38,539 nt of DNA from Syntrophobacter sp. SbD2 (GTDB lineage Bacteria > Desulfobacterota > Binatia > UBA9968): assembly GCA_945889495.1 (NCBI GenBank), contig CAMDBU010000045.1, positions 1-38,539 on the forward strand, written 5' to 3'. Below, piece by piece: positions 1 to 38,539 of this stretch (within the stretch, counting starts at the first letter, position 1; each line of letters opens with the position of its first letter). The notes under the pieces were generated by a model, which saw only the letters and a list, made by a program, of their open reading frames with translations, searched no databases and was not told the origin of the DNA. The translations under genes were made by a program, and so were the position numbers.

Positions 1-129
1 GACGCACACACTTGGCCTATACCGAACGCCAGCTAAGAAGCAGGGGTTCCGCTACGGTCCGATTTCTACCTTGGAGGCTGCTACCAACAAACCGACCTGA
101 CATTTTCGCCTTGCCGTTAACATGACAGA
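1..129. other. Unidentified left edge, possibly the end of an insertion sequence
   Basis: A reading frame open from the window edge (2-100, +) encodes about 32 residues and ends in TGA; I do not recognise it. It is followed at 99-135 by TGACATTTTCGCC and then a second TGACA-containing stretch. Such runs resemble the termini of some integrase-type insertion sequences, but I cannot match a family. The histidine kinase that follows starts abruptly inside its dimerisation domain, with an in-frame stop at 118-120. An insertion junction near 120-140 would explain this. The call is tentative. Confidence 0.3.
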
Positions 130-651
130 TTGACGTTGCTACGACACACCTTCCTCGATTTGTCGAAGATGGAAGCCGGCATGATGCGCTACGAATTCGA
201 GACCAGCCACATCGAGCCGCTGATCAAGCGCGCGGTGGCGGAAATCGCGCCGTTGGTGGAGGCCAAGCAGATTCATTTCGAAAGCGCCGTCGAGGATCCG
301 ATGCCGGCGCTGCGGCTCGATCCCGAAAGGATTCTCCAGGTACTGCGCAATTTGATGGGCAACGCGGTCAAGTTCACGCCCAAGGGTGGCCAGGTATCGA
401 TCGCCGCCAAGCGCCGCGATGGCATCCTGGAAGTATCTGTGAAAAACTCCGGTCCGGGTATTCCAGCGGAAAGCCTCGGAACGATCTTCGAAAAATTCAG
501 CCAAGGCAGTCACGCCGGCGCCATTCACCGCCAGGGCACGGGCCTGGGCCTGGCGATTGCCAAAAATATTATTACTTCGCATGGTGGGAATATATGGGCG
601 GAAAGCCAATTGGGCAGTGGCAGCAGATTTGTATTTGTCTTGCCCTGCTGA
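130..651 (+). pseudogene. Sensor histidine kinase, 5'-truncated (GlrK/QseE-type position)
   Basis: Only the end of the dimerisation helix and the ATP-binding domain of a membrane sensor kinase remain. The frame opens with LDLSKMEAG (residues 9-17), which normally follows the phospho-accepting histidine helix by 50 or more residues. The HATPase domain is complete: N box RNLMGNAVKF (73-82), G1 NSGPGIP (106-112), F box IFEKFS (119-124) and G2 GTGLGLAIA (136-144). The sensor, transmembrane, HAMP and HisKA parts are absent, and an in-frame TAA at 118-120 closes the frame upstream. The only start is a TTG without a convincing ribosome site. It lies directly upstream of a lipoprotein and a GlrR-type regulator, matching the order qseE-qseG-qseF of Enterobacteria. 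I read it as a kinase gene beheaded by insertion or rearrangement. If expressed, it would lack the histidine needed for autophosphorylation. Confidence 0.8.
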
Positions 652-1202
652 TAATCGTCTCGGGCTGCAGTTTGATCAATGACGCGATCCGGCGCGGCGA
701 TGCGCGGGACGCGATGACCCACGGCCAGCTTTTGCTCGGCCGCGGCGACTTCGACGGGTCGGCTAAAGCGTTCAATACTGTCGTGACGTTGGCCCGCGAT
801 GAGCCGCCGGCGGATTCGGCGCTTTATTATCTGGGCGTGATCCATGCCCATCCGCGGAACCCGCGTCACGACCGCCAGAAGGCGCTGGCATCGTTCGATC
901 GCGTTGCGCAACAATTTCCCGAAAGCTCGTTTGCCCAGTCGGCCAAGGTTTGGATCGGCATGTTCAACGATATCGACGCGACAAAAGAAGAAAACGAGCG
1001 AACCAAAGCCGAGGTCCACAAGTCTAAGCAGGAAGTTGAAATCTCCCGCGCCGCCACTGAGCGCGCCAAACAAGAAACTGAGAAAACCCGCGCGGAGCTA
1101 GAAAAATCGCGCCAAGACTTCGATAAAGCCAAGCAGTTGATCGAGAAATCCAAGCAGGTGGATATCGAAATCGAAAAAAAACGGCGCCAACGGGGTAGAT
1201 GA
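594..1202 (+). CDS. QseG-like outer-membrane lipoprotein with TPR-like and coiled-coil parts
   Basis: The 202-residue product starts with a lipoprotein signal (hydrophobic residues 12-22, lipobox VSGC, acylated Cys25). Residues about 35-110 look like TPR helices (LGRGDFDGSAKAFNTVV, ALASFDRVAQQFPESS), as in BamD-like lipoproteins. Residues about 120-200 are a highly charged coiled coil rich in K, E and R. The ATG at 594 overlaps the kinase frame by 58 bases; it is kept because it gives a well-formed signal peptide and no later ATG would preserve it. Sitting between a GlrK-type kinase and a GlrR-type regulator, it occupies the place of QseG, the lipoprotein that modulates the kinase in Enterobacteria. 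The role is inferred from context and architecture, since sequence similarity to QseG is not obvious by eye. Confidence 0.75.
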   Translation: MGGKPIGQWQQICICLALLIIVSGCSLINDAIRRGDARDAMTHGQLLLGRGDFDGSAKAFNTVVTLARDEPPADSALYYLGVIHAHPRNPRHDRQKALASFDRVAQQFPESSFAQSAKVWIGMFNDIDATKEENERTKAEVHKSKQEVEISRAATERAKQETEKTRAELEKSRQDFDKAKQLIEKSKQVDIEIEKKRRQRGR

Positions 1203-1209
1203 GGAATTC

Positions 1210-2634
1210 ATGGCCAAGGGCAATATTTTAGTCGTCGACGACAATCCCAACCTTCTGGAGCTGATCAAAATGCGCCTGGAGGCGGCGGACTATGAGATCA
1301 CCGCGCTCGGCGAGGAAGATCAAGCGCTCAGCGCGTTCAAAGATAAAGCCTTCGACCTCTGTGTCGTCGATCTGATGTTGGCGCAAAGCGACGGCATCAC
1401 ATTGATGGAACAGTTCCGCTTGATCCATCCGGATATCCCGACGATTATTTTGACCGCCCACGGCACCATCGAAAATGCCGTCGAGGCGATGCGCCGGGGC
1501 GCCTACAGTTATTTGACCAAGCCCTTCGAGCCCACCGACTTGCTGTTGCAGATCGAGCGCGCCTTGGAGAACCGCAATTTGAATTCCGAGATCAAGCGCT
1601 TGAAGGACATGCTCCACGAGCGTTTCGATTTCACCAATATCATCGCCCGCAGCGGCAAGATGCGGGCGATCCTCGACGTGGTCACGCGCATCGCCAAGCT
1701 CGACTCGACGGTCTATATTCACGGCGAAAGTGGCACCGGTAAGGAGCTGGTGGCGAAGGCGATCCATCTCGCCAGCGACCGCAAGGATACCACTTTCGTC
1801 GCGCTCAATTGCGCCGCGCTGCCGGAAACCTTGCTCGAGAGCGAACTGTTCGGCCATGAAAAGGGCGCCTTTACCGGCGCGGTGCGAAGCACCAAGGGCT
1901 TGTTTACCCAGGCCCACGGCGGCACGCTTTTCCTCGACGAGATCGGCGACATGCCATTGGCGACGCAGTCCAAATTGCTGCGCGCTTTGCAAGAACGACA
2001 GTTTTATCCGGTGGGCGGCGAATCGCCCGTCGAGGTTGACGTGCGCGTGATTGTCGCGACCAATAAGGATCTCGCCGAGTTGGTAAAAAAGGGACTATTC
2101 CGAGACGATCTTTACTATCGCATCCATGTCATTCCGATCTACTTGCCGCCGCTACGCGAGCGCAAGGAAGATATTCTCCCGCTCGCCGAGCACTTCCTAA
2201 AAAAATATAGCCAGCAGATGAAGCGCGACGTTAAGGGACTGACACCCGAGGCGGTGCGCGCGCTGATGCTGCACAATTGGCCCGGTAACGTGCGTGAGCT
2301 GGAAAACACCATCGAGTATGCGGTAGCGATGACCCAGAAAGACATGGTCACCGACGACTATGTCATTCAGGGTAAACAATCCCCAGCCGAACGCGCCGGT
2401 GGATTCCCGTCGGATCATGCCGAGCTCAGCGCTGACGTGCTCAAATCGCTCAAGGATGCGCGCGACGCTTTTGAGCGTGACTATTTGGTCAAGGTGCTAT
2501 CCATGACCGAGGGCAACGTCAGCCAGGCAGCCAAGTTAGCCGGTAAGTATCGTGCGGATTTTTATGACTTGCTGAAAAAGCACGATCTCAAGGCCGACGA
2601 ATTCAAGCGCACCAAGCCGTCCTACCAGCATTGA
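1210..2634 (+). CDS. glrR: Sigma54-dependent response regulator, GlrR/QseF type
   Basis: A 474-residue NtrC-family activator. The receiver domain (about 1-120) has acidic pair D10/D11, phospho-acceptor D54, T82 and K104. The AAA+ domain has Walker A GESGTGKE (172-179), the sigma54-contacting GAFTGA loop (219-224) and Walker B LFLDE (240-244). The C-terminal helix-turn-helix ends EGNVSQAAKLAGKYRADFYD followed by LLKKHDLKADEF, which closely resembles the end of E. coli GlrR (YfhA). The gene begins 7 bases after the lipoprotein stop, so the three genes form one operon. It should activate sigma54 promoters on phosphorylation, but its cognate kinase here is truncated, so input would have to come from elsewhere. 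The family call is secure; the GlrR subtype rests on the C-terminus and gene order. Confidence 0.85.
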   Translation: MAKGNILVVDDNPNLLELIKMRLEAADYEITALGEEDQALSAFKDKAFDLCVVDLMLAQSDGITLMEQFRLIHPDIPTIILTAHGTIENAVEAMRRGAYSYLTKPFEPTDLLLQIERALENRNLNSEIKRLKDMLHERFDFTNIIARSGKMRAILDVVTRIAKLDSTVYIHGESGTGKELVAKAIHLASDRKDTTFVALNCAALPETLLESELFGHEKGAFTGAVRSTKGLFTQAHGGTLFLDEIGDMPLATQSKLLRALQERQFYPVGGESPVEVDVRVIVATNKDLAELVKKGLFRDDLYYRIHVIPIYLPPLRERKEDILPLAEHFLKKYSQQMKRDVKGLTPEAVRALMLHNWPGNVRELENTIEYAVAMTQKDMVTDDYVIQGKQSPAERAGGFPSDHAELSADVLKSLKDARDAFERDYLVKVLSMTEGNVSQAAKLAGKYRADFYDLLKKHDLKADEFKRTKPSYQH

Positions 2635-2785
2635 GCCGCCGCCACGGCGGCGCGCCGGCGATCCATCACTCTGGCCGAGAAATCCCTCAGCTACTGGAGG
2701 AATAACCTTGCAGTGGCTTCCCCGGGTTTCCGTCACTATTCACTAAAGCTCCAGATTTCTAGCCACTTAGCGCGATTGGTAGGGA

Positions 2786-2801
2786 TGGAATAGGGATTGC
2801 T
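2786..2801 (+). promoter_or_regulatory. Candidate sigma54 (-24/-12) promoter
   Basis: TGGAATAGGGATTGCT has GG and GC at the exact -24/-12 spacing of the consensus TGGCACG-N4-TTGCW, with a perfect TTGCT half. It lies about 35 bases upstream of the receiver gene and downstream of a sigma54 activator gene. No upstream TGTC-N10-GACA GlrR-type site was seen. Confidence 0.4.
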
Positions 2802-2836
2802 GTATTGGCCAGTCAAGATGTTTCAAAAGGAGGCCA

Positions 2837-3199
2837 ATGAACAGTATGCGCACTGCACTCGTGGTTGATGACAATGAAGAATTGGCGGCGTTGATCGCCA
2901 CCATGCTGCGGCGCAAGGGTTTTGAAGTGCGCACCGCGAACAATGGCCTGCATGGCTATTCGTCGTACTTCCGAGATCCCACCGACATAGTCATTACCGA
3001 CATTCAAATGCCGGAGCTCGATGGCGTGGAGATGATGCGCTGTATTCGCGGCGTCAACCCCAAGGTCCAGGCGGTATATATGAGTGGTGCCATCGCCAAG
3101 TACCAAGAGGCACTGGATCGAGAAACCAGTCAGTTTGCCGCTAAGGTCATCAATAAGCCATTTTCCGGGGATGCCTTGATGGATCAGATTGGGTTATGA
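2837..3199 (+). CDS. Stand-alone receiver (CheY-like) protein
   Basis: The 120-residue product is a single receiver domain with no output domain. The conserved set is complete: D11/D12, phospho-acceptor D55 (in VITDIQMP), S83 in place of the usual Thr, and K107 in NKPF. An excellent ribosome site, AAAGGAGG, ends 4 bases before the ATG. It follows the GlrR-type regulator by 200 bases and has its own sigma54-like promoter candidate, so it may be a target of that regulator or a phospho-relay partner. Receiver identity is certain; the signalling partner is unknown. Confidence 0.88.
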   Translation: MNSMRTALVVDDNEELAALIATMLRRKGFEVRTANNGLHGYSSYFRDPTDIVITDIQMPELDGVEMMRCIRGVNPKVQAVYMSGAIAKYQEALDRETSQFAAKVINKPFSGDALMDQIGL

Positions 3200-3334
3200 A
3201 CACCAGTGAAGTTACAAGAGCTCCAGCGGATGACTTCCAGATTCGCCTCCAGGGGTGCATGAAAAGCCCTTCGCTGACTCTGTAATGCACTTTGAAAGTC
3301 ATTTAAATTTAGTAATTTGCAATTAATCGGGATG

Positions 3335-3350
3335 TGGTACGGAATTTGGT
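3335..3350 (+). promoter_or_regulatory. Weak second sigma54-like element
   Basis: TGGTACGGAATTTGGT has a near-consensus -24 half (TGGTACG against TGGCACG) with correct spacing, but the -12 half reads TTGG rather than TTGC. It sits in an AT-rich stretch about 100 bases upstream of the OmpA-like gene. The -12 mismatch makes this weak. Confidence 0.2.
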
Positions 3351-3451
3351 TGTGAAGGGTGGATGAGTAGCCAGTGGTGACTAGTCCCAGTGGCAAAAAG
3401 TTTGAATCTATTGACCAAGGTAATAACATCGGACTTACAGGAGGAATCGAC

Positions 3452-4240
3452 ATGAGTGGTTTAGAACGCAGTGGCATGAAGTTGATGATCGGCACCGGAG
3501 TGCTGGCGACGGTACTGATGGGACAAGGCTGTTTAGCGACGCGGGACTGGGTGCGTGAAAACGTCGCCGACCCGCTGTCTGGGCGCATCACCCAGACCGA
3601 AGGGCGCTTGGATAACCATGACGGTCAGATCGGTGGCTTGGGCAATCGCATGACCGGTGTGGAAGGTAAGCTCGGGCAATTCGAAGGGCGCATGGGGCAG
3701 ATGGAAGGCCGCATCGGCCAGGTCGACGCCAAGGCTGACCGCGCGCTCAACGCCATCGCCAACCTGCGCTTGGAGCGCAAAATCGTCATCGATATGAAAG
3801 ATGGCGCTAACTTCGCTTTCAACTCGGCCAGTCTGCCGCAGCAGGCGCAGCGCGAAATCGATGGCTTTCTGAGCGATCTCAAGGGCGATGTTGCGGGTGC
3901 CGACGGGACGATTTTCGTCGTCGCCGGCCACACCGACAATGTCGGCAATGAAGAATACAATTACGAGCTTGGTAAGAAGCGTGCCGATGCGGTGAGCCGT
4001 TATCTGATCACCAAGAAGAGCATGGACCCGATGAAGGTGATGCCGGTTTCCTACGGGCAGAGCGCACCGGTGGCGGAAAATCGTGACGCCCAAGGCCGCG
4101 CGAAGAACCGCCGCGTCGAGATCCTAGTTTACCGTGAAGGTATCAGCTCGCAGGCAGCGGCGCCGGCACAGGCGCAACCCGCCGCGCCCCGTTCGTCGCA
4201 AACAACCCAACCGGCCGGAGAGCGAATCACCCAGCGCTAG
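3452..4240 (+). CDS. OmpA-family peptidoglycan-binding lipoprotein
   Basis: The ATG at 3452 is chosen because AGGAGGAA ends 7 bases upstream; a longer frame back to a GTG at 3374 has no ribosome site. The 262-residue product has a signal peptide with an imperfect lipobox (MGQGC, Cys27). A short repetitive amphipathic coiled region with recurring GQ-EGR-G units follows (about 45-105), then an OmpA C-terminal domain (about 110-228). The peptidoglycan-binding residues D162 (GHTDNVG) and R178 (ELGKKRADAV) are present, as is NRRVE near the end. The tail is rich in Ala, Pro and Gln. Such proteins tether the outer membrane to the wall. A strong terminator follows at 4275-4303. Confidence 0.88.
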   Translation: MSGLERSGMKLMIGTGVLATVLMGQGCLATRDWVRENVADPLSGRITQTEGRLDNHDGQIGGLGNRMTGVEGKLGQFEGRMGQMEGRIGQVDAKADRALNAIANLRLERKIVIDMKDGANFAFNSASLPQQAQREIDGFLSDLKGDVAGADGTIFVVAGHTDNVGNEEYNYELGKKRADAVSRYLITKKSMDPMKVMPVSYGQSAPVAENRDAQGRAKNRRVEILVYREGISSQAAAPAQAQPAAPRSSQTTQPAGERITQR

Positions 4241-4266
4241 TTTTTCGCTAGAGGGCGGGGGGCAGT

Positions 4267-4303
4267 AAAAAAAAGGCGGAGTCGATGACTCCGCCTTTTT
4301 TTT
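4267..4303. terminator. Bidirectional intrinsic terminator
   Basis: A run of eight A precedes a perfect 9-base stem GGCGGAGTC/GACTCCGCC (4275-4283 and 4287-4295) with loop GAT, followed by eight T. Because of the A run on one side and the T run on the other, it can stop transcription of the OmpA-like gene (+) and of the convergent SBP gene ending at 4320 (-). Confidence 0.92.
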
Positions 4304-4319
4304 ATTCTACCCAGGGTTT

Positions 4320-5255
4320 TTACTGGTAAAGCTTGTCGATGTAGCCGCTGTCGTCCAACTCGCGGACGAAATGGGTGTCCCACAGCGCCAATGGATTGTA
4401 GCCGGCGATTTCCGGATTGCGGCGCACCGCCAGGGCGAAGACGTTGGCGATGCCATCCAAAGACGGGTAGGGCTTTTTCTCCAAAGACTGGGCCCATTCG
4501 TCGTATAGGGTTTCGACTTCCTCATCGGTTTGCAGCTTCAAGATCGGCGACGCGTGCTCTTTGAGGATCTCCAAGGTCTCCTGTTTATGGGTGAGGAAAA
4601 AATGGATGGCGTCGACTAGTCCCTTATTGAGCAGGCAAATTTCTTCGGGATGACTTTTAACGAAGCTCGTGGTGGTGGTCAGGGTGACGCCGCGGATCAT
4701 CGGGATCGCTCGCGCTGTGATCACATGGGCGCCGGCCGCCTTGGCGCGGCTGTCATGGGGAATGGTGACGAAGGTGGCGTCGTAGTCGCCCTTCAACACC
4801 GCGCGCCAACGGTCTTCCGATGAACCGCTCATTTCGAATAGCTCGATATCGCCGCGGTCGGCATCCAAGCCTTCCTGCTTCAAGTAGAGCCAGATGTTGA
4901 GGCCGGCGTGGGAGGTCAGTTTGTCGGCGACGATTTTCTTGCCTTTCAAATCCTGCACCGAATCGATGCCCGGCCGGACGATGATTTTGTTTTCCGTCCA
5001 GTTGTTGGTCGGCTGGGCGAGATGCACGAAGTCTTCGCCGTTCTTGGCGTTACGCACGTAGAGATTGTGATGATTGCCGGAGATCACGTCTACCGAGCCG
5101 TTTTTTAGCGACTCGACGGCCTTCTCGCGCACCAGCTGCGGCGAGGTGTCGACCGCCAATCCGTTCTTCGTCCACGCGCCGGATTTATCGGCCACCAGCC
5201 AGAGCGGCGCGTGGGAATTAGATCGATAAATGACGCGGAGTTGCTTATTTGCCAT
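4320..5255 (-). CDS. NMT1/SsuA-like binding protein lacking a signal peptide
   Basis: A 311-residue type-2 periplasmic-binding-protein fold (NMT1/THI5, SsuA superfamily). The N-terminus runs straight into strand 1 (LRVIYRSNSHAPLWLV) with no hydrophobic leader. The lobe-1 motif DLKGKKIVADKLTSHAGLN and a C-terminal YPSLDGIANV, typical of this superfamily, are present. The ATG is supported by GAGGAAAT upstream on the minus strand, and I see no alternative upstream start that adds a leader. Unlike most SBPs in this window it therefore appears cytoplasmic, or is an enzyme with this fold, as in THI5 or dihydroxyphthalate decarboxylase. No permease or ATPase is adjacent. Ligand unknown. Confidence 0.82.
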   Translation of the reverse strand: MANKQLRVIYRSNSHAPLWLVADKSGAWTKNGLAVDTSPQLVREKAVESLKNGSVDVISGNHHNLYVRNAKNGEDFVHLAQPTNNWTENKIIVRPGIDSVQDLKGKKIVADKLTSHAGLNIWLYLKQEGLDADRGDIELFEMSGSSEDRWRAVLKGDYDATFVTIPHDSRAKAAGAHVITARAIPMIRGVTLTTTTSFVKSHPEEICLLNKGLVDAIHFFLTHKQETLEILKEHASPILKLQTDEEVETLYDEWAQSLEKKPYPSLDGIANVFALAVRRNPEIAGYNPLALWDTHFVRELDDSGYIDKLYQ

Positions 5256-5331
5256 GGAAATTTCCTCTCACGATTTTGTTCAGCGCTATTTCGGTCATAG
5301 CACTAGTGGTCGCCGATTTGCCAGCCGCGGA

Positions 5332-5805
5332 TTAGGGCTGGAGGCGCAAGCCAAGCCAGAGCGTGATCATGGCAAGCAAGAGGATGCACCAGTTCATGCT
5401 GGTCATGCGCCGGATGATCGAGTTCAATTGTTCCGGCGTGACTTCATCGCCGCCTTCAACGCGCCGGACAAAACGATGGCCGACGCCGAGGGTCTGCGAC
5501 ACGCTGAACATGACCAGCAGAAAGGCGAACAGCAGCTTGAGGCCAAGTTTGTAGGCGAGATAATTGAGAAAGTTCTCGCGCAGGGCGGCTTTCATCTCGG
5601 TCAATTGAAACGCGCCGGTGAACAACAAAATTCCCAGTGCGCCGACCTGCAACGGATTGTAGAATTTCAAACCGCGGACGAAATATTTGACCCGCTCCTC
5701 ATGCTTGTCGAGCACGCCGACCGCGGGCAGCAACATGAGCCAAAAGCCGATCACCGCGCCCAGGTAAACCACCAAGGCGATCAAATGGAGCCAGGAGTAG
5801 AACAT
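5332..5805 (-). CDS. Four-helix membrane protein, CopD/HemJ-like
   Basis: The 157-residue product has four predicted membrane helices (about 5-30, 52-72, 83-108 and 135-155). The first contains SWLHLIALVVYLGA, the histidine-bearing first helix typical of CopD-domain and HemJ-like proteins. Residues 30-50 and 110-132 are charged loops. Its true role (copper handling, haem-related or neither) cannot be told. It lies between the signal-less SBP and the ferredoxin-like gene on the same strand, but a repeat element separates it from the latter, so cotranscription with the ferredoxin gene is uncertain. Confidence 0.65.
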   Translation of the reverse strand: MFYSWLHLIALVVYLGAVIGFWLMLLPAVGVLDKHEERVKYFVRGLKFYNPLQVGALGILLFTGAFQLTEMKAALRENFLNYLAYKLGLKLLFAFLLVMFSVSQTLGVGHRFVRRVEGGDEVTPEQLNSIIRRMTSMNWCILLLAMITLWLGLRLQP

Positions 5806-5909
5806 TCAATCAAATATTCCCCGCAGCTTGCTGCGGGCACAGCTAAATAGAGTTGCCAAAGGGGGCGAGCATCCCCTTTGGTCACGATCAGGGTTCATAC
5901 CCTGATCTC
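5806..5909. repeat. Three-hairpin dispersed repeat, copy 1
   Basis: Three consecutive palindromes: CCCGCAGC/GCTGCGGG (5820-5827, 5830-5837), CCAAAGGGG/CCCCTTTGG (5856-5864, 5873-5881) and GATCAGGG/CCCTGATC (5886-5893, 5900-5907). The whole block recurs in inverted orientation at 19997-20096 with paired base changes in the stems. Both copies sit between two minus-strand genes. Confidence 0.85.
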
Positions 5910-5934
5910 GAAATGCCAAGGTTGATTGCGTCGA

Positions 5935-6750
5935 TCAGCCCCAGCTGAAACGCGAGCCCTTCTTGTAGGGTTTGCCGGCGGCGTCGTAGGTGTCGCCGAT
6001 GGTGTCCAACTGTTCGCTGATGCGTTCGCGTTCGCGCTGTTGGTGCGCTTCGAAGGCGGCGGCGTCCTTGGCGCGGCGCTCGACGAATTGCGCCAACTCG
6101 CGCTCGCGCCGTTCGACGAACTCGCGCTGCTCGTTGGCCCACTTGGAGTAGGAATCATTCAGCAACGTGCGGATATGATAGTTCAAATTGTCGCGCACCA
6201 CGGTGGACTTGTGGCAGTGCGGGCAAAAGATCACGTTGCCGATGGTGAAATTCTTGACGTTCTGCTCATGCACGCCGTTGCATTTGTAGCAGCGCAGCGG
6301 AATGTTCCAGCCGTCGATGGGCGGTAGCTCCACATAGTTCACATCCGCTTCGGCGAAGCCGCCCACCGCGCCGCTCTGGGCTGGCGCCGCCGCTGCGCTG
6401 GGGCTCGCCGGCGTGCCCGGGGTTTGCGCTGCGTCGCTCGCCGCGCCAGCTGCTTTGCCTTGGCCCTTGCGGAAACGCGACTCGAAGCTGTCGCCGAAAC
6501 TGGTTTCGGGATGGAGCTGGCGGGCGCGCGCGATCAACACCTCTTCGGATTCGACATTCTTTGGATCGGTGACGCAGACATCGACGGGGCAGACCGCCGC
6601 GCAGGCTTCGTAGTCGTGAAAACCGACGCATTCGGTGCATAGCACGGGATCGATAACGAAAATTGGGTCGCCCTGGGAAATCGCGTTGTTGGGGCATTCG
6701 GGCTCGCAGGCGCCGCAGTTGATACAATCGTTGGCGATCATCGTGGCCAT
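5935..6750 (-). CDS. Ferredoxin-like 2[4Fe-4S] domain fused to zinc ribbon and coiled coil
   Basis: The 271-residue protein has three parts. Residues 1-60 are a two-cluster ferredoxin with C9, C12, C15, C19-Pro and C38, C41, C50, C54-Pro; the 8-residue gap between C41 and C50 is the insertion typical of Alvin/YfhL-type ferredoxins. Residues about 95-135 are a low-complexity Ala/Pro linker. Residues 154-179 form a CxxC-X18-CxxC zinc ribbon (C154, C157, C176, C179), followed by a charged coiled coil (about 205-250) rich in E, R and Q. GGAGG lies about 10 bases upstream of the ATG. The ferredoxin part would carry electrons; the ribbon and coiled coil suggest binding to a partner. I know no named family with this exact order. 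It could supply the reductant that the Rieske oxygenases lack, but nothing here shows that. Confidence 0.85.
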   Translation of the reverse strand: MATMIANDCINCGACEPECPNNAISQGDPIFVIDPVLCTECVGFHDYEACAAVCPVDVCVTDPKNVESEEVLIARARQLHPETSFGDSFESRFRKGQGKAAGAASDAAQTPGTPASPSAAAAPAQSGAVGGFAEADVNYVELPPIDGWNIPLRCYKCNGVHEQNVKNFTIGNVIFCPHCHKSTVVRDNLNYHIRTLLNDSYSKWANEQREFVERRERELAQFVERRAKDAAAFEAHQQRERERISEQLDTIGDTYDAAGKPYKKGSRFSWG

Positions 6751-6864
6751 GAACGTGAAACCTCCAAAAAAGCTAACCCGGAATTGCCATCGGCGTGAAA
6801 CTCGGCATATCCTAGATGAAAAGATTTAGCGTTGCAAATCTTTGAATTCGCTTACATCCATTCT

Positions 6865-7791
6865 ATGACGAGCTTTTTCATCGGCACCTGCGGTTACTCC
6901 TATCCCGGCGCACCGCCAAACGGCTGGAGCGGCGTGTTTTATCCCAACCTCGGCCGTGGCCGGGTCGATGTATTGGAGTTCTACGCGGCCCATTTTAACT
7001 GCGTGGAAATTAATTCGACCTTTTACCGGCCGGCGAGCGCGGCGATGGCGCGCGGCTGGCTCGGCAAAACTCCCGGTGATTTCATGTTCACCGCCAAAGC
7101 CTGGCAGAAGTTTACCCACCCCAACGAGCTTGGGCGCGACGGGGGTGCGGCCGGGGCGAAGTGGTCCGCCTTCGACGCTGGCGATGTGGCGCGCTTCGCC
7201 GACGGCATCGCGCCTCTGGTGGAAGCCGGGCGCTTGGGCGCGCTGTTGTTTCAATATCCGGCGAGCTTTGTCCGCGACGGCGCTAGTCTCGAGCGCTTGG
7301 AAGCGGCGCTGGCGAGTTTTCCCGCGGTCGCCAAGGTGGTCGAGCTGCGCGACAAAAGCTGGAGCGACCGGCGCGCCGAGACCGAAGGTTTATTGGATCG
7401 TTACAAAGCCACCTGGGCGTTCATCGACGAGCCTAAGTTTGGCTCCTCGGTCAAGCAGGAATTGGCCGGGGGCGGCGAGCTAAACTATCTGCGGCTCCAT
7501 GGCCGCAACCAAGAAAAGTGGTGGCGCCATGATAATCCCTGGCAGCGCTACGATTACATTTACCAGCCGGAAAATATTTATCGGCTGGCCGCCAAACTGA
7601 AACAGATAAACGGCCAAAAGCCGCAAGCCAAGGCCTACGTGTTTTTCAACAACCACGCGCGCGGTCAAGCGGTGGCCAACGCGCTGATGCTCAAGTTGGC
7701 GCTCGGCCTGAAGGATGGCGCCGGCGCGCCCGAGAGTTTGGTCGCGACGTTTCCGCTGTTAAAAGATTTCCCAGAGGCGAAGCAAAACTAG
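6865..7791 (+). CDS. DUF72 (YecE-like) TIM-barrel protein
   Basis: A DUF72 family member with the hallmark opening FFIGTCGYSYP, then FNCVEINSTFYR, TPGDFMFTAKA, and a C-terminal AYVFFNNHARGQAVANA. I use the ATG at 6865 because the family starts right at this motif; a TTG at 6832 would add 11 residues of no obvious use. The family is widespread and its biochemical function is poorly defined. Length (308 residues) is normal. It is divergent from the ferredoxin gene and convergent with the broken glycosyltransferase. Confidence 0.88.
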   Translation: MTSFFIGTCGYSYPGAPPNGWSGVFYPNLGRGRVDVLEFYAAHFNCVEINSTFYRPASAAMARGWLGKTPGDFMFTAKAWQKFTHPNELGRDGGAAGAKWSAFDAGDVARFADGIAPLVEAGRLGALLFQYPASFVRDGASLERLEAALASFPAVAKVVELRDKSWSDRRAETEGLLDRYKATWAFIDEPKFGSSVKQELAGGGELNYLRLHGRNQEKWWRHDNPWQRYDYIYQPENIYRLAAKLKQINGQKPQAKAYVFFNNHARGQAVANALMLKLALGLKDGAGAPESLVATFPLLKDFPEAKQN

Positions 7792-7802
7792 GACACCCTT
7801 GC

Positions 7803-9545
7803 TCATCGCGCGGTGCGGTAGATAAAAATCGAATGGCCGATGTCCGCCACCGGGGTTTTACGGAGGAAATACTTGTACGGGTTGTTGGCGCCCAGGTAGA
7901 GGCCGACCAGATGAGTCGCGCTGATGGCGATGTAAGGCGCCCTTTAGGTTGCGGGCGCGGCTGGTGGCGCGAGCACGCCGGTCAAGGTGCCGAGGCGGTA
8001 AATACCGTCGATGGCGTAGCACCGCGGGTCGGCGGCGCCGAAGTAGGCCAGTTCGATGCGGTCGACGCGCTGGTCGACCATCCAGCGTTTGAGCCCCTTG
8101 AGATCCTGGCCCCAATCGAGGTTCGAGTCGACGAGAATTTCATGGCGCTGGCGCGGGCCGAGGGCTTCATTGAAAAACGCCAGATAGTGCGGGTAGGCGA
8201 GCACGCAGGAGGCGGCGAGCCAAAGCGCCAAGGAGCAGATGGCGCAACGCTTGACGATCGATGGGCTATTTAGCAACGCCGCGCTGACGCCGCCCAAGCA
8301 AACGAACAGGAACGGGTAGATCGACAAAATATGGCGCAGGCCAAGGTTCATGCGCGAATAGATCGCCAAGCCTAAAAAGCTCACAATCGGCAGCCAGATA
8401 AATTGGCTGTCCAGCGCGAGCCGGCGCTGGCGCGCGAGCACTAGCGGCGAGACCAGCAGCAACAGCAATGTCGGCAGCGGGGTTTTCAGCGCCAGCGCGA
8501 CCGGGAAATAATCCCAGAAGCCTTCCGATACTTCGCCCAGCAAATAGGCGGTGCGAGTGGCATTGGACAACACATGCATCAAACCGGCGAGCCAGGCTTC
8601 GGGGAGCAGCCGATAGGCTTGGTTCAAATGGCGCAGCCGGTCAAGCCACCAAGTGGGAGCGGCACCAGGGCTGATGGTTCAACGGCATGCCTTGCCCGCT
8701 CACGGCATCGTAGCGCCAACCGTAGGCGTTCCAGATGGCGGCGTAGGCGGCGACCCGAGGCACAGGTAAAACCCCGCCAGCCAGCCGAGCTTGGCGCCCA
8801 CGGCGGTGATCGGTGCGGCGGCGCCGGCGCCGCGGTTGTGGCGAAAGGATTTTGCCGATCGCCAAAAGGCCCCACACGAGCGGTAGGATGATAAAAGAAA
8901 ATTTGCTGAGCGCCGCGGCGGCGACAAACAGCAGGGTCATGGCGCCATTGAACCAGATCATTTCGCGCATGGCGCGCCAGTAGAAATAGCTGGCGCCAAA
9001 GATCGTCAGCGCGATCGCCATATCGGTGTGGACCAGCGGCCCAGGGGCGAGCATGTTGGGATCGAAAACAAATAGCACCAAGGCGGCAAAACCGGCGCCG
9101 ATGCCGTAAAGGTCGCGCGCCCAGGCAAAGATCAAAAGCCCCAACCACGCCGCCGCCAGGAGCATCGGCAAGCGTGCGGCGAAGAACAGAGCTTCGCGAT
9201 GGTTACGCTCGAACCGCCAGCGGTTCACTACTCGCCAGCCGTACAGGCCATCGGCTTGGAGCTTGTCCCGTTCGGCCCGGACCAAAGGCGAATCGTCGGT
9301 GCTGAGCAAAAGTAGCGGCGCTGCCGCCAACAGTTTGACCAGCGGTGGATGTTCGGGATTGAGCCGGTAGTCGCCCCAGCGCCAATAGGAATAACCGGCG
9401 ACCAGATGATAGGTCTCGTCGATGGTGGGGGCTTTTTGTTCGACGGCGCTGAGCGCCAGGCCGATGAACAGTAGCGATAACAGGCCGACGACGATGGCGC
9501 TGCTTCGGCTGAGCGGAGACCGATACGCGGGTGCGCTGCTGCTGT
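7803..9545 (-). pseudogene. Family-39-type membrane glycosyltransferase, frameshifted
   Basis: Joined across frames, the minus strand encodes a PMT/ArnT-like integral membrane glycosyltransferase. The N-terminal piece has the catalytic-type motifs TIDETYHL and LNPEHPPLVK (about 9345-9430). Next come many membrane helices, then ILVDSNLDWGQDLKGL (about 8090-8150). The C-terminal piece contains ATHLVGLYLGANNPYKYF and ends IFIYRTAR at 7803. No single frame covers it. I see shifts near 8850, 8770 and 8650, and another near 7940, and the N-terminal segment has no usable start and a TAA just upstream of it (near 9550). Neighbouring genes are intact, so decay is more likely than poor assembly. The lipid-linked sugar donor and the acceptor cannot be told. 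Confidence 0.82.
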
Positions 9546-9654
9546 CAGCTTAGTTTACGAGCATTGCTGGCACCGATTCAAATCGCCGCATATCGCCAGC
9601 ACCGTAGCAAGGATTCGCCGTTGACGCCAAGTACGAAGAGCTCGGAGGGGATTT

Positions 9655-9683
9655 AACCACGAAAGACACGAAAGGCACGAGAG
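9655..9683 (+). repeat. CACGAAGG-type dispersed repeat, single arm
   Basis: Reads AACCACGAAAGACACGAAAG with further CACGA units. It matches the left arm of the inverted repeat at 13275-13356 and the complement of the right arm at 29236-29258. No second arm was seen here. Confidence 0.75.
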
Positions 9684-9812
9684 TCGGAATCGCTCTCCAG
9701 CGATTCGCGAGTTTCGCCGGTGAAAGTGAAATGTTGCGCGGGTAAAATTGCGCCGGGCCGTTGACGGTTTGTCGTCGGCTATATTACTGATGGCGATACC
9801 GAGGTGAGTTTC

Positions 9813-9936
9813 ATGAGGCGATTTCAGAGCGCGCTGGCGGCGATCGTTGGGCTTTTGCTCGGGCCGGCGTTGGCGGCGGCGCAACGGCGTCGACGAGATT
9901 CGCAAGAGTGGATTTGTCGAGAAGATTAAGAGTTAA
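9813..9936 (+). pseudogene. SBP gene remnant: signal peptide joined to C-terminal tail
   Basis: A good ribosome site (GAGGTGAG, ending 5 bases before the ATG) starts a classic signal peptide (MRR, a hydrophobic core, then LALA-type cleavage region at residues 19-23). After about 27 codons the frame leads to nonsense and stops at 9927. In the next frame, 9889-9936 reads VDEIRKSGFVEKIKS-stop, which looks like the ends of NMT1-type SBPs here (for example LDKQGFIDGLYRR). It therefore appears that an SBP gene lost about 300 internal codons. The call rests on short segments. Confidence 0.45.
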
Positions 9937-10046
9937 TGGATAATTGAGAATTGATAATGGAGAATGGTCGGAGTTTGATTCTCGTTATTGGCGTTGCTGA
10001 TCGCTCGGTTGGTGATTGGCCACAGCCGTGGGTGGAAGGATTCTAA

Positions 10047-11039
10047 ATGGTTTTTGTCAGCGCGATTTTGACCTTGCTGGCGGTGATTCTGCCAATAACT
10101 TTCTGCCACGCCGCGGCGGCGCCCAACAAGCTCGTCGTCAGCTACGCGATCTTGAGCGAGCGCGAGGGCGTGTTGATGGTCGCCCGGGATCAAGGATTTT
10201 TTCGTCGCCATGGTCTCGATGTCGAGTTGGTTTACATGCCGAGCGCGCCAGTGGCGCTGGCCGCCATGGCCCATGGCGACTCCCAGGTCAACACCGGTTC
10301 GGCGTCGGGGGCGATCCTCGGCGCCATGGCCGGCGGGTTGGATCTGGTGTTCGTCGCCGGGCTGATTAATAAATTGACCGGCGTCATGGTCACCGGCCCC
10401 AACATCAACAGTCCGGCCGATCTCAAGGGCAAGACCATCGGCGTGACCAGCATCGGCGGCGGCAACTGGGTGTTTACCATGCTCGCGCTGGAACATTGGA
10501 AGCTCGACGTCAAGCGCGACAACATCACCATCCGGGTGATCGGCAGCGACGCGGTGCGCGCCCAGGCGATCACCAACGGCACCATCGACGCCACCCAGCT
10601 GTCCGCCTACTCGCTGGTGCCGCCGTTGAAGCGCCAGGGCGCGCGGGTGCTCGCCGACCTGCCGGATCTCGGCGTGCCCTACCAAGGCGTGACGGTGTTT
10701 ACCCGGCGCAGCTATTTGAATCAAAATCCCGAGACCGTGGAAAAACTCCTGACCGCCATCGTCGAAGCGATCGCTTTCATCCAGGAGCCGGCGAATAAAG
10801 CCACGGTGCAGCGGATCCTGGCCAAAGGGCTGCGGTTGGCCAAACCAGAGGACGCCGCTGAAGGCTATGACAACGTCAAGCCGCTGTTCGAGCGGCGGAT
10901 TTTTCCGACGCTGGAAGGCGTGCGCAACACGATTCGATTGCTCGGCATGAGCAACGAAAAGATTCGCAACCTGCGCGCCGAGGAGATCATCGACGAGCGC
11001 ATCGTCCGGCGCTTGGAGCAGAAGGGTTTGCTGCGCTAG
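10047..11039 (+). CDS. NMT1/SsuA-type ABC substrate-binding protein
   Basis: A 330-residue secreted binding protein with a signal peptide ending about residue 22 (FCHA-A). Strand 1 is KLVVSYAILSEREGVLMVA, followed by QGFFRRHGLDVELVYM and the hinge motif DLKGKTIGVTSIGGG. The C-terminal helix ends RRLEQKGLLR. AAGGA lies 7 bases before the ATG. SBPs of this class usually deliver sulfonates, nitriles, pyrimidines or aromatic acids to an SsuBC-type transporter. None is encoded nearby, so the ligand is open. It is followed by an SDR gene on the same strand after 64 bases and may be cotranscribed with it. Confidence 0.9.
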   Translation: MVFVSAILTLLAVILPITFCHAAAAPNKLVVSYAILSEREGVLMVARDQGFFRRHGLDVELVYMPSAPVALAAMAHGDSQVNTGSASGAILGAMAGGLDLVFVAGLINKLTGVMVTGPNINSPADLKGKTIGVTSIGGGNWVFTMLALEHWKLDVKRDNITIRVIGSDAVRAQAITNGTIDATQLSAYSLVPPLKRQGARVLADLPDLGVPYQGVTVFTRRSYLNQNPETVEKLLTAIVEAIAFIQEPANKATVQRILAKGLRLAKPEDAAEGYDNVKPLFERRIFPTLEGVRNTIRLLGMSNEKIRNLRAEEIIDERIVRRLEQKGLLR

Positions 11040-11103
11040 ACAATCGGCGCGCGGGCAATCATAGTCGTTTCACAACAATCTCGGTGGAAAGGCGGGGGCA
11101 GGA

Positions 11104-11889
11104 TTGGCGCAGTCAGAGTCACAACCGAAGATCGATCTAAGCGGTAAAGTGGCGGTGGTCACTGGCGCCGGCCGCGGCATCGGCGCGGCGATCGCCGAGA
11201 GCTTCGCCAGGGCCGGCGCCGATCTGGTGATCGCCGACTTGAATGAAGCGAGCGCGCGCCATGTCGCCGAGCGCATCCAACAGCTCGGTGGAAAAGCCTT
11301 GGCGGTCAAGACCGATATCGCGGCGCCGGCGGATGTGGATCGCTTGTTTGCCGCCGTGCAAGACCATTTCGCCGGCGTCGATATTCTGATCAACAACGCC
11401 GGCATCTGGTTTCGCAAGCCGTTCCTGGAGATCGGCGATGACGAGTGGGACCAGGTGCTGGCGGTAAATTTAAAAGGCACCTTCATGTGCAGCCAGCGTG
11501 GCGCGCGCATGATGATGACCAAGCATAGCGGTTGCATCATCAACATCGCGTCTCATGCCGGATTGTTCTACAGCCGCGGCCAGGGCGTCCACTACGCGGC
11601 GTCCAAGGCGGCGATCGTTCAAATGACCCGGGTGTTGGCCTTCGAGCTCGGGCCGTTGGGTATCCGCATCAACGCCATCGCGCCGGGCGGCGTCAACACC
11701 GGCAGTCCGACCTCCATGCCGCAAACCGAAGTCGCGCCCAGCGCGCCGGTGGCCGGCGCCAATCCGCTGGGCTTTCGCGGCGATCCGGCGGATATTGCTA
11801 ACACTGCGCTGTTTCTCGCTTCGCCGCTGGCGCGCTTTACCACCGGGCAAACGCTAGTCGTCAATGGCGGCACCATCGGCAGTTCCTAG
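11104..11889 (+). CDS. Short-chain dehydrogenase/reductase (SDR)
   Basis: A classical SDR of 261 residues. It has the cofactor motif TGAGRGIG (20-27), NNAG (97-100), structural N122 and the catalytic set S150, Y164, K168 (YAASK). Asp45 at the end of strand 2 (VIADL) suggests NAD(H) rather than NADP(H). The start is a TTG at 11104, chosen because it gives the normal short leader before the first strand; no ATG fits. It probably oxidises or reduces an alcohol/ketone intermediate. The substrate cannot be told. The neighbouring SBP and amidohydrolase suggest a small catabolic set. Confidence 0.88.
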   Translation: MAQSESQPKIDLSGKVAVVTGAGRGIGAAIAESFARAGADLVIADLNEASARHVAERIQQLGGKALAVKTDIAAPADVDRLFAAVQDHFAGVDILINNAGIWFRKPFLEIGDDEWDQVLAVNLKGTFMCSQRGARMMMTKHSGCIINIASHAGLFYSRGQGVHYAASKAAIVQMTRVLAFELGPLGIRINAIAPGGVNTGSPTSMPQTEVAPSAPVAGANPLGFRGDPADIANTALFLASPLARFTTGQTLVVNGGTIGSS

Positions 11890-11910
11890 CGCGATTTGCG
11901 CCGATGCCAA

Positions 11911-11939
11911 TTGACAGGAAATCGTGGCGAGCGTAGATT
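11911..11939 (+). promoter_or_regulatory. Candidate sigma70 promoter for the amidohydrolase
   Basis: TTGACA (11911-11916), a 17-base spacer and TAGATT (11934-11939, four of six matches to TATAAT). It lies about 80 bases upstream of the ATG at 12019 and just after the SDR stop. Confidence 0.5.
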
Positions 11940-12018
11940 CGGCTTCGTTTATCGGTGTGGGCTCGCAGCCAACGAAAGCGCCGATCCCACGCGTCGCAAC
12001 GCGACATAAGGAGTTCCC

Positions 12019-13245
12019 ATGGCAACCCTAAAAATGAAATATGGCGTGATCTCGGCCGATGACCATGTCCAGGAAGCGCCCGATGTTTGGACCAAGCGCA
12101 TGTCGAAAGCCAAGTTTGGCGACGACATTCCGCATATCATCGAGCTGCCCGACGGCAGCCAGACCTGGGCCTTGGGCGGCAATGCGCAGGGCTTCGGCGG
12201 CCTGGCGCGCATCGCCGGCGTCAAAGCTAAAGTGCGCACCTGGGACGAAGTGCCGCCGTCGACCTATCTCGCCGCCGAGCGCTTGAAGATTCTCGACGAC
12301 GAGGAAGTCGACGCCTCGGTGCTGTTCCCCAACATCATCGGCATCACCAATCAGAATTTTCAAAAAGAGGGCAGCGAAGAGTTTCGCCTGGCCTGCATTC
12401 GCGCCTACAACGACTGGCTCATCGAAGAGTGGCAAGATTACTCGCCGCGCTTCATCGCCCAGTGCGTGACGCCGATGTGGGATGTGGATTTATGCGTCGC
12501 GGAAATTCACCGCGCGGTCAAGCGCGGCCATAAGGCGCTCGCCTGGCATGGCGCGCCCCATGTGTTGGGGCTCAAACATTTCAACGATCCCTATTGGTAC
12601 CCGGTGTTCCAGGCGTGCTGCGACCTCGACGTGCCGCTGTGCTTGCATTCCACCGCGCTGCCGGCGTTGCCGGCCTGGAGCTCCTTGCAGAACGGCGCCC
12701 GGACCGCGTTGCAAGTGTCCATGACCTTCGTCAGCCACATGGAGATCGTCTCCAATATTCTCTACTCCGGCGTGTTCGAAATATTCCCCAAACTGAAAAC
12801 GATCAGCGTCGAGAGCGGGGTGGGCTGGCTGCCCTATTTACTCGAAGAGTTGGACCATGAGTACGACGAGCGCAAAGTGGCGACGACGACAACGCTCACC
12901 AAGAAACCCAGCGAAGTGTTTCGCACCAACATGTGGGCGACCTTCTGGCATGAGCGCCACGGCATCAGAAGCCATGATGAAATCGGCGTCGACAAGATCA
13001 TGTACTCCACCGATTACCCGCACGGCACGACGACGTGGCCCAAGTCGGTGTGGTGCCGGACGCATTCGTTACAGGACGTCGAATCGGTGGAGGACCGGAA
13101 AAAAATCCTCATGGACAACGCCATCGGGCTCTACAAACTCGACGTCGACAAGTCGCGCATCGAACAAGTTCTATACCAGCCCGGCCCGATCAAAGTCGGG
13201 CCGCAGCCGGTGGTTGCCAAGCCCGCGACCAGCGCCGGCGGGTAG
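12019..13245 (+). CDS. Amidohydrolase_2 (ACMSD-like) metal-dependent hydrolase/decarboxylase
   Basis: A 408-residue TIM-barrel enzyme of the amidohydrolase-related family. Metal-site signatures are visible: ISADDHVQE near the N-terminus (D14, H16), LCLHST (H210), SHMEIV (H240) and YSTDYPHGTTTWP (D332). This family includes aminocarboxymuconate-semialdehyde, gamma-resorcylate and related nonoxidative decarboxylases as well as hydrolases, and the subgroup opening SADDHVQE is common in uncultured soil bacteria. AAGGAG lies 6 bases before the ATG. The substrate is unknown, but decarboxylation or hydrolysis of an aromatic ring-derived acid would fit the genes around it. Confidence 0.88.
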   Translation: MATLKMKYGVISADDHVQEAPDVWTKRMSKAKFGDDIPHIIELPDGSQTWALGGNAQGFGGLARIAGVKAKVRTWDEVPPSTYLAAERLKILDDEEVDASVLFPNIIGITNQNFQKEGSEEFRLACIRAYNDWLIEEWQDYSPRFIAQCVTPMWDVDLCVAEIHRAVKRGHKALAWHGAPHVLGLKHFNDPYWYPVFQACCDLDVPLCLHSTALPALPAWSSLQNGARTALQVSMTFVSHMEIVSNILYSGVFEIFPKLKTISVESGVGWLPYLLEELDHEYDERKVATTTTLTKKPSEVFRTNMWATFWHERHGIRSHDEIGVDKIMYSTDYPHGTTTWPKSVWCRTHSLQDVESVEDRKKILMDNAIGLYKLDVDKSRIEQVLYQPGPIKVGPQPVVAKPATSAGG

Positions 13246-13274
13246 GTTTCAGCCGTAAAACGCCTGGGAAAGAG

Positions 13275-13356
13275 TTTCCACCACGAAAGGCACGAAGGAC
13301 ACGAAGGGTTGGGGAAAACATTTCCGACCTTCGTGCTCTTGGTGTCCTTCGTGGTG
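13275..13356. repeat. CACGAAGG inverted repeat, two-armed copy
   Basis: The left arm (13275-13308) carries CACCACGAAAGGCACGAAGG and more CACGAAGG units. The right arm (13328-13356) is its near-complement, CCTTCGTGCTCTTGGTGTCC and onward. Related arms occur at 9655 and 29178-29258. Confidence 0.85.
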
Positions 13357-13461
13357 AGATCGGATTTTCCCACGATGCCGATACCCATCATTCGGAATGG
13401 TGAGTAGCGACGCTGCGCGCCTCCACCCAACCTACCACTTATATTGCAACGCCAAGAAAAG

Positions 13462-13490
13462 CTGGATTCCCGCCGGCGCGGGAATGACGA
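13462..13490. repeat. GGATTCCCGC...GCGGGAATGACG hairpin element, copy 1
   Basis: CTGGATTCCCGC, short loop, GCGGGAATGACGA. Copy 2 at 36250-36278 has the same flanks and a paired T:A to A:T swap in the stem. Confidence 0.85.
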
Positions 13491-13522
13491 ATAAGAATTC
13501 GTCTACTTCTGTCACCCTCGCG

Positions 13523-13942
13523 CTACTTGTACTTGGGATCGCCGTAGGTCATCAGCTCGATCAAATTTTCATCAGGATCGCGCAGGTACAGACTGGTGCC
13601 GGGACCGAGGGCGCCGGAGCGCGCGACCGGTCCATCGAGCACCGTAACTCCCGCTTGCTTTAAGAAATCCTGGGCCTCTTGCACAGTGCCCTCCCAGCGT
13701 AGGCAGAGATCCGCCGAACCTAAAGCGTAGCCGGGCGCGTGGGTTGGGCTTTCGGTCTCGTAGCGATCGACGACGTAGAGGTTCAACTTCTGGGTGTCGT
13801 TGATGCGGATGATCGGCCGGTTGCCGCGGCCGCCCGGCCGCTCTTGCCAACCGGCGTCAAGGCCGAGCTTGCGGTAAAACGCAAAAGTCGTTTCCAAGTC
13901 TTTGACTACCAATACCCAATGATCGATTGCCGCGATGCCCAT
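13523..13942 (-). CDS. VOC-superfamily (glyoxalase-fold) protein
   Basis: The 139-residue product has two beta-alpha-beta-beta-beta units. Likely metal ligands include H8 (AIDHWVLVV) and E129 (DPDENLIEL). The second unit has the usual SLYLRDPDENLIEL signature. Members act as isomerases, extradiol dioxygenases or resistance proteins, so the reaction is not predictable. It runs divergently to nothing and convergently to the amidohydrolase; the ABC permease genes lie upstream on the same strand after about 40 bases, so it may be the last gene of that operon. Confidence 0.85.
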   Translation of the reverse strand: MGIAAIDHWVLVVKDLETTFAFYRKLGLDAGWQERPGGRGNRPIIRINDTQKLNLYVVDRYETESPTHAPGYALGSADLCLRWEGTVQEAQDFLKQAGVTVLDGPVARSGALGPGTSLYLRDPDENLIELMTYGDPKYK

Positions 13943-13983
13943 GTTTCCTCCTCGGCGAAGATTTTTTTGCTGCCAATGTTTGA

Positions 13984-14907
13984 TTAACTCTGCACCATGC
14001 GCCGGCTCAAACTAGTGCGCAGACGCGGGTCCATGCGGTCGCGCAGGGCGTCTCCGACCAAGGTGAAGGCGAGGATGAACCCCGCCAAGGCCATGCCGGG
14101 AAAAACCGCCAACCAGGGTGCCACCTCTAAGAAATCCTGGGCGTCGCGGATCATCGTGCCCCAGCTGATGTAGGGCACCGACAAGCCGAGGCCCAAGTAG
14201 CTGAGCGCCGATTCGACACTGATGGCGCGGGCCAGGTCGAGGGTCACCTGGACCGCGATGGGCGCCATGATGTTGGGGAGAATTTGCCGGAGCAAAATGC
14301 GCAGGGGCGTTTGTCCCATGGCGCGGGCGGCGTCGACATATTCGCGCTCCTTCTGGGTTAAGACGCCGCTCCGAACCAGGCGCGCGTAACGCGGCACGGC
14401 GCTAAAGGCGATGGCGAACCAGAGCATGACCACGCTCGGTCCGGCGAGCGCCACCAGCGCCATGGCCAGCACCAGCGACGGGAAGGCCATGATGCCTTCC
14501 ATGACGCGCTGCACCAAGGCGTCCACCGAGCCACCCACGTAGCTGCCGATGGCGCCAAGTGGTGCGCCGAGAAATAGCGCCAGGATAACCGCGCCGGCGG
14601 AGACTTGCAGGCTCACCTGCGAGCCGGCGATGATCCGGGTCAGGACATCGCGGCCGATGCGGTCGGTGCCGAGCCAATGGGCTCCACTCGGCCCCTGCAT
14701 GCGCACGTTCAAATCGGGCGCGTTCAAATCATGGGGCGAGATGCCCGGCCCGATCAGCGCAATCAAAATATACAGGATCATCAGCAGGCCGCCGACCAGG
14801 GCGCGCCGGTCGCTGCGCGCGAACTCGATTACCATGCGCGCGACGCTCATCGACGGCGCCGCGGGCGGTGCGAAAAGCGCCGAATCGTTGGTGGCTGGGA
14901 TTTCCAT
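13984..14907 (-). CDS. Peptide/opine-type ABC permease, DppC-like
   Basis: A 307-residue inner-membrane permease with an N-terminal helix, the LGTDRIGRDVLTRII segment typical of DppC/OppC, five further helices and the ATPase-contacting EAA loop EYVDAARAMGQTPLRILLRQ. It ends in the family's DALRDRMDPRLR. It lies 20 bases after the DppB-like gene, and the pair would form the channel for the DppA-like protein encoded at 16080. No DppD or DppF ATPase is in the window. Confidence 0.93.
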   Translation of the reverse strand: MEIPATNDSALFAPPAAPSMSVARMVIEFARSDRRALVGGLLMILYILIALIGPGISPHDLNAPDLNVRMQGPSGAHWLGTDRIGRDVLTRIIAGSQVSLQVSAGAVILALFLGAPLGAIGSYVGGSVDALVQRVMEGIMAFPSLVLAMALVALAGPSVVMLWFAIAFSAVPRYARLVRSGVLTQKEREYVDAARAMGQTPLRILLRQILPNIMAPIAVQVTLDLARAISVESALSYLGLGLSVPYISWGTMIRDAQDFLEVAPWLAVFPGMALAGFILAFTLVGDALRDRMDPRLRTSLSRRMVQS

Positions 14908-14927
14908 TCAATTCAATCCAAAGGCGC

Positions 14928-15887
14928 TCATTGGTAATGCACCCGCGGGTCGACCACGGCGTAGAGCAGGTCGACGGCTAAGTTGACGATGATGACCAGG
15001 AAGACCATGAACAGGACGACGCCCTGGACGACCACGAAGTCGCGGGTGTGAATGGAATTCAATAACAAATAGCCGATGCCGGGATAGTTGAAAACGGTTT
15101 CGACGATGGTGATCAAGCCGCTCAGGTAGGCCATCTGCAAACCGACCACGGTGAGCGTGGTGATCAGCGAGTTGCGCAGCACATGTTTCCATAGGACCAG
15201 CCGTTCGCTCAAGCCTTTCGCTCTGGCGGTGCGAACGTAATCCTGGTGCATTTGATCGAGGAAGTCCTGGCGCTGAAAGCGCAACACCGTGGCGGCGATG
15301 TTGAGCGCCACCACCGCCATCGGCAAGGTGACATGTTTCACGAAATCGATGAAATCTTCCTGCGGTTTGGTGTAACCAATCGACGGCAGCCAGCCGAGAT
15401 GGACGGCGAAAATCAGCACCGCCACCAGAGCCAGCCAAAAGGTCGGCACCGAGATGCCGAGGACGACAAAGCTGGTGGCGAGGTGATCCCACTTGGTGTT
15501 GTTGTGAATCGCCGACAGCACGCCGGCGGGCACGGCGACGATCACCGCCATGATCAGTCCGCCAACCATCAAGTACATAGTCGGCACCAAGCGCGGCAAG
15601 ATAACTTCGAGAGCTGGCGTGCGATGGGTAATCGAGATGCCGAGATCGCCCTGGAGCATGTTCCACAGCCAGTTGAAGTATTGCACGATCAGCGGCCGGT
15701 CCAATCCCAAACGCAGGCGCATGGCGTCATAGACTTCGCGCGAGATCTGCGCGCCATCCACCGCGCCGAGCATCACCATGACCGGATCGCCGGGAACGAT
15801 CATCATGACGAAAAACACCACCATGGTGACCACCAGCGCCATGGGGATCAATTGCACCAGGCGCAAGGCGGTGTAGCGGATGAGCAT
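14928..15887 (-). CDS. Peptide/opine-type ABC permease, DppB-like
   Basis: The start is set at the ATG at 15887 because GGAAGGA lies 6 bases upstream and the protein then begins MLIRYTALRLVQLIP, the standard DppB opening. A longer frame to 16046 adds 53 Arg/Cys-rich residues that look non-coding. The 319-residue product has six membrane helices, the periplasmic stretch LGLDRPLIVQYFNWL, the EAA loop DYVRTARAKGLSERLVLWKH and the ending DLLYAVVDPRVHY. Forms a heterodimer with the DppC-like protein. Divergent from the DppA-like gene across a 192-base gap. Confidence 0.93.
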   Translation of the reverse strand: MLIRYTALRLVQLIPMALVVTMVVFFVMMIVPGDPVMVMLGAVDGAQISREVYDAMRLRLGLDRPLIVQYFNWLWNMLQGDLGISITHRTPALEVILPRLVPTMYLMVGGLIMAVIVAVPAGVLSAIHNNTKWDHLATSFVVLGISVPTFWLALVAVLIFAVHLGWLPSIGYTKPQEDFIDFVKHVTLPMAVVALNIAATVLRFQRQDFLDQMHQDYVRTARAKGLSERLVLWKHVLRNSLITTLTVVGLQMAYLSGLITIVETVFNYPGIGYLLLNSIHTRDFVVVQGVVLFMVFLVIIVNLAVDLLYAVVDPRVHYQ

Positions 15888-16003
15888 CTTGAATCCTTCC
15901 GAGCTAACTTTGTCCCGCCCTAAATTCCGCCGGATCGTACAACGAGACCGACAAGCATGACAAGCGCGAAGCGCGTGAAGCGTGCAGTGCGGCGGTGAAT
16001 TTC

Positions 16004-16032
16004 TTGACACTTCTCGCCGGGCGGTGTTACGG
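16004..16032 (+). promoter_or_regulatory. Possible promoter for the DppA-like gene
   Basis: A perfect TTGACA (16004-16009) lies in the divergent gap, 70 bases upstream of the ATG at 16080. The -10 is poor (GTTACGG region, 16026-16032), so only the -35 is convincing. Confidence 0.3.
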
Positions 16033-16079
16033 TCCGGCCAACTCATGACGATTCAATACTGTAAACGGGAGGTTTCGCG

Positions 16080-17732
16080 ATGAAACTCTGGACGAGCAAA
16101 TGGATGGTACGGATGTGGTCGATGGCCGCGGCGTTGTTGACCGTGGTTTCCGTCGATGGCAGCGGGATATTGCCGCGCGCCGAGGCGGCGCAACCAGCGG
16201 TGGCTCCGGCGGCGGCGATGGCGCCGTTGGCCCAGCCGAAGGGCAAACCGCGCATCGGCGGCACGCTGAGATTTGGCATCGTCAAGGACATCGGCACGCC
16301 GATCCCGTTCGTCTCCTACACCTCCATCGGCCAGTACGTGAAGGACAGCGTCTATGAACCGCTGGTGATGAACGATCAGAAGGGCGAGATTCATCCGTGG
16401 CTGGCGGAGAGCTGGACGGCCAACGCCAATTCCAGCGAGTGGACCTTCAAGATTCGCCGCGGCGTGAAGTTCCACGACGGCAAGGAATTAACTTCCGAGG
16501 ACGTCGTCTGGTCGGCCAAGCATATTATGAACCCGGCCAACGGCGCCGCCGGCCAGGGACAGTTGTCGAGCAACGTCCGGGACGTGGTCGCGGTGGATAA
16601 GTATACGGTGAAGTTTATTCTCCCCGGTCCGCGCGGCCTGCTGCCGGAGATTCTCGCCAACTCGTCGACCTTGCATGTCGCGCCGAAGGATTCGATGACG
16701 GTGGGCCAGCAGGAGATGGTCGGCGGCGCGCCGCCTGCCGGCACCGGGCCGTTCAAGTTCAAGGCCTGGAGCCCTGGGCAGGATTTTCATGTGGTGCGCC
16801 ATGAGCAGTACTGGGCTGGACCCGCCTACTTGGAGGGCGTTCGCTTTCGCGTGATCACCGAAACCACCTCCAGGGCATCGGCGATCCAGGCTGGCGATTT
16901 GGACATCACCGAGCGCTTGGGGCCGACCTTCGTCGAGCGCATCAAGAGCGGCAGCCTCAAGGGCTTGAGCTACATTTCCATCGGCACCGTCGGCATCAAA
17001 CAATTGGTGCTCAACACCCAGATGGCGCCGATGTCGGACCCGCGCATCCGCAAGGCGCTGGCCTTGTCGCTCGACAAGGACGCGATCATGAAAGAGGTCA
17101 CCTTCGGTTTCGGCGTGCCGGTGTTGACCTGGGGCGCGCCCGGCACCGACTGGGAAACTTCCGCCGGCTTTAAGTGGAAGCGCAACATCGCCGAGGCGAA
17201 AAAGTTACTGAAGGAAGCCGGTTATTCAGGTGCGCCGATCACCTTTGGTTCCACCCGCGGTCAAGACGATCCCTGGACCGAAGCGATCGTCCGCCAGGCG
17301 TCCGAATCGGGGCTCAAATTCTCGATCCAAAATCTCGCCGGCGCCGAGCTGATTCAAAAAACCCTCGCCGGCGAGCTCCACATGTCGGTGTACGGCGGCG
17401 GCGGTGTCGGCGAGCCGCTGGTCGCCAACGTGCAGTATATTGGCTGCCTTGACGGCAAGCCGGGGGTGGGCAACGTCGCCAAGTACTGCACACCGGAGTC
17501 GGAAAAGCTCGTCACCCAATATATGGAAGAGCCCAGCCGGGCCAAGCGGCTGGCGATCTGGAAGACCGTGGCGAAAAAATATTTTATCGACGATGTGCCT
17601 TACTTAGTGATCGGCTGGGCCAACGACCGCAATTTCGTTTGGCGCGATAAAGTGAAAAACTGGGAGCGCGGTCCGGAGCAAGAATACGCCCACGCCAAGG
17701 GCGGCCTATGGCGCACCTGGCTGGAGCCGTAA
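16080..17732 (+). CDS. Peptide/opine-type ABC substrate-binding protein, DppA-like (SBP_bac_5)
   Basis: A 550-residue periplasmic protein. It has a long signal region (about 1-37, AEA-A), an Ala/Pro linker, then the family 5 fold starting IGGTLRFGIVKD. Characteristic segments are WLAESW, WTFKIRRGVKFHDGKELTSED, PPAGTGPFKFKAW and RKALALSLDKDAIMKEVTFG. Ligands of this family include peptides, opines, glutathione and sugars; I cannot choose. Transport should run through the divergently encoded DppB/C-like permeases. GGGAGG lies about 9 bases upstream of the ATG. Confidence 0.92.
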   Translation: MKLWTSKWMVRMWSMAAALLTVVSVDGSGILPRAEAAQPAVAPAAAMAPLAQPKGKPRIGGTLRFGIVKDIGTPIPFVSYTSIGQYVKDSVYEPLVMNDQKGEIHPWLAESWTANANSSEWTFKIRRGVKFHDGKELTSEDVVWSAKHIMNPANGAAGQGQLSSNVRDVVAVDKYTVKFILPGPRGLLPEILANSSTLHVAPKDSMTVGQQEMVGGAPPAGTGPFKFKAWSPGQDFHVVRHEQYWAGPAYLEGVRFRVITETTSRASAIQAGDLDITERLGPTFVERIKSGSLKGLSYISIGTVGIKQLVLNTQMAPMSDPRIRKALALSLDKDAIMKEVTFGFGVPVLTWGAPGTDWETSAGFKWKRNIAEAKKLLKEAGYSGAPITFGSTRGQDDPWTEAIVRQASESGLKFSIQNLAGAELIQKTLAGELHMSVYGGGGVGEPLVANVQYIGCLDGKPGVGNVAKYCTPESEKLVTQYMEEPSRAKRLAIWKTVAKKYFIDDVPYLVIGWANDRNFVWRDKVKNWERGPEQEYAHAKGGLWRTWLEP

Positions 17733-17800
17733 GTTTATCGGTTGCCCGCAACTTGCCGCGCTAAGATTCCGAACCGGGGCGATGCGCTAACCTTGACCGG

Positions 17801-18781
17801 TTAGCGCCGCCCCAACTCCGCCAGAGCTTGGTTCAAATAACTCAGCTCCAAAAACTTGCGCACATCGGGCACCGGCCGTTTGGTCGCGGATAGCTCGGCG
17901 TAGACCCGCAGGTTATGCTTCATGCCTTCGAAGTTCGGTTCGCCGTCGGGGGACCACAGGCGGTTTTGCGTGTAATATTCCCAGCCTTTGAGGGCGTGGG
18001 AGGGTTTGAGCTGCATTTCCTTAGCGATGAATTCCACCGCGGCGTCGCGCTGGTCGTGGAGCCAGCGATTCGACAGCACCATCGCTTTCATGAAGCGCAC
18101 CATGACAGCGCGGTTTTTCTCGGCCCAGGAACGTTTGATTTCGAGAGCCGAGGCTTGGAAGTTGGGCACGGTGTCGATGAGCCGCGCCAACGTATGCATG
18201 CCGGCTTCCTCGGCGGCATAGTTGAGCGGGATGGCGACGATGGTGGCGGCGATCTGGCCGGATTGGAGCGCCATCAAGTTGCTCGCCGAACCGCCGGCGA
18301 CGATCAGCAGTTTATAATCGCGCGGAAACTCGAGCCCTTTTTGCTTGAAGGTTTCTTTCAAGGCGGTGACGCCGCTGCTGGTTAACGACGAAACGCCGAG
18401 GGTCGCGCCGCGCAGGTCTTCCAGCGATTTATAATTCTTTCCAGCGATCAGCACCTGAGTCATGCCGTTACTCAGGCCGCCGGCGATGGCGAAATCGATG
18501 CCGCGCTCGCTGGCCTCGATGTAAGGCTCCGGGCCGCCGGTGCCCACTTGCAGCGAGCCGCTGGCCAACGCCTGCAAGGTCATCGGCACGCCGCGCAGCA
18601 AGACCACTTGGACATCGAGGCCTTGTTGCTCGAAGAAGCCGCGCTTGGCGCCGACCCAGAGCGGACTGTAGCCGAGCGTCTTGGTCGACGCGCCGAGATA
18701 TATTCTTGGCCGCTCTTCGGCGAGCGCGGTTGTGTGCAGCAACAGAATTGTGAATACAAATCTGATAATCGCCCCAACCAT
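17801..18781 (-). CDS. NMT1/SsuA-type substrate-binding protein (Rieske-associated, copy 1)
   Basis: A 326-residue secreted SBP with a signal peptide (about 1-21, ALA-E). Strand 1 is RIYLGASTKTLGYSPLWVG, followed by RGFFEQQGLDVQVVLLRG, VGTGGPEPYIEA and DLRGATLGVSSLTSSG. TGAGGAG lies 7 bases before the ATG on the minus strand. It is the last gene of the co-directional cluster that starts with UbiD at 25284 and follows the second Rieske oxygenase gene by 49 bases. I infer that it binds the substrate, or a related aromatic acid, of that oxygenase. Confidence 0.9.
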   Translation of the reverse strand: MVGAIIRFVFTILLLHTTALAEERPRIYLGASTKTLGYSPLWVGAKRGFFEQQGLDVQVVLLRGVPMTLQALASGSLQVGTGGPEPYIEASERGIDFAIAGGLSNGMTQVLIAGKNYKSLEDLRGATLGVSSLTSSGVTALKETFKQKGLEFPRDYKLLIVAGGSASNLMALQSGQIAATIVAIPLNYAAEEAGMHTLARLIDTVPNFQASALEIKRSWAEKNRAVMVRFMKAMVLSNRWLHDQRDAAVEFIAKEMQLKPSHALKGWEYYTQNRLWSPDGEPNFEGMKHNLRVYAELSATKRPVPDVRKFLELSYLNQALAELGRR

Positions 18782-18830
18782 CGGGGTCTCCTCAGGGATT
18801 TCGCGAGCGTAAGGTTTTCTGCATCAAGCT

Positions 18831-19970
18831 CTACACATTGGCTAAAGTTGGGTCGGGGTCGTGGGAGTAGGAAATCAGCTGGCGGATTCTTTCGGTGCGC
18901 TGCCATGGGGTCAGCGGCGCGCCGTCGGCGAGGGCTTGGAGCTCGCGAATCCAGAGTTTTCTTTGCAGGATCAGCGGCGTGTCGGAGCGGCCGAGATTTT
19001 CTTTTTTACGCAGCTCGTAGGGCCCCTGGCCGACCTGGACGGCGTAATCTTGGACCCAGACGATATTGGCTTTGTCGTCGCCTTCGAGATCTTGTATGCG
19101 GATCTCGCCGCGCAGCACCGCGGCGCCGAGATCGTTGGGCGAGCGGCCAAGTTTCCCGGTGCGCGCTAGATGGCGTTTCTTTACCGCTTCGCCTTCGACG
19201 CCGTCTTGGAAATGCTGGATGTCCAACTGATAGCTGGCGTGGCTTTCGTCGTCGATGGGCACGCGCCAGGCGAGATGATCGCGGTCCGATTCCTTGAAGC
19301 CCAAAATGTTCGGCATGCCGTAATGCAGATACTGCACCCGGCCGGTGGAAGTCGTGGTGGTCAGCATCAGCCCCCACTCGGTTTCTTCCTGGGCGACGGC
19401 GGGGATCTCGCGCGGCCGGCGCAGGAAAAACTCCGACTCCTTGTGGGTAAACGGAATATGCACCGGATCGTTTTCGATGTTGTTCAAAAAATTACAGGGC
19501 CGGACATAGGTCTCTACCCACAAGCCATCTTTTTCGAAGTCGGAGAAGCGCGGCAGCGGCGGTGGCGCGCCGTCGCCGAAGTAAACGAAAATCATGCCGA
19601 GATACTCTTCGGTCGGATAGCTGCGGATGCGGACTTTCTCGGTGAACGCTTCTTTCTCCGCCGGCTGCTCGATGCACTGGCCCGAGCCGGCGAACTTCCA
19701 ACCGTGAAAGCGGCAGCGCAAGGCGTCGCCTTCGACCCAGCCGACCGACAGTTGCGACTGGCGGTGTGGGCAGCGGAACTCGACCACTTGCGGCTTGCCG
19801 CTGTCGCCGCGATAGAGCGTGAAGTCTTCGCTCATGATGCGAATCGGTTTGGCCCAGCCGGGCTTGATGTCCTCGGCGCGCTGCACCGGGTGCCAGAAAC
19901 TGCGCATGTACCTGCCCGCGATGGTGCCCGGGCCAGTGGGGAAACAGTCCATGTAGTCGATGGTCGGCAT
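18831..19970 (-). CDS. Rieske non-haem iron oxygenase, large subunit (copy 1)
   Basis: A 379-residue oxygenase alpha subunit. The Rieske [2Fe-2S] ligands are C67-x-H69 and C86-xx-H89 (in RCPHR and CRFHGWK). The catalytic iron motif is ENDPVHIPFTH, giving H171 and H176 with the bridging D168. This is the phthalate/vanillate/aromatic-acid type single-subunit family, acting with a separate reductase. No reductase or small subunit is encoded in the window. It is clearly paralogous to the oxygenase at 22653, sharing long stretches such as YFGDGAPPPLPR and HLAWRVPIDD. The two may act on different steps or ring positions. Confidence 0.93.
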   Translation of the reverse strand: MPTIDYMDCFPTGPGTIAGRYMRSFWHPVQRAEDIKPGWAKPIRIMSEDFTLYRGDSGKPQVVEFRCPHRQSQLSVGWVEGDALRCRFHGWKFAGSGQCIEQPAEKEAFTEKVRIRSYPTEEYLGMIFVYFGDGAPPPLPRFSDFEKDGLWVETYVRPCNFLNNIENDPVHIPFTHKESEFFLRRPREIPAVAQEETEWGLMLTTTTSTGRVQYLHYGMPNILGFKESDRDHLAWRVPIDDESHASYQLDIQHFQDGVEGEAVKKRHLARTGKLGRSPNDLGAAVLRGEIRIQDLEGDDKANIVWVQDYAVQVGQGPYELRKKENLGRSDTPLILQRKLWIRELQALADGAPLTPWQRTERIRQLISYSHDPDPTLANV

Positions 19971-19996
19971 GACGAGATTCCCTTCAATTTATTATC

Positions 19997-20096
19997 GTGA
20001 GCGGGGTTTGAACCCCACTCGCGACCCAAGGGGATGCTCGCCCCCTTGGGTAACCCCATTTATCAGTGCCCGCAGCAAGCTGCGGGGTCGATTGAA
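19997..20096. repeat. Three-hairpin dispersed repeat, copy 2 (inverted)
   Basis: Reverse-complement copy of 5806-5909. Stems: 19999-20006/20013-20020, CCCAAGGGG/CCCCTTGGG at 20025-20033/20042-20050, and CCCGCAGC/GCTGCGGG at 20069-20076/20079-20086. It fills the whole gap between the Rieske gene and the GlcG-like gene. Confidence 0.85.
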
Positions 20097-20528
20097 TCAA
20101 GACTTGGCAACAAAGCCCGCGGCCTCGATGCCGTCGATGGCGCAGGCTTCATCTTCTTCGGCGGTGCCGCCGCTGACGCCGACGGCGCCCAAGATCTCAT
20201 TGCGGTCAGCGCCGTCCATGATCAACACGCCGCCGGCCACCGGAACGACCTTGCCCTGGGACATGACCGACAGCGCGCCGAGAAAGGCCGGCCGTTCCTT
20301 GAGCCGCTCGCTCAACGACCGGCTCGACTCACCCATGCCGACCGCGCCCCAGGCTTTGCCGATGGCGATGTCGGGACGCAGTATGCTGGCGCCGTCTTCG
20401 CGCTTGAGTACTTTCAAGCAGCCGCCGTCGTCCAACACCGCGACACACATGGGGCGGTACTTCGCATCGCGCGCCTTGGCGAGGGTCCGGTCGGCGATGA
20501 GGTTGGCTTTGTCCAATGTCAGTTTCAT
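20097..20528 (-). CDS. GlcG/HbpS-like (DUF336) protein
   Basis: The 143-residue product matches the GlcG/HbpS fold. It opens LTLDKANLIADRTLAKARD, then MCVAVLDDGGCLKVLKREDGA, and has the glycine-rich PVAGGVLIMDG and AVGVSGGTAEEDEACA that mark the family. Members bind haem or small acids and often sit in catabolic operons for glycolate, propanediol or aromatics; the reaction is unclear. It is encoded between the dihydroxyphthalate-decarboxylase-like gene and Rieske copy 1, so it is likely an accessory protein of that pathway. Confidence 0.9.
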   Translation of the reverse strand: MKLTLDKANLIADRTLAKARDAKYRPMCVAVLDDGGCLKVLKREDGASILRPDIAIGKAWGAVGMGESSRSLSERLKERPAFLGALSVMSQGKVVPVAGGVLIMDGADRNEILGAVGVSGGTAEEDEACAIDGIEAAGFVAKS

Positions 20529-20562
20529 TTTTTAGCCTCCAATTATTCTAAGCGGACTGAAA

Positions 20563-21507
20563 TTAATCACGTAGTGGCGCGAAGATGTCGTCGAGCGCCG
20601 GTTGATAGGGAATATAGCCTTGATCCTTGGCGTACTCGATGAATTTCGCCAAAACCTTGCGATTGGCATCGAGCCCATGCGCCCAAGAGTTTTTGCCAAA
20701 ACGCTTTTCTTCCTCTTCCAAAAACAGCACGGCGGTGGGGAAGGAAAAGCGCTTGGGATATTCGTAATCGCTCTGACAGCGGCGCTCGGCTTCGTTGAAT
20801 GCGTCCACCAGTTGATGGCACAGCCAGGGATAGTTGGCGAGCAGTTGCTCGTGTACGACCATCACATGGGTGATTGGAAAGATTCCCGTGGCTTGAAAAT
20901 AATCCTGAACGGCGGCGCGGCAATCGCTGAAGATCCGGCGCAGGCGCGGATCGCCGGTACGAAAAGTCTTTGACACGTTGGGCAAGAGCAGGGCGTCGAG
21001 CGCGCCGTCGAACAAAAGAGTTTCGAGATTTTCCTCGCTCTGGCGCAAATCGATGTTCGCGGGAATTTCGAAGCCGGCGCCTTCGGCTTCGCTGGTGATC
21101 CATTCATTCTTGGAAAAGTCGACGCCGTGATGTTCCTTGAGAATGCCACGCGCCCACAGGCCGACGGTGATGCGGTATTGTTGGATGCCGATGCGCTTGC
21201 CTTGGAGATCTTCCGGGGTTCGGATGGCCGACGGCTCGCGGCAAAACAAATAGGGCTGGATAAACATGCGCAGCGGAAAGATCGGCAGGGCGATCAGCGG
21301 CTCGCCGCGCAGGCGCGCCATGACATACCAGGAGAGCGACATCTCGGCGATGTCGAACTGCTCGTAGACCGGCTTGTAGCAGGCGTCGCCTTGCACCGGC
21401 GGCGGGCAGACGTTGAGTTGGGCGCCGTCGATGGTCACCGCGCCACTGAACAGCGGTTGGGTGCGGTCGTAGCGGGTCATCATCAGGCTGAGTTCTGGTT
21501 TGGTCAT
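20563..21507 (-). CDS. 4,5-dihydroxyphthalate decarboxylase-like protein (Pht5 family, SBP fold)
   Basis: I start it at the ATG at 21507, 10 bases after the upstream SBP stop with GGCGG between; a longer frame to 21570 would overlap that gene. The 314-residue product has no signal peptide and matches the family annotated as 4,5-dihydroxyphthalate decarboxylase: LSLMMTRYDRTQPLFSGAV, FDIAEMSLSWYVMARLRGEP, IALPIFPLRMF and EDLQGKRIGIQQYRITVGLW. The family shares the type-2 binding-protein fold, so some members may be ligand binders rather than enzymes. In a cluster with Rieske oxygenases, decarboxylation of a cis-dihydroxylated aromatic diacid is plausible but unproven. Confidence 0.85.
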   Translation of the reverse strand: MTKPELSLMMTRYDRTQPLFSGAVTIDGAQLNVCPPPVQGDACYKPVYEQFDIAEMSLSWYVMARLRGEPLIALPIFPLRMFIQPYLFCREPSAIRTPEDLQGKRIGIQQYRITVGLWARGILKEHHGVDFSKNEWITSEAEGAGFEIPANIDLRQSEENLETLLFDGALDALLLPNVSKTFRTGDPRLRRIFSDCRAAVQDYFQATGIFPITHVMVVHEQLLANYPWLCHQLVDAFNEAERRCQSDYEYPKRFSFPTAVLFLEEEEKRFGKNSWAHGLDANRKVLAKFIEYAKDQGYIPYQPALDDIFAPLRD

Positions 21508-21517
21508 AGCATCCGCC

Positions 21518-22660
21518 TTACTTGGCACCGGCGACTTTGGTGAGGTAGTCGTCGACGAAGAACTTCTCAAGGCCGCCCGGCCCGTCTAGGTTGACGTTCA
21601 ACTTCGCCGCGCTGACTAACGCCTGAATATTTTTCTTGCCGAGCGCGATGGAGAAGCTGTCGAGGGTGTAGTCCAAGGATTTGCGCAGCACATTGACGTT
21701 GGCGTTGGGATCTTTTTTCGCCGCGGCGGCGAGGACTTTGTCTTTGCCGGTTTGAATCGCCGTCATGGCATTACGTAAGGCGCGCAGAAAGGCGACCACT
21801 TCGGCGGGATTGTTTTTTAACTTCTGCCGGTAGGTGACCACCACCATGAAGGGGAATTCCGGCAGCGCTTTGCCGGTTTCCAACAGCAGCGGGAAGCCGC
21901 GTTCTTCCATGACGACTTTTTCGTTGGCTGAGAAAGCGCCGGCGTGAATCACCCCGGACTCCAGCGCGTTGACCCGCGCCGGACTGTTGCCGGCGTACAT
22001 GATGCTGTAATCCTTGTCGCGCATGAGCCCCTTGCGCGCCAAGGCTTCGACGGTGGCGAACTCGGTGACGCCGCCGGCGCCGGTGACGCCGACCACCTTG
22101 CCTTTGAGTTGCGGTAAATTGGCGACGCTCTTGGCGCCGATCAGCACTTGATCGATGTAGGCGGTGTGGCCGCCGACGATGACCACCTCGGCGCCGCGCG
22201 CGATGCTGGTCACGGCGGTGACCCCCGCCATGATCGCGTAGTCGGCTTCGCCGCTTAGCAACGCCGCCATCACCACCGGCCCGCCGCGCACGTAGACCGG
22301 CCGGACATCGAGACCTTCAGCCGCGAAAATGCCGAAGTCGCGCGCTGTGCTCACCGGCAGTGAGGTGTTCCAGGATGGCGATGGATAGGCGACGGTGATG
22401 GTTTTGGCGTCGGCGGTGGTGAACGCCAACAGGGCGACTGGGCTGAGTATCAACGCAACTAAAATTGCTTGCCCCGCACTCCGAAGGTTCCTTTCCCCTC
22501 GACGGGGAAAGGTTAGGATAGGGGTGATCTTCTCTGCGCCATTGCCATCTGCCTCGCACCCCCACTCTAACTCTCCCCCGTCGAGGGGGAGAGAACCGGA
22601 GGTCGGATGAAGGAATGCAGAGCGCAATTGAATGTCTTCCGTTTCGCTAGTATTAATCAT
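21518..22660 (-). CDS. NMT1/SsuA-type substrate-binding protein (Rieske-associated, copy 2) with repeat in its leader
   Basis: The mature domain is a normal SBP: TITVAYPSPSWNTSLPV, FGIFAAEGLDVRPVYVRGG, LKGKVVGVTGAGGVTE. The frame opens with an ATG at 22660 that overlaps the Rieske stop (AATGATTAA), a coupling arrangement. But residues about 17-57 are the translation of a palindromic repeat (22487-22598), and the hydrophobic leader (about 64-85, ending ADA) comes only after it. No ATG or GTG lies between repeat and leader; a TTG at 22453 would remove the positive part of the signal. Either translation runs through the repeat or a rare start is used. Export may be impaired. Confidence 0.8.
   Translation of the reverse strand: MINTSETEDIQLRSAFLHPTSGSLPLDGGELEWGCEADGNGAEKITPILTFPRRGERNLRSAGQAILVALILSPVALLAFTTADAKTITVAYPSPSWNTSLPVSTARDFGIFAAEGLDVRPVYVRGGPVVMAALLSGEADYAIMAGVTAVTSIARGAEVVIVGGHTAYIDQVLIGAKSVANLPQLKGKVVGVTGAGGVTEFATVEALARKGLMRDKDYSIMYAGNSPARVNALESGVIHAGAFSANEKVVMEERGFPLLLETGKALPEFPFMVVVTYRQKLKNNPAEVVAFLRALRNAMTAIQTGKDKVLAAAAKKDPNANVNVLRKSLDYTLDSFSIALGKKNIQALVSAAKLNVNLDGPGGLEKFFVDDYLTKVAGAK
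22487..22598. repeat. Composite inverted repeat of two CCCC-TCGA-GGGG hairpins
   Basis: Outer units CCTTTCCCCTCGACGGGGAA (from 22490) and CTCTCCCCCGTCGAGGGGGA (from 22575) are each near-palindromes. Their inward flanks TTAGGATAGGGGTG and CACCCCCACTCTAA are complementary, so the whole block can fold on itself. It lies inside the annotated reading frame of the SBP leader. Confidence 0.8.
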
Positions 22661-23762
22661 TCGCCCGCGAATGCAGCCCGGCCAGCCGTTCGGTGCGTTG
22701 CCATCGCTTGAGCGGTTTGCCGTCGGCCAGCGCTTGCAGTTCGCGCTCCCAGATTTTTCGAATCAGGATGAGCGCGCGGTCGGAGCGGCCGAGCATTTCT
22801 TTTTTTCGGAGATCGAGTTCACCCTGGCCGACTTGAGTCGCGTAGTCTTGGATCCAGACGATGTTCGACCGCTCCGGTCCTTCGATGTCTTGAATGCGCA
22901 GTTCGCCGCGCAGCACCGCTTCGCCGATCTCTTTGGGCGAGCGGCCGAGTTTGCCTTCGCGGGCTTTGTGGCGGTTTTTATACGCCTCGCCTTCTTCGCC
23001 CTCGGTAATATGCGTGACGTCCAACTGAAAGCTGCAATGGCTGTTGTCGTCGATCGGCACGCGCCAGGCGAGATGATCGCGGTCGCGCTCTCTGAAGCAC
23101 AGAATGTTCGGCAAGCCATGCTGGGTGATATAGAGCCGGCCGCTCGGAAAGGTCGATTGCAAGAGCACGCCCCACTCGCTCTCTTCGACGTCGATCTCGG
23201 GAATCTCCGGCGGCCGGTTCATGTAAAATTCCGACTCGCGGTGGGTGAACGGAATGTGAATCGGATCGTTCTCCAGATTGTTGACGTAGTTGCACGGTCG
23301 GACATAGGTCTCGGCCCAGAGATTGTCTTTTTCGAAGTCGGGGTAGCGCGGCAACGGCGGCGGCGCGCCGTCGCCAAAGTAGACGAAGATCAGGCCGAGG
23401 TATTCTTCGGTCGGGCATCTACGGATGCGCATTTTTTCCGCGAACGATTCCTTTTCCGCCGGCTGTTCGACGCACTGGCCGCTGTGATCGAACTTCCAGC
23501 CGTGGAAGCGGCAGCGGATGGAGTCGTCTTCGATCCAACCGATGGAGAGTTGCGCCTGGCGGTGCGGGCAGCGGAAGTCGACGACGTGCGGTTTGCCGCC
23601 GTCGCCGCGATAGAGCGTGAACTGTTCGCCGAGAATCTTGATCGGCTTGGCCCAGCCGGGTTTCAAATCCTGCGCGCGGTAAACCGGATGCCAAAATTTC
23701 CGCATATAGCGGCCGGCCAGCGTGTCGGGGCCGGTGTAGTAGAAATCCATGAAGTTGACCAT
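22653..23762 (-). CDS. Rieske non-haem iron oxygenase, large subunit (copy 2)
   Basis: The start is set at the ATG at 23762 (MVNFMDFYYTGPDTLAGRYM), the usual opening of this family, with GGGAGA upstream. A frame extending to 23882 reads through a palindromic repeat and is not credible. In the 369-residue product the Rieske ligands are C65-x-H67 and C84-xx-H87; catalytic iron residues H169, H174 and bridging D166 lie in ENDPIHIPFTH. The stop overlaps the ATG of the downstream SBP. It is about as long as copy 1 and similar throughout, suggesting duplication of an SBP/Rieske pair. Electron-transfer partners are not encoded nearby. Confidence 0.93.
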   Translation of the reverse strand: MVNFMDFYYTGPDTLAGRYMRKFWHPVYRAQDLKPGWAKPIKILGEQFTLYRGDGGKPHVVDFRCPHRQAQLSIGWIEDDSIRCRFHGWKFDHSGQCVEQPAEKESFAEKMRIRRCPTEEYLGLIFVYFGDGAPPPLPRYPDFEKDNLWAETYVRPCNYVNNLENDPIHIPFTHRESEFYMNRPPEIPEIDVEESEWGVLLQSTFPSGRLYITQHGLPNILCFRERDRDHLAWRVPIDDNSHCSFQLDVTHITEGEEGEAYKNRHKAREGKLGRSPKEIGEAVLRGELRIQDIEGPERSNIVWIQDYATQVGQGELDLRKKEMLGRSDRALILIRKIWERELQALADGKPLKRWQRTERLAGLHSRAND

Positions 23763-23803
23763 GAGTGAAGATCTCCCTGCATCCAAAAGTTTTAGTTCGC
23801 GGG

Positions 23804-23835
23804 CCGTAGGGGCGAAAAATTTTTCGCCCCTACGG
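23804..23835. repeat. Perfect 16-base palindrome, GTAGGGGCGAAAAATTTTTC core
   Basis: Arms CCGTAGGGGCGAAAAA (23804-23819) and TTTTTCGCCCCTACGG (23820-23835) are exact complements with no spacer. Located between the UbiD stop and the Rieske start on the minus strand. It could act as a weak terminator or be a dispersed repeat; the T run is inside the stem. Confidence 0.85.
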
Positions 23836-23865
23836 GTCACCTTCGCAGTGGCGCAAATCTTTTTC

Positions 23866-25284
23866 TTATTTGCTAAATCCATACTCGGACCATTTGTCTT
23901 TGGCGCGATCGATAAACTCCTTGGGCACCCGGGCGGCGGGCGGGTAGGGGTGTTTGCGGGTGGCGTCGATCAGCATCTTGCTGCCGGCGCGGCGGCGCGG
24001 GTCGTGTTGTGGGATGTCGGCGGCGGCGGTGGAGGGGTCGACACCGGAGGGCACCACGCCGTCGACGAGAAAACTGTCGCGCGCCGGTTGGGCGCGAAAG
24101 CCCATGGCCCATTCGACTTGAAAGGGATTGCGCACGTCGATGTCGTCGTCGACGACAACGGTGAACTTGCCTTCCTTGTTCATCAGCGACCAGGCGCCCC
24201 AGGCGACTTCTTTTACTTGCTCGGGATATTCTTTCTTCATTGATATGACCAGCATGCCGCTGGCGCCACCGGCTTCGGTGAAGTGGACATCTTGCACCGG
24301 CAGGCCCAAGACGTTGCGCAGGTGGTGAAACAAGCCGGCGGAGCGGCTGAGGCTGCGGATGCAGCTCGATTCGCTGGGCGGCATTTGGCTTAAAAAAGAA
24401 TGATACACCGGCGCGCGTCTACGCGTGATGCAGGTGACGTCGATGACCGGCTGCTGGCCGCCGGGGCTCATGTAGCCGGAGAATTCGCCGAACGGGCCTT
24501 CCTGCTCGCGATAGCCGGCGCGCATGACGCCTTCGATGACGATCTCGGCGTTGGCCGGCACCTGCAGGTCGACGGTTTCGCATTGTACTAGCGGCACCGC
24601 TTCGCCGCGCAGGCCGCCGGCGACGGAGAATTCATCGGTGCCGTAGGGAAATTTGCTGATGGAAGTTAAGACGATGGCCGGGTCCATGCCGATGGCGATG
24701 GCGACGGGCATGTCCTGCTTGGCCGCTTCGTATTGGCGGATATGGCGCGCCGCATGCTGGGCACCGCCGACGTAGAGGCCGACATGCTGTTTGCCCTTCA
24801 TCTGAATTCTATAGGTCCCGACATTGCGCCGGCCGGTTTCAATGTCTTTGGTCACGACTACCGGTGCGGTGATGTAGGGACCGGGATCTTGGCTCGGTGT
24901 CCAGACCACTTGGGGCAGCGACAGCACGTCGATATCGGCGCCGCGGCAGATCAGTTCTTTGCACAGGCCGCTGTTCACCAACACCGGATCGATGGGATGG
25001 CGTTGGCCGTTCTCCCAGACCTGGGGAATTTTTTCGACGCTAGTCGACAGCGCGTGGGCGTAGATCGCCGGCGAACCGCCGATGACGCCGATGACCAGGG
25101 GAAACTTGCAGTCGCCGACTTGGCGAAAACCGAGAGCTGGCCGGTCGTTCCAGCCGTAGCGGTCGAAGGTGTGGCGGGTGATCGCGGACACTTCCCAGGA
25201 TGGATCGACGCGCTGCTCTATCCAGTGGAGTTTGCCGGAGGATTCTAAGCGCGCGAGATATTGTTGGAGATCGTTGTAGGGCAT
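23866..25284 (-). CDS. UbiD-family prenyl-FMN decarboxylase (copy 1)
   Basis: A 472-residue UbiD-like (de)carboxylase counted from the ATG at 25284 (MPYNDLQQYLARLESSGKL); TTG or GTG starts up to 25323 would add 13 poorly conserved residues. The catalytic set is visible: R159 in VGTYRIQM and E262/E267 in EGPFGEF, matching the Arg-Glu-Glu of characterised fungal Fdc1. Requires prenylated FMN made by a UbiX-type enzyme, not present here. It heads the minus-strand cluster of Rieske oxygenases and SBPs and probably removes, or adds, a carboxyl group on an aromatic or acrylic acid. A promoter candidate lies about 75 bases upstream. Confidence 0.92.
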   Translation of the reverse strand: MPYNDLQQYLARLESSGKLHWIEQRVDPSWEVSAITRHTFDRYGWNDRPALGFRQVGDCKFPLVIGVIGGSPAIYAHALSTSVEKIPQVWENGQRHPIDPVLVNSGLCKELICRGADIDVLSLPQVVWTPSQDPGPYITAPVVVTKDIETGRRNVGTYRIQMKGKQHVGLYVGGAQHAARHIRQYEAAKQDMPVAIAIGMDPAIVLTSISKFPYGTDEFSVAGGLRGEAVPLVQCETVDLQVPANAEIVIEGVMRAGYREQEGPFGEFSGYMSPGGQQPVIDVTCITRRRAPVYHSFLSQMPPSESSCIRSLSRSAGLFHHLRNVLGLPVQDVHFTEAGGASGMLVISMKKEYPEQVKEVAWGAWSLMNKEGKFTVVVDDDIDVRNPFQVEWAMGFRAQPARDSFLVDGVVPSGVDPSTAAADIPQHDPRRRAGSKMLIDATRKHPYPPAARVPKEFIDRAKDKWSEYGFSK

Positions 25285-25359
25285 TGGGGGCACTCTAGCC
25301 AAAATGGGATTTGCTTTCGACAACCTTGCGAGTATACAAACCGAGCGATGCTTAGCTCA

Positions 25360-25386
25360 ATTATCGGCTGGTGCCACGGCTGTCAA
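25360..25386 (-). promoter_or_regulatory. Candidate sigma70 promoter of the UbiD/Rieske cluster
   Basis: On the minus strand: TTGACA (25386-25381), 15-base spacer, GATAAT (25365-25360), five of six to consensus. Spacing is slightly short. The predicted leader to the ATG at 25284 is about 70 bases. Confidence 0.5.
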
Positions 25387-25446
25387 GTAACACCGAGCGT
25401 GGGTATTGGTTCAGTTTGGGTCGGCCGCGGCTCATCATTTGAAGAA

Positions 25447-25515
25447 AGATTTCTCGCTTCGCTCGAAATGACAGCAGAAAAGTCCAATTGTCATCTCGAA
25501 CGAAGTGAGAGATCT
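25447..25515. repeat. Inverted repeat with two 27-base arms (TGTCATNTCGANCGAAG type)
   Basis: The arm at 25489-25515 reads TGTCATCTCGAACGAAGTGA then GAGATCT. The arm at 25447-25473 is its complement with a few differences (TGTCATTTCGAGCGAAGCGA then GAAATCT when reversed). The spacer is 15 bases. It lies in the divergent gap between UbiD and the SBP at 25548. Confidence 0.85.
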
Positions 25516-25547
25516 CGGGTTAACTGAACCACTACCCGGGCGGGGGG

Positions 25548-26507
25548 ATGATGCGAGTGAAAAATATTTTCTTAATGCTACTCGTAGCGCTCTTCGCGAC
25601 CGAGCTTTACGCTGCGGACAAAGTTAGGATCGGCGTATCCAACTATAATATTTCCAATCTCACCGTTGGCGTCGCCCAGACCCGGGGCTTTTTCAAACAG
25701 GAAGGCATCGACGCGGAGATCATCCGCATGAACCCCAACGTCGCCACCATGGCGCTGGTGAGCGCCGATGTCGATTATTCCACGCTCATCGGCTCGACCA
25801 TCGTCGCCAACTTGAAAGGCGCGCGGGTCAAGATGATCGCCTGTTCCCTCGACCGCACGCCGTTGTCGCTGGTGAGCCGGGCCGATATTCGTTCGGTCAA
25901 GGAAGTGAAAGGTAAAACCATCGGCGTCGGCTCCTACGGCTCGACGCCGGATATCATCGCGCGCATGGTGGTGAAGCATCATGGCATCGATCCGGAGAGC
26001 GAGATCAAATTGCTCGCCCTCGGTTCGGACGCGGCGCGACTGACGGCGCTCAAAGAAGGCGTCATCGACGTCATGATCGTCGCGCCGCCGGTGGATTTCG
26101 AAGCCAAGCGCATGGGTTTCAACATCATCAGCCGCGCCGGCGATATTTTTCGCTTCCCGTACAACGGCATGGCCACCGGGATGAAAAAGTTGGCCGAACG
26201 ACCCGACGAAGTTAAAAGAGTCCTGCGGGCCATGCTCAAGGCCAACAACTATATTCTCAAGAATCGCGACGGCACAGTTCAGGTGCTGGTCAACTGGGCC
26301 AAGTCTAAACAGGAGTTCGCTGAAGCCGGCTACGACTCCGCGGTGAACGTGTTCAGCGCCGACGGCAGCATTCCCGAAGAGGGCATGCGCGTGGTGCTCG
26401 ACGGTCTGCGCAAGTCGATGAACATCACGCGGCAAGTAGCGCTCAGCGAGGTTGCCGATCTTGGACCTTTGCTCGAAGCCCAGCGCGAGCTCGGGCTGAA
26501 AAAGTAG
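25548..26507 (+). CDS. NMT1/SsuA-type substrate-binding protein
   Basis: A 319-residue secreted SBP. Tandem ATGs at 25548 and 25551 follow a G-rich ribosome site. The signal peptide ends about residue 22 (LYAAD). Fold landmarks: VRIGVSNYNISNLTVGVA, RGFFKQEGIDAEIIRM, VKGKTIGVGSYGSTPD and IDVMIVAPPVDFEAKRMG. The gene is divergent from the UbiD cluster across the repeat at 25447-25515 and could share its control. No transporter genes follow; the next gene is a small lipoprotein with its own promoter. Confidence 0.9.
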   Translation: MMRVKNIFLMLLVALFATELYAADKVRIGVSNYNISNLTVGVAQTRGFFKQEGIDAEIIRMNPNVATMALVSADVDYSTLIGSTIVANLKGARVKMIACSLDRTPLSLVSRADIRSVKEVKGKTIGVGSYGSTPDIIARMVVKHHGIDPESEIKLLALGSDAARLTALKEGVIDVMIVAPPVDFEAKRMGFNIISRAGDIFRFPYNGMATGMKKLAERPDEVKRVLRAMLKANNYILKNRDGTVQVLVNWAKSKQEFAEAGYDSAVNVFSADGSIPEEGMRVVLDGLRKSMNITRQVALSEVADLGPLLEAQRELGLKK

Positions 26508-26555
26508 CCCATCTGGGGCCGGTTCCTAGCGCCCCTCATGAGTCGCATGGGTTAA

Positions 26556-26583
26556 TTGACAAGCGCCATCAAGGGTAGATAAT
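26556..26583 (+). promoter_or_regulatory. Candidate sigma70 promoter for the small lipoprotein
   Basis: TTGACA (26556-26561), 16-base spacer, GATAAT (26578-26583), five of six to consensus. It lies about 40 bases upstream of the ATG at 26622. Confidence 0.6.
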
Positions 26584-26621
26584 GACCGCAAGTCCAGCGC
26601 TAGGTTGCCAAGGAGAATTTT

Positions 26622-26921
26622 ATGAAACCATTCGCACTCACGCCTCTTGCGGCGGTCGTTCTCTCGTCTCTAGTTGGTTGCGCCAGCGTCGACTACAGCC
26701 GGCCCGGAATATCGAGCCAGGAAGTGGCGCGCACGGGCGACTACTGCCACAAGATTTTACAGCCGGTCGGTCCGCCGACTCCGACGCGGGTGGCGCCGGC
26801 TGCCGGCGATACCACCGACTACTACGGTCCCTGCGACGGTCCTACGCTCGCCGAACAGATCCAACAGCAGCGGCGCTTCGAGTCCTACCGCTTCGGTAAG
26901 GACTACATGGACGAGGGATAA
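26622..26921 (+). CDS. Small lipoprotein of unknown function
   Basis: A 99-residue protein with a clear lipoprotein signal (MKPFALTPLAAVVLSS then LVGC, acylated Cys20). AAGGAG lies 7 bases before the ATG and a good promoter lies upstream, so it is a real, independently expressed gene. The mature part is polar, with two further cysteines (in DYCHK and GPCDG) that could form a disulfide in the periplasm. I do not recognise a family. It is closed by a hairpin at 26946-26967. Confidence 0.82.
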   Translation: MKPFALTPLAAVVLSSLVGCASVDYSRPGISSQEVARTGDYCHKILQPVGPPTPTRVAPAAGDTTDYYGPCDGPTLAEQIQQQRRFESYRFGKDYMDEG

Positions 26922-26945
26922 GATCCGCAGCGGTCTTAATCGACT

Positions 26946-26967
26946 GTGACCCGCTCCGGCGGGTCAC
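26946..26967 (+). terminator. Possible terminator hairpin without T run
   Basis: Perfect 9-base stem GTGACCCGC/GCGGGTCAC with loop TCCG, 24 bases after the lipoprotein stop. No T tract follows, so termination would be factor-dependent or the hairpin may protect the transcript end. Confidence 0.45.
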
Positions 26968-27180
26968 TGGCCGACTTACCTTGTCATAGATCGTAACTCC
27001 GCTCGGTATTTTTCATTCCTCGCCGCGGTTTCGCCGCGCGATCCAAGCTGATTGCCGTTCCTTTCGCCGCGTAAGTCCGCGTGACTTGCGCCGGAAATGT
27101 TTTGCGTTTTCAGAATTTTGAATATAGGTATGGGACCATTCCGCCTTGGGAAACTTTTCCGCCGGTGTTTGGAGGATTCC

Positions 27181-27738
27181 ATGTTCAAAGTCGAAGCCAA
27201 TCTCAAAGAGATCGCGGCCAAGCAGTTGACCCAGCGCGCCGGGCGCAAGGAGGGCGCGCCGCGCCGGCCGGTGACCACGGTCAATTGCAAGGCGCTCCAT
27301 GGCTTGCAATTCCGCGCCACCGTGGAAGGGCATGAGTTTATTTCCGACGAAGGCGATGAGGCGGGTGGCCATGACGCCGGGCCGGCGCCGCTGCGCTATT
27401 TTCTCGGCGGCATCATGATGTGCCATCAGGTTTGGTGCGTGAAAAGCGCGGCGGTGGCCGATGTGCAGCTCGACCGGCTCGAAGGCGAGATCTCCGGTTT
27501 CGTCGAGGCCGGCGGCAGCGAAGGCGGCGAGGAGAAGGATCGCGGATTCGATCTGATCAAGTACACCGTGACGATTAAAAGTCCCAATCCGGCCACGGCG
27601 ATTCAATCGATCGTCGACGCCGCGACCAAGCGCTGCCCGGCGTTTGCTTCGGCGGCGCGCGCCATCCCCATCGAAGTGACGATCAAACTCAACGATCAGG
27701 AGCTTGGCATGAAACTCTACGACAGGAGAAAGAAGTGA
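27181..27738 (+). CDS. OsmC-family protein
   Basis: The start is set at the ATG at 27181 because TGGAGGA lies 5 bases upstream; a frame from 27097 lacks a ribosome site. The 185-residue product has the OsmC pattern GHEFISDEGDEAGGHDAGPA, then PLRYFLGGIMMCHQVWC with Cys residues at the position where OsmC/Ohr enzymes carry a reactive thiol. Classic members reduce organic hydroperoxides. Here its stop overlaps the GTG of the UbiD gene, so it is translationally coupled to a decarboxylase, which suggests an accessory role in that pathway rather than general stress defence. Confidence 0.85.
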   Translation: MFKVEANLKEIAAKQLTQRAGRKEGAPRRPVTTVNCKALHGLQFRATVEGHEFISDEGDEAGGHDAGPAPLRYFLGGIMMCHQVWCVKSAAVADVQLDRLEGEISGFVEAGGSEGGEEKDRGFDLIKYTVTIKSPNPATAIQSIVDAATKRCPAFASAARAIPIEVTIKLNDQELGMKLYDRRKK

Positions 27739-29150
27739 TTTTTAACGATCTGAGAGAATACATCGCCAAGCTCCAAGAGTTGGACGAGATCAAGAGTATC
27801 GACGGCGCCAGCTGCGAGCTGGAAATCGGCGCCATCACCGAACTGGCGTCGTTCCGCAAGCGTTGCCCAGCGGTGTTGTTCGATTCGATCAAAGGCCATA
27901 AGAAGGGCTTTCGGGTTCTGACCAACTTTCTGTCCAACCGCTTGCGCGAGCGCATGGTGTTCGGCGTGTCCAACGAGCTCACCGATCCCGAGGCGGTGCT
28001 CTACTGGAAAGAGCGGCTGAAACATTATGAGCCGGTGGAACCGGTGGAAGTGAAGGACGGCCCGGTTAAGCACAACGTCATGGTCGACGATCAGGTCGAT
28101 CTCACGCAGCTGCCCTGGCCGCGCTGGCACCAGCGCGACGGCGGGCCCTATATCTGCGCGACCTCGTCGGTGACCCGTGATCCCGAGTCCGGTTACATCA
28201 ACATCGGTTCCTACCGCTTCATGCTGCTCGGCAAAAATAAGATCGTCGCTCATATCGGTTCGGGCCATCATGGCGATGTCATTCGCAAGAAATATTGGGC
28301 CAAGGGCAAAGCCTGTCCGATCGCGATTTCGCTGGGCCAAGAGCCGTCCTTGCTGGTGGCCGCCGGCACTAATACCAATTGGGGCGTGTCGGAGTACGGC
28401 TTTGCCGGCTGGATGCGCGGTGCACCGGTGGAAATCACCAAGGGTGTGTTCACCGACCTGCCGATTCCGGCCACCGCCGAGGTGGTGCTCGAAGGCGAAA
28501 TGCTGCCGCCCTCGGCTGGCACCGAGATCGAAGGGCCGTTCGGCGAATTCTCCGGCTACTATGGCGGCGGCGCGCGACCGGCGCCGGTGACCATGATCAA
28601 AAGCATTCTCTACCGCAACGATCCGATCATTCTCGGTTCGCCGCCGTTTTTGGGCGCCAGCCGCGGCATTCTGTCGTCGCGCGGCATTCTCGTCTGGAAC
28701 GAACTGGACGCGTTGGGCATCCCCGACATTAAAGCCGTCAATTATTCCTGGGGCATGTGCATCATCTCGCTCAAGCAGGCCTATCCCGGCCACGCCATGC
28801 GCGCGGCGCACGGCGCCATCGCCGGCACCGCCGGTTACCATGGCCGGTTCGTCATCGTCGTCGACGAGGATATAGACCCGTATAATTTAGAGCAGGTGCT
28901 TTGGGCCGTTGCCACGCGTTGCGATCCGGAGAGCTCTTTGGACGTGGCGCGGCGCATCTGGAGTTACAAGATCGATCCGCGCCTGCCCAAGCAGAAAAAA
29001 GAGCTCGGCGACTACACCGGCGCGGTGGCGATCATCGACGCCTGCCGGCCCTATCATTGGATCGAAGATTTCCCGGCGACCACGCAAATCGCCGAAGAGC
29101 TGTTGAAGGAAACCAACGCCAAGTGGGGCAAGGCGATTGGCGAAGATTGA
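27735..29150 (+). CDS. UbiD-family prenyl-FMN decarboxylase (copy 2)
   Basis: A 471-residue UbiD-like enzyme beginning at a GTG whose last bases overlap the OsmC-like stop (GTGA), with AGGAGAAAG upstream. Catalytic residues are R161 in IGSYRFML and E266/E271 in EGPFGEF. Only moderately similar to copy 1 at 23866, with shared motifs SVAGG/FAGWMRG and GPFGEFSGY, so the two probably serve different acids. Substrate unknown. The next gene on the strand, after a 166-base gap with a repeat, is the molybdenum hydroxylase large subunit. Confidence 0.92.
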   Translation: MIFNDLREYIAKLQELDEIKSIDGASCELEIGAITELASFRKRCPAVLFDSIKGHKKGFRVLTNFLSNRLRERMVFGVSNELTDPEAVLYWKERLKHYEPVEPVEVKDGPVKHNVMVDDQVDLTQLPWPRWHQRDGGPYICATSSVTRDPESGYINIGSYRFMLLGKNKIVAHIGSGHHGDVIRKKYWAKGKACPIAISLGQEPSLLVAAGTNTNWGVSEYGFAGWMRGAPVEITKGVFTDLPIPATAEVVLEGEMLPPSAGTEIEGPFGEFSGYYGGGARPAPVTMIKSILYRNDPIILGSPPFLGASRGILSSRGILVWNELDALGIPDIKAVNYSWGMCIISLKQAYPGHAMRAAHGAIAGTAGYHGRFVIVVDEDIDPYNLEQVLWAVATRCDPESSLDVARRIWSYKIDPRLPKQKKELGDYTGAVAIIDACRPYHWIEDFPATTQIAEELLKETNAKWGKAIGED

Positions 29151-29177
29151 GAATCGGATCTCGGATTCGGATGAATT

Positions 29178-29258
29178 AGCCGCAAAGAACGCAGAGGACG
29201 CAAAGGTCGGAAAGTTTTGCAAAAATCTTTTCCTACCTTCGTGTCCTTCGTGGTGAAA
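29178..29258. repeat. CACGAAGG inverted repeat, divergent two-armed copy
   Basis: The right arm, CCTTCGTGTCCTTCGTGGTG (29236-29255, extending to 29258), matches the right arm at 13328. The left arm (29178-29210) has drifted to GCAAAGAACGCAGAGGACGC-type units, still roughly complementary. Confidence 0.75.
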
Positions 29259-29316
29259 CCCTCTTCCACAATAATATAGGCAGCGAAATTCAACGAACTA
29301 GCTCGACACGTATATT

Positions 29317-31695
29317 ATGGACTTTCCCATCAATCCGCCCATCGGCGAACGAGTCAGACGAAAAGAAACCGAGCGCTTCGTCTCCGGCACTGGCCGCTAT
29401 GTCGACGATCTGTTGCCGGCCGGGACGCTGCATGTGTCGTTCGTGCGCAGCTCCTGCGCGCATGCGCGGATTAAATCGATAGACGTCACGGCGGCCCGCG
29501 CCATGCCCGGCGTGCGCGCGGTTTATACCGGCGCCGACATCGCCGCCCATGTGAAGCCGCTGCGGGTAGGTGGCAGTTCGGTTTTACGGCCGGTGAAGCT
29601 TTATCCATTAGCCGTCGACAAGGTGCGCTATTTCGGCGAGCCGCTGGCGGTTGTCGTCGCCGACAACCGCTATCTCGCCGAGGACGCCATCGACATGGTG
29701 GCGGTGGATTACGAAATGTTGCCCGCGGTGGTCGATCCGGAAAAGGCGATGGAGCCGGGGGCGGCGCTGGTGCATGAAGAGGCCGGCAGCAACATCGTTT
29801 ATAAATTTCATTTCGCCACCGACGGCATCGACAAAGTGTTTCAAGACGCCGAAGTGGTTATCAAGGAACGCATCCGCAGCCACCGCATCACCGCCTGCCC
29901 GATCGAGCCGCGCGCCTACCTGGCGCACTACAACAAGGACGAGGACACTTTGACCATGTGGTCGGCGACGGCTAATCCGCATTCCTTGCGCGGCCGCATC
30001 GCTGAGATCATCGATTTCCCCGAGGGCAAGATTCGCGTCATCGCGCCAGATGTCGGCGGTTCCTTCGGCGTGAAGATTCAGACCTACCAAGAAGAGCTCT
30101 TGCTGCCCTATCTGTCGCGCGAGCTGGGCCGACCGATCAAGTGGTGCGAGACCCGCATTGAACACATGCGCAACGGCCGCCATGGCCGGGATCAGATTCA
30201 TTACGTCGAGATGGCGCTGAAAAAAGACGGCACCATGCTGGGGATTCGCGACAAGATCATCGCCGACATGGGCTCGACCTACACCGTCGACCACTCGATC
30301 CAGGCGGCGGCGCTGTACATGACCGGGGTGTACCAGATTCAAAATTATTCGGTCGACGCGCTCGGCATCGCCACCACCAAGACCACCCACGGCTCGTTGC
30401 GCGGCATCGGCAAGGCGGACGCATCGTATATTCTCGAGCGCTTGGTCGACATCGCGGCGCGCCAGTTAAAAATCGACCCCATCGAACTGCGGCTGAAAAA
30501 TTTCATTCCCGCCGAGGCGTTTCCCTATCGCAACGTCACCGGCGCGCTCTACGACAGCGGCCAGTATCATCTGGCGATGCGGCGCACCGCCGAGATGGCC
30601 GGCTACGACCGGCTGCGCCAGGAACAGATCGAGCTGCGCAAGCAGGGCATCTACCGCGGCATCGGCGTGGCGTTTGTCATGGAGCCGACGAGTTCGAGCC
30701 GGATTCACGCCACCGGCGGCTACGCTTCTTGCCGCTTGCGCATCGATCCGTCGGGGGCGGCGACGGTGTTCTCGAGCATGGGCGAACAGGGGCAAGGCCA
30801 CGAGACCACCATCGCCCAGATCGTCGCCAGCCAGACCGGCATTCCCTTCGACAAGATTACGGTGATTCACGGCGACACTTTGCCGACGCCCTATGGTTTT
30901 GGCACCGGCAGCAGCCGTTCTTCCGTCGTGCTCATGCCGTCGGCCTGGGTGGCCGGCAAATTGATGCGCGATAAAATGCTCGGCATCGCGGCGCGCCAGC
31001 TGAAAGTGCTGCCGGAAAATCTGCAAATCGACGGCGGCAAGGTTTTCGCCAAAGACCATCCCGAACAGTCCATCGCGGTGATGGAAATCATCCGCACTGC
31101 CTACGGCGCGATTCACTTGCTGCCGGAAAATATGGAACCGGGCCTCGAAGTCACCGGTTACTTTATCAATCCCAACATCGACTATACGCCGGACGACAAG
31201 GGGCGGATGAATACCTTTTCCAGTTATCCCTACGCCGCGGTGATCGCGGTGGTCGATGTCGATATCGAGACCGGCATGATCAAAATCGTCCGCTACTCGA
31301 CGGTGCATGACTGCGGCAACATGATCAATCCGCAGATCGTCGACACCCAGCAGCAGGGCTCGATCATGCAGGGCATCGGCGCGGCCTTATACGAAGAGCT
31401 GCGCTACGACGAGGACGGCCAGCTGATCTCATCGTCGTTCATGGATTACCGCTTGCCCTGCGCCGAGGAAGTGCCGGAGCTGCAACTGGAACATATTATT
31501 ACGCCCAATCCGTTCACCCCGCTGGGCGCCAAGGGCGCCGGCGAGACCGGCATGTTGGGACCGCCGCCGGCGCTATGCAGCGCGGTGGAAGACGCGTTGA
31601 GCCCGTTTGGCGTGAAGGTGCGCGAGACCCCGCTGACCCCGGATCGAGTTTTAAATCTTATCGAGAAAGCGCAGGCGACACCGGCCCATGGCTAA
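29317..31695 (+). CDS. Molybdenum hydroxylase, molybdopterin-binding large subunit (xanthine dehydrogenase/CoxL family)
   Basis: A 792-residue catalytic subunit. It opens IGERVRRKETERFVSGTGRY, has the cofactor motif GGSFGVK (247-253) and the catalytic glutamate E743 in GAKGAGETGMLGPP. The active-site loop reads THGSLRGIGKADA (357-369) where aerobic CO dehydrogenase has AYRCSFR. There is no cysteine, so it is not a CO oxidiser. The loop also departs from the common YRGAGRPEA, pointing to an unusual substrate, probably an aromatic or N-heteroaromatic ring or acid. It overlaps the small-subunit gene by 8 bases. No cofactor maturation genes are in the window. Confidence 0.93.
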   Translation: MDFPINPPIGERVRRKETERFVSGTGRYVDDLLPAGTLHVSFVRSSCAHARIKSIDVTAARAMPGVRAVYTGADIAAHVKPLRVGGSSVLRPVKLYPLAVDKVRYFGEPLAVVVADNRYLAEDAIDMVAVDYEMLPAVVDPEKAMEPGAALVHEEAGSNIVYKFHFATDGIDKVFQDAEVVIKERIRSHRITACPIEPRAYLAHYNKDEDTLTMWSATANPHSLRGRIAEIIDFPEGKIRVIAPDVGGSFGVKIQTYQEELLLPYLSRELGRPIKWCETRIEHMRNGRHGRDQIHYVEMALKKDGTMLGIRDKIIADMGSTYTVDHSIQAAALYMTGVYQIQNYSVDALGIATTKTTHGSLRGIGKADASYILERLVDIAARQLKIDPIELRLKNFIPAEAFPYRNVTGALYDSGQYHLAMRRTAEMAGYDRLRQEQIELRKQGIYRGIGVAFVMEPTSSSRIHATGGYASCRLRIDPSGAATVFSSMGEQGQGHETTIAQIVASQTGIPFDKITVIHGDTLPTPYGFGTGSSRSSVVLMPSAWVAGKLMRDKMLGIAARQLKVLPENLQIDGGKVFAKDHPEQSIAVMEIIRTAYGAIHLLPENMEPGLEVTGYFINPNIDYTPDDKGRMNTFSSYPYAAVIAVVDVDIETGMIKIVRYSTVHDCGNMINPQIVDTQQQGSIMQGIGAALYEELRYDEDGQLISSSFMDYRLPCAEEVPELQLEHIITPNPFTPLGAKGAGETGMLGPPPALCSAVEDALSPFGVKVRETPLTPDRVLNLIEKAQATPAHG

Positions 31696-32158
31696 GAGCA
31701 TCACGTTGACCGTCAACGGCAAATCCTACAGCGGCGAGGCGGACTCGCGCACTTTGTTAGTGCATTTTCTCCGTGACGCGTTAAGCTTGACCGGCACCCA
31801 TGTGGGCTGCGTGGTCGGCCGCTGCGGCGCCTGCACCGTCATGTGGAACGGCACGGCGGTGAAGTCCTGCATGGTGTTCGCCGTCCAAGCGGACGGCGAT
31901 GAGGTCGTCACGGTGGAAGGCTTGGTCAAGGACAAACGCTTGCATCCCTTGCAGCAGTCGTTTTGGAAAAACGACGCGGTGGAGTGCGGCTACTGCACGC
32001 CCGGCATGCTGATGTCCGCCTACGGTTTGCTGCAGAAAAATCGTAATCCGTCCGACGAGCAAATCAAAAAAGCGATCTCCGGCAATCTCTGCCGCTGCAC
32101 CGGCTACGGCAATATCGTCGCGGCGATCAAGGAAGCCGCCGGCAACTTCACGAAATAA
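31688..32158 (+). CDS. Molybdenum hydroxylase, 2x[2Fe-2S] small subunit
   Basis: The 156-residue CoxS-type subunit has both clusters: plant-type ferredoxin ligands C41, C46, C49 and C61 (GCVVGRCGACTV), and the helical-bundle ligands C100, C103, C135 and C137 (CGYCTPGM, NLCRCTGY). It passes electrons from the molybdenum centre to the FAD subunit. Its ATG lies inside the end of the large-subunit gene. Unusually, the FAD-subunit gene does not follow directly; two SBP genes stand between. Confidence 0.96.
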   Translation: MAKSITLTVNGKSYSGEADSRTLLVHFLRDALSLTGTHVGCVVGRCGACTVMWNGTAVKSCMVFAVQADGDEVVTVEGLVKDKRLHPLQQSFWKNDAVECGYCTPGMLMSAYGLLQKNRNPSDEQIKKAISGNLCRCTGYGNIVAAIKEAAGNFTK

Positions 32159-32218
32159 CCGAGCCGCCATGGTGAGCATCTTCCAAACCGTTTTCCGTCA
32201 CCGGGCGGGAGAGCTAAG

Positions 32219-33238
32219 ATGCGCTTGATCTATCTGTTGGCGTTGATGTTGTGCTTCCGCCCACCGTTGGCGGACGGCGCCGAAGCGCTCAAGAAAATTC
32301 GCATCGCGTCCAAGGGCGCCGGCGAAACTTTGCTGCCCTATATTATTCCGCAGCGCTTGGGTTTCTATCGGGAAGAGGGGCTGGATGTCGACGCCATTGT
32401 CACCCGCGGTACGGTGACCACCCAGGTGGTGGTGAGCGGCGCGGTGGACTACAGCAACGGTGGTTCGATTCCGGCGATGCTCGCCGGCGCGCGCTTGAAA
32501 ATATTGCTGATTAGCACGGACAAGCCGGCGCAGCATCTGGTGACCAGCAGTAAGATCGGTAGTCTCAAACAACTCGCCGGTAAGACCATCGCGGTGTCCG
32601 ATGCGTCGGGTAATTCGACGTTGCTTTTGCGCGAGCTGTTGGCGAAAAACGGCGTGCCGCAGGACAACCTGCAGTTCCGCGCTCTGGGCGACCAGGCGGT
32701 GCGCTATGGAGCCTTGTTGGGCGGCGCGGTGGACGCGACCATGCTGTCATTTTCCACCGCCAAACAAGCCGAGGCCAAAGGCTTTCGCATTCTCGCCTAT
32801 AGCGGCGATCATGTGTCGTCACTCAGCGCCAACCTGGAAACCACCGACGATAAGATTCAGAACTCGCCGCGGGAGGTTTACGGGGTGGTTAAAGCGACTC
32901 TCAAGGGCCATCTATTTTTTCACCGCAATGCCAACGAGACCGTCAAGTTCATCATGGAGGTCGCGCGCATCAACAATCCCAACGAGGCCCGCGAGGTGTG
33001 GAGCGAACGCAACAAGCAGGCCTCCGAGCTGGCGCGCATGGGTAGGGCTTCCGACGAGGCGCTGATGACCAATGTCGAGCGCGTGCGCGACCAGATGAAG
33101 ATGGTCGGCGCCGGCGTGCGCGTTAAAGAAAAGATGACCTTGGACCAGGTCTACGATTTTTCCTTCGTGCAAAAAGCATATGAAGAAATTCAAGCCAGCA
33201 AGTGGGACCCGATGCGCTACGGCTATGTGAACCGATGA
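32219..33238 (+). CDS. NMT1/SsuA-type substrate-binding protein, tandem copy A
   Basis: A 339-residue secreted SBP with a signal peptide ending about residue 20 (ADGAE). Landmarks: LKKIRIASKGAGETLLPYII, RLGFYREEGLDVDAIVTRG and GAVDYSNGGSIPAMLAGARL, then SDASGNSTLLLRELL. It is roughly two-thirds identical by eye to the next gene, so the pair arose by tandem duplication. It is embedded between the small and FAD subunit genes of the molybdenum hydroxylase, implying it handles that enzyme's substrate. No permease or ATPase accompanies it. Confidence 0.92.
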   Translation: MRLIYLLALMLCFRPPLADGAEALKKIRIASKGAGETLLPYIIPQRLGFYREEGLDVDAIVTRGTVTTQVVVSGAVDYSNGGSIPAMLAGARLKILLISTDKPAQHLVTSSKIGSLKQLAGKTIAVSDASGNSTLLLRELLAKNGVPQDNLQFRALGDQAVRYGALLGGAVDATMLSFSTAKQAEAKGFRILAYSGDHVSSLSANLETTDDKIQNSPREVYGVVKATLKGHLFFHRNANETVKFIMEVARINNPNEAREVWSERNKQASELARMGRASDEALMTNVERVRDQMKMVGAGVRVKEKMTLDQVYDFSFVQKAYEEIQASKWDPMRYGYVNR

Positions 33239-33272
33239 GCCGGCGCGGCGTTAAGCGGAAAGGAGAACGACG

Positions 33273-34295
33273 ATGCCATTCTTAATCGCGATGTTTTTAC
33301 TCTGTTGCGGACTGAGCGACGCCTTGGGCGCCGAAGCGTTGAAAAAGATCCGCATCGCCTCGAAGGCGCCGGGCGAATCGTTGCTGCCCTACATAATCGC
33401 CCAGCGGCTGGGCTTCTACCGCGAAGAAGGCGTCGACGTCGATGTCATCGTCACCCGCGGCACGGTGACCACTCAGGTGACCGTGAGCGGCGCGGTGGAT
33501 TACAGCAACGGCGGCTCGATCCCGGCGATCCTCAGCGGCGCGCGGCTGAAGATTCTTCAAGTCAGCACCGATAAGCCGTCCCAGTATCTGGTCGTGTCGC
33601 CCAAGATTACCACCATGAAGCAAATCGGCGGCAAGGTGATCGCAACTTCCGACGCCTCGGGCAATTCCACTTTGCTGTTGCGTGAGTTGCTGACCAAGAA
33701 CGGCATCGCCGTGGAGAGCGTGCAGATGCGCGCGCTGGGCGAGCCGGCGGTGCGCATGGGCGCGATGTTATCGGGCACGGTGGACGCGACGATGATCTCC
33801 GTCGGCATGGCGCGCCAGCTCCAGGCCAAGGGCTTTCGCATCCTGGCCTACAGCGGCGACTATGTTTCGTCCTTGAGCGCCAATTTGGAAACCAATGAGG
33901 ACAAGATTCAAAACGCGCCGGACGAAGTCCTGCGGGTGGTGCGGGCGACGCTCAAGGGCCAAATGGTGTTTCACCGCAATCCCAATGAGGCGGTCAAGTT
34001 CATCATGGAGATCCTGCGCCTGAACGACGTCAACGAGGCGCGCGAGATCCACCGGCAGCGCGACAAGGAAGCTTCGGATCTGGCTAAGATCAGTTTAGCC
34101 AGTGAAGAGTCAATGAACGCCAACATCGACCGGGTGCGCGAGCAGATGCGCGCCATGGGCGCGCCGATTCGCATCAAGGGCGCGGTCACCCCCGATCAAG
34201 TCTATGACTTTAGCTTCGTCAAAAAAGCCTACGAAGAGATCCGCGTCAGCAAGTTCGATCCGATGCGCTACGAATACAGCAAGAAAGCGATGTAA
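33273..34295 (+). CDS. NMT1/SsuA-type substrate-binding protein, tandem copy B
   Basis: A 340-residue paralogue of the gene at 32219, with a short signal peptide (about 1-19, ALGAE) and a strong ribosome site AAAGGAG. It shares RLGFYREEGVDVDVIVTRG, GAVDYSNGGSIPAILSGARL, ASGNSTLLLRELL and the C-terminal VYDFSFVKKAYEEI. Differences cluster in residues about 160-210 (lobe 2), where ligand specificity often lies, so the two copies may bind different but related compounds. The FAD-subunit gene begins 3 bases after its stop. Confidence 0.92.
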   Translation: MPFLIAMFLLCCGLSDALGAEALKKIRIASKAPGESLLPYIIAQRLGFYREEGVDVDVIVTRGTVTTQVTVSGAVDYSNGGSIPAILSGARLKILQVSTDKPSQYLVVSPKITTMKQIGGKVIATSDASGNSTLLLRELLTKNGIAVESVQMRALGEPAVRMGAMLSGTVDATMISVGMARQLQAKGFRILAYSGDYVSSLSANLETNEDKIQNAPDEVLRVVRATLKGQMVFHRNPNEAVKFIMEILRLNDVNEAREIHRQRDKEASDLAKISLASEESMNANIDRVREQMRAMGAPIRIKGAVTPDQVYDFSFVKKAYEEIRVSKFDPMRYEYSKKAM

Positions 34296-34297
34296 CC

Positions 34298-35179
34298 ATG
34301 TACCCAGCTTCGTTTGAATACTTGAAGCCCCAGAGCATTGAAGAAGCGATGGCGCTTTTGACCGAGCATGGCGAGGACGCCAAGCTGCTCGCCGGCGGGC
34401 AGAGTCTGGTGCCGATGATGAAGCTGCGCATGGCGCGGCCGAAATACTTGATCGACATTCACCGCCTGGCCGATTTGAATTATATCCGCGAAGAAGCCGG
34501 GCAGATTCGCTGCGGCGCCATGACGCGCCATATCGAGATCGAAGAATCGGTGCTGATTCGCGCGCAGCTGCCAATGCTGGCGGTGGCCGCCAGCGAGATC
34601 GGCGATGTCCAGGTGCGCAACCGCGGCACCATCGGCGGCGGCCTGGTGGAAGCCGATCCCTGCGGCGACTATGCCCCGGTGGCGCTGGCGATCAATGCGC
34701 AATTTAAATGCGTCGGACCGAAAGGCGAGCGGCTGATTCCGGCGGCGGAGTTTTTTAGCTTCGCCTACACGACCACGCTGGGCGCCGACGAGATTCTCAC
34801 TGAAATAATTTTCCCGCTGCCGGCCCAAGACAGCGCCGGCGTCTATCTCAAGCTCGAACGGGTAGCCGGCGATTTCGCCATCGTCAGCGCGGCGGTGCAG
34901 TGTGCCGTCGATAAAAATGGCGTCTGTAGCGCCATCGGCATCGGCAGCGCCGGCGGCGGCACCGTGCCACAAAAGGCGCTGGCCGTCGAAGCGTTGTTGC
35001 GCGGCCAGAAAATCTCTCCGGAATTGCTCGCCAAAGCCGGCGAGCTTATTCAGGTCGACGCGGAACCGATCGAAGACATGCGCGGCTCGGCGGCCTACAA
35101 GAAGAAAGCGCTGAGCGCGATCCTGCGCCGGGCGATTAGCGAAGCGCTGCGCCAGGCTGAGGCCAAGCGGGTTTCGTAG
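34298..35179 (+). CDS. Molybdenum hydroxylase, FAD-binding medium subunit
   Basis: The 293-residue CoxM-type subunit has the FAD motifs AGGQSLVPMMKLR (32-44) and TIGGGLVEADP (about 110-121), and the C-terminal CO_deh_flav domain (AIGIGSAGGGTVPQKA). It would complete the three-subunit enzyme with the genes at 29317 and 31688. The second flavin motif is intact. Its ATG is 2 bases past the preceding SBP stop, so it is translated from the same message. Confidence 0.95.
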   Translation: MYPASFEYLKPQSIEEAMALLTEHGEDAKLLAGGQSLVPMMKLRMARPKYLIDIHRLADLNYIREEAGQIRCGAMTRHIEIEESVLIRAQLPMLAVAASEIGDVQVRNRGTIGGGLVEADPCGDYAPVALAINAQFKCVGPKGERLIPAAEFFSFAYTTTLGADEILTEIIFPLPAQDSAGVYLKLERVAGDFAIVSAAVQCAVDKNGVCSAIGIGSAGGGTVPQKALAVEALLRGQKISPELLAKAGELIQVDAEPIEDMRGSAAYKKKALSAILRRAISEALRQAEAKRVS

Positions 35180-35189
35180 GCAGCGCGGC

Positions 35190-36188
35190 ATGGCGAAGTT
35201 CGTTGGCCGGTTGGCAACTGTTCTAGCCTTGGCGCTCGCGCCGGGAGTTGCCTTTAGCGCTCAGAGTCCGGCGCCCGCCACGGTCGTCATCGCCTACACT
35301 TCATTGTCGCCGCAGTACGCGCCGGTTTGGATCGCCCATGACGCCGGTCTGTTTCGCCGTAACGGCATCAACGCGCAATTGGTTTACATGCGCGGCGGCA
35401 TTCTCGCCACCCAGGCGTTGGTCAGTAACGACGTCAATTTCATCAACGCCGGCGGCGGCGGTGTCGTCGATGCGGTGCTAGGCGGCGCCGAGATTGTCCT
35501 GGTGGCGAGCCCGATTAACCAGGAACCGCAGGTGCTGGTGGCGCGAAAAGAAATCAAAGAGATCGCCCAGCTCAAGGGCAAGAAGCTGGCGGTTAATAGC
35601 CTTGCCGGTCCGGCGATTCTCTCATTGAAGATGATCTTGGCGGCGGCCGGTCTCGATGCCGAGCGCGATGTCAGTTATTTAGCCGTGGGACCGTCGGCGA
35701 GCCGGTTCGGCGCCATGCAGTTGGGCCAGGTCGACGCGACCACGTTGGCGCCGCCGTTTACCTTGGCGGCGCGCAAGGCGGGCTACCAGTTTTTCGACAG
35801 CGCGGCGGCGCTGAAAGATGCCGAACTGCCCAACGGTGCGCTGGCGACCAGCCGCAAATATTTAGAAGCTGAGCCGGTGGCGACCGAGATGGTGATCAAA
35901 TCGCTGATCGAGGGGATTCATTTCTACAAGACCGAGAAAAATAAAACCGCGGCGATTCTAAAAAAATACATGCGCCTGGATAACCCCGAGGAGACCCAAG
36001 AGAGCTACAATTTTTACGTTAAATTGTTCGCCGAGAAGCCCTACCCGACGGCCAAGGGGATTCAAACCATTCTCGATTGGTCCAAGCGCGCCGACGCGCG
36101 CAAAGCGACCCCGGCGCAGTTCATGAACACCCGCGCCATCGCGAAGCTCGACAAGCAGGGATTTATTGACGGCTTGTACCGGAGGTAG
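35190..36188 (+). CDS. NMT1/SsuA-type substrate-binding protein
   Basis: A 332-residue secreted SBP with a signal peptide ending about residue 24 (AFSAQ). Landmarks: VVIAYTSLSPQYAPVWIA, AGLFRRNGINAQLVYMRGG, LKGKKLAVNSLAGPAIL and the ending AIAKLDKQGFIDGLYRR. Distinct from the tandem pair just upstream and closer in layout to the SBP at 10047. It starts 10 bases after the FAD-subunit stop, so it belongs to the same operon. It is the third SBP of this hydroxylase cluster. Confidence 0.92.
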   Translation: MAKFVGRLATVLALALAPGVAFSAQSPAPATVVIAYTSLSPQYAPVWIAHDAGLFRRNGINAQLVYMRGGILATQALVSNDVNFINAGGGGVVDAVLGGAEIVLVASPINQEPQVLVARKEIKEIAQLKGKKLAVNSLAGPAILSLKMILAAAGLDAERDVSYLAVGPSASRFGAMQLGQVDATTLAPPFTLAARKAGYQFFDSAAALKDAELPNGALATSRKYLEAEPVATEMVIKSLIEGIHFYKTEKNKTAAILKKYMRLDNPEETQESYNFYVKLFAEKPYPTAKGIQTILDWSKRADARKATPAQFMNTRAIAKLDKQGFIDGLYRR

Positions 36189-36249
36189 CGGTGGGAAAGT
36201 TTTCGTCATGGTTAACCGGCATACAGGTTCCGCTATCATTCGAATTAAC

Positions 36250-36278
36250 CTGGATACCCGCCTGCGCGGGTATGACGG
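36250..36278. repeat. GGATACCCGC...GCGGGTATGACG hairpin element, copy 2
   Basis: CTGGATACCCGC, short loop, GCGGGTATGACGG. Same element as 13462-13490 with a compensatory A:T for T:A swap in the stem. Confidence 0.85.
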
Positions 36279-36320
36279 AAATGGCAAGGATGCGATGAAC
36301 ATGGTAGTTCCGAGTCCGAA

Positions 36321-36376
36321 AAACGGTTGGAACGATTTGAACGGCTGGAACGGTTGGAACTGGAACGGTTGGAACG
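36321..36376 (+). repeat. Short tandem array of AACGGTTGG-like units
   Basis: About six imperfect units of 6 to 9 bases (AACGGTTGG, AACGATTTG, AACGGCTGG, AACGGTTGG, AACTGG, AACGGTTGG) lie end to end, 18 bases before the cupin ATG. No gene is supported here. Confidence 0.85.
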
Positions 36377-36394
36377 TGTTCGGAAGTTAATAAG

Positions 36395-37531
36395 ATGGAA
36401 GAACGTTGGCCTTGGGAAGAAGAAGGTAGCCGGGAATCCGGTGATCCGTTGGCGCACCAGCGCCACGAAGCTGAGATCAGAGAGCAGATGCCGCGGGTGG
36501 TCCAGTTGCTGCCGGTGCAAGGCACCGTCATGGGCAGCATCAGTCCGCATCAGACCGGCGATATCGTCTGCTACGATATTCTCAAGCGCGCGCCGGTGTA
36601 CGATCTGACTTCGCACTTCTCCGACATCCAGCCGAAAGCGCCGGCGCGCGGCGCGCACCGCCATATCAGCGCGCCGACCTTGTTCTGCTTGAACGGCCGC
36701 GGTTGGGAGATCAACGACGGCAAGACTTATTCCTTTGGCACCTACGACATGCTGGTGGTGCCGCCGTTCACGATTCATCAGCATGGCGGCGACGACGATC
36801 TCGGCTGCCAGATCTTCGTGCCGCAGAGCCGGCTGTTTAGCTTGATGGGGCTGACCAAGCGCGAGCAAATTAAATTTGGTGACAATCCGACCTTTCCCCA
36901 GGGCACCGAGCCGCTCTATGGCGAGCAAGGTAAATTGATCGGCTACAAAATCAAAAAAGGCGTGCTCGGCATTAAAGAAGACATCGACGTCATGCTCGGC
37001 GCCGATCAGAAAACCGAAACCGTCTTTCGCGCGCGCAAGCAAGCGGCATCTTGGGACGGGCCGGTGGACAATATTTACGACCGCTATTTGAAACTGTTCC
37101 ACGACGAGAGCGTGTTCTGTAATAACGTCACTCATGTGATCGCCTATGAAGAGCAGCCCTGGGAATGGTGCCGGCAGGGGCGATTGAAATGGTTCACCCA
37201 TCCGGAGATCAACAGCGCGGCGCGCCGGGTGTGGCTCTACATGCAAGAAATTTCTCCCGCCAGCCGCTCGGGTAAGCACCGTCATATGACCGAAGAACAG
37301 GTGCTGGTTATCCAAGGGCGCGGTCATGACATCCACGATGGCCAGAGATGGGACTGGGAGCGCGGCGATCTGGTCAGCATTCCGGCCATGGCGGAGCACC
37401 AGCATTTCAATGACGACCCGGAGCAGCCGGTATTATTTTTATCCTCGATGCCGAGCGTCGGCGTTGGCTTGGGCATCGGCGGCATCGAGCAGTTGGATGA
37501 CGCGCCGGAATTCGCCGAGGGAAAACGTTAA
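36395..37531 (+). CDS. Bicupin protein, gentisate-dioxygenase-like layout
   Basis: A 378-residue cytoplasmic protein with two cupin domains. Cupin 1 (about 85-145) has GAHRHISAPTLFCLNGRG with HxH ligands and a later HQH (FTIHQH). Cupin 2 (about 300-360) has GKHRHMTEEQVLVIQGRG and AEHQHF. Both keep His ligands, so both could hold iron. Layout and length resemble gentisate and hydroxynaphthoate/salicylate ring-cleaving dioxygenases, but the identity is not certain. It is followed after 2 bases by a second bicupin gene. In the operon it would follow molybdenum-dependent hydroxylation, fitting a ring-opening step (inference). Confidence 0.8.
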   Translation: MEERWPWEEEGSRESGDPLAHQRHEAEIREQMPRVVQLLPVQGTVMGSISPHQTGDIVCYDILKRAPVYDLTSHFSDIQPKAPARGAHRHISAPTLFCLNGRGWEINDGKTYSFGTYDMLVVPPFTIHQHGGDDDLGCQIFVPQSRLFSLMGLTKREQIKFGDNPTFPQGTEPLYGEQGKLIGYKIKKGVLGIKEDIDVMLGADQKTETVFRARKQAASWDGPVDNIYDRYLKLFHDESVFCNNVTHVIAYEEQPWEWCRQGRLKWFTHPEINSAARRVWLYMQEISPASRSGKHRHMTEEQVLVIQGRGHDIHDGQRWDWERGDLVSIPAMAEHQHFNDDPEQPVLFLSSMPSVGVGLGIGGIEQLDDAPEFAEGKR

Positions 37532-37533
37532 CC

Positions 37534-38394
37534 ATGGCCGACAAACAGCGACAAGACAGCGACGCCGAGCACTACTACGACTACGAGGCGCGCTTCATCA
37601 AGCAGAAGCGCGAACAGGAGCGGATCAATTTTTTGCCCCGGGTGATCCAGCCGGCGATGTTTGCCAAGGGCGAGTTCGCGCTTGGCGACATGCGCGTGTT
37701 TAGCCGCTACACGGTGGCGCCGCTCAGCACGCTGACCTGCGGCTTTGTCGATCTGGCGGCGGGCGCGCGTAGTGAAGCTCGGCGTATGATTCCATCGGTC
37801 TACGCTTACATCGTCGAGGGCCGCGGCGAATGCGTCCAAGACGGCGTGGCGTATTCGGTGGGCGCCGCTGATCTAGTGCTGGTGCCGCCGTATACGATTT
37901 GGCAACTGATCGCGAATTCCAACCATGGTCTGCGCGCTTGGCTGCCGCAGATTAGACTATGGCATGGGCAGGGGCTGTTGCGGCGGGACGGTGGCGCCGC
38001 GGACGATGACGCCAAGACCGGCGCAATTGTTCACGCGCGGCGGCAAGTGCAAACCCCGGCGGCGGGCACGACGCGCTACGATTGGTTCTTGACCCGGCTC
38101 GCCGAGGAGAATCGCGTCGAGCGCGAGGCGCCGCGGCTGATTCGCGCCGCCGATTGTCCTTGGGAAACGACCCGGCAGGGGAATTTGCAATTCTATTTGA
38201 ACCGCTGGACGGAAACGGCGGCGAGCGGATTGGACGTCATGGCGCAGCGCATCGATGCCGGCGCGCGCAGCGGCGAGCACCGGCATATTTTTGAAGAGCT
38301 GCTGCTGGTGGTGAGCGGCCGCGGTTACGACTTGCACGAGGGCACGCAGCATCGCTGGCAGGCCGGTGATTTGATCTGCGTGCCGCCGATGCTA
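37534..38394 (+). pseudogene. Second bicupin gene, 3' end lost to an IS630-family insertion
   Basis: 287 codons precede the insertion junction; the frame then closes in a TAG contributed by the element (38398-38400). Cupin 1 (about 75-135) reads ARSEARRMIPSVYAYIVEGR, where the metal-binding HxH is missing. Cupin 2 keeps GEHRHIFEELLLVVSGRG but stops at LICVPPM, just before the region where the sister gene has its last His ligand (AEHQHF) and about 35 more residues. The product would thus have lost a metal ligand in its only canonical domain. It is paralogous to the gene at 36395, and the two may have formed a heteromer before the insertion. Confidence 0.85.
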
Positions 38395-38539
38395 GTGTAG
38401 TGTCTCTGAATTAATAGTAGTTACTGTTCGTCTAAGGGGCAAGCGGAGGTTTTGATGCGAGTTGCCCCAGCCATTGAGTTGACCGAGAGTGAGATTGTTC
38501 TTCTGAAGACGTGGTCGCGAGGCGGCACAACCCCGGCGC
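38395..38539 (+). mobile_element. IS630-family insertion sequence, left end (runs off window)
   Basis: The element begins right after a TA dinucleotide (38393-38394), the normal IS630/Tc1-type target, with GTGTAGTGTCTCTGAATTA as the presumed terminal repeat. A transposase gene starts 60 bases in. Only the left end is visible. Confidence 0.8.
38455..38539 (+). CDS. IS630-family transposase, N-terminal fragment
   Basis: The first 28 codons (MRVAPAIELTESEIVLLKTW, then SRGGTTPA) match the typical opening of IS630-type transposases, where a helix-turn-helix DNA-binding region follows. GGAGG lies 5 bases before the ATG. The DDE catalytic part lies beyond the window. Confidence 0.85.
   Translation, partial: MRVAPAIELTESEIVLLKTWSRGGTTPA

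Follow-up and report, generated by a model that had tools for sequence, protein, structure and literature searches.

A solute-binding protein gene between the iron-sulfur and flavin subunit genes of a molybdenum hydroxylase operon in an uncultured bacterial family

Why genes for solute-binding proteins (SBPs) should lie among the subunit genes of a molybdenum hydroxylase is the question raised by a 38,539-nucleotide stretch of DNA (the window) from an uncultured bacterium of soil or groundwater. The locus is collinear on the + strand and encodes the molybdenum-cofactor subunit of a xanthine-oxidase-family hydroxylase (L, 29317-31695), a subunit with two [2Fe-2S] clusters (S, 31688-32158), two NMT1/THI5-type SBPs (SBP1, 32219-33238; SBP2, 33273-34295), the FAD subunit (M, 34298-35179) and a further NMT1-type SBP (SBP3, 35190-36188). 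The successive gaps are -8, 60, 34, 2 and 10 bases: the start of S overlaps the end of L by 8 bases, M begins 2 bases after SBP2, its direct upstream neighbour, and SBP3 follows 10 bases downstream of M. This is the order that a sequence-only reading of the DNA had claimed (large, small, SBP, SBP, FAD subunit, SBP), and both the open reading frames and their Pfam domains agree with it. The same reading took the spacing of 2-10 bases around the FAD subunit to show cotranscription; the spacing is as described, but it makes cotranscription likely without proving it. Scans of the window found three promoter-like and 15 terminator-like elements against 4.0 and 14.5 expected from shuffles, and because these counts are no better than shuffles transcript boundaries are left unclaimed; an Rfam scan of the window gave zero matches.

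The operon extends beyond 29317-36188 on both sides (27097-29150 and 36395-38400), all on the + strand. Upstream lie an OsmC-like gene (27097-27738; PF02566), the first gene of the conserved cluster, and, overlapping it by 4 bases, a UbiD-family decarboxylase gene (27735-29150; PF01977/PF20695/PF20696, with TIGR00148 above cut-off). Downstream are two cupin genes, of which cupin 1 encodes a two-cupin protein (36395-37531; PF07883) and cupin 2 (37534-38400) is truncated, a multicopy repeat at 38395 interrupting its C-terminal cupin domain.

The hydroxylase is of the LSM type of the xanthine oxidase family, and its MoCo-binding, 2x[2Fe-2S] and FAD subunits all carry their own Pfam domains (Ald_Xan_dh_C and MoCoBD_1/2 in L; Fer2 PF00111 and Fer2_2 PF01799 in S; FAD_binding_5 PF00941 and CO_deh_flav_C PF03450 in M). 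The Cys motifs of S are present, and the GAKGAGETG motif of L, with its Glu, is identical in all eight rows compared, window included; the catalytic Glu of L presumably lies in this region. A parallel for the active-site Glu is given by E748 of KdhL (PMC8305194). Among the best PDB matches of L are CoxL (8uem), quinoline 2-oxidoreductase (1t3q) and Kdh (7dqx), yet L, S and M reach none of the NCBIfam equivalog cut-offs. On these cut-offs CO dehydrogenase can be set aside (TIGR02416, 588.5 against 991.15; NF040766, 579.3 against 950), as can the other named equivalogs for the three subunits. At the position judged by eye to be equivalent to the form I CoxL loop (AYxCSFR), L reads THGSLRGIG. In a sample of 395 genomes drawn evenly from the phylum four, counting the window's own and that of the family member G009, carry L at E <=1e-200, and the nearest L outside the family is 47% identical.

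CO dehydrogenase, quinoline 2-oxidoreductase and Kdh have the same L, S and M subunits and domains as the window, but here S and M are parted by SBP genes, in relatives by an SBP gene together with a metallo-beta-lactamase-fold (MBL) gene. These three-subunit hydroxylases are among the closest known systems. Divided subunit genes as such are likely to have a precedent: the nic cluster of pAO1-type plasmids has the order kdhL, pnh, kdhMS in a figure legend (PMC10494377), in which a catabolic gene apparently divides the hydroxylase genes as here, which speaks against the earlier assumption that these genes are adjacent as a rule in known operons. In that legend an enzyme gene lies between L and MS, whereas in the window SBP genes lie between S and M.

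An orthologous cluster is found in seven of 24 other genomes of the family. In six of these (G001, G017, G010, G019, G015 and G012, from genera g1, g7, g13, g12 and g9) an orthologue of SBP2 lies between S and M, and an MBL gene occupies the position that SBP1 has in the window. The order L-S-SBP-SBP-M occurs in none of the seven, so conservation of the exact order across species is not supported; among the clusters examined it is seen in the window only. S-MBL-SBP-M is the conserved variant: six of the seven clusters have it, and the 94 S-M pairs taken from elsewhere include none with an intervening NMT1-type SBP. In the seventh cluster (G009) the order is reshuffled, and genes for an ABC permease, an ATPase and an SBP_bac_6 protein are interspersed among those for the same enzymes, a tie between uptake and this module. 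Of the fixed link proposed between capture and hydroxylation, the presence of a conserved, group-specific SBP gene in the S-M interval is supported, but "fixed" is too strong: SBP1 is missing from its place in the six S-x-SBP-M clusters, SBP3 orthologues were seen, among the cluster stretches examined, in the window's genus only, and the MBL and NicX-like genes vary between clusters.

All eight genomes with L at >=60% (the window's own counted) carry SBP2 on the same contig. Across the order, eight of 34 further genomes hold an SBP2 orthologue (51-79%), which in seven shares a contig with L. Beyond the genomes with L at >=60%, SBP2 at >=50% turns up once in the order, in G004 (67% complete), as SBP2-M-SBP3-cupin 1 on a 4.3-kb contig. 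At the next-nearest loci (G017 C409 and G012 C308, L 51%) an NMT1 SBP gene lies directly before L, and S and M are contiguous. More distantly, NicX-like, OsmC, L and UbiD genes lie together on a contig (L075; L 50%) of a Chloroflexi MAG, with neither S nor M recognised on the stretch covered.

That an assembly or binning error parts S from M is barely credible. The draft genome is fragmented (239 contigs) and only the window shows the doubled SBP, but the junctions lie inside the contig and, with 69% of their bases in common, SBP1 and SBP2 are too dissimilar for collapse or chimera. S and M are also separated by an SBP in the orthologous clusters of six other assemblies, so the split is real and no accident of this one. 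The 103 loci outside the group yielded 94 scripted S-M pairs (16 gave none and some gave several; L071-L074 and L078 are omitted as the same contigs as L031-L035), and none has an NMT1-type SBP between S and M; in many of those with a gap >150 it is L that sits between. The placement thus exceeds chance by count, despite a genome filled with SBPs.

How filled it is was estimated with an HMM built from seven SBPs of the window together with BLAST labels. NMT1 SBPs number 26 in a 400-kb sample and eight in the 38.5-kb window, against three in 1.32 Mb from 67 loci of other taxa, although the family is common (12 of 14 named control genomes). The sample was drawn from the 20 largest contigs, and extrapolation from it gives ~370 per genome; at least 150 matches of the genome were scored and a first look gave 482 candidates. 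A same-strand ORF lies within 150 bases of 22 of the 26 sampled SBP genes. From 28 such neighbours, chosen by length so that a few may be non-genes, six NMT1 SBPs were dropped, and about half of the remaining 22 match metabolic-enzyme families; PF00528 and ABC_tran are absent among the 25 families listed for them. Among those listed of the at least 150 NMT1 matches, 141 of 150 have no listed PF00528 within 3 kb and 135 of 150 none within 5 kb. NMT1 SBPs are hugely expanded in this genome; many adjoin genes for metabolic enzymes, and few lie close to permease genes. As this is a genome-wide habit, SBPs beside enzymes are not a mark of this operon alone, contrary to the weight first placed on the arrangement.

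Such abundance might mean that some SBP genes simply fall into operons without a functional tie. The density of SBP genes, the many unrelated genes that they adjoin and the absence of SBP1 and SBP3 from the clusters examined in other genera all agree with this, but the position of SBP2 is kept in six of seven orthologous clusters across five genera, and none of the nine other S-M pairs of the same SBP-rich genome has an SBP in between, which leaves the idea unlikely, though not far-fetched. The proteins themselves are all NMT1 (PF09084) above the gathering score, with no TctC (TTT/Bug) match at E 0.001. Among PDB entries the AlphaFold2 model of SBP2 (pLDDT 87.1) is most like 3qsl and proteins that bind thiamin, sulfonates or pyrimidines, which predicts a binding-protein (PBP) fold. 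Since Thi5 and DszB chains are within the top fold matches, SBP1-3 could be pathway enzymes built on this fold; their N-termini, judged by eye to be hydrophobic and signal-peptide-like, and a sequence similarity that points to transport-type SBPs make this very improbable. AioX, which reports the substrate of arsenite oxidase, itself a molybdoenzyme, offers another model, with the SBPs signalling to a membrane kinase rather than feeding a permease. AioX structures (6esk, 6esv and 6eu7) are at ranks 45-50 of the SBP2 fold matches and the rarity of listed permeases near SBP genes fits, but of the window genes scanned the closest two-component ones lie 24 kb away, at 130-3199, and such a role is quite improbable.

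The somewhat favoured explanation is an operon for the breakdown of an aromatic or N-heteroaromatic acid, in which the SBPs would collect the substrate and permeases encoded elsewhere would import it. Once exported, the SBPs would bind the acid in the periplasm and pass it to an ABC permease; this would be encoded elsewhere, because neither permease nor ATPase genes, and hence no full NMT1/THI5 ABC importer, were detected among the operon genes scanned. The only PF00528 sites of the window contig, 14017 and 14937, are beside an SBP_bac_5 gene. In the cytoplasm the L-S-M hydroxylase would hydroxylate the ring and UbiD decarboxylate it, and the ring could be opened by a cupin or, in relatives, by the NicX-like protein. 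Cupin 1, with orthologues in G001, G019 and G004, has its best PDB match in gentisate 1,2-dioxygenase (3bu7, E 1.5e-12, residues 264-348). The sole PDB match of the relatives' NicX-like protein is 2,5-dihydroxypyridine 5,6-dioxygenase (E 4.3e-6, 159 residues), and it has a weak M29 match under that family's cut-off; both dioxygenase similarities are distant. The cluster resembles a catabolic module with no described counterpart matched, as the sequence-only reading had suggested. In the highest-ranking matches of a keyword search of open-licence literature, neither an NMT1 SBP expansion nor SBP genes between molybdenum hydroxylase subunit genes were described.

Related arrangements are reported for other SBP families. 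TphC is the SBP of a catabolic operon whose membrane partners, tpiBA, are encoded elsewhere (PMC8556258); like the operon of the window, it carries an SBP gene but no gene for the membrane partner. TphC is of the TTT type, whereas the window SBPs belong to the NMT1/THI5 type and are encoded between the subunit genes of an enzyme. A massive genome-wide expansion, to 434 TTT SBPs, is reported for Rhodoplanes sp. Z2-YC6860 (PMC5994714), while here the family is NMT1 and the lineage another, uncultured one. Bug69 and Bug27 of Bordetella bind quinolinate (PMC11452294) and likewise belong to a large SBP family linked to pyridine compounds and the genes that use them, but they are Bug-type and tied to NAD metabolism, with no molybdenum hydroxylase in the abstract. 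It is tentatively proposed that this uncultured family might hold up to hundreds of NMT1-type SBPs, mostly permease-less, as the ABC counterpart of the Bug/TTT expansions, many serving in catabolic operons as dedicated receptors for a few shared permeases, with one receptor gene fixed across genera between the iron-sulfur and flavin subunits of a molybdenum hydroxylase operon. If SBP2 binds the degraded compound, hundreds of operon-borne receptors would be substrate clues for unknown enzymes of an uncultured lineage, and one receptor per pathway with shared permeases would have arisen in ABC-type SBPs as well as in TTT.

The window's version of the cluster appears to be derived. OsmC also precedes UbiD in G001, G017, G010 and G019, six of the seven orthologous clusters have UbiD ahead of L, four of them with an intervening NicX-like gene, and an MBL gene is present in all seven. 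The window's genome (95.6% complete) holds no close relative of the MBL (best match 30%) or NicX-like protein (24%). Ancestrally the genes probably ran OsmC-UbiD-(NicX)-L-S-MBL-SBP2-M, an order from which the window's lineage would have lost NicX and MBL. In the former MBL place stands SBP1, to judge by identities a diverged paralogue of SBP2 and found at that position in the window only: it is 67-72% identical to SBP2 of the window, G001, G017, G010, G019 and G015, while these six agree with one another at 76-95%. A recent tandem duplication of the window's SBP2 is not supported, as SBP1 is about equidistant from all close SBP2 orthologues; a tree of SBP2 relatives gave it no firm place. SBP3 was probably gained within the genus, its orthologues among the cluster stretches examined being those of G001 (78%) and G004 (74%), both of the window's genus (the search for SBP3 and the cupins covered these stretches and, for cupin 2, the window's genome as well). 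UbiD of the window is closest to that of G010, and UbiD of G001 to that of G015, an instance of the mosaic histories of the operon genes; the G017 row of this comparison was unused, its sequence being a paralogue, and the UbiD gene proper of G017 falls into two overlapping parts. Ten bases past the S stop, 18 bases (32169-32186, +) that read M-V-S-I are a possible remnant of the lost MBL start. Agreement with four of the five relatives is weak (39, 78, 84 and 264 of 2000 shuffles equal or better), while 15 of the 18 bases agree with the MBL start of G001 (14 of 2000), and the 11-base pattern of the candidate occurs once in the window against 0.05 expected.

The operon lies on contig 45, one of 239 in a draft genome of 5.64 Mb that is 95.6% complete; by Pfam assignment the forward strand from 27097 to 38400 encodes OsmC, UbiD, the molybdenum (L) and iron-sulfur (S) subunits of a hydroxylase, two solute-binding proteins (SBP1 and SBP2), the FAD subunit (M), a third solute-binding protein (SBP3) and cupins 1 and 2. 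An 8-base overlap of L with S is followed by gaps of 60 bases (S-SBP1), 34 bases (SBP1-SBP2), 2 bases (SBP2-M) and 10 bases (M-SBP3); the gene order and spacing described in the sequence-only reading are borne out by these ORF gaps and the Pfam matches. L, S and M are the three subunits of a xanthine-oxidase-family hydroxylase, to which no substrate name can be given because none of them reaches an NCBIfam equivalog cut-off. All three SBPs are of the NMT1/THI5 type, SBP1 and SBP2 sharing 68% residue identity and SBP3 about 25-28% with either. Cupin 2, which starts at 37534, is cut short by a repeat at 38395-38539. This repeat is present at seven places in the genome with 100% identity across 140-145 bases, and four or more of these places are contig ends; it is probably an insertion element and also the cause of the end of the window's contig.

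Within one family, the link between one SBP and the hydroxylase module is conserved in five genera. L was used as the query against 97 genomes, the window's own included, and clusters with an L identity of at least 60% were taken as orthologous; they occur in seven other genomes, all of the window's family (seven of its 24 other genomes). Translated searches of their contigs gave the order OsmC-UbiD-NicX-like-L-S-MBL-SBP2-M in G001, G017, G010 and G019, NicX-like being a gene with distant similarity to 2,5-dihydroxypyridine dioxygenase and MBL a metallo-beta-lactamase-fold gene, and UbiD-L-S-MBL-SBP2-M in G015 and, at a contig start, in G012. In G009 the same enzymes are reordered: no two of L, M and S are adjacent, and ABC permease, ATPase and SBP_bac_6 genes are interspersed. 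An SBP splits S and M in six of these seven clusters and two SBPs do so in none, and the exact L-S-SBP-SBP-M order is local to the window. Three genes of these clusters, L of G001, M of G015 and UbiD of G017, appear with broken reading frames, which may reflect draft errors or real damage. In G004, a 67% complete genome of the window's genus, a 4.3-kb contig carries SBP2 (as two pieces flanking a gap) together with M, SBP3 and cupin 1, and at remoter loci of G017 (contig C409) and G012 (C308), with L at 51%, an NMT1 SBP directly precedes L while S and M are contiguous. Besides the separated L, M and S and the transport genes (ABC permease, ATPase, SBP_bac_6), contig 97 of G009 (loci L036 and L182) holds several UbiD and NicX-like genes along with MBL, OsmC and MoaA. 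A Chloroflexi MAG contig (L075) groups OsmC and UbiD with a NicX-like gene (58%) and two L genes (50%); no S or M was recognised on the stretch covered, and the grouping suggests that the module is present outside the window's family. About 360 bases before OsmC of G001, a 221-aa protein (L037:3866-4531) has by eye the look of a GntR-type regulator and is a candidate regulator of the cluster.

Outside this group, 94 S-M pairs were collected by script from 103 loci, comprising 12 other M loci of the same genome, 21 loci of relatives and 70 named contigs. None of the 94 pairs has an NMT1-type SBP between S and M, and the loci hold compact three-gene sets in varied orders, for example M-S-L, L-M-S, S-L-M and L-S-M. 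Known operons probably include exceptions to the adjacency of the subunit genes; a likely one is the nic cluster of pAO1-type plasmids, for which a figure legend gives kdhL, pnh, kdhMS, taken here as the gene order (PMC10494377).

The window's genome contains no close relative of MBL (best match 30% identity) or of the NicX-like gene (best match 24%). Ten bases past the S stop, the S-SBP1 gap contains ATGGTGAGCAT, with which the MBL gene of G001 starts; if one base is allowed to vary, the MBL genes of G017, G010 and G015 start in the same way, but that of G019 does not. The window has a single occurrence of this 11-base pattern, where 0.05 would be expected, and the alignment of the gap with the MBL start of G001 is equalled by 14 of 2000 shuffles, compared with 39, 78, 84 and 264 of 2000 for the other four relatives. 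On the simplest reading of these short matches, the gap sequence would be what remains of an MBL gene that was lost. That SBP1 is a fresh copy is countered by its identity of 67-72% to SBP2 of the window, G001, G017, G010, G019 and G015, a set with 76-95% identity among its members, and on these values SBP1 is probably either an old paralogue or a gene acquired by transfer. SBP1 and the SBP2s are about equally distant from the outer members G012 and G009, and a tree places SBP1 inside the close-SBP2 group (support 99/97) without fixing its exact branch there. UbiD of the window is nearest to that of G010 (85%) and UbiD of G001 to that of G015 (86%); L of the window pairs with that of G001 (91%), at odds with UbiD, a conflict hinting at recombination within the operon.

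The expansion of NMT1 SBPs is a bigger surprise than the operon order itself. The window's genome yields at least 150 scored matches, all above cut-off, out of 482 first-look candidates, a loose measure that ranges from 42 to 482 across 25 genomes of the family and from 16 to 61 across the order's ten others. A 400-kb sample, made up of the first 20 kb of each of the 20 largest contigs, contains 26 NMT1 SBPs (about 370 per genome by extrapolation), and the same HMM finds 3 SBPs in 1.32 Mb (67 loci) of other taxa. The 434 TTT SBPs reported for Rhodoplanes represent a comparable expansion, but of another SBP family (PMC5994714). The genome has 70 matches to the PF00528 permease domain; of the 150 listed SBPs, nine have such a match no more than 3 kb away and 15 have one no more than 5 kb away. 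A same-strand ORF is at most 150 bases away from 22 of the 26 sample SBPs. Six of the 28 such neighbours are themselves NMT1 SBPs, and about half of the other 22 match metabolic-enzyme families (two amidohydrolases and one each of UbiD, luciferase-like monooxygenase, enoyl-CoA hydratase, MmgE/PrpD, TPP enzyme, GST, GFA, TENA and glyoxalase); about four have matches to other SBP families and one to a helicase, and the rest have no listed family. PF00528 and ABC_tran are absent from the 25 families listed for these 22 ORFs. Elsewhere in the window SBP genes adjoin two Rieske oxygenases and are found near an SDR and amidohydrolase pair. An SBP beside a metabolic gene is a genome-wide habit here and the exact operon order is local, which leaves the proposed link between SBP and hydroxylation partly supported, through the one SBP that recurs between S and M among the orthologous clusters. 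The reverse strand at 17801-25323, where each of the two Rieske oxygenase genes adjoins an NMT1 SBP gene, also carries a second UbiD, and a 335-aa protein at 20563-21570 on this strand has a weak SsuA-family match as its sole family match.

The predicted model of SBP2 (pLDDT 87.1, pTM 0.84, built from 11 sequences) has among its matches 3qsl and proteins that bind thiamin, a pyrimidine, sulfonates, taurine or PQQ, as well as Thi5, DszB and, lower down, AioX. UbiD would be a lead towards an aromatic or heteroaromatic acid as substrate, the NicX-like gene of the relatives (E 4.3e-6 against 2,5-dihydroxypyridine dioxygenase) may point towards a pyridine compound, and the cupins, one of which matches gentisate dioxygenase (E 1.5e-12), towards a dihydroxylated ring. 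Signal-like starts are seen by eye in the SBPs and in none of L, S and M, which would probably place SBP and hydroxylase on opposite sides of the membrane. A permease would bridge the two, and none is encoded in the known extent of the operon; TphC, described as an SBP of a catabolic operon that can serve a permease encoded elsewhere, is a precedent for such a separate permease locus (PMC8556258).
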